Source: Chrysaora quinquecirrha
Lineage: Eukaryota; Cnidaria; Scyphozoa; Semaeostomeae; Pelagiidae
Length of the DNA: 64,000 nt
Direction of reading: 5' to 3'
NCBI GenBank assembly: GCA_014526335.1
Contig: JACTAT010000016.1
Coordinates: 6,193,346-6,257,345, forward strand
A model generated the notes under the pieces. The model had not been told where the DNA came from. It ran no database searches and saw only the letters and a program-made list of their open reading frames with translations. This document shows positions 1 through 64,000 of this stretch, one piece after another. A program made the translations under genes and the position numbers. Each line of letters begins with the position of its first letter. The stretch's first letter is position 1.

Positions 1-849
1 GTAATCAACTGGTATTCGAGCACAAGATTTTCTTCCACATCCGCTTTTTTGACTGAAGAAAACCTTACGATGGTGTTTTACTGGTTTATAGACATGATTA
101 AGGTTATTATCCCGAGCCTGGTGCCGTTGTATGCACTGTATGTACTATGCTGGGTGACGGAATTACGGAGCCTCAGTGACCCATTATAAATGCGAATGTG
201 AGGCAGACAGTGCCAACGATTTTAAAACTATGGAAATATTCATGGCAGTATCAAACCGCGTAAAATAATCCTTTCATAACCCTACAACGGCTGATGGGAG
301 GAGGAAATGAGCAGGCGGGCGGGGAATTTTGATCCATAACTTCTCAACAAGTTAGAGCTTTCTCAATTCAACATGTCATTTTTCCTAAAATTAATGCGGG
401 ATTGAGGATTATGTAAGTACAAAGCATCGCCTTGTGAAGCACTAGTTTTGATGACGTCATTTTCTTCACCCATACCATTCCAAAGGACCCCTTAAGTTAT
501 ACATAATAGAAGAAGCCTAACGAGTTGTTTGGAAAATTCAGTTTCTCAATTCATTAAGAATATTTTTAATATCTTCTATACTTTTTTGGAGGTTTCAGAA
601 GATGGGTATCACATTCCTAGTGAAAGTATTCCAAGAAACCAATAATGTCAAGAAAGTTTCGGACGACTTTTTAGGAGATTTCAAATCGTTTGGACGGTGA
701 AATTGTCGGACAAGATTTATCCCAAAAGCTTTATCGTCCGGAAATTTGTCATCTTAATTTTCAATTTATTTTTATAGCTATTTTAATTTTCAAAATGATT
801 TTTTTAGGATGCTAGTATTATAAATTACCTTAAAGTATTAGCTTACATT
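1..849. other. non-coding stretch, nothing recognised
   Basis: No convincing exon, repeat array or RNA gene is visible on either strand. The DNA is AT-rich and lies downstream of the minus-strand gene that ends at 850, so it may hold that gene's 3' UTR. Confidence 0.4.
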
Positions 850-1589
850 CTATCTAAAGTAGGATGAAAGATGATGAAAATATGATAATGTTTCCCTTCT
901 TTTAACCCCAGTCCAAAGTCCCATGAACCATCCCAAAGCCGCGCCGGTTGCAGTCCCTATTCCAGGAAGAATGGCTGAGCCAAATGCAGCACCGGCAGCT
1001 GCTCCAACAAATGATGAGCTAAGCACTAGGAATCTAGCATCTTTCATCATCGCAAAATAAGATGCAGCAAAGGCAACAACTGCCAAAATATTTATACCAA
1101 AGATCAGCCAACCATTTGAGAGAACAAATGACGCAATCATTGACCAGGTTGAAAGGAGAGTGGTACATATCTGAGGCATATATTGTTGGAGGAGGACTAT
1201 TGCCTGACTCCGTATAACATTCAAAATTGAATGACAGTTTTGTAAGTTCGCCAAAGGAACATAGATCCCAAACACGTCTGGATTGAACCAACCTGCATTG
1301 CGAGCCTTCTGGGTGTCACTACCATCATTTCCATTTTGTTTACAAACCATCTGGATGTGTGGGTCTGTCTGTATTAGCTTCAAACAAGCAACTTCGATCG
1401 CTTCCCGACTTTTGTTCTTCAGCATGCGTTTTATCTCATTCGGCGTTTCCATTTTCATCGCAGAGAAAATTTCATCAACCTCTTTGATATGAGCCTTATT
1501 ACTACTGTCTCCAATCAACGGCTTTCCTGTCTGTTGAAGATGATCCCAATGCTTGAGCAGCTTTTTCTCTAACAGAACTGCCTTGTTAT
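850..1589 (-). CDS. glycine-zipper membrane protein, last exon, function unknown
   Basis: I do not recognise this protein. About 246 residues are open up to the stop at 850. No ATG opens the frame: an in-frame TAA lies just upstream of a TTG. A good splice acceptor (pyrimidine-rich tract ending CCTTTAG, cut after 1590) suggests that this is a 3' exon and that the true start lies in an upstream exon not identified. The N-terminal two thirds is soluble and charged. Counting from the TTG, residues about 148-186 are hydrophobic and could span a membrane. Residues about 203-231 form a Gly/Ala-rich segment (motifs GAAAGAAFG and GIGTATGAALG) of the glycine-zipper type, which packs helices in membranes. 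A short basic and aromatic tail follows. A role in a membrane or pore is inference only. Codon use looks like a real gene rather than a repeat by-product. Confidence 0.6.
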
Positions 1590-3385
1590 CTAAAGGAAGT
1601 GACAGTGACAATTAGGTACTGTTAAATATATTGGTTCAGCCACACGGTACTTTCTTCCGGTCGTTCCTCTCGTTTTCTAGATTTATTGTCAAAGATTTGA
1701 TCGTTGTTGATGATTGACCACAAGACTAATATATTTGGAAGTAGGTGTCCAAAAAATACATCAAAACCAGTTTTTAGGTCCAGAGCCTTTACAACGTCTT
1801 ACTATACATCTATATGACGTAATATTTTCAATTAAAATTGAAAAAAGATCATAAAATATCAGAAAAATTATATTTAACCTTACAAAGGCTGGGCTTTTTA
1901 AATCATATACAGCTGGTGGGGGGCCCGTGAATAATTGTGTTGAGCCTAAAGGTCATGAAACTTGGTAGAATTGTACAACAACATGTTTGGCATGTTTTGA
2001 CAGTCAAACTGGGCTGCCATGTGACCCTGTCCTGATGACATAAGCAATTGTTGACGTCATGCTTAGAAATGTCAAAAAATTCACGACGTCATTTTGGGGT
2101 TACACAGCCTTCTACAGTTCAGATATTCCATTCAACAATGTAAATAGGGAATGCACATGTATCATACAACGTTTTATGGCATATAAGAGCAATATTTTCA
2201 TAGAAACTGCTAATTGAATTTTTACCATAAAAGGAAAAATGATGACATCATCAAAATGAGTGCTCCGCCACGAAAAATTCATGCACTAATGCAATCCTAA
2301 AATGATTTCAGGAAAACTTGCGGAGTTTCATCGAGAACCTCTTAGTGGTTCAGAAATAATGCCCGTAACTTTCTACCCGCGGGCCCCCCCAGTCTGTGTA
2401 GGGTTAAGCAGCAAAGTACAATACTTTATGTCTGTACAGTTTAAACGTAATCCATATGGGGGAGGTTTTTTCCACCCCTCTCCACTTCGAAGTTAATTGT
2501 TTATCACGTTTTCAACTTGATAGCTGAAGGGCTTAAACCAACCTGACTTTTCATACTGATATATTAACCAACATTTGACTAAAACTTTTGGTAATATATT
2601 GGTACATAGTCAGGTGACATGACCATATTTGGACTGCGGTCAGCAAAGTGGACACTTTTTTGTCAAAAAAACTAAGGTTAATGGAAAGGGCAATGACTGA
2701 TGTTCACATAGTTTGATGTTTTCCTTCAAAATTCTCCACACTTAGGGTCTTATAAAAATCAAAAGTTGACATACTTATTGCAATTAAGACATTTAAAATT
2801 ACCTTTTAGAAACACCTCGATTCGCAAATGTACAAAGTTTAAATATCTTCAAGCTATAACAAGACAAACCCTCAGATGGCATTATGTAGGCATGATTTGC
2901 TATTTCCGAGTGAATGGACCCTTAAAACCGCTTTTCTAAGACAATATGGAAAATTTTGGTGTGGTAATCCTTCAGGTTCGCTATATTTTATTGTTTTTGC
3001 GTTTATGCCAGTAGCTCGTACATTAGTATCATTTCTTCTGAATTGGCCTATTTCATAAACGTCCTCAGTGAGAATTTGCAGATTGGAAGAGAGAGCAGAA
3101 TTTCAGTACTTCATTCGTACAGTGCTTCATTTATTTGGTCGCCAAGCAATAACTAACGTTACAAACAGCGTTTTAAGACTAGTTTTAGAACAATAATCGT
3201 TGGATGTTCAAAGTCTGGACTTCATATGGCTATAGTTACCGAGATAACTAGGGGGCAAACATGCCTCTAGGCAAAAAACATGTTTTTCCTTAAACGTTTG
3301 CTGAAATTTTTTTGATTTCTTCTTTATACGTTTATACTTTTATGCGTTTTTGTTTCAGAGGTTTTATGTGATAGTGTGTAGTTGC
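1590..3385. other. intergenic DNA, nothing recognised
   Basis: Short open frames of 60-70 codons occur but none has a recognisable motif or paired splice sites. The part next to 1590 would be the intron or promoter of the minus-strand gene at 850-1589. Two CRE-like GACGTCA sequences lie near 2055 and 2090. Confidence 0.35.
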
Positions 3386-3620
3386 TTCTTTCTCTATATA
3401 TAGAAAATGGGAGTAGTCATGGAGACCGATTTTGTGTTAGTCGCTCCGCCGAATTTGCCAGTGGCACGACCTTTTCTCTCCTTCCCTGCTCTGCCAACCG
3501 TGGGGTAGGCGTGTCATCACCCTTTCGTTTTTTGCAAACTGCCTTCGCTTCTGGGGTAATTGGGGCTAACCCTTCTTTGATGTGCGTCATTGGTGCCGGA
3601 GTTCAAGTCCGCTCAAGGGA
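3386..3620 (+). repeat. composite-unit head, copy 1, with residual B box
   Basis: Carries the shared head motifs. The head runs directly into GGAGTTCAAGTCC near 3598-3610, which is the B-box half of the tRNA-like sequence seen in other copies. This copy has therefore lost the region between the head and the B box. Confidence 0.65.
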
Positions 3621-4559
3621 AATATTTTGGTGTTTTGTTTTTGCGATCTAAATATTTTACAATTTTTTAATATCTAAATGTCACTTTGACACAACAAGAA
3701 GGCTTTTGGAATGACTAAAATCTTTAGATCTATTTTTACTCATATCTTTTCAATTATAAATTTACTTTCAATTTATTTCTGTCGTTTTGTGTTGGAAATG
3801 TTTTCAAAAGTCCGAGGACATGTCTGGGAACTAAAATTTGCTTTGGGTATAATTTTTAGTTTGTTTTGACATTATTTTTAACGTGTTTTGTTGTTCCTTC
3901 TATGAATATTAGGACCACCTGGAGATTATCCTCTACTAAGAAATATGGCAGTCCCCTCAAAGGCAATTTTTGGTTTTTTGTTTTGTGATTTAAATATTTT
4001 ACAATTTTTCTAATAACAAAAAGTCACTTTGACAAAACAAGAAGGCTTTTTGGAATGACTCAGATCTTTAGATCTATTTTTACTCGAATCTTTTCAATTA
4101 TAAATTTATTTTCAATTTATCTCTCAACACTGACACTAACTTTCATGTTCATTTGGATTTTATTTTCATTTTCATTTTATCTTTCATTTAATTTAAAGTT
4201 TTATTGTAGCTGAAGAATTTAGAATTATATTAAATTATTTCAAATTATAAATTATATTAAATTTCAATTTTATTAATATTTACATAAAGGCCAATACCAT
4301 TAGGTATACCAACGGGGGGTCCAAATCAATGTCGGCAATTAATAAATGTAGTTTCATCCTATCACAAGTGAAATTGTTTCTTCAAAAATTAATAAATAGG
4401 GGGGTCCTACTAAGGCCCTGTGGTTGGGGGAAAAACTCAAAATTAATAAACCGGAGGACGTTTATTTGGCATCTAAGAGTATGAAGATGATTTAAGATGA
4501 TGATAAAGTTTGACATTGGCATTATTGCATGTGGCAATAAAGAACAACCTAAACATTAA

Positions 4560-4945
4560 GTTCAAGTTTCAATGTTATTTCAGATTTACATCAAGATTAA
4601 CATCAAGGTTCAGATAAAGACTCATTTCAAAATGAACTTTCAGTTTAATTTCAAAAATGAAATACTGATACTTAGACCAAGACTAACAAAGACTATAAGA
4701 CTAATATTAAGATGGAGTTCAAGATTAACTAAGACTAAGATTAAGATTAACCTTAAGATTAAGGTTAGAATTAAGATTCAGATTTAGATTCAGATTTAGA
4801 TTCAGATACAGATTCAGATTAAGATTAAGATTAAGATTAACATTTAGATTAACATTAAGGTTAATATTCCAATTCAGGTAGAAGTTAAGATTAAGATTCC
4901 ATTTAATTTGAAGACTAAGATTAAGACTAGACTAACATTAAGATT
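4560..4945 (+). repeat. degenerate TAAGAT/AAGATT hexamer array
   Basis: A run of imperfect hexamers such as GATTAAGATTAAGATTAAG with CAGATT variants. Purine-rich on the plus strand. It is not the animal telomere repeat TTAGGG. Confidence 0.8.
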
Positions 4946-5110
4946 GTACGCTTTTCCGACTTTTCCCCTGCTCTGCCGACCGTGGGGTAGGTGTGTCATC
5001 ACCCTTTCGTTTTTTGTAAACTGCCTTGGCTTCTGGGGTAATTGGGGCTAACCCTTCTTTGAAGTGCGTCATTGGTGCCTGTTTTAACCATCGCCCGATT
5101 GTTTTCTGTA
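4946..5110 (+). repeat. composite-unit head, copy 2 (5' truncated)
   Basis: Shares the second half of the head: GGGGTAGGTGTGTCATC, then TGGGGTAATTGGGG, ending in TTTCTGTAGGAGGATTATC just before a tRNA-like segment. The first half is missing and the hexamer array abuts it. Confidence 0.65.
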
Positions 5111-5137
5111 GGAGGATTATCAATGAATTGCAACAAG

Positions 5138-5217
5138 GCGCCGTAGCACGGTCGGTAAGGCGGCGTGTCTCGTGAGCTGAGATGCAGAGTTGGGAGTTCG
5201 ACTCCCCTTAGGGGCGA
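5138..5217 (+). repeat. tRNA-like sequence (SINE head type)
   Basis: An A-box-like stretch (TAGCACGGTCGGTAAGG) and a B-box-like stretch (GAGTTCGACTCCC) lie about 40 bp apart, as in RNA polymerase III internal promoters. The two ends do not pair into an acceptor stem, so it is not a functional tRNA. It most likely derives from a tRNA-related SINE. A near copy is at 7149-7227. Confidence 0.6.
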
Positions 5218-5410
5218 ATCTTTTCCTTTCGAATTTTTTATTTCTGTTATTTTCGTGTTGGAAATGTTTTCAAAAGGCCGAGGAGACGTCTCGTAACTAA
5301 AATTTGCTTTCGCTGTAATTTTTAAGTTCGTTAGACATAATTTTTTATCGTGTTTTGTTTTCCCCTTCCATGAATATTAGGACCACTAGGAGATTATCGC
5401 CGGCTTAGCA

Positions 5411-5487
5411 GTACGGCAGTGTAGCCGAGTGGTTCAATGCTCGCCTGCTACCCGGGATGGCTGTAGTTCAACTCCCCTCACGGGCAA
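5411..5487 (+). repeat. tRNA-like sequence, second type
   Basis: A box TAGCCGAGTGGTT and a B-box-like TAGTTCAACTCCCC followed by a short CG-rich arm. It resembles Ser/Leu-type tRNA A boxes, but the acceptor ends do not pair. It sits about 190 bp after the first tRNA-like segment. The same order recurs at 7424-7498. Confidence 0.6.
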
Positions 5488-6119
5488 ACTTTTGGTGTTT
5501 TTGTTTTTGTGATTTTAATAGTTTACAATTCTTTTCAATGTCTAAAAATCACTTCGACAAAACTAGAAGGTTTTTGGAATGACGCAAATCTTTAGATCTA
5601 TTTTTTCTCATTTCTTTTCAATTATTAATTTATTCACATCTCTTGACACTAACTTTCATTTCCATTTCGTTTTTATTTCAATTCTATCAAATTTCATCTT
5701 TGATTTTAATTCAAAGTTTTATTGCAGCCGAAGAATTTAGAATAATATTAGAGATATATTTTAAATTAATGATTAATTTCACTTTTACTAATATCAACAT
5801 TAAGGCCAATAATCTTAGGTACAAAATAAACTGGGCGTCCAAATAAACGGAGGGGGGTTCGAAAATTCAATAAGCAGGGGGTCCTAATAAGGTCTCGGCC
5901 TGGGGGAAAATTAACAAACGTTGTTTAACCCTTTCACAAGTGAAATCGTTTTTCCACAAATTAATAAATTGGGGTCCTAATAAGGTCCGGGGGATGGCGG
6001 AAAAACTCAAAGTTAGTAAATGGGGGGACATTTATTCGGCATCTAAGAGTATGAAGATGTATTAAGATGATGATAAAGTTTGAGATCGACATTATTGCAT
6101 GTGGCGATAAACAGCAACA

Positions 6120-6775
6120 TTAACATTAATCGTAAGTTTCAAGGTCATTTCAGATTTACATCAACATTGACATATAGGTTCAAATTAACCTGATTTTAAA
6201 ATGAGCTTCAGTTTGCAAAATTAGGAATAACTTTAAATTTCAGTTCAAAAATGAAAGACTGATACTTAGGCCAAGACCAACACAGACTAAGACTAATATT
6301 AAGATTTATTTCAAGATTTACTAAGACTAAGATTAAGATTTACATTAAGATTAAGATTAAATGTAAGATTAAGATTAAAATTAAGATTCAGATTCTAATT
6401 AAGATTAGCATTTAGATTAAGATTAAGGTTAAGATTCCAATTCAGGTAGAAGTTAAGATTAAGATTCCATTTAAGTTGAAGACTAAGATTCAGGCTAGAC
6501 TTAAGACTGATACTTAGACCAAGACTAACACAGACTAAGACTAAAATTAAGATTGATTTCAAGATTTACTAACACTAAGATTAAGATTTAAATTCAGATT
6601 AAGATTAAGATAAAATTAAGATTCAGATTCTAATTAACATAAACATTTAGATTAACATTAAGGTTAAGATTCCAATTCAGGTAGAAGTTAAGATTAAGAT
6701 TCCATTGAAGTTGAAGACGAAGATTAAGACTAGACTAACATTAACATTAAGATTAAGATTTAGATTAACAGCAAA
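6120..6775 (+). repeat. degenerate TAAGAT/AAGATT hexamer array
   Basis: Same hexamer family as at 4.6 kb but longer. It includes an internal duplication of a block that starts with CTGATACTTAG (near 6265 and 6507). Confidence 0.8.
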
Positions 6776-6835
6776 TATAGCCACCTTCATGCATAGTGTC
6801 TTTTAGGTGGAAGTTTTTACTGGCGGAGTTCATCG

Positions 6836-7125
6836 GAGGCGGTGGTCCTCATGCGGCGGTGGTCTTACACGGGCAAGGGCTAGTCTCTCTATACTAAAAT
6901 GGTAAGTGCCATGGCAACCGATTTTGTAAGAGTCGCTCAGCCGACCTCGTACGTGGTACGCTTTTCCGACTTTTTCGCCGCCCGGCCGACAGTGGGGTAG
7001 GCGTGTCATCACCCTTTCGTTTTTTGCAAACTGCCTTTGCTTCTGGGGTAATTGGGGCTAACCCTCCTTTGAAGTGCGTCATTGGTGCCTGTTTTAACCA
7101 TTGTCCGATTGTTTTCTGTAGGAGG
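6836..7125 (+). repeat. composite-unit head, copy 3
   Basis: A full head. It is preceded by GGCGGTGGTCCTCATG and ACGGGCAAGGGCTAGTC, then has ACCGATTTTGT, GGGGTAGGCGTGTCATC and TGGGGTAATTGGGG. The frames inside repeat in other copies and show no protein signature. Confidence 0.7.
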
Positions 7126-7148
7126 ATTATCACTTAATCGCAACAAGG

Positions 7149-7227
7149 CACTGTAGCACGGTCGGTAAGGCGGCGTGTTTCGTGAGCTGAGATGCAGAGT
7201 TGGGAGTTCGACTCCCCTCAAGGGAGA
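7149..7227 (+). repeat. tRNA-like sequence, near copy of 5138-5217
   Basis: Same A-box-like and B-box-like boxes as the 5138 copy, with a few substitutions. Confidence 0.6.
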
Positions 7228-7423
7228 ATCTTTTCCTTTCGAATTTTTTTATTTCCGTTATTTTCGTGTTGAAAATGTTTTCAAAAGGCCGAGGAGGCGT
7301 CTGGTAACTAAAATTTGCTTTTGGTTTAATTTTTAAGTTCGTTAGACATAATTTTTTATCGTGTTTTGTTTTTCCCTTCCATGAATATTAGGACCACTAG
7401 GAGATTATCATCTGTTGAAAAAC

Positions 7424-7498
7424 ACGGCTATGTAGCCGAGTGGTTAACTGCTCGCCTGCTACCTAGAATGTCTGGAGTTCAAGTCCCCTCCTGGGCAA
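7424..7498 (+). repeat. tRNA-like sequence, near copy of 5411-5487
   Basis: A box TAGCCGAGTGGTTAA and B box GAGTTCAAGTCCCC, then CTCCTGGGCA. Closest of the set to a tRNA, but the 5' and 3' ends do not form a clean acceptor stem. Confidence 0.55.
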
Positions 7499-8404
7499 AA
7501 GTTTTGGTGTTTTTGTTTTTGCGATCTAAATATTTTACAATTTTTTTTAATATCTAAATGTCACTTTGACACAACAAGAAGGCTTTTTGGAATGACTGAA
7601 ATCTTTAGATCTATTTTTACTCATATCTTTTCAATTATAAATTTACTTTCAATTTAATTCTGTCGTTTTTGTGTTGGAAATGTTTTCAAAAGTCCGAGGA
7701 GATGTCTGGGAACTAAAATTTGCTTTGGGTATAACTTTTTACTTTGTTTTTTACATTATTTTTTAACGTGTTTTGTTGTTCCCTTCTATGAATACTAGGA
7801 CCACCTGGAGATTATCCTCTACTGAGAAATATAGCAGTCCCCTCAAAGGCAATTTTTTGGTGTTTTTGTTTTTGTGATTTAAATATTTTACAATTTTTTC
7901 TAATAACAAAAAGTCACTTTGACAAAACAAGAAGGCTTTTTGGATAGACTCAAATCTTTAGATCTATTTTTACTCATATCTTTTCAATTATAAATTTATT
8001 TTCAATTTATCTCTCAACACTGACACTAACTTTCATGTTCATTTGGATTTTATTTTCCTTTTCATTTCATCTTTCATTTAATTTAAAGTTTTATTGTAGC
8101 TGAAGAATTTAGAATTATATTAAATTATTTTAAATTATAAATTATATTAAATTTCAATTTATTTATATTTACATTAAGGCCAATACCATTAGGTATACCA
8201 ACGGGGGGTCCAAATCAATGTCGGCAATTAATAAACGTAGTTTCATCCTATCACAAGTGAATTTGTTTCTTCAAAAATTAATAAATAGGGGGGGGGGGAA
8301 CTCAAAATTAATAAACCGGAGGACGTTTATTTGGCATCTTAGAGTATGAAGATGAATTAAGATGATGATAAAGTTTGACATTGGCATTATTGCATGTGGC
8401 GATA

Positions 8405-8830
8405 AAGAACAACCTAAACATTAAGTTCCAGTTTCAACGTTATTTCAGATTTACATCAAGATTAACATCAAGGTTCAGATAAAGACTCATTTCAAAATGA
8501 ACTTTAAGTTTCATTTCAAAAATGAAATACTGATACTTAGACCAAGACTAACAAAGACTAAGACTAATATTAAGATGGAGTTCAAGATTAACTAAGACCA
8601 AGATTAAGATTAACCTTAAGATTAAGGTTAGAATTAAGATTCAGATTAAGATTCAGATTTAGATTCAGATACAGATTCAGATTAAGATTAAGATTAAATT
8701 TAACATTTAGATTAACATTAAGGTTAACATTCCAATTCAGGTAGAAGTTAAGATTAACATTCCATTTAACTTGAAGACTAAGATTAAGACTAGACTAACA
8801 TTAAGATTGAGATCAAGATTTTGATTAACA
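8405..8830 (+). repeat. degenerate TAAGAT/AAGATT hexamer array
   Basis: Third copy of the hexamer block. The DNA from about 7.52 to 8.8 kb parallels 3.64-4.94 kb at high similarity, offset by about 3.88 kb. Confidence 0.8.
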
Positions 8831-8884
8831 GAAGATATAGCCACCTCAATGCACAGTGTCTTTTAGGTCAAAGCTCTTATTGGC

Positions 8885-9150
8885 GGAGTTCATCAGAGGC
8901 GGTGGTCCTCATGAGGCGGTGGTCTTACACCGGCAAGAGCTACCTCTCTATATTAAAATGGTGGTTGCCACGCGACCGATTTTGTACTAGCGAGTTTGGC
9001 GAGGTGGTGCGACCTTTCGAGATGCTGGTTTCGCACGATGCTGCCGCCGATGGGGTAGGCGAGCCAAAACTACTTCGCTTTTTCGTATCTGCTCCAGAAG
9101 CTGGGGTAATGTGGCCAACCCTTCTTCTTTGATCTACGTCACTGCGGCAA
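8885..9150 (+). repeat. composite-unit head, copy 4 (diverged)
   Basis: Keeps GGCGGTGGTCCTCATGAGG, ACCGATTTTGTA, GGGGTAGGCG and GGGGTAATGTGG, but is clearly diverged between them. It marks the change from hexamer-type to 51-bp-type units. Confidence 0.65.
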
Positions 9151-9554
9151 ATTGACACAATCGCCCAGCATGAACACATTTCACTCGCCTGCCAAACCAA
9201 ACTCGCATCGAAATTCATTCCAATTTCTTATGTTTTCGTTTCCTTACAAGGTCTTCTTACGAAATGATTAAAAATTGAAATCAATTTGCCAGCTTTGAAT
9301 GAGGGGTTTTGCTTTTCTGTGCAGCCAAACGAAAATAATTTATTTGTTTTACTCTAACGGATATTTTCTTCCTGCTGTTGAAAGAAGCATTGTGCAAGGA
9401 AAGTTCGCCTGCTGTGCGTGACCGTGACCCTCGCCATGACTTCCGCGTCTGAGGCAAATGACGTTTTCTTTTCATGCACATCTTTGGTTTCCAATGTTCA
9501 AAAAAATAAACACGTTTTTTTCGTGTAATTCTGGTATCATAGTTGATGTTTTCG

Positions 9555-10570
9555 TGTAATACCGTGAATAATTTCAGGACTGAGGAACAGGATAAAGGAG
9601 TGAGACCGAGGACCATGAGTAATTTCAAGACTGAGGAACAGGACTAAGGAATGGGACTGAAAACCACGAGTAATTACAAAACTGACGAACAGGACTGAAG
9701 AATGGGACCAAAGACCATGAGTACTTTCAGGACTGAGGAACAGGACTGAAGACCATGAGTAATTTCAGGAACAGGACTAACGAATGGGACTGAAGACCAG
9801 AAGTAATTTCAGGAACAGGACTAAGGAATGGGACTGAAAACCATGAGTAATTTCAAAACTGACGAACAGGACCGAAGAATGGGACCAAAGACCATGAGTA
9901 CTTTCAGGACTGAGGAACAGGACTGAAGACCATGAGTAATTTCAGGAACAGGACTAAGGAATGGGACTGAAGACCAGAAGTAATTTCAGGAACAGGACTA
10001 AGGAATGGGACTGAAAACCATGTGTAATTTCAAAACTGACGAACAGGACTGAAGAATGGGACCAAAGACCATGAGTACTTTCAGGACTGAGGAACAGGAC
10101 TGAAGACCATGAGTAATTTCAGGAACAGGACTAAGGAACAGGACTGAAGACCATGAGTAAGGAATGGGACTGAAGACCAGAAGTAATTTCAGGACTGAGG
10201 AACAGGACTAAGGAATGGGACTGAAGACCATGAGTAATTTAAGGACTGGCGAACAGGACTTAAGAATGGGACCAAAGACCATGAGTAATATCAGGACTGG
10301 CGAACAGGACTAAGGAATGGGACCAAAGACCATGACTAATTTCAGGACTGGCAAACAGGACTTACGAATGGGACCAAAGACCATGAGTAATTTCAGGACT
10401 AAGGAATGGGACTGAAGACCATGAATAATTTCAGGACTGAGAAACAGGAATTAGGAACAGGGCTGAAGACCATGAGTAATTTCAGGACTAAGGAATATGA
10501 AAAATAACAAGACTGTATAACAGGATCAAGGAATGGGACTGAAGACCATGAATGATCTCAGGACTTAGAA
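9555..10570. repeat. 51 bp minisatellite, block 1
   Basis: Tandem copies built from GACTGAAGACCATGAG, TAATTTCAGGACTGAGG and AACAGGACTAAGGAATGG with deletions and rearranged part-units. Minus-strand frames through it encode only the repeat. Confidence 0.85.
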
Positions 10571-10614
10571 ACAGACCATAGAGAAAGAGGACTGCAGTAC
10601 ACTAACTAATTTGA

Positions 10615-10850
10615 AACTTTATCTTATATACTAATTTTGTAGTAGTCAAGGCAACAATTTTGTCAGAGCATCTCCTCCGAGGCGGTTTATGTTACAGTTC
10701 TCAAACCTGCACCCTTCTCTGCAACCCATTCTGAAGTTGAGCCATCGCTTGCCATATCTTTCCTAACTGCTACCGGTTTTGGGGTAAACGGGAAAAAAGC
10801 CCCCTCCTTTGTCAAGAGGCATTGTCTTGCCCCATTAAAATCTTTTGTCT
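10615..10850 (+). repeat. composite-unit head, copy 5 (very diverged)
   Basis: Recognisable from CAATTTTGTCAGAGC, CTCCTCCGAGG and TTTTGGGGTAAACGGG in the same order as the other heads. It follows a minisatellite block directly. Confidence 0.5.
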
Positions 10851-11460
10851 ACACACCAGACGTAGATTTCTTGCTAACTGAATGTTAAATTCTTCTTACT
10901 TCACAACGATGACTACAAGTAACGAAGCTGACTGAATATATCTACTAAATTTCATGTATACCTGGATTATTTACTGGGAAATAACAACTTTTCTCGATCT
11001 AAAAAGGTTTTAACTTAATGTTTACAGGAAAATTCAGTCAACCGGCTTGAATCGCATTGTGTTAATGCTTTTACACCTTTAAATTGAAACAAAATGCCAT
11101 TACCTGATTTCAAATGCTTATTCAGAATTGCGTTTCATTCAATGCAAAACAAAAACCCTTTTGAAAACGTTTGTGAAAAGTGCATTTGAAAGCAAACAAA
11201 ACCAAATGCCATCCTGGATAGCAGTATCTGACTATGCAGTATGAAACAGGACTATCAAACTACTAAAAGACAAACAGTATCCTGCAGTAAACCAGAGTTC
11301 CTGACACGGGACCGATCAGACGGAGAATGCGTTCAATCCTTTTTATTGCTACGCTTTTATCAAGGATCATTTCAGAGGGAATGAAACAAGGATGCCTAGA
11401 AACTAAAACTTTCCACAGAACGAAAAAATGGACTAACCAACAGGCTTAGAAACACGCCGA
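10851..11460. repeat. inter-minisatellite spacer, duplicated at 12.80 kb
   Basis: No gene. The part at about 11.02-11.22 kb (TTCAGTCAACCGGCTTGAAT onward) is repeated with changes at 12.80-12.97 kb. This shows that minisatellite and spacer were duplicated together. Confidence 0.65.
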
Positions 11461-12470
11461 TGGACAGAACTAAGGAAGAGGGCTGAATACTGTGAATAAT
11501 TTCAGGACTGAGGAATAGCCCTAAGGAATGGGACTTAAGACCGAGTAATTTCAGGACTGAGGAACAGGATACAGGAGTGGTTCTGAAGACCATGAGTAAT
11601 TTCAGGACTGAGGAACAGGACTAAGGAATGGGACTGAAGACCATTAGTAATTTCAGGACTGAGGAACAGGACTAAGGAATGGGACTGAAGACCATGAGTA
11701 ATTCCAGGACTGAGGAACAGCACTAAGGAATGGGACTGAAGACCATGAGTAAATTCAGGACTGAGGAACAGAACTAGGGAATGGGACTGAAGACCATGAG
11801 TAATTTCAGGACTGAAGGAACTAAGGAATGGGACTGAAGACCTAAGACCATGAGTAAATTCAGGACTGGAATGGGACTGAAGACTGAAGACCACGAGTAA
11901 CGTCAGGATTGAGGAACAGGACTAAGGAATGGGGCTGAAGACCATGAGTAATTTCAGGACTGAGGAACAGGACTATGGAATGGGACTCAAGACCATGAGT
12001 AAATTCAGGACTGAGGAACAGGACTAAGGAACGGGACTGAAGACCAGGAATAATTTCAGGACTAAGAAATGTGAAAAATAACAAAGTTTACGAACTAGAC
12101 TAAGGAACTGGAGTGAAGACCCTGAACAATTTCAGGACTAAGGAACAGGATAAAGTAACGGGACTGAAGACCATGAATAATTTCAGGACTAAGGAATGTG
12201 AAAAATAACAAAGTTTACGAACTAGACTAAGGAACTGGAGTGAAGACCCTGAATAATTTTAGGACAAAGGAACAGGCTAAAGGAACAGGACTGAAGACTA
12301 TCGATAATTTCAGGAATAAGAAACAAGACAAAGAAATGGGACGGACCCCATGAATAATTTCAGGACTAAGGAATGGGATAGAAAATCTGAACAATATCAA
12401 GACTGTGGAACAGGACCAAGGAATGGGATGGGAAACCATCAATTCTTTCAGGATTATTTCAGGAACAGAC
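11460..12470. repeat. 51 bp minisatellite, block 2
   Basis: The cleanest block. Successive CATGAGTAAT/CATTAGTAAT starts at 11591 and 11642 give a period of exactly 51 bp. That is 17 codons, so a minus-strand frame stays open through several copies and translates to a 17-residue repeat with no known domain. Confidence 0.9.
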
Positions 12471-12650
12471 CATAGACAAAAAGAACTGCTGTAAACTCAC
12501 TAATTTGAAACTTAGGAACGTCATTCTGGACTAAGGACCTTGGACTAAAACAGAGGAACAGAACTGTGATTGGCACTAGGAAAAGGGACCCTGAACTAGG
12601 ACCAAGGAAAAATACTCAAGATTAGAAACTAGGAGCTAAGTCGAGAAGCA
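12471..12650. repeat. spacer, duplicated at 14.33-14.49 kb
   Basis: Shared sequence includes GGACTAAAACAGAGGAACAG and AACTAGGAGCTAAGTCGAG. The second copy is offset by about 1.84 kb. Confidence 0.65.
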
Positions 12651-12790
12651 GAGTTCGTTGAGGCAGAGGTTCTTAAGGCAGAGGTCCTTGAGGCAGAGGT
12701 CCTTAGGGCAGAGGTCCTTGAGGCAGACATCTTTGAGGCAGAGGTCCTTGAGGCGGAGGTTCTACGAGGCGGTGGTCAGAGACGGGCATG
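12650..12790. repeat. 15 bp minisatellite (GAGGCAGAGGTCCTT)
   Basis: About eight imperfect copies of the 15-mer. They end in GGCGGTGGTCAGAGACGGGCA, which also starts the head region of other composite units. Confidence 0.85.
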
Positions 12791-13250
12791 GGCTAGTTTC
12801 CTGAATATTCAGTCAACTGGTTTGAATCGCGTTGTTCAAATGCTTTTAACCCTTTCAATGCAAAAAATGCCATTACCAAATTTCAAAAGCTTATTCAGAA
12901 GTGCATTTCATTCAAAGAAAACAAACAAAACCCTTTTAAAAGAGTGCATTTGAAAGCCTTTCCAAATGCCATCACGAAGTCTAAGCTGCCTTCATTGCAG
13001 TATTATCTGCCTATACAGGACTGAGGAAGATAAACTACCACAAGACCAAGAAAGAGGATCTTGCAGTAAAACCGAGTTCTCCACAATTAGGGGGAGAATG
13101 CGTCCAATCCATTTTATTGCTACGTTTTCTATCATGGATCTTTGAGGAATCCTTTCACAGGGAAGGAAACAAGGACACCTAGAAAGGTAACATTTTCTTC
13201 TCAGCATAACAACTTGACCAACGAACTGGGCTAAGAAAATCGACAAGGAA
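12790..13250. repeat. inter-minisatellite spacer
   Basis: Second copy of the 11.03-11.4 kb spacer, including the remark-worthy block near GGGAGAATGCGT(C/T)CAATCC. No gene is supported. Confidence 0.6.
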
Positions 13251-14305
13251 CAGAACTGCAGAAAATGAACAATAACAAGACTGAGGAACAGGACCACAGT
13301 ACGGGACTGAAAACCACGAATAATTTCCGGACTAAGGAACATGAACATTAACATGACTGGGGAACAGGACCAAGGAACGGCACTGAAGACCATGAGTAAT
13401 TTCAGGACTAAGGAACATGAACAATAACAAGACTGAGGAACAACACCAAGGAATGGAACTGAAGACCAATTCAGGACTAAGGAACAGGATAAAGGAACCG
13501 GACTGAAAACCACAAATAATTTCAGGACTAAGGAACATGAACATTAACATGACTGGGGAACAGGACCAAGGAACGGCACTGAAGACTATGAGTAATTTCA
13601 GGACTAAGGAACATGAACAATAACAAGACTGAGGAACAAGACCAAGGAATGGAACTGACAACCATTTCAGGACTAAGGAACAGGATAAAGGAACCGGACT
13701 GAAAACCACGAATAATTTCAGGACTAAGGAACATGAACATTAACATGACTGGGGAACAGGACCAAGGAACGGCACTGAAGACCATGAGTAATTTCAGGAC
13801 TAAGGAACATGAACAATAACAAGACTGAGGAACAAGACCAAGGAATGGAACTGAAGACCATTTCAGGACAAAGGAACAGGATAAAGGAACCGGACTGATA
13901 ACCATGAATAATTTCAGGACTAAGGAACATGAGCAATAATATGACTGACAAACAGGACCAACAAACGGGACTGAAGACCATGAATAATTTCAGGACTAAG
14001 GAGAACAAACTATTACAAGACTGGGGAACAAGACCAAGGAATGGAGCTGAAGACCATTTCAGGACTAAGGAACAGGATTAAGGAACAGGACTGAAGACCA
14101 TGAATAATTTCAGGACTAAGGAACAGGATAAAGGAATGTTACTGAAGACTATAAATAATTTCAGGAATAAGAAACAGGACAAAGAAATATGACTGGACCC
14201 CATGAATAATTTCAGGACTAAGGAGCATGAACAATAACATGTCTGAGGAACAGGACCAAGGAACGGGACAGAAGACCATCAATTATTTCAGGACTATTGA
14301 CGGAA
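13250..14305. repeat. 51 bp-family minisatellite, block 3, with 196 bp higher-order repeat
   Basis: Related to the 51 bp repeat but organised in larger units. Identical landmarks recur at 196 bp steps over about three units between 13.3 and 13.9 kb, each holding four variant sub-units including one with ACATGAACAATAACAAGACT. Long minus-strand frames (up to 173 codons) here are repeat by-products. Confidence 0.8.
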
Positions 14306-14489
14306 CAGACCATAGACAAAGAGAACTGCTGTACACTAACTAATTTGAAACTAGGAATATCATTGCGGACTAAGGACCTTGGACTAAAACAGAGGAACAG
14401 AACTGTCATTGGCACTAGGAAAAGGGACCCTGGACTATGACCAAGGAAAAATACTCAATATTAGAAACTAGGAGCTAAGTCGAGAAGCA

Positions 14490-14600
14490 AAGTTTGTTCA
14501 AGCGCAGGTTCTTAAGACAGAGGTCCTTGAGGCAGAGGTCCTTTAGGCGGTGGTTCTACGCGGCGGTGGTTCTATGAGGCGGTGGTCAGAGACGGGCATG
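14490..14600. repeat. 15 bp minisatellite, second copy
   Basis: Same 15-mer family as 12.65 kb. It passes into GGCGGTGGTTCTACG repeats and then the last head. Confidence 0.8.
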
Positions 14601-14604
14601 AGCT

Positions 14605-14825
14605 AGTCTCTCTATATTAAAATGGTAATTTCCATGGAAACCGATTTTGTAACCTTCGTTCCTCCGAAGTTGCGCCAGGTTCGCTTTTCCGACCTGCGCC
14701 TTGCCCTGCCGATCGTGGGGTAGGCGTGTCATCGCCATTCGTTTTTTCCCCAACAGCTGGTGTTTCTGGGGTAATTGGGGGTAAACAGTCTTTGATGTGC
14801 GTCATTGGTGCCTGTTTGAACAATC
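14605..14825 (+). repeat. composite-unit head, last copy
   Basis: Full head with ACCGATTTTGTAA, GGGGTAGGCGTGTCATC, TGGGGTAATTGGGG and TGTGCGTCATTGGTGCC. Confidence 0.7.
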
Positions 14826-14860
14826 AACCGATTGTTTTACTAAAGGAATTATCGAAATCT

Positions 14861-14951
14861 GAAACCCGTAAAAATAGCTCTGTTGGTAAGGGCTCCTGTT
14901 TCGTGATGCAGGTTGTCGGAGGCAGGAGATCGATTCCACTTAGGGGAGAAT
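14861..14951 (+). repeat. tRNA-like sequence, third type
   Basis: A-box-like TAGCTCTGTTGGTAAGGGC and B-box-like GAGATCGATTCCACT, followed by TAGGGGAGAATC as after the other tRNA-like segments. No acceptor stem. It closes the superarray about 80 bp before the 191 bp array. Confidence 0.55.
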
Positions 14952-15029
14952 CGTTTTACATCAGCATTTTCTCTTCCAGTTGTTTCCGTGGTGGAAATGC
15001 TTTTCGGAGCACAAGGAGATATGTCCGAT

Positions 15030-18000
15030 ATCTCCTTAATAATGTGAAATTTTTCAATATACCCTACATAAGAAAAGGTCAGTGTTTTTCGAGTCAGTGT
15101 TTTCCACTTTTGCTATAGGCAAAAAACGAAAACACTGACTTCACTCACCCGTGTTATAAAAGTTTACCCTGTTGCCTTTTACGTGGATTTCTTTAGTTTT
15201 TAAGCTGTACCCTGTCCAATAACACCTTAAAAATGTGAAATTTTTCAATATACCTTACGTTGGAAAAAGTCAGTGTTTTTCGGGTCAGTGTTCTCCGCTT
15301 TTGCTATAGGCAAAAAACGAAAACACTGACTTCACTAACCCGTGTTATCAAAGTTTACCCTGTTGCCTTTTACGTTGATTTCTTTAGTTCTTAAGCAGTA
15401 ACATGTCCAATAACACCTTAAAAGTGTGAAATTTTTCGATATACCTTACATTGGAAAAAGTCAGTGTTTTTCGGGTCAGTGTTTTCCGCTTTTGCTATAG
15501 GCAAAAAACGAAAACACTGACTTCACTGACCCGTGTTATCAAAGTTTACCCTGTTGCCTTTTACGTTGATTTCTTTAGTTCTTAAGCTGTATCCTGTCCA
15601 ATAACACCTTAAAAATTTGAAATTTTTCAATATACCTTACATAGGAAAAGGTCAGTGTTTTTCGGGTCAGTGTTTTCCGCTTTTGCTATAGGCAAAAAAC
15701 GAAAACACTGACTTCACTGACCCGTGTTATCAAAGTTAACCCTGTTGCCTTTTACGTTGATTTCTTTAGTTCTTAAGCAGTAACATGTCCAATAACACCT
15801 TAAAAGTGTGAAATTTTTCGATATACCTTACATTGGAAAAAGTCAGTGTTTTTCGGGTCAGTGTTTTCCGCTTTTGCTATAGGCAAAAAACGAAAACACT
15901 GACTTCACTGACCCGTGTTATCAAAGTTTACCCTGTTGCCTTTTACGTTGATTTCTTTAGTTCTTAAGCAGTAACATGTCCAATAACACCTTAAAAATGT
16001 GAAATTTTTCGATATACCTTACATTGGAAAAGTCAGTGTTTTTCGGGTCAGTGTTTTCCACTTTTGCTATAGGCAAAAGACGAAAACACTGACTTCACTG
16101 ACCCGTGTTATCAAAGCTTACCCTGTTGCCTTTTACGTGGATTTCTTTAGTTTTTAAGCTGTATCCTGTCTGATAACACCTTAAAAATGTGGAATTTTTT
16201 CAATATACCTTACATTGGAAAAAGTCAGTGTTTTTCGGGTCAGTGTTTTCCGCTTTTGCTATAGGCAAAAAACGAAAACACTGACTTCACTGACCCGTGT
16301 TATCAAAGTTTACCCTGTTGCCTTTTACGTTGATTTCTTTAGTTCTTAAGCAGTAACATGTCCAATAACACCTTAAAAGTGTGAAATTTTTCGATATACC
16401 TTACATTGGAAAAAGTCAGTGTTTTTCGGGTCAGTGTTTTCCGCTTTTGCTATAGGCAAAAAACGAAAACACTGACTTCACTGACCCGTGTTATCAAAGT
16501 TTACCCTGTTGCCTTTTACGTGGATTTCTTTAGTTCTTAAGCAGTATCCTGTCCAATAACACCTTAAAAATATGAAATTTTTCAATATACCCTACATAGG
16601 AAAAGGTCAGTGTTTTTCGGGTCAGTGTTTTCCGCTTTTGCTATAGGCAAAAAACGAAAACACTGACTTCACTGACCCATGTTATCAAAGTTTACCCTGT
16701 TGCCTTTTACGTTGATTTCTTTAGTTCTTAAGCAGTAACATGTCCAATAACACCTTAAAAGTGTGAAATTTTTCGATATACCTTACATTGGAAAAAGTCA
16801 GTGTTTTTCGGGTCAGTGTTTTCCGCTTTTGCTATAGGCAAAAAACGAAAACACTGACTTCACTGACCCGTGTTATCAAAGTTTACCCTGTTGCCTTTTA
16901 CGTTGATTTCTTTAGTTCTTAAGCAGTAACATGTCCAATAAAACCTTAAAAATGCGAAATTTTTCAATATACCTTACATTGGAAAAAGTCAGTGTTTTTC
17001 GGGTCAGTGTTTTCCGCTCTTGCTATAGGCAAAAAACGAAAACACTGACTTCACTGACCCGTGTTATCAAAGTTTACCCTGTTGCCTTTTACGTTGATTT
17101 CTTTAGTTCTTAAGCAGTAACATGTCCAATAACACCTTAAAAGTGTGAAATTTTTCGATATACCTTACATTGGAAAAAGTCAGTGTTTTTCGGGTCAGTG
17201 TTTTCCGCTTTTGCTATAGGCAAAAAACGAAAACACTGACTTCACTGACCCGTGTTATCAAAGTTTACCCTGTTGCATTTTACGTTGATTTCTTTAGTTC
17301 TTAAGCAGTAACATGTCCAATAACACCTTAAAAGTGTGAAATTTTTCGATATACCTTACATTGGAAAAAGTCAGTGTTTTTCGGGTCAGTGTTTTCCACT
17401 TTTGCTATAGGCAAAAAACGAAAACACTGACTTCACTGACCCGTGTTATCAAAGTTTACCCTGTTGCCTTTTACGTTGATTTCTTTAGTTCTTAAGCAGT
17501 AACATGTCCAATAAAACCTTAAAAATGCGAAATTTTTCAATATACCTTACATTGGAAAAAGTCAGTGTTTTTCGGGTCAGTGTTTTCCGCTTTTGCTATA
17601 GGCAAAAAACGAAAACACTGACTTCACTGACCCGTGTTATCAAAGTTTACCCTGTTGCCTTTTACGTTGATTTCTTTAGTTCTTAAGCAGTAACATGTCC
17701 AATAACACCTTAAAATGCGAAATTTTTCAATATACCTTACATTGGAAAAAGTCAGTGTTTTTCGGGTCAGTGTTTTCCGCTTTTGCTATAGGCAAAAAAC
17801 GAAAACACTGACTTCACTGACCCGTGTTATCAAAGTTTACCCTGTTGCCTTTTACGTTGATTTCTTTAGTTCTTAAGCAGTAACATGTCCAATAAAACCT
17901 TAAAAATGCGAAATTTTTCAATATACCTTACATTGGAAAAAGTCAGTGTTTTTCGGGTCAGTGTTTTCCGCTTTTGCTATAGGCAAAAAACGAAAACACT

Positions 18001-18485
18001 GACTTCACTGACCCGTGTTATCAAAGTTTACCCTGTTGCCTTTTACGTTGATTTCTTTAGTTCTTAAGCAGTAACATGTCCAATAACACCTTAAAAGTGT
18101 GAAATTTTTCAATATACCTTACATTGGAAAAAGTCAGTGTTTTTCGGGTCAGTGTTTTCCACTTTTGCTATAGGCAAAAAACGAAAACACTGACTTCACT
18201 GACCCGTGTTATCAAAGTTTACCCTGTTGCCTTTTACGTTGATTTCTTTAGTTCTTAAGCAGTAACATGTCCAATAACACCTTAAAAATGTGAAATTTTT
18301 CGATATACCTTACATTGGAAAAAGTCAGTGTTTTTCGGGTCAGTGTTTTCCACTTTTGCTATAGGCAAAAAACGAAAACACTGACTTCACTGACCCGTGT
18401 TATCAAAGCTTACCCTGTTGCCTTTTACGTGGATTTCTTTAGTTTTTAAGCTGTATCCTGTCTGATAACACCTTAAAAATGTGGA
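15030..18485 (+). repeat. 191 bp tandem repeat array, left arm (about 18 copies)
   Basis: Landmarks at 15396, 15587 and 15778 give a 191 bp period. Copies are highly similar. Each holds GGGTCAGTGTTTTCCGC, TTTTGCTATAGGCAAAAAAC and GAAAACACTGACTTCACTGA, so it has a strong dyad around CTATAG with paired GTCAGTG/CACTGAC boxes. The 60-codon open frames at 16931, 17504 and 17885 are by-products of this repeat. The array is inverted relative to the one at 30843-33502. Confidence 0.95.
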
Positions 18486-18885
18486 AGGAAGGTATTCTGG
18501 CTCGTTGCTTGATTTCCTGTCTTTATTTTTAAACTCCCATCGCTCCTTATGAGACAACACAATGTCAAATGGTATACACGAAAGGGCACCTAGGAAAAAA
18601 GGAAACCAATTTAAAAAATAGCTTCCAACCATCTAAAAATATGTCTGTTGAATGATGTAATTGCACAAGTGATACATTTATTAACATTTCTAGAACTTAG
18701 CTCTCTTTAGTTTTCAGATTCGATTCTCTTAAAAATCTCCAATTCTTTTAAAGACGTTTCATAAAACACGAAACACATCTTCTCTTCAATAGTTTAAAGT
18801 TATAAAAACATTTGTAGCATGAACATTAAAATAGGTATTATAATAGGTGGCGGACATTTTGCTTCTTCTAAAAGTGCAATTGTAG
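18486..18885. other. 3' flank of the kinase-transposase gene
   Basis: Between the left 191 bp array and the stop codon at 18886. On the minus strand AATAAA (plus-strand TTTATT at 18677-18682) lies about 205 nt after the stop and is a plausible polyadenylation signal. No other gene is supported. Confidence 0.45.
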
Positions 18886-19255
18886 TTAGTCAATTTCTTG
18901 ACCAGGCAGGTTTAAGAGATGGCTTTTTTTAATATCAGAAAAATTACCCCTTGGAAAATCGTTTCCACACTGACCACAGAGTTTTCCCACTGGCACTGCC
19001 GCAACACTTTCTACAAGAAGAGGCTCGTTATTATGCCAAATTCGGGTAAACGGTGCATTATTTGATTCTGTACAGCGATCAGATAACGCATACTGTCTGT
19101 GTTTCCGGGGGCATTTTCCCTTTCTGCCAGCTCCATTTGGGTTATTCGGGTAAGTAAGTGCAGCTCTGCATACGGACTTCACACCTTGAACCATTGCCTT
19201 CAGTAGACCATTTTTGTCCGCAACCGCCACTGCATGGCTACATATTCGCACTGAC
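18886..19255 (-). CDS. exon 3: end of SWIM finger and Cys-rich tail
   Basis: The acceptor TTTTTTTCAG precedes 19255. The first residues complete the SWIM CxH pair (CSH). A basic stretch (AGRKGKCPRKHR) and a CGQCG knuckle follow before the TAA at 18886. The tail may bind nucleic acid, but that is inference. Confidence 0.8.
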
Positions 19256-19771
19256 CTGAAAAAAATGTTAAGAATTTCATGCAGTTCTCTTTCTCATAGC
19301 AATTTGCAAATGCTAGCTACCGTAAAAATCGTGTAATACAAAAAAAGACAAAAATTTATGCCGAAGATAATGAAACTTCCTTAAGTCTAACAATCGCCCA
19401 ATCTCGGTGCTACTCATTTTCTTGGAAGATCTGAAGAGTATCTGTTTATAAAAACCCACTTCTTGAAATTTGATAGTGCCGAAAAATATTTACAATTAAG
19501 GCTGCCGAAAAGTGAAGTTTAAGGGAGCATGTCACCCATGAAGTCCCGTAAAGCTGCTGCTGGTCGTGCTGAGTGCTGGCATCCCCTTTTAACGGAAAAG
19601 AAATACTACTGGAAATTCTGAAATAGAAACATATTGTTTGGGGAGAAGTTATTTGTCGACCACTAAACTACTGAATTATTAAAGTATCCGTCACGCCCTG
19701 ATATACTGCCCCCCTTCTGTCAAGCCTGGCATACCTATAGGTGTTTTAAGATCAAATAAAAATCACCTTAC

Positions 19772-20021
19772 CTATAACCAATACAGTCGCAAGTCACTTT
19801 CTCACCCGTTATCTCAACTTTGTGCATTTTATCCCCAGATGCAACAAGAAAGCACTGCTTACGGTGCGCTGCTGAATCTTGCGTAGGAGCTGACACTATT
19901 GCAGTTTCGTTGTTGATATAGTCTAATGCCTTTTTCTCAATCAAGCCAGCATGAAACAGCATTGGCAAGGCTTCTTCAAGCCGAACTGATAGGTTTGCTC
20001 TTGGTGTTTTTATGGGAATTT
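19772..20021 (-). CDS. exon 2, 3' part: start of SWIM zinc finger
   Basis: Open from the LTR edge at 20021 to a GTAAGG donor at 19771-19766. It ends with KVTCDCIGY, the first CxC half of a SWIM zinc finger. Across the intron the next exon supplies ICSHAVAVA, giving the full CxC...CxH signature. SWIM fingers commonly follow MULE transposase domains, which supports the gene model. Confidence 0.8.
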
Positions 20022-20252
20022 TGTTTTGATGTCCTGACGTAATGGTGCTGTCGACCCAAGTATACACAGAAAAAAACGATTAGTTTACTATTTACATTTG
20101 TACAAATCCATAGCTGTTCATAAACTCATAAATTTAACCATAACATATTTCCGAATTCTAACTGAAGTCTCCCGAAAACACATACCTCTGCATTCCAAAA
20201 CGCTACGCCCCTAATATGCCAGGAATGCAGCTAACAATGCAACAACACAACA
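20022..20252 (-). repeat. 3' LTR of the gypsy element
   Basis: 231 bp. Plus-strand ends TGTTTTGATG and CAACACAACA. It directly abuts the ATTT target copy in exon 2 of the kinase-transposase gene. Confidence 0.92.
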
Positions 20253-20265
20253 CCCTTCCCCCCTT
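20253..20265 (-). promoter_or_regulatory. polypurine tract
   Basis: Minus-strand AAGGGGGGAAGGG directly next to the 3' LTR, as needed for plus-strand priming. Confidence 0.85.
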
Positions 20266-20520
20266 ATTGAAAGTCATTTTAATCGTTCATAAGTCTATCC
20301 TGCTAAAAGTCTCTTATTTTAAACTAAAATTAATAATCATATGATCAACATAAGCAAAATTCAAAGTTTAATTACAAATAACTGTTTTTGCAAAATAACG
20401 GAATGAGCAACACTAATCTTGAAAATGCTACAACTACAGATATTTTTTCTTTATTTTTATTTTTTTTTATTACTATGTAAAAATGATACGCATAATGATT
20501 CGAAAAAGTAAATAAAGTGC

Positions 20521-22685
20521 TTATAAAAGTTTTAGATAATGTACAATGAAATTGCCATACCGTTGTGGTGGCTGCGGATTTAATCTCAAATTGAATCTTC
20601 GATTATGTCTTCGTCGTTCATTCCCGTCATCATCTTCGCTGGACGAACTTTCGTCGTTAACTAATTTCCCATCTCCCATCCCCTCTTCTTGAGAAGTGGA
20701 GGGTATTAAAGAAACATCCTCAGTTGTTTCGATTTGAGGGCTTTCTGTGAAATCTTTAGGAACCTTTTTAAGTTTGTCTCTTGTAACTACTTTAGTTTCC
20801 ACGCCATGTACGCCATCAATAGAAATTTTATATACGGGATGCGAAGCTTCAACAACAACACATGGTCCACACCATTTTCTAGCTAACTTGACACGTTTAT
20901 TTCGGGGTAGGTAAGTGTAAACTCTGTCACCAATTGCCAAAGGGTCATCTTTTACTCTCTTATCGTAGTAAGTTGCTGATACTCTTTGCCGTGTCTGCAT
21001 GCTGTTTCTTGCCAATTCGTATAGCTTTTCCAATTTGTTCGAAAAGTCTTCAAGTGTCTGTGGCTGACACGAATTTTGGATAAATGTACCGTATAACAAA
21101 TCAATGGGTGTTCGAAATGTCCGCCCGAACATAAGTTCTGCTGGTGTAAAACCCGTACTGCTGTGTACACTGGTATTGTAAGCATATGCAACTTCTCTCG
21201 TCTAACAATCCAATTCAGGACGTTGAGATGTATCCTCATTCAAGAAGGCAGTAAGATACTGTTTGATGACTGAGTTTGACTGTTCGGTTAGCCCGTTACT
21301 TTGAGGATGGTAACTAGTAGTACGTATTTTCTTAACACCCAAAAGGTCCATCAATGATTGAAATAATTGACTTTCAAATGCAGGGTCCTGGTCAGACAAA
21401 AGTTTATACGGTATCCCGAATTTCAAGCAATAATCAACGATGCATTTTGCAGCTGTTAAAGCAGTCCTGTCCTTTATGGCAAAACACTGTATATATTTTG
21501 AAAAGTGGTCATTGATTACCAAGATATGTTTATTTCCTCTGGCAGTTGTTGGCAGTTCAACCAGAAAATCGATTGATATCAATTCAAGAGGTGCAACAGG
21601 GAATGCACGAATTCCCATATTGCCATGCTTTCTGTTCTGAGGTTTTATTTCTAAACAAATACTGCAACGTTTGATAAACTCACTCACCGATTGATGTAAG
21701 TTGGGCCACCAGAATTTCCGCAATATGTTCCTGTGTGTTTTGTAGATGCCAAAATTTCCTGAGCACCAATTTGCATGATTCAACAACAGAATATCCTTTC
21801 GAAATTCCTCAGGCGATACGACCAGTTTCTGTCCATGATGAAGATAGAATAAAATACCATTTTCAATAATCAACTTGCCAACAGCTGAACGAAATTCGAC
21901 AGGATAAGATTTCACATCCGTCTTTTCTAACAAACAATCAATAACCTGTTTCAAAGTATCAACTGCATGTTGTGCTGCAATCATATCTTCCTGACTAAAG
22001 TTAAGAGCATCCAAAATGATTGAATTAACTTTAATTGGATTCCAAGATGCATCAGGTCTAATAGTACGACTTTCATTCACTTTGCGTGTCAATGGACGAA
22101 TGCCCGCTGGTGAAACTTTCATTCCAACAAACTGTACTTCAGCCTTTGCAAATTCACATTTTGAAAAATTAATACGAAGACCATATGTTGACAATTTATC
22201 TAAGACCTTTTCCAAATGTAGAAGGTGCTTGGCCATATCAGGAGAATGGATTATGATATCATCATAGTAACAAGCAGCAAATTCCCAACAATCTTTTAAC
22301 ACAATCCCAAGTGCAGCTGAAAGACTGTATGGAGCACCAACTAGGCCAAAAGGCATACGGTTCCAAGAGAACTTTCCAGAAGGGTATGGTAAAACAAAAG
22401 CCGTTTTTGACTTATCTTCCTCTTTGATCGATATGTGCCAATACGCATCTTTCAAATCAATCACAGAAAATATTCTGGACCCTCTCAAACTTTCCATCAA
22501 ATCCTCAACTCGAGGAATGGGGTATTTACCAGGAATAGTTTTCTTGTTCAAAGCTCTGTAGTCTATACATAACCGAATACTTCCATTTGGTTTTACTACA
22601 GGTACAATAGGGCTGCCATATGGTGATAAGGAAGGTTCAATGAAGCCATTTTCTTGAAGTTCCTTGATTTGATTGTTTATTGCTC
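20521..22685 (-). pseudogene. pol: pol: reverse transcriptase and integrase, broken
   Basis: Reverse transcriptase shows RLCIDYRALN, VIDLKDAYWHI (catalytic Asp) and CYYDDIIIHS (YYDD box). At about 22077 the protein jumps from the end of the palm into a pre-integrase linker, so thumb, connection and RNase H are deleted in frame. Integrase follows: the HHCC zinc region ends in CSICLEIK, and catalytic positions are ISIDFLVEL (Asp), LLSDQDPAFES (Asp) and HPQSNGLTEQ (Glu). A TAG at 21202-21204 interrupts the frame, and reading continues in the same phase to 20521. The C-terminal part has an Arg/Lys-rich region and an acidic Ser/Asp tract near the end. No restored protein should be assumed functional. 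Confidence 0.88.
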
Positions 22686-24464
22686 TCGCTGACTGTAGGG
22701 AATTCTTCTTGCTGGTAAACTCACTGGTAAATCATCTTTTAATTTTATTTCATGTTCCAGTGGTAAATTTGAAGGTAACGAATCAGGTTTGCTCAGCATT
22801 TTGTCATTGTAGGATTTCAACAACTTGTTTAGTTGCTTTCTTGTATCCAATTCAATCTCACCAACATCAATGTGATCTACATCTAACTGAACTGCCCCAA
22901 CATTGACATCTTCTTTTACGTTTTTGGTTTCTGCAAGTGAAGTCATTCGACCAATGATTGTGCCTCTTTTCAATTTGACACGGTCTCCACTATAGTTATG
23001 GATTGGAATCATCACTTTTCGTCTTTGGTCTTCAATCACATAATCATTCATTTCTAAGTCAAGACTTTCCATGTCAAACCCACGTTCAATCAAGAATGGT
23101 GGCTGCAAAGTACCTTTTATTTGTCCTTTTACAAGACTAGTTGTCCCATTTTCGATTAAGGTAACTTTGGCAACCTGTATATATGCAGAAGTGATGTCTG
23201 AATTTTCTTTGTATGCCTTTACACAAATTTCCTCCTTTTGTTTTGTAATGAAAGTTAAGGTATCATCAGCTTGTCGTTTGCGTATTTCATCAAATCGTTG
23301 CTCAGTGTTTGTACCAAATATGATTGTTGTTATGCTTGGTGACACCAGGACTGGTTCATATTCCAGTGTGTAAACAGATCCATCAGCTTTCATAAATCCA
23401 AGGTTAACATAAACCACACCGTCAAAATAAAAGGGTGTTCCTGTTATTCCGATGCCTGCACGGTGGATAGGAGTAAGTGGAGGTTTAACCAATAGTTCTT
23501 CATAAATTTTCCGTGGGATAATTGCAAATTGACTTCCTGGATCATAAAGAAACTCAATCTCTTTCAAACCAATTCTAATTTTCATTATTAAGCGTTTTCC
23601 AGGTATTAACTCATCTAGCTTTCCAGACATTGCAGATGTTTGCGAATTTGGGGGTCTTTGGCTACTTTTGTTGGGCCCTTTTGCAGGCTGTGTACAATAC
23701 CTCTGAATATGTCCTTGTTGGTTACAATCATGACAGGTTTTCAATCTAAAACATCTTGGTTTAGTATGTCCCTCTTTCTTGCAATGGTCGCAAACAGGTT
23801 TTCTTTCTGAAGACCCCAATTTTTGAACCAATTGTGACATCATATTTTCTAATTTCCCTAACCGGTTTTCAAGGCTCCCACTTGCTGATGCAGCTGCAAT
23901 AGCTCCTGGAGGCTCGGGTACTGGACATGAAGATGTAGAATTCACTAAAAGAGGGTTTCCCTCAAGCTTGCTTTCGATAAGCTCCAAGAAATTTTCCAAT
24001 TTGGCATTGCCTGAAAGTTGCGAGATATGAACTTCCTTCCGCAAGGAATCATCCAGCGTTGACAAGACATGCTGCGTGGCAATGGCCTCCACGGTATCCT
24101 TGTCTGTGACTCCATAAAGTTCTCGCACAATATTTCTTAGTTCTTGAACAAACGTTGTTATCTTTGCCCCTTTTTTGAATTTTAGGCTTCTCAGCTTCGT
24201 TTGAAGATTTCTTTTATATTCTTCGCCGCAAAATTCATGTTTTATCACTGCCTTTAGTTCGTCATATGTTATTTCAGGATTATCTATTAATTGACGCGAG
24301 ATGAATTCAAATGCACTCCCTTCGGTGCAGCATATTAATACATCATTCTGCTTCTCAGCTTCTACTCCAAGTGCCTTAAGTTGGGCTTCGAATTGAAGAC
24401 ACCAAAGTTCAAAACTGGTTTCCTTATCTCCTCTGAATCTTTGTATTGTAGGTATCCTCGGCAT
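22677..24464 (-). CDS. gag-pro: gag-protease
   Basis: Starts at the first ATG after the leader (24464), giving about 595 codons. An alpha-helical capsid-like region spans residues about 10-170. Two CCHC zinc knuckles follow: CDHCKKEGHTKPRC at about 225-238 and CHDCNQQGHIQRYC at about 244-257. An aspartic protease motif reads YDPGS at about 307-311, where DTG or DSG is usual, so the protease may be altered. The frame ends with TAA at 22677, inside what should be the N-terminus of reverse transcriptase. A single-base loss near 22685 explains this. Confidence 0.85.
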   Translation of the reverse strand: MPRIPTIQRFRGDKETSFELWCLQFEAQLKALGVEAEKQNDVLICCTEGSAFEFISRQLIDNPEITYDELKAVIKHEFCGEEYKRNLQTKLRSLKFKKGAKITTFVQELRNIVRELYGVTDKDTVEAIATQHVLSTLDDSLRKEVHISQLSGNAKLENFLELIESKLEGNPLLVNSTSSCPVPEPPGAIAAASASGSLENRLGKLENMMSQLVQKLGSSERKPVCDHCKKEGHTKPRCFRLKTCHDCNQQGHIQRYCTQPAKGPNKSSQRPPNSQTSAMSGKLDELIPGKRLIMKIRIGLKEIEFLYDPGSQFAIIPRKIYEELLVKPPLTPIHRAGIGITGTPFYFDGVVYVNLGFMKADGSVYTLEYEPVLVSPSITTIIFGTNTEQRFDEIRKRQADDTLTFITKQKEEICVKAYKENSDITSAYIQVAKVTLIENGTTSLVKGQIKGTLQPPFLIERGFDMESLDLEMNDYVIEDQRRKVMIPIHNYSGDRVKLKRGTIIGRMTSLAETKNVKEDVNVGAVQLDVDHIDVGEIELDTRKQLNKLLKSYNDKMLSKPDSLPSNLPLEHEIKLKDDLPVSLPARRIPYSQREQ

Positions 24465-24534
24465 TTTTTTTCTAGCGAAATATTCCAAGACAACAAATTT
24501 CAACAACCATGGCCTAGCCAGCCAATGCTTTACG

Positions 24535-24552
24535 ATCTCGGTAGGACCTCCA
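24535..24552 (-). promoter_or_regulatory. tRNA primer binding site
   Basis: Minus-strand TGGAGGTCCTACCGAGAT begins 3 nt inside the 5' LTR. It opens with TGG, complementary to a tRNA CCA end. The sequence resembles the 3' end of Gln-type tRNAs with about two differences; the tRNA identity is inference. Confidence 0.7.
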
Positions 24553-24555
24553 AAA

Positions 24556-24788
24556 TGTTTTGATGTCCTGACGTAATGGTGCTGTCGACCCAAGTATACA
24601 CAGAAAAAAACGATTAGCTTATACTATTTACATTTGTACAAATCCATAGCTGTTCATAAACTCATAAATTTAACCATAACATATTTCCGAATTCTAACTG
24701 AAGTCTCCCGAAAACACATACCTCTGCATTCCAAAACGCTACGCCCCTAATATGCCAGGAATGCAGCTAACAACGCAACAACACAACA
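24556..24788 (-). repeat. 5' LTR of the gypsy element
   Basis: 233 bp, near-identical to 20022-20252. It differs by a few substitutions and a small TAT indel near 24620. Confidence 0.92.
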
Positions 24789-24875
24789 ATTTCCATCTGC
24801 GTTGTAGACGGTAAACGTATTTGCTTCCCATTTCGTGCATCTTCAATACTCAGTTTATTGAACTCCATAACGTAT
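24789..24875 (-). CDS. exon 2, 5' part (before the gypsy insertion)
   Basis: The acceptor TTTCTTTGCGCAG precedes 24875. The phase agrees with the donor at 24955/24956. About 29 codons are open up to the LTR at 24788. The last bases (ATTT) are the target duplication and continue in frame with 20021 downward. Confidence 0.75.
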
Positions 24876-24955
24876 CTGCGCAAAGAAAATACTTATAATT
24901 CTTATATCAAATATAGAATGCATCATACAAAACGAGAAGAATTATTAGCAAGTAC

Positions 24956-27900
24956 CTCTTCTTATTGATTTTAGACCATGAGAACCATTCTTCAACAGGA
25001 ACCTGCAAATATGCTGCTTCTGTGCAAAGCCTGAACTTATCGCTTTGACCAAACAATGTACGCTCTATCTCGGAATCTTGTTTTTCAGTCTCAACTTGCC
25101 AAACGTCTTTCACAAACTGTTTCTTGGACAAGTCATCTTTTTTTGAATAGCCAATGGCTTTTTTCGTGCAGATAAAATCAAATTACATGTCTCAGACTGA
25201 TTTGTATACACTCTGCTTGGATATTGACCATTTTGTAAAGGCATCCCAGCCTTTCTCCTTACATCTTTAATCAGCTTTCTTATAACGCTCTTTCTCCTTT
25301 CAGAAAGGTAACTGTTGAAATGCACTGGATCTTCACTTCCCAATCCTAGTGCATTGCGTTCGAGGGTATCAAGAATGGGCTGTTTCCCTTCCATGATTTC
25401 TTTCAGATGCTTCTTGTTTTCTGCATCAACAATTCCTTCCTTCCCAAAAACGATCTCAAGAAAAGGTTGTTGGGCAGCCGAACTCAAAATTCCGAGTGAC
25501 TTCAAAAAGGCGATACAATTTTGTCTGAAATGGTTAGTGCACCTCAGTGCTATAGACTTTGGAAAATTCCGTATACAGGAATTAATAAGGGCTTGCTCCC
25601 CATCTGTTACAATACCGAATGTTTTATTCATCAAATTTGTCTTCCTTGCAATTGAGGCTAAGGTTAAATCAAATGTTTCTTCGTCTTTCCCATGGTGAAC
25701 AATTGTTGGTCCTATCATTACAGCTTTCGACCAATGACTAGCGATGTTCTTGCTTTTCGATTCAATTAACTGGTGTCGGTATGTAAGAGGAGTGACATCA
25801 AATGCCCCGTGGTTAAAGGTTGGATCTATGGATAATGGCATACCATGTGAAACTACGGATAGGTTATCAATCATTCTTTGATTGCCAAGAACCCAGGTAT
25901 CAAAGGGCAGATCACTGTGGTGCCATATGATTCTGCTCTCTCCTAATTCTTGGTTGTATGATAAAAGGGCATCTACCTCGTTCATCTGTAATGAAGACTT
26001 CCTCATCAAATCCGTAACTTGCTTCTTGGATCTGGGCTGATCTCCAAAGTCACAATCATTCAAGTTTGCTTTTGCGTCTTCATAGATTTCTCCTGCCTTT
26101 CGTTTCCCTTGTTTGTTGCCATTGAACAGATCTTTTATCGTACTTTTTTTTAATGGGTAGAATCCTGAACTGGCTCCTTGTCTTTTGGCATTACCATGTG
26201 GCTCTACAGTAAATGACACTTCTTTAGATTCGTTGCTGATTGATGCATCAATCAGATATTGCAGTATTATAGTGTTGTTCAAAACATGACCGTCCTTATT
26301 AAAAAAGTATGAAATGTTTCGGATAAGGCCAAATTTATTTTCCTTCCTGTGAATCTTTAAAAAATACTGGCCATCTTGAACGCATTCTATCTGCTTTTTT
26401 GATACCACTGACAGATTTACCCTACCTTCTCTGTCGGTTGCAGCATTGACAGTGAAGATACGAGCCTCCAAACACTTTGAGAACACGCCATTTAGATCGC
26501 TTTGAACGTCGTCGACATTTTTAATGTTTGCACAATTAATAGCAAACAGTGCTTGAGCCCGACAAGCTTGCGGAATCCTGCTGGCTCTGGGTACGTTTGA
26601 TTGCACAAGTGCAAACTGCTCAGCTTTTGTGAGGTTCCGGGTCATGCTTGTTATACTTGGTAGATCAAAGACACCCCATTTCTCTATAGATAATTTTTCC
26701 CATTCACTCGGTTTTGACAGCTTTTCTTTCCTTATGATTCTTGGTAGAAAGCTCTGTTGCCCATGCTTCTTCTGTGAGTCTCCTTTCGTTGACAGGTCTG
26801 GAAGAGAACTGGAATCATCATTTAGTGCATCATGATTCATTTTAATATCTTGGCATTCATTGGATGACCTCGAAAGAGATTTTTCGACCACAATGCTACT
26901 GTCTGAAATAAGAACTGGCTCAAGACTCTCTGAAAGTATTGTATGCTGTGACTCTTGTTGTGTTAATTTGGTCAAACAGGCATCATTCCCTCTGCTGTCT
27001 ACACGAAGTTTCACCTCAACATCCAAGTGTTCGTTCATCGGTTTCAATGGTGAATTGCTGATACTGCCTTCGTTTTTCCATTCTATTCTAACAATTTCAA
27101 GAGGAGAATCTTTTAATCCACTGTAGAACAATCTTTGCCAAATCCAGTACCCGGCGTCTCGCTCATTCACGAAAACTTTTAGGATTCCATTTCCATTACC
27201 TCCTAATCTTTGGCCAATCACATGGGTGTCAATAACGATGAAGCTGCCATTTAGTCTTCCTATAATAAAACTATATAGCTCCACTGTCATTACACAGAGA
27301 CCAGTTTCCTTTAACAATTCTTGTAAAAGCTCATTTTTTCCTCCCTCTGAGAATACCATAGCCCCCAGACTTTTGCTGTGTAGCACTAGCGGCTTCACTA
27401 AATGGGTGTGAATCATCTCTGCATATGCTTCATCGACCCCATATAATTTTTCTTTTGATCGAAATTCGTTTATTTCAACTGGAAAAACTTCGATCACGTT
27501 GCTTACAATTTCGGTTAGCTCTTTCCGCGATTCTATTTGCGTTGTCAATATGATTTCAATACATTTAATGCAAAGAAATACGCAGGAATTTGTTCCATCA
27601 TTCAGTGGATCACTGTTTTTCGTGTGCAGGCTATTCTGGATAAACACAATATTTCCCTGTTCCTGTGAAGAACCTTGGTGGTTTCGCAAAGGAAAACTTT
27701 CTGATTTGTCTTTCCTAGTAAGTGTTTGAAGAACTTTTTCTAGCGACCAGCGTTGTTCTGGATATTTTTGTATACATCCCTTGAATGCATCAAGAATACC
27801 TATCCACTCAGATGCCTGTATATGCCGGTACGATTCGTCACCTTCAGGGAGTATCCCTTTTAAAATTTGCCTTCTTACAAATGCCTGCCAATTGCTCTCT

Positions 27901-28730
27901 ATGTGCTGCTTTTTCAGCTCAGCAAAATAAGGTGCTTTAGCACTTGGGTTCAGCATGCAAAAGAACACCATACCAAGGCTCCATATATCTGCTCGTAGAA
28001 GTTGATCTATGCGCATCTCTCTAGGTCGTTTAGAAGGATCGATTATCTCTTGGGCCATAAATACAGGTGTACCTTTATAGTTATTGACAGTAAATGAGCA
28101 GGCAGCATGTGCGGATTGACAAATCTTACCCCAACTCTCCCCAAAGTCAGTAAGCTTAGTAACACAGGGTTTGTTTAGCCAAAGTAACTTCTTCTCCTTT
28201 TCAGATACTTTCCGTAGATGACTTGAATCCACTAAAATATTTCCTGGTTTCAAGTCCCTATGCGCCACACCTTGGGAATGTAAATATGTCAAGCCATCAA
28301 CAATCTGTTTTGCTGTACATGGTATCAAGTGCTCAAACCCAATAAACTTGCATTCATTTAGCTTCTCTAAAAGTTCGGCTAGACTGGAAACACTGTCATC
28401 TAATCCAAAGTCTGACATATCAAAGCACATGTACTCAAGCATGATGGCCTTTTTTGGGAAACATACTGCAATAAAACGTACAACGTTTGGGTGGTTAAGT
28501 TTATGTAAAAACCTTGCCTCTCTAGTGACCTCTTTCTCATCCACGTCGGCTAGAACCTTAACCACAACATCAGAATCTTCATATCTGCCATGAAAAACTT
28601 TTCCATACCCCCCAGAGCCTATTAGTGACTTCCTTTTAAATTCGCTCAAGTTGAAACAGGGCATGCCATCATAAGGCAACTGGGGGCCACTTCGTTGAGT
28701 TTTCTTCGGGATCTGCGGTAGCTGAAACAT
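24956..28730 (-). CDS. exon 1: protein kinase, protease-like region and MULE transposase core
   Basis: 1,206 codons are open from an ATG at 28730 until the A-run frameshift (stop at 25110). The ATG directly follows TTATAG, so an upstream exon is possible. Kinase, residues about 30-340: glycine loop GSGGYGKV at 38-45, lysine in VVVK at 58, HRDLKPGN at 157-164, DFG at 195-197, DIWSLGM at 248-254. APE is changed to AQE at 226-228. The catalytic set is intact, so activity is plausible. Residues about 375-550 hold NDGTNSCVFLC (Cys383) and VIDTHVIG (His503) before a Gly-rich turn, like the Cys/His pair of papain-fold proteases or deubiquitinases; this is a weak call. Residues about 935-1190 are transposase: DPTF with Asp969, TDGEQAL with Asp1043, CTNHF (Cys1064, His1067), and TNQSETCN with Glu1180 as a candidate third acid. 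The 74-residue Asp-Asp spacing fits MULE transposases. Confidence 0.85.
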
Positions 28731-30842
28731 CTATAACAGATACAAAGAATGTTTTCAGGAAAATTATGCAATATTTTCCTCCATGAAAAGGGTATATGTA
28801 TTAGTATTGTCACTTTTCCGGAGGGGGAGGGGGGTACTCATCAATATATTTTTGGTACTGGGGACGTGCTGCCCAAAACGGTATAAACATGGGTCTTAAT
28901 GTTCTAAAAATTGGTATAAATTAGGGTATCGATTTCTCGAAAATCGGTATCAACTTTATCAAAAACGGTCTTCTTTTCGTTGGCTTTCACTTATCTTTCA
29001 TGCTTTCATTTAAGCATAAAGTAGTGCAGGGGCTAATATTTTCGTATAATTTTGGGTATATATTTCCCGAACTCGGTAAAATGTGGCAAGGCATTTTGTT
29101 GCTCGGGCAGCACGTCCCTATCCAAAACTTAGTCAAGAAAAAACTCGGTCAAAGCCCATATAAAATCGTAAACTTTAAACGCTCCTTAAATCGATAACAC
29201 AAACGCTGAGGTTGTTAAACTTTGCACCTAGACTAATTTTTGGGTGCTTTATACGATTTTCGCATCAAAATTTCTATCTTGCGATGTCGAATGTTACCGA
29301 AGTTGTTTGTAACCTTATACCTTTCGATGTCAATGTACTATTTATTGGTGTAGAAGGCTACTCGTTGCTTAGGTTCTTCCCACTCTCTGCATTTGCAAAT
29401 TTTAGCCACATCCCTTCTTTAGCTCAACATCATAGAGTCAATAAATCGAGATAATATTCACAATAATTGTATTACTACATACAGTTCGCAAATTCGGATC
29501 AACAATTTCAGACAAACAAAATACTTTTAGTAAAACTTTCAGTAGTACCTGCGTTGTAGTTTCTCATAAAGATACATGCAGCGCAATTAGTACCCAGAAG
29601 CAGAACCAAACAAAGATTGGATTACAATCAAAGGTGATTACAATCATAAGAAATCAGTCATAACATATTAACATAACATATTGTTGATACGGGTATGTGC
29701 CGCCCATATGGTTGGGTTTTTGGCCCTAAAATTTTTTCATATGGGAATCACTTTAGATGAAAATTTCATAAAGTAGGGTGGGAAATCGAGTTTATTCCAA
29801 AGTAGGGTTGTAATTAATAGATTTTCATAATGATGGGTCTGAGTTCTCGATTTATTGATAAAAATGGCGTCGCGTCGCAGGCTGTTTTGACATTGTGAAA
29901 TCTACGAAAAAATATTATTTATAATGTTGAGTGGGTTGGTTTTATTCTTATCCATAATACAGGGTATGCTTGAAATCCTAAAATTATAAGCGGGTGGGTT
30001 TGTAAAATCTGGGTGGCACATCCTTGTCCTTTCATCCATGTCCTACACCCCCCCGAGAAATACGTCTTATCGCACGTTTCTTTAGAAAAGTTTATGCTGC
30101 TTAGCTTACTGTAGAGTCCTCTATCGGTTAGATGAGTTGAGGCTGCACGCAGGCCAATGATGCTGAGACCATAGTCACATACTGAGACAGAACACTGCCT
30201 CAAATTCTGCTTCCTACATCCTACATCAAATGCGTTGTGGAAAAATAACACTCACCCCATTAGTAATAGGCCGCAATTTTCATTAGTAGCTAAATAAGAG
30301 TCTATTGAGGCCTAGTGAATTGTAATAAATTGCATGAAATTCTATAATTCAACCTTACCTTTCGTTTTTAATGTCTTTAGCTTCACAGCAATTGTCTCTT
30401 GCCTACAGTCAGATTCAAATTGGTCGTAGAAAAAACCCTCATAATCAATGGAACTATTCACACGTGTTTCAAAGCTCTGTCAAAACCGCAACCACAAGAG
30501 ATCAATGTCTCAAAACAAACCAAACATGACAAACATTAGAGTATCAGTGAATGGGATTGGCGCCTGCTTCCATGTCAAGAACATCCTCGTCGTTTTACGG
30601 AAATTCCAGGGACTTATCGAAAGCGCCGTTCCTGCGATTTTTTTGTATAATTTTTGTGTGTAAAAATGATTTGGAAGAAGAGTATGAAAAATTCAGTGAT
30701 ACATTAGACAATCCAAATTGTACAAACAAAAACAGGCATGCATCTACTAATTCGTATACACTTCTTGTCCATTAGTGGCAACAAACAAGATTAGTAGAAC
30801 TAAGTAAATGCTATGATGATTATGTGGGAAGTATGCTTGTCA
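28731..30842. other. 5' flank of the kinase-transposase gene
   Basis: No protein domain is recognised. The DNA between the gene's ATG and the right 191 bp array should hold its promoter and any 5' exon. The CAGTACC and ACGTGCTGCC-type stretches near 28850 and 29100 recur loosely, but no clear repeat family could be defined. Confidence 0.4.
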
Positions 30843-33502
30843 CCTCAAATTAAAGCAAATACCTTTTCCAATGTAAGGTATATTGAAAAAATGTAACATT
30901 TTTAACGTGTAATCTGACAGGATACTGCTTAAAACTCAAGAAAATCCACGTAAAAGGCAACAGGGTAAACATTGATAACACGGGTCAGTGAAGTCAGTGT
31001 TTTCGTTTTTTGCCTACAGCAAAAGTGGAAAACACTGACCCGAAAAACACTGACCTTTTCCTATGTAGGGTATATTGAAAAATTTCACATTTTTAAGGTG
31101 TTATTGGACAGGATACAGCTTAAAAACTAAAGAAATCCACGTAAAAGGCAACAGGGTAAACATTGATAACACGGGTCAGTGAAGTCAGTGTTTTCGTTTT
31201 TTGCCTATAGCAAAAGCGGAAAACACTGACCCGAAAAACACTGACCTTTTCCTATGTAGGGTATATTGAAAAATTTCACATTTTTAAGGTGTTATTGGAC
31301 AGGATACAGCTTAAAAACTAAAGAAATCCACGTAAAAGGCAACAGGGTAAACTTTTATAACACGGGTCAGTGAAGTCAGTGTTTTCGTTTTTTGCCTATA
31401 GCAAAAGCGGAAAACACTGACCCGAAAAACACTGCCTTTTTCCAATGTAAGGTATATTGAAAAATATCACATTTTTAAGGTGTTATTGGACAGGATACTG
31501 CTTAAGAACTAAAGATATCAACGTAAAAGGCAACAGGGTAAACTTTTATAACACGGGTCAGTGAAGTCAGTGTTTTCGTTTTTTGCCTATAGCAAAAGCG
31601 GAAAACACTGACCCGAAAAACACTGACTTTTTCCAATGTAAGGTATATTGAAAAATTTCACATTTTTAAGGTGTTATTGGACATGTTACTGCTTAAGAAC
31701 TAAAGAAATCCACGTAAAAGGCAACAGGGTAAACTTTGATAACACGGGTCAGTGAAGTCAGTGTTTTCGTTTTTTGCCTATAGCAAAAGCGGAAAACACT
31801 GACCCGAAAACACTGACTTTTTCCAATGTAAGGTATATTGAAAAATTTCACATTTTAAGGTGTTATTGGACATGTTACTGCTTAAGAACTAAAGAAATCC
31901 ACGTAAAAGGCAACAGGGTAAACTTTGATAACACGGGTCAGTGAAGTCAGTGTTTTCGTTTTTTGCCTATAGCAAAAGCGGAAAACACTGACCCGAAAAA
32001 CACTGACTTTTTCCAATGTAAGGTATATTGAAAAATTTCGCATTTTTAAGGTGTTATTGGACATGTTACTGCTTAAGAACTAAAGAAATCCACGTAAAAG
32101 GCAACAGGGTAAACTTTGATAACACGGGTCAGTGAAGTCAGTGTTTTCGTTTTTTGCCTATAGCAAAAGCGGAAAACACTGACCCGAAAAACACTGACTT
32201 TTTCCAATGTAAGGTATATTGAAAAATTTCACATTTTTAAGGTGTTATTGGACAGGATACTGCTTAAGAACTAAAGAAATCCACGTAAAAGGCAACAGGG
32301 TAAACTTTTATCACAAGGGTCAGTGAAGTCAGTGTTTTCGTTTTTCGCCTATAGCAAAAGAGGAAAACACTGACCCGAAAAACACTGACTTTTTCCAATG
32401 TAAGGTATATTGAAAAATTTCGCATTTTTAAGGTTTTATTGGACATGTTACTGCTTAAGAACTAAAGAAATCAACGTAAAAGGCAACAGGGTAAACTTTG
32501 ATAACACGGGTCAGTGAAGTCAGTGTTTTCGTTTTTTGCCTATAGCAAAAGTGGAAAACACTGACCCGAAAAACACTGACTTTTTCCAATGTAAGGTATA
32601 TCGAAAAATTTCACACTTTTAAGGTGTTATTGGACATGTTACTGCTTAAAACTCAAGAAAATCCACGTAAAAGGCAACAGGGTAAACATTGATAACACGG
32701 GTCAGTGAAGTCAGTGTTTTCGTTTTTTGCCTATAGCAAAAGCGGAAAACACTGACCCGAAAAACACTGACTTTTTCCAATGTAGGGTATATTGAAAAAT
32801 TTCACATTTTTAAGGTGTTATTGGACAGGATACAGCTTAAAAACTAAAGAAATCCACGTAAAAGGCAACAGGGTAAACTTTGATAACACGGGTCAGTGAA
32901 GTCAGTGTTTTCGTTTTTTGCCTATAGCAAAAGCGGAAAACACTGACCCGAAAAACACTGACTTTTTCCAATGTAAGGTATATTGAAAAATTTCGCATTT
33001 TTAAGGTTTTATTAGACATGTTACTGCTTAAGAACTAAAGAAATCAACGTAAAAGGCAACAGGGTAAACTTTGATAACACGGGTCAGTGAAGTCAGTGTT
33101 TTCGTTTTTTGCCTATAGCAAAAGCGGAAAACACTGACCCGAAAAACACTGACCTTTTCCTATGTAGGGTATATTGAAAAATTTCATATTTTTAAGGTGT
33201 TATTGGACAGGATACAGCTTAAAAACTAAAGAAATCAACGTAAAAGGCAACAGGGTAAACTTTTATAACACGGGTCAGTGAAGTCAGTGTTTTCGTTTTT
33301 TGCCTATAGCAAAAGCGGAAAACACTGACCCGAAAAACACTGCCTTTTTCCAATGTAAGGTATATTGAAAAATATCACATTTTTAAGGTGTTATTGGACA
33401 GGATACTGCTTAAGAACTAAAGATATCAACGTAAAAGGCAACAGGGTAAACTTTGATAACACGGGTCAGTGAAGTCAGTGTTTTCGTTTTTCGCCTATAG
33501 CA
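30843..33502 (-). repeat. 191 bp tandem repeat array, right arm (about 14 copies, inverted)
   Basis: Reverse-complement copies of the 15.0-18.5 kb repeat. The innermost units of both arrays begin or end in nearly the same phase. Both carry edge variants at the CCTGTCCAATAACACC site (CTGTCTGATAACACC on the left, CCTGTCAGATTACACG on the right). The outer end at 33502 stops inside a unit (GCCTATAGCAA) and abuts the 2,139 bp tandem unit. The 60-codon minus frames are repeat by-products. Confidence 0.95.
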
Positions 33503-33621
33503 ACACATGCCAGGAAGCCGGAAAAGATCAAACCGACTTTCTATTAAATTTGAAAGCATGCTGAACTTACTTGTCACGACAGCAGCCGTCAACCTACACA
33601 CGGAAATATCTTATAATGATC

Positions 33622-33876
33622 ATGGCTGACAGCAATGAAATGCGACGCTTTTCCAGAAAAATGTCTCAAATAGAAGGGTTTTCAGACGTTTTTGAGAAGG
33701 ATTGCGATGCAATTCTCGAAGCTGTAGAGTTGGAAGAAAGTTGCAAAGAAGACAGCAAAATGAATAGGGAAACTTTGAATTTGCGAAAGAAATTTTATAA
33801 GAAGTTCTTTGCAAGCCTCACTTACCTTCTTCCGCTCGTTTACGTTCCTCTGCGAAAGAAAGGAACACAGAATTAG
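33622..33876 (+). CDS. 84-codon open frame in tandem unit, copy 1, function unknown
   Basis: The ATG at 33622 has a fair start context (ATCATGGCTG). The product is hydrophilic and acidic (IEGFSDVFEKDCDAILEAVE) with a basic, aromatic C-terminal part. No known domain. The antisense strand of the last 50 bp contains the 24 nt micro-exon candidate, so this frame and the micro-exon model compete. Confidence 0.3.
   Translation: MADSNEMRRFSRKMSQIEGFSDVFEKDCDAILEAVELEESCKEDSKMNRETLNLRKKFYKKFFASLTYLLPLVYVPLRKKGTQN
33826..33849 (-). CDS. micro-exon candidate, 24 nt (tandem copy 1)
   Basis: On the minus strand TTTCTTTCGCAG precedes and GTAAGTGAGG follows 24 nt, which is eight codons. Both splice sites are close to consensus. 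The exon reads AGGAACGTAAAC then GAGCGGAAGAAG. Confidence 0.5.
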
Positions 33877-34781
33877 GGTGCTTCATGTGATCATCCTATT
33901 ATGCTTACAGTATTTATTCATGGCAAAAGCAATTACAAGATTTGTTGATCAAAAACTTATCAAACGGTTCACAGTGTAAGCAAAAACATTCTTGTCAACA
34001 AGAACCTAGACAAGAATGCTCAAATCTAGGATCATGAAGTAATACATCGTGGATTTGCGGATTTTAGTGACCCCCTACACTACTGTCAAGTACAAAAAAA
34101 ACTCATGCATCATGCACTAGCACGCTGAAGCACCTCGAAGTTTTGGATTGGATGGCTGTACTACTTATGATTATTCAGGGCAAAAGTAGCTACAAGAATT
34201 GTTGAAAAGGAACTCAAATGGTTCACAATAGAAGCAAGAGCAGCCTGGGACAGAAGCACTGAAATCAGAATACCAAGAACTAGCAACATGAATGAATGAT
34301 GAAAATGAAAGAGGTCAACAAGAAAATTATGATACAAAGAGTTCAATGCGTCAAACTTCCGTTACATAATCTCGGCTAATCCTATCATTTCTTCGTATCG
34401 TAGATACCCTGGTATTAAGTGTTACAATGGTCACGAGAAAAGTCGTCCATCAAGCTACTTAAACTCAATTTAATGATGAAAGATGTTCAGTATGAGGGCC
34501 TCCACTTAGGTATCTTGCTATCTTTGAAAGGCATTCTATTGTTCTTGATTAAGCAGATACAGAGGTAATGAGGGTTGTTCTTCTGGGAAAGCTAGGAGTG
34601 GAAATGTGTCTGATCAATTAAATAATCAATTGATTATTAGATCAATCAATTTTAATAACACCATAGTTTGATCAACGAGCTGTCTTATGGCACTGGGTAG
34701 AGCCTTACGTTCTCGGGAAATGCTAAATGAAAAAAACCTAAAAAATGTTATGTTGGACAGAGCGAGTTAGAATGAGCTTAG

Positions 34782-35100
34782 AGAGGGGGGCTTTGGGGGG
34801 TATCGAAACCAAAACCCGGAAGAAAATTGGGACAAACCTGAAAACCCGGATGACCTAGTTTCAACAACCGTTATAAGAACTTTACACATTGATATCCTTA
34901 GCGAGGTTTAAAACACGAAAACCCGCAAGTTTTTACCGATTTTTACCGCGATACCCGAAAACGGAGCTAGAAAATGGCAAAACCCGTTGCCCGTTAAATA
35001 TACTTGACCCGAAAACCAGCACGATTTTTGGAATAACACGAAAACCCAAGGTCGAAATCGGACAAATCCGCAACCCATGATATCCGAAAGCCCCCCTCTT
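34782..35100. mobile_element. 319 bp MITE (tandem copy 1)
   Basis: Inverted ends AGAGGGGGGCTTTGG and, reversed, AGAGGGGGGCTTTCGG, flanked by TTAG at 34778-34781 and 35101-35104. The interior is a quasi-repeat of ACCCGAAAAC/CACGAAAACCC. No coding capacity. Confidence 0.7.
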
Positions 35101-35761
35101 TAGATGAAGATAAATCATACGAACTGTAGTCTCAATCAATAGATAGGAGGTCACTTAGATAACAAAGTCAATATAGTGTATGATGCCTCTAATAAGGAAA
35201 TTATATGTGATGTTTTCACTCGTACATTCGTAGAACTAAATGATGTATGCGTATTGGAAATATTTACACAATAGGTTCGTCTGGAAATTAAGTAATATTC
35301 TGCAGATCAAACTGATTTACTTACTAAGAGGAAGGTAAAATTATATTTAGACTTAACAGAGACATTAGGGGTGAATGTAACTGGTAAATACTATAACAAA
35401 CAGAACATCACATCTTATGGTACAAAGATAAAGACCAATATGTTGTCGCCAGCTCAAAAAAAGCTTCTCTCAAGGTTATTCTACGGTGGTATCTAGTTAA
35501 CTCTGTGTAAAAAATTTCCAAACCATTGCAAGAAAAAGGCTTCAGCTTCCACGAAAAAAATAACTGACAAGTCATCAGCCAAAGGAAAACAAGAGACTAA
35601 AGCACAGAAAAGTGCTAAGATATGTCGTAGTCAATAGAAAAACACATGCCAGGAAGGCGGAAAAAGATCAAAGCGACTTTCTATTAAATTTGAAAGCATG
35701 CTGAACTTACTTGTCACGACAGCAGCCGTCAACCTGCACACGGAAATATCTTATAATGATC

Positions 35762-36016
35762 ATGGCTGACAGCAATGAAATGCGACGCTTTTCCAGAAAA
35801 ATGTCTCAAATAGAAGGGTTTTCAGACGTTTTTGAGAAGGATTGCGATGCAATTCTCGAAGCTGTAGAGTTGGAAGAAAGTTGCAAAGAAGACAGCAAAA
35901 TGAATAGGGAAACTTTGAATTTGCGAAAGAAATTTTATAAGAAGTTCTTTGCAAGCCTCACTTACCTTCTTCCGCTCGTTTACGTTCCTCTGCGAAAGAA
36001 AGGAACACAGAATTAG
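35762..36016 (+). CDS. 84-codon open frame in tandem unit, copy 2
   Basis: Identical from its ATG to the frame in copy 1. Coding status is uncertain for the same reason. Confidence 0.3.
   Translation: MADSNEMRRFSRKMSQIEGFSDVFEKDCDAILEAVELEESCKEDSKMNRETLNLRKKFYKKFFASLTYLLPLVYVPLRKKGTQN
35966..35989 (-). CDS. micro-exon candidate, 24 nt (tandem copy 2)
   Basis: Identical to the 33826 copy, with the same CGCAG acceptor and GTAAGTGAGG donor. Confidence 0.5.
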
Positions 36017-36917
36017 GGTGCTTCATGTGATCATCCTATTATGCTTACAGTATTTATTCATGGCAAAAGCAATTACAAGATTTGTTGATCAAAACTTATC
36101 AAACGGTTCACAGTGTAAGCAAAACATTCTTGTCAACAAGAACCTAGACAAGAATGCTCAAATCTAGGATCATGAAGTAATACATCGTGGATTTGCGGAT
36201 TTTAGTGACCCCCTACACTACTGTCAAGTACAAAAAAAACTCATGCATCATGCACTAGCACGCTGAAGCACCTCGAAGTTTTGGATTGGATGGCTGTACT
36301 ACTTATGATTATTCAGGGCAAAAGTAGCTACAAGAATTGTTGAAAAGGAACTCAAATGGTTCACAATAGAAGCAAGAGCAGCCTGGGACAGAAGCACTGA
36401 AATCAGAATACCAAGAACTAGCAACATGAATGAATGATGAAAATGAAAGAGGTCAACAAGAAAATTATGATACAAAGAGTTCAATGCGTCAAACTTCCGT
36501 TACATAATCTCGGCTAATCCTATCATTTCTTCGTATCGTAGATACCCTGGTATTAAGTGTTACAATGGTCACGAGAAAAGTCGTCCATCAAGCTACTTAA
36601 ACTCAATTTAATGATGAAAGATGTTCAGTATGAGGGCCTCCACTTAGGTATCTTGCTATCTTTGAAAGGCATTCTATTGTTCTTGATTAAGCAGATACAG
36701 AGGTAATGAGGTTTGTTCTTCTGGGAAAGCTAGGAGTGGAAATGTGTCTGATCAATTAAATAATCAATTGATTATTAGATCAATCAATTTTAATAACACC
36801 ATAGTTTGATCAACGAGCTGTCTTATGGCACTGGGTAGAGCCTTACGTTCTCGGAAATGCTAAATGAAAAAACCTAAAAAATGTTATGTTGGACAGAGCG
36901 AGTTAGAATGAGCTTAG

Positions 36918-37236
36918 AGAGGGGGGCTTTGGGGGGTATCGAAACCAAAACCCGGAAGAAAATTGGGACAAACCTGAAAACCCGGATGACCTAGTTTCAA
37001 CAACCGTTATAAGAACTTTACACATTGATATCCTTAGCGAGGTTTAAAACACGAAAACCCGCAAGTTTTTACCGATTTTTACCGCGATACCCGAAAACGG
37101 AGCTAGAAAATGGCAAAACCCGTTGCCCGTTAAATATACTTGACCCGAAAACCAGCACGATTTTTTGGAATAACACGAAAACCCAAGGTCGAAATCGGAC
37201 AAATCCGCAACCCATGATATCCGAAAGCCCCCCTCT
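36918..37236. mobile_element. 319 bp MITE (tandem copy 2)
   Basis: Same element and TTAG flanks as copy 1. It was therefore present before the tandem duplication. The third tandem copy ends before this site. Confidence 0.7.
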
Positions 37237-37900
37237 TTAGATGAAGATAAATCATACGAACTGTAGTCTCAATCAATAGATAGGAGGTCACTTAGATAAC
37301 AAAGTCAATATAGTGTATGATGCCTCTAATAAGGAAATTATATGTGATGTTTTTCACTCGTACATTCGTAGAACTAAATGATGTATGCGTATTGGAAATA
37401 TTTACACAATAGGTTCGTCTGGAAATTAAGTAATATTCTGCAGATCAAACTGATTTACTTACTAAGAGGAAGGTAAAAATTATATTTAGACTTAACAGAG
37501 ACATTAGGGGTGAATGTAACTGGTAAATACTATAACAAACAGAACATCACATCTTATGGTACAAAGATAAAGACCAATATGTTGTCGCCAGCTCAAAAAA
37601 AGCTTCTCTCAAGGTTATTCTACGGTGGTATCTAGTTAACTCTGTGTAAAAAATTTCCAAACCATTGCAAGAAAAAGGCTTCAGCTTCCACGAAAAAAAT
37701 AACTGACAAGTCATCAGCCAAAGGAAAACAAGAGACTAAAGCACAGAAAAGTGCTAAGATATGTCGTAGTCAATAGAAAAACACATGCCAGGAAGGCGGA
37801 AAAAGATCAAAGCGACTTTCTATTAAATTTGAAAGCATGCTGAACTTACTTGTCACGACAGCAGCCGTCAACCTGCACACGGAAATATCTTATAATGATC

Positions 37901-38154
37901 ATGGCTGACAGCAATGAAATGCGACGCTTTTCCAGAAAAATGTCTCAAATAGAAGGGTTTTCAGACGTTTTGAGAAGGATTGCGATGCAATTCTCGAAGC
38001 TGTAGAGTTGGAAGAAAGTTGCAAAGAAGACAGCAAAATGAATAGGGAAACTTTGAATTTGCGAAAGAAATTTTATAAGAAGTTCTTTGCAAGCCTCACT
38101 TACCTTCTTCCGCTCGTTTACGTTCCTCTGCGAAAGAAAGGAACACAGAATTAG
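37901..38154 (+). pseudogene. third copy of the 84-codon frame, frameshifted
   Basis: One T is lost in the run near 37968 (CAGACGTTTTGAG against CAGACGTTTTTGAG), which breaks the frame present in copies 1 and 2. Confidence 0.35.
38104..38127 (-). CDS. micro-exon candidate, 24 nt (tandem copy 3)
   Basis: Same exon and splice signals as the other two tandem copies. It is intact although the opposite-strand frame is broken here. Confidence 0.5.
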
Positions 38155-39046
38155 GGTGCTTCATGTGATCATCCTATTATGCTTACAGTATTTATTCATG
38201 GCAAAAGCAATTACAAGATTTGTTGATCAAAAACTTATCAAACGGTTCACAGTGTAAGCAAAAACATTCTTGTCAACAAGAACCTAGACAAGAATGCTCA
38301 AATCTAGGATCATGAAGTAATACATCGTGGATTTGCGGATTTTAGTGACCCCCTACACTACTGTCAAGTACAAAAAAAACTCATGCATCATGCACTAGCA
38401 CGCTGAAGCACCTCGAAGTTTTGGATTGGATGGCTGTACTACTTATGATTATTCAGGGCAAAAGTAACTACAAGAATTGTTGAAAAGGAACTCAAATGGT
38501 TCACAATAGAAGCAAGAGGAGCCTGGGACAGAAGCACTGAAATCAGAATACCAATAAATAGCAACATGAAGTAATGATGAAAATGAAAGAAGTCAACAAG
38601 AAAATTATGATACAAAGAGTTCAATGCGTCAAAACTTCCGTTACATATTCTCGGCTAATCCTATCATTTCTTCGTATCGTAGATACCCTGGTATTAAGTG
38701 TTACAATGGTCACGAGAAAAGTCGTCCATCAAGCTACTTAAACTCAATTTAATAATGAAAGATGTTCAGTATGAGGGCCTCCACTTAGGTATCTTGCTTT
38801 CTTTGAAAGGCATTCTATTGTTCTTGATTAAGCAGATACAGAGGTAATGAGGTTTGTTCTTCTGGGAAAGCTAGGAGTGGAAATGTGTCTGATCAATTAA
38901 ATAATCAATTGATTATTAGATCAATCAATTTTAATAACACCATTGTTTGATCAACGAGCTGTCTTATGGCACTGGGTAGAGCCTTACGTTCTCGGGAAAT
39001 GCTAAATATTTCTCCTTTTGTCCCAGGCCGAAATTTATTATTATAA

Positions 39047-39481
39047 ATGCTTTCTAAAGATGTTTGCAAGAGTAAAGCAGGTTTAAAACGACATGTAAAC
39101 AAGAAACCTAAAGATGATACAGCAACAGCGTCAGCACAAAATGAAACAGAAGCAGAAAATATAACGTTTGGAACGTTTGGAATTGACTTATTCAAGATAA
39201 TCGTTCAAAAAGCAAGAAAACTGCAGGAAAAAATGGTTGCTGTCCAGAGAGAAATAGAGCTGCACTCTGATGTATGTCTGCATTGCATTTCAGAAACAGC
39301 AACACAAGGGTCAGAGAAGAAAAAAAAACCGCAAATTCAATCAATAATAATATTCTACAGATTCTACAGATATATTAAAACGTTGCTATACACTACATCC
39401 ATCAGGTCAGCGTTCCCTGTATCAAAAGACCCTGAAAAACTGTCTACCGGAAAGATAAGCACGTTCGCAAAGGAAAATTGA
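39047..39481 (+). CDS. 144-codon open frame with partial C2H2-like motif
   Basis: Begins near a partial zinc-finger-like stretch, VCKSKAGLKRHVNKK, followed by a polar region and a basic region. The motif lacks the first Cys of a C2H2 pair in this frame, so it may be a fragment of a mobile-element protein. It starts just past the end of the third tandem copy. Low certainty. Confidence 0.3.
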   Translation: MLSKDVCKSKAGLKRHVNKKPKDDTATASAQNETEAENITFGTFGIDLFKIIVQKARKLQEKMVAVQREIELHSDVCLHCISETATQGSEKKKKPQIQSIIIFYRFYRYIKTLLYTTSIRSAFPVSKDPEKLSTGKISTFAKEN

Positions 39482-39644
39482 GTGAAACAGGAGGCCGTAT
39501 CAAGGATATCATAAAATGCAATACAACACGGTGATAGCTAAAGTACTTTAAGCAGTTAAAAAACCCAGCATTGAGTGATGGCTGCAAAAAAAGATCCTCC
39601 TACTGATGGCATTCATTTATTAAAACTGCAGAGAAGTTCATAGC

Positions 39645-39872
39645 TAACAAAACTTGGAAGAACCACACCCCCGAAGTTAACTGGAAAATCATACGAAAAT
39701 GCGCATCATACAACCAAGCCACCAACAAATGCCATCTTTGCCTGGACGAGAAACTGGAGATCGCGAACCACGGAGGGGAAAACATTCTTAATAAAAGAAC
39801 TGAACTCATCTCAAAATGTAGACATGTAAATAAGTTCTCTCTGTTACGCCATAATTCGATTGATTCGAATCT
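39645..39872 (+). pseudogene. GIY-YIG endonuclease C-terminal remnant
   Basis: An open frame reads WKIIRKCASYNQATNKCHLC, then a short LDEK stretch, LLNKR-like INKRTELISKCRH and NKF, ending in TGA. A CxxC with a downstream ISKCRH is the pattern of GIY-YIG endonuclease ends in Penelope-like and similar retroelements. The reverse transcriptase and GIY-YIG start are absent. Family call is from memory of the motif, not a search. Confidence 0.5.
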
Positions 39873-40429
39873 TTGATTAGCTGTGTTTTTCGTAACGAAC
39901 TAGAAACAAAATCAACTGAGGATTGTCGTGAACAGACGGCATGAAACTCTGAGTATTGAAAATGCAGTAGTATTTCGTTGTATCTACTCTTCATAAATAT
40001 ATTGCTTTGCCTTTTCTCTAAAAGGCATCGAGCACTGTTCTTTGAATAAGAGAATACTATTTTCATATTATGTGAATATCTACATAATAAACCTGCTATG
40101 TTCTTCAAATTCCTCGTATGCATACAATTTTTTAAAGCTCATTGAATGATTACCTTGCATTCCGAATAAATGCTTCTTAGTGAAAAAGTAAGTGATAATA
40201 AGGAAGTACGAACAATACAATAACAAAGTTCACCCGAAATGTGTATATCGTAAGGCGGACAACAGGTCGCTGGTTCGTATAATAAATCTAGACTGCAGGC
40301 AACGTTTAAGCAGAAACTTTCCACAAAAGAGCGAAATAATTTTTGTATGTTTTTTCGTACTAGCTTGCAATGGAAACTTTCAATTTGTGAAAGAAATTTC
40401 ATAAGAACTTCTTCACAAGGCTCACTTAC

Positions 40430-40453
40430 CTTCTTCAACTCGTCTGAATCGCT
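40430..40453 (-). CDS. micro-exon candidate, 24 nt (diverged paralogue)
   Basis: Acceptor TTTCTTTTGCAG and donor GTAAGTGAGCC flank 24 nt. Flanking DNA is about 86% identical to the tandem-unit copies over some 100 bp, but the exon matches at only 16 of 24 positions. Length and both splice sites are conserved. Confidence 0.5.
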
Positions 40454-41524
40454 CTGCAAAAGAAAGGAGCACAGAATTAGGTTGCTTCTTATGATCATGT
40501 TATTATCCTACCAGTATATATTCAAGGCAAAAGCAATGACAAGATTTGTTGAGCAATAATTATATCGAACGGTTCACTGTGTAAGCAATAAAGATTCCAT
40601 ACCAACCAGCACCTACACCAGAATGCCCAAGTCTCGCAATATGAATATGAATACGAAAAAGACAATGAAACAAATGAACAGGAAAATGACAATTGCAAGG
40701 GTGTTATCCAGTTATATCTAAACTATTGTTTACGCAAAACTTCAAAACAAAGATCAGAAGAAAAAAGATTTTAATTCAACATAATGAAAATGGAGGATAA
40801 GCAACGATCTCAAAGAAAATAGGAATCTAAAGCGGAGGAAACAATAAGGTACATTTGGGATGATACAGATGATTCATTACATTTCATTTTGACATTGATA
40901 AAATATTATTGGACAAGAACGCCATTATCGCTGTAGTAGAAGATTGAAGAAGCATATAATATTGCAGTAAACAAAACATCTGGAGGGGCATGATGAAAAA
41001 CGCAAATGAAAATTTGAAACAACCCAAATATGGTGTTAGAAAAATAAATGCCAATGCAAATTCAAGGAAGGGAGTTGCATATTCGTAGATGCGTTTCCCG
41101 CGCCATATGACTCCCTCAGATCCTTAAGGAGCATGAGGTACGTAAGGTGATTTCAAGTGCTTTGTGTCGGAAATTATATTTGCATAAAATTGTGGATCTG
41201 TGATCAAAGATTTCAGACTAATTTCACGCAGCATACTCTAGCAACGGAAGCACATCAGCTCTATTGGTATGGATTGGGAAGACTGTTGCAACACAACATA
41301 TACAACATGTGAGCCGAGACTAAGGAAAAGCAATATTATACAATTATTGTAAATCCGAGCCGTCCGTTCCTTGGCACAAAGTTCCAATGAAAATGACCTT
41401 GGCCAAACTATAGGAATAAAAGACAAGACAAAACAATAAGTTTAAACAAGAATGAAAGAAGGATGGTCTGATAGATACAAGAAAATCTATCCTGACAACA
41501 AACTTCTCATATTTTATTGATTAA

Positions 41525-41960
41525 AGGCTATGAACAAATGTATCATTCCAGCAATCAAATATGGATGTCAGGCATAAACTCCCAGCAGAGAAGTCACTCA
41601 TAACAAGAGGTATGTCAAGGAACAAAGGAAAAGAAAATGGTAGGGAAAAAATAAACTGTATCATCATACAATTCTTGGGTGGATGCTATTACTACAGACA
41701 GTGACTAAATTATATTCCAAATTGGTAAGAGACATTGCCCGTATCAATGATGAAAACAGATGAAAAATTAGAGGAACAGAATGGGAAGTCTCCCGCAGCT
41801 GTCGAAGGCAAACGACCACGCAAAACACAAATACAAAGATGGCGAGAAGATATTCACCAGCAGCAAATAGCTAAATTGCAACGGAGAGACGAAGAATCGC
41901 ATACAGCATTGGTCTCTGGCAGTGGGTCGCTTCCAGCAGTGGATGGACACAGGTGAGATA
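41525..41960 (+). pseudogene. LINE reverse transcriptase, C-terminal remnant
   Basis: Interrupted plus-strand frame. It reads NKCIIPAIKYGCQA, then VRDIARINDENR, GTEWEVSRSCRRQ, and a region with WQWVASSSGWTQ, with several stops. The order matches the post-catalytic region of many LINE polymerases (a PAITYG-type motif, a GHIAR-type motif, then a W-rich end). It closes with a GATATGATATGATA simple tail typical of LINE 3' ends. Confidence 0.5.
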
Positions 41961-42367
41961 TGATATGATATAACAATTGCTACCCTTTGCATTAAACATA
42001 CCTGAATTTTAGTGACAAAGGATTTAATTATATTATGGTTACCCAAATAAGGTATACCCTTTATATATTATGGTTACCCGTCGTTATCCTAGCAAAATCC
42101 ATATAAAAAGCATACAGTATCATGGTTACCCGTATTATTACCCGTACGTTCTCAAGTCTATGCTATGCTTGCATTAAGAAAACCTTTTCTCTAACATAAC
42201 AGCTTCATAAAATTAAGGGTGTAGCTTTAGGGTGTGTCAGTTTTCGATTTTCACTGGACGATTATGCCCCTTGAACATTGAAGAAGGGTTTAAGTGAAAA
42301 ATCAATATTTTGTAACATATTTTTGGAAAATCAAACATCCTTTCAAAATATGTTATACAGACAATTG

Positions 42368-42641
42368 GACAAAATATATCGGAACGGCCTAATTAGTTTT
42401 GCTATTACCTACTGATTCCCCTTTCTCCCAAAATATTTCGAGCAAGGATTACTTTCCGAGGAATATGGCCTATTCCATTGATTTTCTACTTCCATAACTC
42501 CAATTCTTCCCTCTTTTACCCCGAAACAGTGTTGGTAGTAGAGCAAGACAACTTTTGTGAGAAACAACATTGTAACAGGGGAGAAGGGGGAATTAATAGA
42601 TAAGAGCAAAACTATTTAGGCCGTTCCAATATAATTTGTTC
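42368..42641. mobile_element. inverted-repeat element (MITE), about 275 bp
   Basis: Left arm has GGAACGGCCTAATTAGTTTT and TTCCCCTTTCTCCC. The right arm, reversed, has GGAACGGCCTAAATAGTTTT and TTCCCCCTTCTCCCC. Arms are about 60 bp. A target duplication could not be fixed. Confidence 0.6.
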
Positions 42642-42885
42642 AAGATTCTGGCTTTTAAATATCTCCAACTGGATGATCATGACTATCTACGATGCGAAAA
42701 AGCGACAGAAACATCTGGAAGGACCTTGTGAAATAAACAATAGTGCACCTGCACCTACGGCCACTTGGCTATGGAGAGTGATGATGATGCACAGGCAAAA
42801 ACAGTCCGAGAATTGGTCGGAAAATTCGTTTTATGCCCTTGTATACTACATACATACAACAAATTTCTTTAGAAATTTAACTTAC

Positions 42886-42906
42886 CTAGATACAATGCTT
42901 CTTTTT
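42886..42906 (-). CDS. micro-exon candidate, 21 nt (segment copy A)
   Basis: Acceptor CCCTTCTTTTAG and donor GTAAGTTAAAT flank 21 nt. In one phase it would carry a terminal TAG, so it needs an interrupted codon at its edges. The paralogue is at 58334-58354. Confidence 0.45.
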   Translation of the reverse strand, partial: KKKHCI

Positions 42907-44295
42907 CTAAAAGAAGGGAAAATAAAAAGGATTATGTTGTTGCCTATGATGTTTAAGCTATGTAGAAAGATCAAGAAAAAAGTTGATTGAAGATCACTGT
43001 CTTAACTCTAGCAAGCTTGCTCTTTATCGCAATATCTATATACAGGGTTCAAGTCTTCGCATTATCTTTAATGATGGGTAAACTTCAATTTAAGCAACGT
43101 TTATGGCGAAAGAAACTGTTATAGTCATGACAAGAAAGTAGGTTCGTGTTAAGTTTGAATGGATAGAAGGTTTTAAAATGTTCTGTTACTTCCCTAATAA
43201 CTTGTCGTGGGTATAAGAATTATACTGGATGCCTTCCAGGTCAATGGACGTCAGAGGATGAGTAAAGCTATACTTGTATAACCCTTAACGTGCCGCTCGC
43301 CTTAAGCATCTTTGAGGATTCCTGTGTAGAAGTCTATCTATCTAGAAATCCCTATGGAATCTGGTTGATCTCCAGGAAATCCCTGCATGTATTTAGCGAT
43401 GTTCTCTCGAAGAGAGTTTCATTTGAATTCAACCACCAATAGGCATAGTTGTCTTGATTCATGCAATTTCCCCTCAATCCCTATCCCTCTATTTATTGTT
43501 TGGTGAGTTTATGAGTTTTTATTATTTGATTTTGCAGTCGACCATTCTGGTTGTCGTTGCAAGATGTACCGGCCGAAATTGGCTTTGCAAATCGGAATCA
43601 CCGACAGTAAATTGGGTTCCTAGCTAATGCAACAAAGGCTCGTATGCTGACCGGCCAGTTTCTTGACAATACAAATGTTTCTTTAATTGAAAATTGATAA
43701 TCTAATATTTTTGAGAGACAGCCCTTCGATAAAAATACATAGCTATATCGGTGACGATTCAAAACGGGTTCATAATGGAAGCAAAGAAACAGTTTGACAA
43801 GGAAGCAACGGCAGCAGAGTGTAGCGAGACCAAGGTCAAATTGTCTTAAGGAAACATTTACTCGCCTGAGAAGAACTTAAATGTATTTTTCAGTCTCAAC
43901 ATTATTAATTGCAAGACGATTAAACCTATCAATTTCCGAAAACAAAAACTGATCATCTTTGAACTAGACAGCTTGATTTTGAATCCTAAAGTAAAAAAGT
44001 TGTGACTGCTGGGACCTGTGGTCGCAGGCACTTCAATACTCGCAAACACGATTGTTATTTGTTCTATCTACATGGCTATAAATAAAAGAATGCCCTTGAA
44101 TTCGCACAGGTTTTGCAATTTGACCATGAAAGTGGCGAAAAACAACGAAATTACAATAAAAAAGTGCATGTTGAGAGATGGTTTTTCTGACTGTACATGT
44201 ATGGCTTCATTAATTTTGAGTTCGTAGCATGTGGAATTACAATTTTAAAGAGTATAAAGCAACCAAGAGAGCAGACAATAGAGCACGAAGAAGAT

Positions 44296-47217
44296 GTTTA
44301 AAGATGTGACGATGTGACGGTTTAAATGACGATCAGCCGGGAGGATTAACACCATCTGATACTTTCTACATTAATGGCAGCATAAATTGAAAGAAACGTG
44401 AAATACTACATTTTCTGAGTTTATGACGTTTTATGACGTCACATTCTACTTTTAGAATTGAACTTCTCTTTGTAGGTTATTCTTAGCGCCCTTTAGCTTT
44501 GTCTCAAATTTCATCTAGCTAGCCTTTCTCGTTTTTGAGATACCGTGGGGGGTTTCATCTAGCTAGCTTAAACCGTTTTTGAAATACCTTACCCCCCATC
44601 CCCCAGTACTTACAAGTCTAAAAAAGCCCAGTGTGAACAAGGCTAAGCAAAACTGATGTAATAACAATATGGGAGTGCAAGCAATACTAATAATAAAAAA
44701 TAGGATATATCAATATGAATTATGAGTACCAATAGTACCAATGCAAATATCAATAACTGATATATCGGTCATATTGCTGATACGCTCCGTACCCATACTT
44801 TTATGTTCTTACGGAAAGGAAGTACCAACAATACAAAAATGAGGTTCAACAGACATGTCTCAATCCTTCACCTGGACAATATTTCGCTGCTCCGAAGAAT
44901 GAATTCATGCAGCAAGTTACCTTACGCAGAAAAGGTATAAAAAAAGGTTGCAAAACTTGTTCTATACTTTTTCGTATAAGTATCATTCACTAAAATTAAA
45001 TAGGAAAGCAGACTTACCAGCACGTGTCATTGCTGTAAAAAAGAAAATAAAAAACAGAATTAGGTTGCTTCTTATGATCCTTGTCTTTAAACGTATTTAG
45101 ACAAATTTATTAGAAAACAATCCGTTACTTATAATAAGCAATGTAGCCGTACGAAAAGTAATTACAAGAATTGTGTATAAAAAAACTCAAAAGATTTACA
45201 TTAGAAACAATAAAGAAAACAACAGCCTTTCCAACAAGTGACTAGACCAGAATGCCCGGACCTTCAATACTGAATTCCGAATCTATAAATATGAATATGA
45301 CAATGAAGCAAATCAACAGGAAAATGCTTATAAATAACCCGAAGTGAATTTCTCAAAAAAAGTTAAAAGCGTTATAACTGGGAAGATATTGCCCAGTCTA
45401 ATCCGACAACGTGTGTATATCATATATACACCAAATATGCAAAGACTGCATCATGTTCGGCAAGGAATTTCGATTCTAAATGTATTCCTGGAGAAACTTC
45501 CATATTGTATGAAACCCACATAAGCTACAATTCTAGCCAGGAAGGCTGGGAATTTACTCGAAATTATCACTCTAAAGTTGCATATTCCGCTCCCCGGATT
45601 CATTGGTGGTGAAATTGATATTGTTAGTTGCAAGTCAGGGGAGGGAGTGATTCTTTGTAAGCCATTTACATTATGTTATATATTAGAATAGGATTTTCTT
45701 AAGGTAAAACTACAAACAACAAGGTGTTCCAGATATTTTTTGCAAGAAATGTAGTTGTACATGACAATGTCTATGAATTATTGGGGAATAAAGTTATTGT
45801 TGTTTGCTAAAGATTGGTCTTCAGAAAAGTTAATGGTCATGCTACTCCTAATGATTTAAGATGTTCAGTTGTTCTGCGAGGAAACAATAATAAAACTTAA
45901 ATTGAAGAGCTGACCTATGGAAATAGGTAAAGCCTTTTATTAAGAGAAAGTTAATGAAAATATCATGATTGTAAACAAAAAACTACTTTGTAAACTAAAT
46001 TGTATTACTTCAAATAGTACACATGTACCATTTTTCTTTGCATTCACACAGACAAAAAACAAAGACGGCGAAAATTCAAGGCTCTTTTGGCCATGAGACT
46101 TTTAAGGGGATAACGTTCGAAACACTTAACTTTTATTGGTTTAATCGGTTTATGCATTTCGAAACATAATTCATTTAAACCTGATTTAAACTTGCACCAC
46201 TTAAAAATTTAAACATCTCATACTATGCAAAAGACAACAAAAGTATTCAATTTTAGATCCCTGTAAATCATCGCCGATAACGTTCGAGCCAACAGTATTT
46301 CTTTCCTTGTCATGGTCACATAACTATTCTTGCACATTGCTTAATAAACTAGCCAAAATATCTCTGATAAATTGATCGAGTTGTTTATTCTAGAAAACTT
46401 AGCCGCGTGTTGTAATGTGCGGTCGCAGTTTTTGTCGCCTTTTTTACCGCATTGTTCAAAAACGGGAGCATTTTTCCAAATCAGCCACGGCGCAATACTA
46501 GCACTAGAGAAGACAACAACGCAGCAAATTCAGTCAAAGAAAAACGTACATAGCCGGATACACAAAAAGATGCGAAACAAGGCGGATGTGACAGTCTCGC
46601 TTTGCTCAATAGAAGAAACGTTTGATATGGTAATATGCAGAAAATCCTCCAAGGAGAACAATCAAAACATAAAATAAGTAATCAAATCTATCGAAAAGCT
46701 GGTTGTAAAAATTAGGATGCAAGAATGATAAAGTTTAGTAACTTATTGCTCAACATATTTGTAGATCAATCAAAGACAATGCTGAGAGGAGAAGATTCGT
46801 TTCTGTCAGGCAAAAGTGGCGCAGCGAGAAGAAGTTGCAGAGAAAAAAGTAAGTCAACGTTTGACGCAAGGTAAGATATCCTCACTAATGGCTGGTGGTG
46901 AAAAAGACAGTACTCTACATAAAATACATCAATTTAAGTTAACAGAAGTGCACAGCTAGCAAGAAAGGCTTGGAAACCTCAAACAAGAAGATCTGTAATC
47001 AAGACCACAGATCAAGTGTTAACAATGCAATAAAGACACACTAGAGTGGTACAAAAACTAGGCAAGAACAGCGCAATGCAAGAAACGACAATCAGCTATG
47101 CTATCTTATTTTGATGAACACATATTTCGCTATGCCAAGAAAGGCTTCATCAGAGTAAGTTTCAGTAAAATTTGATTTCGATTTTAAAAGAGCAGATATA
47201 TGTACAGTAGGTAGTGC
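44296..47217. other. intron-like or intergenic DNA, one micro-exon candidate
   Basis: Apart from the 15 nt micro-exon at 45018 no gene is supported. DNA at 45.05-45.3 kb is a diverged relative of the sequence flanking the 24 nt micro-exons (shared AACAGAATTAGGTTGCTTCT). A short duplicated stretch TTTCATCTAGCTAGC occurs twice near 44.5 kb. Confidence 0.45.
45018..45032 (-). CDS. micro-exon candidate, 15 nt
   Basis: Minus-strand acceptor TTCTTTTTTACAG and donor GTAAGTCTG bound CAATGACACGTGCTG. Intron-side DNA resembles that at 40.45 kb. The very short length makes this the least certain of the related set. Confidence 0.4.
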
Positions 47218-47485
47218 ATGGCATCTATCGGATGCTCGGGATGTCACAAATGGAATAATATCGAGATGAAGAATGAAGATGATATGATGATCATAATATT
47301 ATTTAGTGAATACTGTAGGCTAATAGACTGTAATACATCTAAACATCCAAGACTGGAAACTTTGCTGCATGCACTAGGAAAAAGTTGTGCATGTGATTTG
47401 ATGGAAAACCAAAAGGATTTCAAATTTCAGGGTATGTTTATAAAATCTACAGATTCTGCGCATTTAGCAAAGTATCCACTCTGGT

Positions 47486-50400
47486 CTATATATAACGCAA
47501 TGGATTAAACGTACTGCGTGAGACAACTTCAGGTGGTATTGGGAATTGCATAGAATATTTACTATTCTCGTATAATTTGTCAATCTTGTTTTTGAAAACG
47601 TTCAACGATTTTGACGTAATAATGTCATCAGGGAGACCATTCCAATAGTCTGTTACCCTCAAGCAGAAAAACTGTTTCCTGATGGTAGTATTGAATCTCT
47701 GCTTCTTTAACTTTTGACTGTTTCCTCTAGTACGTGATTCTTTTTCTAATGGTAATAGAGTATCACTGTTCACTGCATACATCTGGTTCTCGAATTTGAA
47801 GGTTTCAATGAGGTCACCTCTTAACATCCTGTACACTAAACTTGGAAGCTTAAGTGCCTTGAGTCTATCTGCATATTCCGTATCCTTCATGCCTGGCACT
47901 AACTTTGTTGCTCTCCTCTGAACTCCCTCTAACAACTGCATGTCTTTCTTATAATATGGTGACCATACACAGTTACAATACTCCAGATGTGGCCTAACTA
48001 TACTCTTGTACAAATGAATCAGCATATCCCCATCAAGATACTCAAATGATCTGCGAATCATTTCAAGTTCAATATTGGCTTTGTTTACTGCTGTCTCTAT
48101 TTGTTTGTTAAACTTTAACTGATTATCAATATGTACCCCAAGATCCTTTTCAGAACATGATTCTTCAACTTTTAATTGTTGATCATTCTCATTCATAAGG
48201 TACTGGTAGCAGGGATTTTGTTTATCAAAATGCATGACTTTGCATTTGCTGGCATTGAATCTTAACTGCCAAGTCCTGGACCATTCTTCTAAATTGCTAA
48301 ATCTATTTGCAGTTTCTCATTATCACCCTTTGCGTCAATCTTTGAAAAAATCTTTGTATCATCTGCACACATTGCCACCAGATTATGAACACAATCTGGA
48401 ATGTCATTGACATAGCAAACAAACAGGACTGGTCCAAGAACACTACCTTGTGGAACCCCACTTAGTACAGGCGCCCATGAAGAGACAGACCCATTTACAA
48501 CAACTCTTTGCCTCCTGTTGGCCAAGAAATCAGCAATCCAGTTAAGGATATCACCCTTTATACCATATGACTCGAGATTACCAAGTAGCCTTGCATGTGG
48601 CACACTGTCAAACGCCTTGGCAAAATCCAAATAGATAACATCTAATGCATATCCATCATCCAGAATACTTGTCCAGTAGTCTAAGACCTCTAACAACTGT
48701 GTTGCACATGACCTTTTCTTTATAAATCCATGCTGACAACCATGAAGTATTTCCTTCATATGATCCAGCACAGCTTCCCTCACAAAAGATGCAAGGATTT
48801 TACATACAACTGACGTCAGTGACACTGGCCTGTAATTACCAGTTTCAGACTTTTTACCTTTTTTATGTATAGTAGTTATCTGTGCATCTTTCCATCCAAT
48901 TGGGAGTTTATTTTCATGCAATGATTTATTAAATAATAGTGTAAGAGGTGTAGCCAATTCTTCACTCAAATCTTTCAGCACACGTGGGTACATCCTATCC
49001 GGACCAGGTGATTTTGATAGCTTTAATTTCTGTAATTTTGGTTTTGACTGCCTCTTCTTTAACAACCATTGAATCAATTATAGTGGCAGTTGCATAGGAA
49101 TTAATTGATGGTACATTTTCTGTGTTTTCTTGTGTAAAGATGCTTGATAAGAAATTGTTAAATTCTTCAGCTTTTTCTTTATCAGACTGCGCAATTTTGC
49201 CATCAGTCTTACTTAAATTTCCAATTCCTGGCTTCGTTTTCATTTTCGAGTTTAAGTATCTGTAAAATGATGTTGGATTAGCTTTAGATTCTTTTGTGAT
49301 TGCCTTCTCAAAGCAAATTTTTGCCTTTCTAACTTCCCACTTTGCTTGGTTCCTTGCTTTGGCATACTCATCATAGTCTTTTCCTTCCTTTGTTTGTAGA
49401 TACCTTGCGAAAGCAAATTTCTTTTTCTTCAGCTTATTAATAACTGACTCACTTAGCCATAGAGGCTTATGCTTGACATTTGTAATGCACGAAGTCTTTC
49501 TTGGAATATACTTCTTCACGACATCATCAAGCCTTGATCTGATAAAAACCCAAGCATCTTCTGTTGTTCAGCTTCCCAGTCCACACCTTGCAACTCCCTC
49601 TTTATGGAATCATAGTCACCCTTATCAAGCTTTAACTTTTCTGCTGATGAGTATTGACCTGGCTGGTAACATTTGAACAAAAATTGAAGACAGCCGTGGT
49701 GACTTTTTCGTACTGGAGGAAGGTAAGTAACATAACCAATCATATTTTCTTCATTTGTCATAATCAAGTCCAAGGTGTTTGCTCTTTGTTGAGCTCTATG
49801 ATGTGTGGGCTCTGTAACATTCTGGGTCAAAAAACAATCTCTAACACACTCCATAAAAACTGATGCAGAGTGATTTATATCTGATGGTGTTGTATGGTGC
49901 TTCCAATCAATTTTGGGGTGATTAAAATCCCCCATAACAAGCATATGGCTGTGTTTTAATTCAACAGCATGTTTCATGGTTCTCATTAGCTTCAGATTAT
50001 TTTCCTCTGAGCTATTTGGTGATCTGTAGACACATCCTACTAAAAGTTTGTCATTTTCTCTAAGTTTTATCTCAATCCACACAGATTCTTCTGCTTCAAA
50101 ATCACTGATATCAATTTCAACAAAACCAATTGAATTTCTAACATATATACAAACCCCTCTTCTGCAATTTTTATCTAAGTTTGAAACAAGGTTGTATCCC
50201 TGTAAATTCAACTCAGACAACTGTATTGGTGCCATAACTCGTTTTGGTAAGACTTCACAGACAGCGATAATCTCAAGATTTTGACTATCAACAACAACGG
50301 CTTATGATAATTTGCGGAATTTTTGAAAATTTCGCAAATTACTAATTAGTAATTTGCGAAATATTTCGCAAATTAGTAATTTGCGAAATATTTTGTTGAA

Positions 50401-50732
50401 ATCTTCTAATATAAGGACTATTTGCTTGATGAATCACGAAAATGGCTTCATGACACAGTATCTGAGGCTGTTTACTCCTCGTTTTTTCATTAAATGTACA
50501 TTTCTTTAAGAATTTGGGATATTTATTTATTTTGCGAAAATTTTGCGAAAATTTTGCGAACATTTCGCAAAAATTTTGCGAAATTTTCAAAAATTCCGCA
50601 AATTATCATAAGCCACAACAACAGCAAGTTCATCCCTCTTATTTACAAGAGAATCGGCATTAACATATAAACAATGTAACCCAAACTTTGTACACTTCTT
50701 AGTGTTCTTATCACAAACAACTTTGTTTCCAT
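47486..50732 (-). pseudogene. LINE ORF2: endonuclease and reverse transcriptase, frameshifted
   Basis: Endonuclease (about 50235-49516) has GCVYRSPN, VMGDFNHP and HRAQQRANTLDLIMT. A basic linker follows (49519-48995). Reverse transcriptase (49077-48289) has GNYRPVSLTSV, the first catalytic Asp in YLDFAKAFDSVPH, GVPQGSVLGP and CADDTKIF, where YADD or FADD is usual. After a one-base shift near 48290 the C-terminal region continues with NLEEWSRTWQLRFN and ends with LPDDIITSKSLNVFKNKIDK. This layout is that of CR1/jockey-type LINEs. The N-terminus of ORF2 extends across the MITE at 50299-50614. Confidence 0.85.
50299..50614. mobile_element. 316 bp MITE with 8 bp target duplication, inside the LINE
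   Basis: About 40 bp terminal inverted repeats starting GGCTTATGATAATTTGCGG. Flanked by ACAACAAC at 50291-50298 and 50615-50622. Interior rich in TTTGCGAAAT/ATTTCGCAAA palindromic motifs. An 8 bp duplication fits hAT-like elements. Excision with one target copy restores the LINE ORF2 frame. Confidence 0.85.
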
Positions 50733-51218
50733 CTAGACAGTCCCTTCTGGAGGAGCATGCCTTGCCCCCCGGGCTCTCCTTGTTGCTTTGACTGTTTCCT
50801 TTTGATACTTTTTTCTTGTCTCCTTCTGGTTCAGCAACTCTTTTAACTCCTCCCTTTGTGTTGGAGTCAGATCCTTTGTAACAAATACTTTCGTTAGTTC
50901 CTTTTTGCTGCTCTGTGACAAGTTTTTTGACTTACCAACCAATTTCTGTTTTGATTCTACACTGTTGAGCTCAACTTTCAGAGGCCTCGGTTTGGTTGCA
51001 TCTGTCGGTCGAGATCCAATCCTGACTGATTTCACAGCTCTGGTAGTTTTGTCAACCCCTAATTCCTTACAAATTTCTTGCACTGATTTTGAATCATGCT
51101 CCTTTCTTGTATTTACATCATCAGATGAGCTTTCCTTGACATTAAACATCATTACATTCTTTTTCCTTTTTTCCCTTTCATTGATTTCCTTGGTAACATC
51201 CATCATGAGTGGCTTCAT
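50733..51218 (-). pseudogene. LINE ORF1-like protein
   Basis: 161 codons from an ATG, highly charged. The sequence contains KKNVMMFNVKES, then RIGSR, RPLKVELNS, and KVFVTKDLTPTQREELKEL. This layout of a short RNA-binding fold with a helical tail is typical for the first protein of CR1-like LINEs. The stop TAG is followed at once by ATGG, and the ORF2 frame overlaps in another phase. Confidence 0.65.
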
Positions 51219-51359
51219 GGCATCTTTTACTGCAGATTATATGATAATATGAAACAATATAAATCGCAGAAATAAAATGAGAACAGGAAAATTAACAATA
51301 ATAAAAATGATATAATGATTATAATTATAAGAATAATGAGAATGGTAACGACAATAGTG

Positions 51360-51453
51360 ATAATTTATAATCAAAATATATAATAAATTTGCTTATTATA
51401 TATTTCAAAATATATAATAAGCAAATTTATTATATATTTTGATTATAAATTAT
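51360..51453. repeat. near-perfect AT-rich palindrome, 46 bp arms
   Basis: Arms 51360-51405 and 51408-51453 pair without mismatch around a 2 nt centre (CA). Almost entirely A and T apart from TTTGC/GCAAA and a TC/GA pair. It could extrude as a cruciform. It lies just 5' of the LINE. Confidence 0.85.
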
Positions 51454-51851
51454 AAATGAAAATAATAACATATTATTATAAATGAAAATAATAACAAATT
51501 CAAAATATATCTCTCTCCCCCCCCCCCCTATGGCTCCATAATGGAGTTTCGGAACCAACATGTTGATCTAAAGAATTTGGGTTAAACACAAAATGCCGAA
51601 TAAAAACAAAAAGAAAAGGCGAAAAAATTCAGAACGCCCCTGCTTATTTATTTAAAAAAGCTACGCAGAAAGCTTATACCGAGGGGCAATTATTCACTCC
51701 TTCAAAATCTCGTACACCTTTACTGGAAGTCCTATTGTTTTCTTGGAAATCCCTTGAAATTCCTTTTGTTTTAATGAAAATCTCGTACGCCTTTTTGCAA
51801 AGTGAAATGTTTATTTTCACCAATCATAGAGCCCATAACCCCATTTCTGTA

Positions 51852-53361
51852 CACAGTAAAACAAATCGTCCCTAAAATTTATGGACAATGGGGTTTTTTT
51901 GACACTGAACTACGACCATTTTTTTAACCATAAATCAACCCTAAACTTACCATAAATTGACCATAAATTGACCATAATTCGTCCATAAATTTTCAAGTAA
52001 AATCTTTTGGAGAACCCATTGTTATTGTATCCTGACTGTCCCTAAATTGTCCCTAAACCATCCATAAAAATTATCGAAATTACAAAAACGTTACCCCCTG
52101 TTTTCTATTGTTCCAGATACACCAATAGAGATTCGAGCAATTTTCACTACTAATAATTTTTTTTTAAATTATGAAAACAACACAATAAGTTATTACAATA
52201 CATTAACACTGTTGTGCTGAAGCTAATAAAATAATCTAGGTCTAAACCATAAGATTGCTTCGAAAAAGTCAACTTACGTACATAACTTGAATCAAGCCAT
52301 GAACCACAAAAACATAGAAGGGTCAATGAGTAGATTATTTAACTATTCTAATGCCTTGCATTTCCTTGAGCTTCATCAATAGCCAACAGTTTTTTCTCTT
52401 TGCCTTCTATAACTTTTATACGGCATTCATCCGTTATTTCTTCAATATCTCACAATGACTCAGCCGTTGAAGCGCCACATTTTCCTTGGTGCAGAAGCTT
52501 GTCTTCCATTTTGACATCAAGATCTGAAAATGAGATGATATGCATCAACACCTTTCGACAGCTACAGTGCATTATATCAAAAGACAGTTATCATTTACTT
52601 TAGGCATTGGGCTTGAAGCATTTTCGTAATTTCTGTGAAGATGTCTTAGATTGCTTTTTCAACTATTTCGACGTACGGGATACCAAAGATCCCTTTGCAT
52701 ACCCGGCGATAACTCAGTTTACTTCCTCCAACCCCCCGTGGTAGCTATAAGGTCTAAATGCAAACAACAGTATAAAAATGACATTTTCATTTAGTTTTTA
52801 ACAATACGATGGTAAACAAAAACTTCGTAAATGAAATTGTGCAGCTAGATTGGCCTATGTAGACCTTGAGCAAAAATCTACTATCCTTCGATTGCGTGGC
52901 AAACCGTTTGCAAAATCGAATTCAGACTAATAAACATTCTTACCTGTTTCGTATAACAGTCTTCAGCAGTAAACAGAACTTTCTCCAAAAGATCTTTCTC
53001 TTGCTTCTTCGAAGATTGATTTCCGGATGTATCTCTATCCTTGCAGCCCTCCAGAAATACAGAGCCAGGAAAAAGTTACGGTCACACGGTCACTGACCGG
53101 AGGAAGGTCAATTAGAACAAAGGAAAATCTTTTGCCACACCCGAAACACGCCTAATTTTCATTGTTAAGTGAGGAAGGTTTTGAACTAGGGGTTTATTTG
53201 TCTGGAGGAAGGTTGAACACTTTTCTGGTCTCTGAACTGACCCTAAATCAGTAAGAACACAGCTTGTCCCTAAATTTTAAGGACAGTTTAGGGAAAGAAT
53301 AGGGTCAATTTATGGTCAATTTGGGGACAAAGTTGGTTTAGGGTCGATTTGTTTTACTGTG
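51852..53361. mobile_element. 1,510 bp TA-flanked non-autonomous DNA transposon
   Basis: Ends CACAGTAAAACAAATCG in inverted orientation, each next to TA (51850-51851 and 53362-53363), as in Tc1/mariner insertions. Inner ends carry several GACCATAAAT/GTCCCTAAAT sub-repeats. No transposase. Two exon-like stretches lie inside on the minus strand: one from about 53087 to 52944 ending at GTAAGAATG, and one starting after TCATTTTCAG at about 52526, which contains an in-frame TGA. Confidence 0.75.
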
Positions 53362-53585
53362 TACTTTCTTTCTCTACAATCATGTTAGGATTCTGGATTT
53401 GTCAATACCAACCAATCATACTGCTTGTCCATACCTGTCTCATGCTCTTAACATTTGATGTTCGACACACAGAGCCCTAATAAATCACCAAATTCTAATT
53501 TATTGCAGGACAAAAAGACTGTTCCCAAAATAAGTTTCTTACTGGAAACAATATCAAAAGGTACCTTTTATTTTGACAGCTTTGT

Positions 53586-53885
53586 ATGGACAACTTTTAT
53601 AAATCTGGGTGTAAAGATCGTTGCACATTGGGGAGTGACAAAATCTTTATTAACCGTCGTAATGTTGTCACAGATGTCAAGAGAAGATATGCTGCCTGCA
53701 AAAAATTTCTAGACTTGGAGCTGGAATCAAGAGTTGTGGCTGCCACATTGACCATTTTGAATATTGAAACATTAGATGAAGTGCCTGAAGAATCTGTACT
53801 TCCTAGTTCTTTGAAGAATGCTAGCAAGCCTGAGTGCACATGTCTTGTTTTCCTCACAGTTGCTGTAGTGGTTTCTCTGATTTAA
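53586..53885 (+). CDS. 99-codon open frame after a splice acceptor, function unknown
   Basis: TTTATTTTGACAG precedes CTTTGTATGG, so this may be an internal exon. The product has FYKSGCKDRC, INRRNVVTDVKRRYAACKKF and a helical region with LESRVVAATLTILNI. It looks protein-like. I cannot name a family. Its 3' end overlaps the antisense end of the RecQ-like gene. Confidence 0.4.
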   Translation: MDNFYKSGCKDRCTLGSDKIFINRRNVVTDVKRRYAACKKFLDLELESRVVAATLTILNIETLDEVPEESVLPSSLKNASKPECTCLVFLTVAVVVSLI

Positions 53886-56000
53886 GTTTCAAGGTTGTCC
53901 AGTCAGTGCATGATGGAGAGCAAGTGCATAACTTTGAACAGTTATCACAGCACTTACAGCCTTTAAATTTATGTACTTCATGATACTCAAAATTCTTTAT
54001 AAGGCATTTTCTCCTGCAGTTTGATTCTTTAATATAAGATATCAGTGGATAATCAGCTCCTCTTAGCACAGGAGGCCCAATCGCATAAATATCATTAGTG
54101 ATATAACCTTACTTGTGTTGTTTTCTGCCTAAAATGTCCTATTTTCGATACAGATATTTGGTTGTTGCTGTTGTTCAAAAAACGCCACATTGTGATAGCT
54201 TTATGCGTATATAATAAATAATAACAAGGAGTGAAGCTTTTCTGAATAGCCTTGATATAACATTGTTTCATTTTGCCTGAATTTCGGTGAATTTTGCGTT
54301 AAACGCCAACTTTTTTACATCAAAATGTTCCCCACCACCTAAACTGTCTACAGAGTACACTTGTTTTCACTTTCCTCAACTAAATCATTTAAAACAGGCA
54401 CGAAAATATGTTTGTTTATCTGGCGGTTTGAAATCTGCCGAGGCTCGTTTAACGCAAAATTCACCGAAATTCAGGCAAAACGAAACAATGTTGTATCAAG
54501 GCTATTCAGAAAAGCTTCACTCCTTGTTATTATTTATTATATACGTATAAAGCTATCACAATGTGGCGTTTTCTGAACAACAGCAACAACCAAATATCTA
54601 TATCGAAAATAGGACATTTTAGACAGAAAACAACACAAGTTAGGTTTTTTCACTCATGATATTTATGCGATTGGGCCTCCTGTGCTCTTAGTAACATTGC
54701 ATTATATAGAATCCTGCTGATGCTGGCATTACCATCACGTCCAATCCGTCCACTTTCTTGAACATATGATTCTAAAAACTTTGAATAGACTCGTACACAT
54801 TGCTGCAATTTATGCCCATGCCAAAAGCAATTGTACATATTACAACTCTGACACAGCTGGTAGGGTGAGATAGCTGTTCAACAATGTGCTTTTTTACACC
54901 ATCAGGTGTTCCACCATGAGACATGTCCACAAGCCTCTGCCTTGGATTTGGCTTGGAAATCTGGTATAATCCTTCTTTCAGTTTTGAGCAAAATGAATCA
55001 TAAATTGTGGCACAATGTTTTCGGGTTTGTGTGTATATAAGTCTCCGTGCACACAATTCCTTCGTTTCTTTTAATTCATTAACAATTGACTGGAATATGT
55101 CAAAATTTTTCCTTGTTATTTTCTATGTACTGAGAACAATATTATATATTTTTTCTATCAGGGTTTTTTCAATAAAAATGTTTTTTTTTTTCAATAAAAA
55201 GCATCCCAAGTACTTTTTGCTTAGTTTGTTTTCTGGCTGTTGCTGTAAACAAAGCAAACCTTGCTTCTGCACTCAGAAGGCACCTGAATTCATGAGGCTC
55301 ACCATTCCGGAAGGGTTTCATGCCATCCACATCAAATCCCCTGTAAAAAATGAATGAAACGCCAAATGAATGGTCAACCCTTCAGTTGGAGAGTAGAAAA
55401 GTATAGGTAGTGATCGTGATGAAAAAGAGGGGTAAAAATGAAAGCCTACACTTACCACTTTGCAATAATGCGTGCTTCATCATAAACAACTCCAATACAA
55501 TGATAACGAAATTCTTCAGAACTCATAATTTTTCTCAACGAATTTCTGCCCAGCATACACTCTGGTGTAGCATATACAAGTGAATAATGACCCTCTCTGA
55601 CATTGCAAAAAATATCAGTCTCATCTTGGTGTTCATTTTTATTGTTGCCAGGATTTGAAGTGTTGTCACCATACAGAGCAATACATGATATGCCAGCTTC
55701 CTTCAGACGAAGGCATTGATCTTCAATCAACGATTTAACGGTGAAATCATTATTAAAGTTGAAAACCCAATAGTCTGTTCATGAACGATGTCCAAAACCC
55801 ATGGAAGAGATTGAAACACAAGTGATTTTCCATAACCAGTTGGCGCATTGAAAAATATATTTTTGCCGTTACAAAACGCTTTTATCAATTCTCTTTGATC
55901 TTGGTACAAAGAATCAATATTGAATGCAAATTTTATATTCATGTCGCATAATTTATCTAACATTCTGTGGAAGCCATCGGACAAGAATTTTGAGAATAAT
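53854..56000 (-). pseudogene. RecQ-like DNA helicase, broken
   Basis: RecQ motifs appear in order on the minus strand: QDQRELI and APTGYGKS (Walker A), DQCLRLKEAGI, VYDEARIIAKW (motif II, DEAR where DEAH is usual), FTATARKQT (motif III), RLIYTQTRKHC (motif IV), TIAFGMGINCSN (motif V), ESYVQESGRIGRDG (motif VI), then a zinc-binding tail NCRRKC...CKCCDNC. An intron at 55455-55341 (GTAAGT...TTACAG) joins in phase. Damage: one-base shift near 55730, a problem in an A-run near 55190, an in-frame TAG near 55129, another shift near 54775, and a 618 bp fold-back element at 54067-54684. No ATG start was found, as the frame opens with GTG. It is a helicase lineage member of unknown role; a link to mobile elements is inference. 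Confidence 0.85.
54067..54684. mobile_element. 618 bp fold-back element with 239 bp arms
   Basis: Arms 54067-54305 and 54446-54684 are inverted repeats of equal length with a few mismatches, around a 140 bp centre. Ends CACAGGAGGCCC. Flanked by CTCTTAG at 54060-54066 and 54685-54691 (7 bp). Removing the element with one flank copy rejoins the helicase frame through LLRGADYPLI. Confidence 0.88.
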
Positions 56001-56059
56001 GCACAGTTCACACACTAATCGGTGGGTGGACTGGAACACAGGCTAATGAAATATTGTTC

Positions 56060-57310
56060 TTTGGCTCTTCTAACACACTCGTTTGCTATATAATTGTAGT
56101 ATTGGTAGAATTTGTAGGTCTGTAATGGTATTCCCGGGCTTGCAAAAGTGATCTGCAAGACCGAACTTGTCATTTACTCTGTTTATTATGTGCTTCCGGT
56201 GTTCGTTAATTCTGCCTCGTAGTCGTTTTCCTGCCTGTAGAATATACTGGCAGTTGCTATCTCTGTTGCGTAGGCAATCATTATATAACGCAAATAACGT
56301 TTGTGGAGTTACCGTCCAGTCTCTATTGTATGTTAAATGTCTTGCAGGTGTTAGTAAATATAACCGTGTCAAATATGTGTGTGCACGTATTGCAGGTTCG
56401 TTTAAACATGCATTTGTGTGTGCCGTGAAGATCAGTGGTGACGTCATTTTCCATTTTTGCACGTACTCAGAGTTTCATAGAATGTTGTGGTGTCATTTAA
56501 GCATTTGTCCCAATTGAGGGAATTTGAATATGAAATTACCATTGTGTCCTGTCTTATCTGTTTGGTAGATAGGCTCTCTTTCTTTGTTACTGAGGAAGCT
56601 TACCATATTTCGTTTCGTACATGTTTGCGTCAGTAACCTCTGTTTGTAAGGTATGTCAGCAGTTCTGCAGCTCGTTTGTTAAAAGTGTTGTTATCGGGGC
56701 ACATGCATCGTCAATGTAGAGCTACACTGTCAGGTACTGAGTTCGTATGTCTCGGGTGAGCAGAAGAACGGAGAAGATATTGGTGGGTATCAGTGGGTTT
56801 GATGAAGAGGTCTGTGGAGGTGCTGTGGTCTGAATTAAGCTTGCCAGTAACATCAAGGAAATGTTTTGAGGTGGTGGAAATGTCGCTGGTAAATTTGATG
56901 GTCGGGTGTATATGGTTGAGGCTCTTGATAAAGTCCGCATGTTTGTCTTCACTTGTGTGTCCACAATAAAAAAATATCATCAATGTAACGTCACAAGATT
57001 AGTGGTTTGTATGGAGCGCATTTTAGGGCTTTAGATTAAATGACCCCCTTAAAAAGATTAGCATATGGAGGTGTCATTCTAGGGCCCCTTGCTGTGCCAT
57101 GTTTTCGTTAGAAAAATTGTCCGCCAAACTCAAAATTGTTGTTTTTAAGGATAATGTCTAAGAGGTAGCATACTGTTTCTGTCTGTGGGTTTTGTTTGGT
57201 GCTTTTATTAGGTGTTCCTAAAGAGTTGACAATTTATTTAGGAAGTGCGTTGTGTCTTTAATGTAAGAGGGAAGTTTAAGGCCTAGAGGATTAATGAAAT
57301 GGCTGACGTA
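56060..57310 (-). pseudogene. Penelope-like retroelement remnant
   Basis: Minus-strand pieces in order: LPSYIKDTTHFLN, then CYLLDIILKNNNFEFGG, then PRMTPPYANLF, then the catalytic RYIDDIFLLW, then SLNHIHPTIKFTSDIS and FLDVT with KPTDTHQYL, and finally a GIY-YIG endonuclease part with GKRLRGRINEHRKH and LADHFCKPGN. The GIY-YIG start and part of the reverse transcriptase palm are deleted, and frames shift several times. This order is the mark of Penelope-like elements. Confidence 0.75.
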
Positions 57311-57795
57311 TTGAGACAAAAATAGATTAAGTTAGAACATGTACTAAAATTTACAAAATTAATGTCATACTTTTATAAAACGACTAGTAGTTTCCTGCAT
57401 TGGAAGAAAAATAGAAGGGACGAAAACAATGCAGAAAATGCAGCAAAATCGATCAATCAAGCGAAATGGGATTCTAGCTAGATTTATAAAAGTTTCAATA
57501 CAACGCAGATCAAGCTTAGGAGTCTCTGCTGCAGCGAGTTGAAGAATGCAAAATACAATGAACGGAAAAGAAGATGATTCACTGCTGTCTTCAGCTGCTC
57601 AGCTAATGCAGAGAAAATGTAAGAAGCGTATGATAAGGTAGTATGCAGAAATTGCACCAGCACGACAAAAACATTAAAAATAATGTGAAGAAATTAACAT
57701 CAAGATGTCAAAAACTGATCTCAGTCAAATACTTAATTGCGTGAATTAGTTTTTAAATTATAGAAATTACAGCCGTCAAATATACTATTCCTCAC

Positions 57796-57813
57796 CTTAA
57801 AGAGCGTTTGCGG
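57796..57813 (-). CDS. possible 18 nt micro-exon
   Basis: Acceptor TACGTCAG and donor GTGAGGAATAG bound 18 nt. The pyrimidine tract is weak and there is no paralogue to support it. Listed because length and position fit the series. Confidence 0.25.
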
Positions 57814-58333
57814 CTGACGTACATTGATAAAAGTCAACAGAGTTCTTGTCATGCATAAAAGAATTAAATCAATAAACAAAAGGATCTGTGATCAAAGATT
57901 CCAGACGAACTTCACGCAGCATACTCTAGCATCGGAAGCACATCAGCTTTATTGGCATGGGATTGGGAACATTGTTGCAACACAACATATACAATATGTG
58001 AGCCGAAACTAAGGAAAAGCAATATTATACATTCATTGTAAATCCGAACCATCCGTTTCTTGGCACAATATCCCAATGAAAATAACCTTGGCCAAACTAT
58101 AGGAATAAAAGATAAGACAAAACAAGAAGTTTAAACAAGAATGAGTAGGTAAAATACAAGAAGAAGGACATCTGTCCTGACAACAAACTTTCAATATTTT
58201 ATGAATAAAAGGCTATAAACCAATGATGATGATGATGCACAAGCAAAAACTGTCAGGAAATTGGTTGGAAAATTCGTTTTATGCCCTTGTATACAACACA
58301 CATACAACAAATTTCTTTAGAAATTTAACTTAC

Positions 58334-58354
58334 CTGGAAACCATGCTTCTCGTT
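58334..58354 (-). CDS. micro-exon candidate, 21 nt (segment copy B)
   Basis: Acceptor TTCCTTCTTTTAG and donor GTAAGTTAAAT. It differs from the copy A exon at 5 of 21 positions, while the 67 bp on the donor side differ at only 2. Confidence 0.45.
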
Positions 58355-58713
58355 CTAAAAGAAGGAAAATAAACAGGATTATATTGTTGCTTATGATATT
58401 TAAGCTATGCAGAAAGATTAAGAAAAAAGTTGATGGAAGATCACTGTCTTAAATCTTGCAAGCTGGCTCTTTATCGCAATATCTATATACAAGGTTCAAG
58501 TCTTCACATTATCTTTAATGATGGTTAAAATTCAATTTAAGCAACGTTAATGGCGAAAGAAACTGTTATAGTCATGATAAGAAAGTAGTTCGGTGTTAAG
58601 TTGGGGTGGATAGAAGGTTTTATATGTTCTGTTACTTCCATAATGCCTTCCAGGTCAATGGACGTCAAAGGATGAGTAAAGCTATATTACTTGTATAACC
58701 CTTAACGTGTCGC

Positions 58714-60548
58714 TACCCTGGGTACCAGACTTTCAATTTCAAGAAAAATGAAAGTCTGGTCTCAAGAGAACCTAGCCTAATTTCCATGTTAAATCAGTCA
58801 TCCGAGAAACACTCTGGCAATGGAAATTTTGCAAACTGGATTTCTGAACTGTTGCTGTTGTCAGACTATCAGAAGAAGAAAATGGAGGAAGACAATTTTC
58901 GAAATCTGAGCCAGGAAAAGTTTTATCGAGCCAGTATGTGTTAGAATAACACAAACCTAACTTTAGAAAGAATGCCAAACATTCAAATGTTTAAAGGATG
59001 GCAGAGCTTTTACTACTTTCAGTGGTATCTACCAGAGTTGTGCGGAGACAGTAGTCAGCTGCACCAAACCAATGACAGGCCTTTGAAGGCCTAGCCTATT
59101 CCTATGCCAAATCTTAGCAAATTGAATTTGAGGTTACTCTGATTTATGAAGAAAATCATTACCTTGAGTTGAACAAATTGATTACAACCCAAATATACGA
59201 TTTGCTGCAATTGAGATGTGGTGATGCACAAACAACTTGTTAACAAGTGTGGGCAGATGTTACTGTTGCCCCTATATCCACGTTATCACTAATAAGTTAA
59301 GCCAATTATGGGCATCACAATGCTGAATACTTAATACCTAAGGCCACACCTAAAACTTTAGAAAATTGTATTTTTTCAGCCTGCAGAGTATGGCCAATGT
59401 GCCCTTAAGGTGCTTTTGGACAACTTCAGAAGGATCCTCTCTAGACAACAAAGATGTGATTGTGATATGTGTACCTTTTTGATAATGGTTCATCTCAGAC
59501 TTGTGTATTATGTTTTGATGGTCACTTGCAACAACCAGTTTTAGGGTTTAATAAGCACTTTTCTAAATTTTATGTTACTTTTTGTAAAAGCATTTGCAAA
59601 AACCTTTTCTCTTCCACATTAAGAAGAGTTGAATGGACAGCATAGAATAGAGAACCTATAAATAGAACTATTCCACATTTCAATTTTAACAAATACTTCC
59701 TTGGTTTGATACACCTTATTCATATTTTCATTACTTCTGAAGACACCTAAAATAATACATCATCATCATGCATGCAGGTTGCACATAGGCAACTATGGGC
59801 ATGGAATCTAATTACCCCTTTCAAACCAGCAATGATGACTCATATTTGGAGACTTGCTAATAAATTAAAGACTGTAGAGTAAATCCAAGGAAAATGGCAA
59901 GTTACTAGTTATTAATGTTGTCATACTGATATTATTTAAGATATTATCATATGTATTATGTAGTACCGCAGTTAATTTTTCTCAATTCAATTGTCTTGAT
60001 GTGACATATACAAGTCAAAAATGATTCCGTTGTTGTCGTCCTTGCACTGCAAATCCATTATCGCCAACAGGGGTGAAATAACAATTATTACGGAATTGGA
60101 CTTGGAGTGGCCTAAAAACATCAACTTCTTCGCAATGAATGAAGCACCAGAGCTGAAAAATCAATGATTTGCAATGTCCAGCCAGTAGGCAGAGTGGCAA
60201 ATGTGTCACTTTTCCGATCAAAAAAAGAGCGTAGGGCTTCAAACTGCATGCTCGATACATCATCCACATTTTGAAAACGAGATCTTACAGTTTCTCTTTA
60301 CGGCAACGTTCAATTTGCCTTCGTCAGCCGTCGCCATCTTGTTCTCAGAATTTGGTTCTGGTCCTGGTCTGCATTTTCATCCCACAGTTAATTTTTCTCA
60401 ATTCTATTGTCTTGACGTGACCTTTGAACGGGCACAAAATGTGAACGCTCGCTACTGATTGGTCAGTTACACAGCATGGAAATGAGGCTAGGTTCTCTTG
60501 AGACCAGACTTTCAGTTTTCTTGACATGAAAGTCTGGTACCCAGGGTA
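58714..60548. mobile_element. 1,835 bp non-autonomous DNA transposon, 9 bp target duplication
   Basis: Terminal inverted repeats of about 74 bp starting TACCCTGGGTACCAGACTTT. Each end contains its own small hairpin (CCAGACTTTC / GAAAGTCTGG). Flanked by ACGTGTCGC at 58705-58713 and 60549-60557. The empty site is seen in copy A at about 43290. A 9 bp duplication fits Mutator-like elements. A block starting AGTTAATTTTTCTCAATTC occurs twice near 59.97 and 60.39 kb. No transposase is encoded. Confidence 0.88.
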
Positions 60549-61560
60549 ACGTGTCGCTCGCCTTAAGCATCTTTGAGGCTTCCTGTGTAGAAGTCTAACT
60601 ATCTAGAAATCCCTATGGAATCTGGCTGATCTCCAGGATAGCAGTGTTTTCTCGAAGAGAGTTTCATTCGAATTCAACGACCGAAAGTTGTCTTGGTTCA
60701 TGCAGTTACCCCTCCATCCCTATCAATTTTGCAGTCGGCCATTCCGGTTGTCGTTGCAAGGTGTACCGGCCGAAATCTGCTGCTAATGCAACAAGACTCG
60801 TATGCTGACCGGCAAGTTTCTTAAGAATAACAATTTTTCATTAATTGAAAATTGATAATCTAATATTTTTGAGAGACAACCCTTCGATAAAAATACATAG
60901 CTGTATCGGTGACGATTCAAAACGGGTTCATGATGGAAGCAAAGAAACAGTCTGACCAGGAAGCAACAGCAGCAGAGTGTAGCGAGACCAAGGTCAAATG
61001 GTCTCAAGGAAACATTTACTCGCCTGAAAAAAACTTAAGCACATTTTTCAGTGTTAACATTATTAATTGCAAGACGATTAAACCTATCAATTTCTGAAAA
61101 CAAAAAGAAAAACTGATCATCTTTGAACAAGACAGCTTGATTTTGAAACCTAAAGTAGAAAAGTTGTGACTGCTGGGACCTGTGGTTGCAGGAACTTTAA
61201 TACTCACAGACACGATTGTTATGTGTTCTATCTACATGGCTATAAATAAAGTAATGCCCTTGCATTCCCACGGGTTTTGTGATTTGACCATGAAAGGGAG
61301 AAAAACAAAGGATAACTAAGGAAGACTGTGACAAACAAACTGGGGGTCAAAAAGAAGAATAGAAATCCAGATACAATAAAGAGAATAATTCAAAGAAATA
61401 AGAAAGAACAAAATTGCAATAAAAAACTTGCATGTTGAGAGATGGTTTTGTGACTGTACATGTAAGGCTTCATTAACTTTGGGGTGGTAGGATGTGGAGG
61501 AACAATTTTAAATAGTAAAGCAATTAAGAGAGCAGGAAACAAAACATAAAGAAGAGGTTC

Positions 61561-62219
61561 AAAGAAAAAATCTACTGTGACGGCGTAGCTAAGGAGTAAG
61601 AAGCAAGAAGCATAAGTAGAAAAAAAATTATTAGATAAAACTCTGACGATGGTAAAAAAAGATTTGACAACATGATTTAGATTATGTACTAGCGAGCAAA
61701 AGGAAAACATAAACAGAAAAGGAATTTACCAGAAAGAGGTTAGGTACAAGGCGCCCCAGGGCGAAACCGAAATTACTTGGACATACTGTTCTTGAAGATG
61801 AAATCCTAAGCTAGGCTAGTGACCAGCTGCGTAAGGAGACGATGAAAGAATCTACATTCCAGCATACACATCGCTTGCTCGAGACGGAAAGGAAGAAAAA
61901 GGAGAAAAAACATACCAGGAAAGAAAAAATAAAATTGCATAAAGAATGTTTGACGAAGCACAAAAAACCATAAAAACATATAGATAAACTTGATAAAGAA
62001 AACAACTTATTATAAACGGCAAATAATAATAAATAATAAAAATATATAGTAAAAATGCTTCGCTGATTAAAAAAGTCGTGTTCTTTATCAAGTTTATCTC
62101 AACGGTTTTCAATTTTTTTTTCATCCACTTAGTACAACACCTAGTTGGCCAACCAATACAGTCAACTTGGCCAGTAGGTTGCATAGCGCTGGATGTGCAG
62201 ACACGCTGGTCCTGCAGAC
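61561..62219. other. AT-rich intergenic DNA
   Basis: Short frames only. No domain, repeat family or RNA gene recognised. Confidence 0.35.
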
Positions 62220-62221
62220 AG

Positions 62222-62345
62222 TGACGTCATCAGTGACGTCATCAGGTCGCGCTATAGCGCAATGGTTTTTAGCCGGTTTTTCCAACCTCGTTTTCAAAAG
62301 TCTCACAGGGGTATCATCAGTGACGTCATCTGGTCGCGCTATAGT
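62222..62345. promoter_or_regulatory. three CRE palindromes with GCGCTATAGCGC dyads
   Basis: TGACGTCA occurs at 62222-62229, 62234-62241 and 62321-62328. Each cluster is followed by GGTCGCGCTATAG(C/T)GC. The two blocks are a tandem duplication of about 90 bp. TGACGTCA is the CREB/ATF site. They lie about 500-600 bp upstream of the polymerase-like gene. Confidence 0.55.
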
Positions 62346-62410
62346 GCGACGAGTTTCTCCAACCTCAAGAGTTCCTTAACCGTTAACCTCGTTTCCGATT
62401 TAACAATCTA

Positions 62411-62722
62411 GAAGTTTCCAGAATGTTCCAGAACGTCCCTAAGAATCCTCTTATCTGATTGGTTAGAACTTTCCAGAACTTTCGAGAACTTTCCGGAAAT
62501 CCTACAATCTGATTAATTATGATGGCGTAATAATAATTCGAACGCGACGTTCGAATCGTTTATGAAATAACATAATAATCCTACAATCTGTTCTGTTGGA
62601 ACTTTCTAGAAGTTTCCAGAAGTTTCCAGAAAGTTCCACAAGATTCTAGAAACAAGAAATCCTGCAATCTGATTGGCTAGAACTTTCTAGAAGTTTCCAG
62701 AAAGTTCCACAAGATTCTAGAA
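62411..62722. promoter_or_regulatory. four heat-shock-element blocks (5, 7, 11 and 9 units)
   Basis: Alternating GAA and TTC at exact 5 bp steps: 62411-62433 (5 units), 62466-62498 (7 units, all perfect), 62599-62651 (11 units, one CAA) and 62680-62722 (9 units, one CAA). Three units already make a heat-shock factor site. ATTGG (inverted CCAAT) lies beside several blocks. The blocks belong to an imperfect tandem repeat. Confidence 0.8.
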
Positions 62723-62782
62723 ACGAGAAATCCTACAATCTGATTGGTTAATAATTCGAACGTCGCGTTCGATCGATCGATC

Positions 62783-62818
62783 TATAAAATCGAAGCGTAA
62801 AGCGAAATCAGTTCAGTT
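62783..62818 (+). promoter_or_regulatory. TATA box and initiator
   Basis: TATAAAA at 62783-62789, then TCAGTT at 62808-62813 and again at 62813-62818, about 25-30 bp downstream. TCAGTT is an arthropod-type initiator match. The ATG at 62830 would leave a leader of about 20 nt. Confidence 0.6.
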
Positions 62819-62829
62819 AGAAATTAATC

Positions 62830-64000
62830 ATGAAGAGGTCACACGAAAAAGAGAGCTCAGCTGCTAATAATAGTAAGCGAAGAAAAATCGCTTGTGATGT
62901 ATGTGGGAAATTGTTTGACAGAATGTTAAATCTCGCATCACATAAGCGATCAGCACATGATATACGCCCGTCAGCAGCAGAACAAAAGAAATTGATTGGT
63001 GAAGGTAAGAACATGAACAAGATGGATAAGAAAGCATTTAGAATATATACCGAAGAAGAAGATATCAAAGACTGGGCAAGAATCACACAGCATACTATTC
63101 GAGAAATTAAAGAAGAATTGCCAGGTCACAAGCAGGGGATGAAGTATTATGTCACTATCGATGCCGAATTTAAAAAGTATGGTGATACGCTAATGGTTAC
63201 AGAACCACCACCCACATTCAGAACCACCGTGCAGACGCTTATGGTCAGAGTATGACGTTGCTCAAGATCAGATAGTTGAAGCTATCAACACACTGCGAGA
63301 TAAGGTTGATGAATTCTTGGAGAATGGAAGTGGTTGGATATTTACAAAGTTTACCCAACTACAAGTGAAGATGTTTGATTATGATGCAATTCGTGGTGGA
63401 AAGTATTTACAACTGCCAGCATACATCAAAAACAAGAAGGCTGTTCTCAATGTGCAGAACAGTGACGATAAATGTTTCATCTGGGCAATTCTATCCCGTC
63501 TACATCCACGTCCACGATCGCAGAAACCAGAGAGAGCCGCACCGTACCGGCGATACTTAGATGAACTTAACTGTGAAGGATTGACATATCCAGTAAAAGC
63601 ATCTGATAAAAAGATGATTGATACATTTGAAGTCAACAACAACATTTCAATCAATATCTATATGGATGACGATGGTGAAATTGTACCAGTAAGAATAACT
63701 GAAAATAAACGTGAAAAACATGTGCATTTGCTATTAGTATTCAATGACGATGGTGAGAGTCACTATTGCTGGATAAAGGACTTGAGTCGTCTTTTAGCAG
63801 GTCGAGATGGTCACAAACATAACCGAAAATGTTTTTACTGTCCTCTATGCTTATCAGGATGTACAACTCAAGAAAATTTGGAAAAGCATGAAAAGCTATG
63901 TAAGGCTCCTCAAGCTGTTGAATATCCTCAAGATACAGAATTAAAGTTTGAACATTTCAAACATCAGAGCTGGCTACCATTTATCATCTATGCAGATACT
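62830..64000 (+). CDS. Polinton-type DNA polymerase B, N-terminal part (frameshifted, runs off the window)
   Basis: The ATG at 62830 opens 141 codons with a C2H2 finger (CDVCGKLFDRMLNLASHKRSAH). A one-base shift near 63242 ends that frame, and the protein continues in the next phase from WSEYDV to the window edge without a stop. Downstream it shows AVLNVQNSDDKCFIWAILS, then HYCWIKDLSRLL, a second Cys/His motif (CPLCLSGC...H....C) and FIIYADT at the very end. I recall this order, ending in a YAD-type exonuclease I motif, from the large protein-primed polymerase proteins of Polinton/Maverick elements. The polymerase core itself would lie beyond 64000. The shift may be decay or a sequencing error. 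Confidence 0.7.

Follow-up and report, generated by a model that had tools for sequence, protein, structure and literature searches.

Mutator-like (MULE) DNA transposons are marked by long terminal inverted repeats and a target-site duplication of 8-10 bp, and a SWIM zinc finger is common, although not universal, in the superfamily. Muta1 of Aedes aegypti, a 3.2-kb element with a transposase of 504 amino acids, has tandem repeats at its ends ('type 2 Foldback'; PMC5225508), and in a 2026 survey of arthropod MULEs complete transposases run from 313 to 1136 amino acids, with kinases unmentioned in the available part of the article (PMC13359780). In Helitrons, viral-tegument-like deubiquitinases (VTDs) lie within RepHel proteins (PMC9741609; 8ADD); the accessible text of the same article (Erven et al.) mentions in one sentence fusions of cnidarian VTDs to a variety of regions, several of them associated with transposons, and names neither kinase nor MULE (word counts zero). 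The Mos1 transposase is phosphorylated and inhibited by host PKA (PMC3902898). A sequence-only reading of the locus described here knew of no Mutator-like transposase with an N-terminal kinase, and we likewise found no kinase-bearing MULE in the portions of the literature available to us; the word 'kinase' occurs once in PMC5225508.

We analysed a 64-kb stretch of DNA from Chrysaora quinquecirrha (the window). On its minus strand, the window's list of open reading frames and their translations includes a frame of 1,206 amino acids (25110-28730), and at this base composition chance would give about 4e-34 stop-free runs of that length across the six frames of a 64-kb sequence. As the sequence-only reading had claimed, this frame holds both a kinase (Pkinase, E 1.7e-36) and a MULE core (E 1e-3). 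We consider it likely (probability roughly 0.6) that the locus derives from a MULE DNA transposon that encodes a kinase, a predicted VTD deubiquitinase and a DDE core in one frame, together with predicted spliced SWIM exons, and that these parts have the roles proposed below.

The copy in the window is broken by three lesions (Table 1). These are a frame change inside the MULE exon, an LTR retrotransposon flanked by a 4-bp duplication (AAAT at 20018-20021 and 24789-24792), and truncation of the 3' part of the gene, which leaves the window gene with no equivalent of roughly the last 48 residues of P0008. The sequence-only reading had overlooked the switch of frame and the truncated C-terminus, had taken the retrotransposon inside the coding exon for an intron, and had placed the end of the gene at 18886, although the last recognisable exon runs beyond this point into a tandem array.

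Table 1. Features of the locus, in window positions
Feature	Position	Strand	Details
Exon 1	24956..28730	-	Kinase, VTD domain, linker, MULE core; 1,206 open codons to 25110, homology then in another frame
Ser/Thr protein kinase domain, residues 32-336	27723..28637	-	Pfam Pkinase E 1.7e-36; GSGGYG, VVVK, HRDLKPGN, DFGES, AQE
Predicted VTD-type (viral-tegument-like) deubiquitinase domain, residues 337-560	27051..27722	-	Gln, Cys, Asp-x-His kept
MULE DDE core, first D (DPTFN) to E (NQSE)	25191..25826	-	D-74-D; CxxH His 24 past second D; E 137 past it
Frame change inside MULE exon (lesion 1)	25137..25164	-	4/4 relatives used as queries switch frame there
Intron 1	24876..24955	-	GT-AG ends
Exon 2, part ahead of retrotransposon	24793..24875	-	P0043 match 24877-24800
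LTR retrotransposon in coding exon (lesion 2)	20022..24788	-	LTRs 24556-24788 and 20022-20252; gag, protease, RT, integrase
Exon 2, part beyond retrotransposon	19772..20021	-	Terminates with SWIM CxC (19783-19791)
Intron 2	19256..19771	-	GT-AG ends
Exon 3	18948..19255	-	SWIM CxH (19234-19242) and CxxC of C-terminal zinc region
Intron 3	18590..18947	-	GT-AG ends
Exon 4, last recognisable exon	18589 to ~18484	-	Truncated by tandem array (lesion 3)
Array of 191-bp unit, candidate terminal repeat	15021..18483	+	18.1 copies
Inverted array of same 191-bp unit, candidate terminal repeat	30864..33503	-	13.8 copies

The kinase signature (Gly loop, Lys, HRDLK, DFG and APE) is present in the window, including all of the motifs named in the sequence-only reading (GSGGYGKV, VVVK, HRDLKPGN and DFG); the APE position reads AQE, against APE in the 12 other alignment rows covering the site. 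Among relatives, P0044 lacks the stretch from DFG to APE, P0050 has DYG instead of DFG, P0043 has PPE instead of APE, and the first Gly of the loop is Ala in P0008. Such apparently incomplete kinases count against our main reading. An NCBIfam search returned kinase matches far under the cut-off, and an Rfam search returned zero matches.

Between the kinase and the MULE core lies a third enzyme-like domain, missed by the sequence-only reading, which we predict to be a VTD-type deubiquitinase with the papain-like VTD fold. Its catalytic Cys and Asp-x-His motif are found in 13 of 13 rows of alignment A2 (the window and 12 relatives, leaving out P0004, P0005 and P0014). Searching A2 against the PDB gave six rows, with the VTD 8adb fourth (E 1.2) and its aligned block over the Cys motif; the assignment thus rests on the fold. 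Pfam returned nothing for the window row of A2, and ten single-member chance rows overall.

Spacing of the DDE residues and the CxxH His is 73-75 / 24 / 130-137 in 18 of 19 proteins, P0049 not being caught by the search pattern. Muta1 also has CxxH and is spaced similarly (69/24/136, against 74/24/137 here; PMC5225508), whereas the Trp that is important in Muta1, judged by eye, lies at another distance from the E in the window protein. The Pfam MULE match in the window (residues 1004-1071) scores 19.9-21.4 bits, under the 27.6 cut-off, and the match of P0008 is also under it; P0050 has no Pfam MULE match, its membership resting on the motifs and a profile match. All nine members of alignment A3 (the window, P0001, P0002, P0006-P0010 and P0043) match the MULE profile at E <= 1, with a best value of 7e-6 and the window itself below the cut-off. 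A3 omits P0003 and P0005 (close to P0002), P0004, P0011 and the divergent P0012-P0014, and in both A3 and A4 the row for the window takes in a short tail past the frame change. Database annotation assigns PF10551 to P0002, P0047, P0052 and P0056. Structure prediction for the MULE part was poor (pLDDT 54), and A4 compared with solved structures gave five rows at chance level. The SWIM CxC and CxH are joined across a GT-AG intron, as had been proposed. Of the profile searches that the sequence-only reading called for, Pkinase was strong in the window, but MULE and SWIM fell short, the spliced SWIM peptide scoring 16.5 bits against a cut-off of 19.6 that is passed by P0008 (29.5 bits) and P0050 (20.3 bits).

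The order of kinase, MULE core and SWIM recurs in other, longer proteins, upholding this part of the sequence-only reading. We sought the same order in relatives and, rather than kinase and transposase always occurring as separate genes, found eight other proteins that share it over 99-100% of the query. Proteins with kinase, predicted VTD and transposase core laid out as here are also encoded in other genomes, including that of a sea cucumber. Proteins that share 42-44% identity retain the catalytic residues of both kinase and VTD, and the kinase is conserved as strongly as the MULE region, unlike the linker (distances for 9 of the 15 rows of alignment A1). A first protein search, with scoring limited to the 7,988 candidates that had most words in common with the query, gave at least 42 proteins; P0001-P0014 were examined, and P0015-P0042 cover 10-31% of the query. 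A second gave at least 29, of which, among the matches listed, 11 have a Pfam kinase and 18 do not; 14 of these 18 are frames of at most 573 amino acids. P0010 and P0046 begin within the kinase or VTD region and P0049 at the transposase. P0048 has the same transposase with a different N-terminus that contains neither kinase nor VTD; thus, the N-terminus can vary and neither domain is indispensable. From the second search, 11 new proteins were read individually and the remaining ones were used in the tree only. In this tree of 33 MULE regions the label 'kinase' needs nine changes, a number as low in 82 of 500 label shuffles, and it says little about kinase gain or loss because the rows lacking that label are mostly short frames that do not show what lies upstream. 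P0048 and P0050 are neighbours in the tree (93/85, not starred). The MULE profile did not match P0013 and P0014, although both had been submitted. Searches based on A3 for related loci gave 25 pattern matches in viral contigs and 14 in bacterial and archaeal genomes, with none confirmed in either.

The inverted tandem-repeat arrays that flank the gene are 95.5% identical over 2.6 kb and are candidate ends; if they belong to the element, they would resemble the type 2 Foldback ends of Muta1 (PMC5225508). The left array cuts the gene, so the arrays may not be the element's own. A search for exact 8-10-mers by inverted ends found no target-site duplication: it gave 116 rows (9 when the right flank was shuffled), and the best 15 of the 116 were uninformative, all lying inside the arrays. 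The locus differs from Muta1 in this respect, in its 191-bp repeat unit and in the probable length of its protein. The unproven ends, the absence of a detected duplication, the sub-threshold MULE matches, the lack of any Pfam MULE match in P0050, the poor model of the MULE part, the differently spaced Trp and the existence of P0048 all count against our main reading.

Under that reading, intact copies would make a single protein of about 1,550 residues, in which the SWIM finger and zinc region would bind the element ends and the DDE core would cut and join DNA. The predicted deubiquitinase may remove ubiquitin from the transposase or a bound host factor, delaying degradation. It is plausible that the predicted kinase phosphorylates the transposase or host factors, and such phosphorylation of the protein or its bound partners could regulate entry into the nucleus, pairing of the ends or timing. 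Being fused in cis, both enzymes would stay beside the transposase they serve. Control of transposition by phosphorylation would be shared with Mos1, where the inhibitory kinase is the host's (PMC3902898); here the kinase domain belongs to the transposase. The plant Kaonashi/KIU MULEs bear a protease of the ubiquitin/SUMO world, but their Ulp1 is in a separate VANC-type gene (PMC13317346), whereas here the predicted VTD is inside the transposase and accompanied by a kinase. Helitron VTDs, in turn, belong to RepHel proteins (PMC9741609) and not to a kinase-MULE fusion.

The kinase and VTD could instead be captured passenger sequences, harmless and with no role in transposition. Gene-fragment capture is known for MULEs (PMC6431247), P0048 manages without either domain, and part of the kinase or the whole VTD is lost in P0044 and P0014; nevertheless, the retention of both sets of catalytic residues at 42-44% identity, and a kinase as conserved as the MULE region when the linker is not, make this rather unlikely. 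We regard it as improbable that a transposase was domesticated into a host gene, in which case the fusion protein would serve the host and the window would contain a dead paralogue. Conserved introns and catalytic residues, the failure to find a target-site duplication, the annotation of the sea cucumber copy as an ordinary kinase and the domesticated transposon VTDs reported by Erven et al. (PMC9741609) would fit such a gene, but the DDE triad is complete, P0006 and P0044, which are close to each other (76-91% identity within aligned blocks), and the distant P0004 differ through duplications and inserts, and one 90% cluster (P0054) has 76 member sequences. That a host kinase gene adjoining a transposon was wrongly joined to it is extremely improbable: the decay of the window copy and the several repeats across it would fit such a mistake, yet 1,206 codons run in one frame with no intron, and the eight proteins of the same order do so across nearly the whole query.

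The main reading, a MULE with its own kinase and predicted deubiquitinase, supplies a specific domain layout for the VTD fusions of cnidarians mentioned by Erven et al. (PMC9741609) and links DNA transposons with the herpesvirus tegument deubiquitinase. Because the same layout is found in other genomes, such elements would bring their own protein-modifying enzymes, and control by selfish DNA over its own modification becomes directly testable. We suggest, tentatively, that animals may host a MULE lineage with its own post-translational control, in which a giant transposase would phosphorylate and deubiquitinate itself and nearby host factors, a virus-like toolkit of kinase and tegument deubiquitinase fused to a DNA-cutting enzyme that might aid persistence in cnidarians and echinoderms.

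The gene starts with an open frame of 1,206 codons, a length with a chance expectation of ~4e-34 (six frames, 64 kb), and the protein kinase that the sequence-only reading placed in this frame is found there by Pfam, with HRDLKPGN as its catalytic loop in the Ser/Thr form. The MULE-like DDE core of the same reading has a triad whose spacing was 73–75, 24 (to the His) and 130–137 in 18 of the 19 proteins tried; the MULE match of the window copy itself is weak (residues 1004–1071; E 1e-3, 19.9 bits against a Pfam cut-off of 27.6). All nine members of an alignment of the MULE region match Pfam MULE at E ≤ 1, the best at 7e-6; a fold model of this region was too low in quality for use. In the active Muta1 transposase the spacing is 69, 24 and 136, as derived from residue numbers in the available text of PMC5225508.

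Translated searches with four relatives followed the remainder of the gene to 24958 and then through 20028–19771, 19260–18946 and 18599–18483 (best coordinates, with the Holothuria leucospilota protein P0008 as query). The SWIM pair expected from spliced exons is present as CxC and CxH, separated by the second intron with its GT–AG ends, although the spliced window peptide scores 16.5 bits, under the Pfam SWIM cut-off of 19.6 that P0008 exceeds with 29.5.

Features of the gene, its flanks and other repeats in the window
Feature	Position	Strand	Remarks
Open frame, 1,206 codons	28730 (ATG) to 25110	minus	frame reading
Protein kinase domain	residues 32–336		Pfam Pkinase, E 1.7e-36
Intron 1	24955–24876	minus	GT–AG ends
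Intron 2	19771–19256	minus	GT–AG ends
Intron 3	18947–18590	minus	GT–AG ends
Array of 191-bp unit, 18.1 copies	15021–18483		left of gene
Array of 191-bp unit, 13.8 copies	30864–33503		right of gene, inverted relative to left array
LINE-like remains	48289–50235	minus	reverse transcriptase frame E 7.7e-26, endonuclease frame E 7.7e-13
Inverted repeat, foldback or MITE-like structure	54065–54305 / 54446–54686		241 nt, 96% complementary, spacing 140 nt
Repeat region	3598–14550		degenerate 6-bp arrays (TAAGAT); direct duplication, 1.36 kb, 94%; nested tandem repeats, units ~13, 25 and 51 bp
Dispersed direct repeat	43623–44145 / 60782–61308		529 bp, 90.5% identical

The window copy is broken in three ways. 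All four relative queries switch frame between 25137 and 25164; a coding exon is interrupted by an LTR retrotransposon (20022–24788, minus strand) with a 4-bp duplication and LTRs of ~230 bp that are 98–99% alike; and the last exon ends at ~18484, the start of the tandem array, with ~48 C-terminal residues of P0008 finding no counterpart in the window by translated search. The retrotransposon, which has a PNMA-like gag, is Ty3/gypsy-like by its domain order.

The two 191-bp-unit arrays are 95.5% identical across 2.6 kb and would fit the ends of an element such as Muta1, which the available text of PMC5225508 classes as a type 2 Foldback element whose ends contain tandem repeats. As the gene is cut off by the left array, and no target duplication was found at the array edges in the window, the arrays remain candidate ends only. 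Among the relatives, P0004 and P0044 are two distinct copies within one gene set, and P0006 and P0044 are 76–91% identical in aligned blocks.

Relatives with the same domain order, on which the sequence-only reading had made the fusion depend, do exist. Among the best 14 (P0001–P0014) of at least 42 proteins matched by the window frame, eight (P0001, P0002, P0003 and P0005–P0009) cover 99–100% of the query at 42–44% identity and have the residues of the kinase, a predicted viral-tegument-like deubiquitinase (VTD) and the DDE core, except that Ala replaces the first Gly of the kinase loop in P0008. This protein (1,555 aa) exceeds the Pfam cut-offs for Pkinase and SWIM and stays below that for MULE. 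Four full-length frames (P0002, P0003, P0005 and P0007) end, by eye, at the position of the window's first intron.

The other matches are less complete. P0004 ends after the first D and contains a duplication, which in this one predicted protein is a tandem repeat of the kinase and the VTD start; P0010 lacks most of the kinase, and in P0011 the N-lobe is missing along with the greater part of the DDE core. Kinase and VTD residues are retained in the divergent P0012 and P0013; P0013, from Exaiptasia, matches P0008 at 33% over kinase and VTD and 28% over the C-terminus, and its DDE core, recognised by eye alone, is not matched by the family MULE profile. P0014 has a kinase and no VTD. Its kinase, of the same type (DFGES), is followed by an unlike C-terminal part, which to the eye looks like another transposase lineage; fusion of this kinase to transposases may have happened more than once.

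Two further long frames lack the window's introns and may therefore be transcripts. P0050 (1,512 aa, on a 5,123-base contig) has Pkinase and SWIM and no MULE match in the Pfam search; its single frame holds DDE, VTD and C-terminal zinc motifs, scores 555 bits against the family MULE profile, and its kinase reads DYG instead of DFG. P0043, the third long frame, runs from the kinase C-lobe through the C-terminus, with PPE instead of APE.

Parts of this architecture have precedents in the available text of the sources: VTD domains in transposons (PMC9741609), Ulp1 in plant MULEs (PMC13317346) and a transposase phosphorylated by its host, Mos1 (PMC3902898). In line with the sequence-only reading, which knew of no kinase-bearing MULE, neither a kinase in a MULE transposase nor a kinase together with a VTD was found in the accessible text of the open-licence papers searched.

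Among nine proteins, a small set picked as full length, pairwise identities correlated between kinase and MULE (r = 0.965; value reached by 2 of 10,000 permutations), kinase and VTD (r = 0.936; 4 of 10,000) and VTD and MULE (r = 0.956; 1 of 10,000). Mean identity was 55% for the kinase, 44% for the VTD and 54% for MULE, and 24% for the VTD–MULE linker. Correlated identities with a poorly conserved linker are the pattern expected of three domains passed on together in a single constrained protein.

The arrangement has exceptions. In P0048 (761 aa; 12 member sequences) another N-terminus, with a weak zinc-finger match and neither kinase nor VTD, precedes the same transposase; the N-terminal module of this lineage can differ. 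P0044 lacks the DFG-to-APE stretch; it also carries a repeated acidic linker motif and, ahead of the DDE core, an unrelated insert of ~150 residues that looks like a coiled coil by eye. From P0048 and P0044, it follows that not every copy requires the N-terminal enzyme domains.

In the MULE family, transposition is the work of the DDE core together with the SWIM and zinc region, and here too these parts would carry it out. The predicted VTD would likely shield the transposase or its partners against ubiquitin-driven loss, the protective role that Erven et al. suggest for Helitron VTDs in the available text of PMC9741609. Phosphorylation is a known control point, since host PKA blocks paired-end assembly and nuclear entry of Mos1 (available text of PMC3902898). 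The predicted kinase would likely target the transposase itself or its bound partners.
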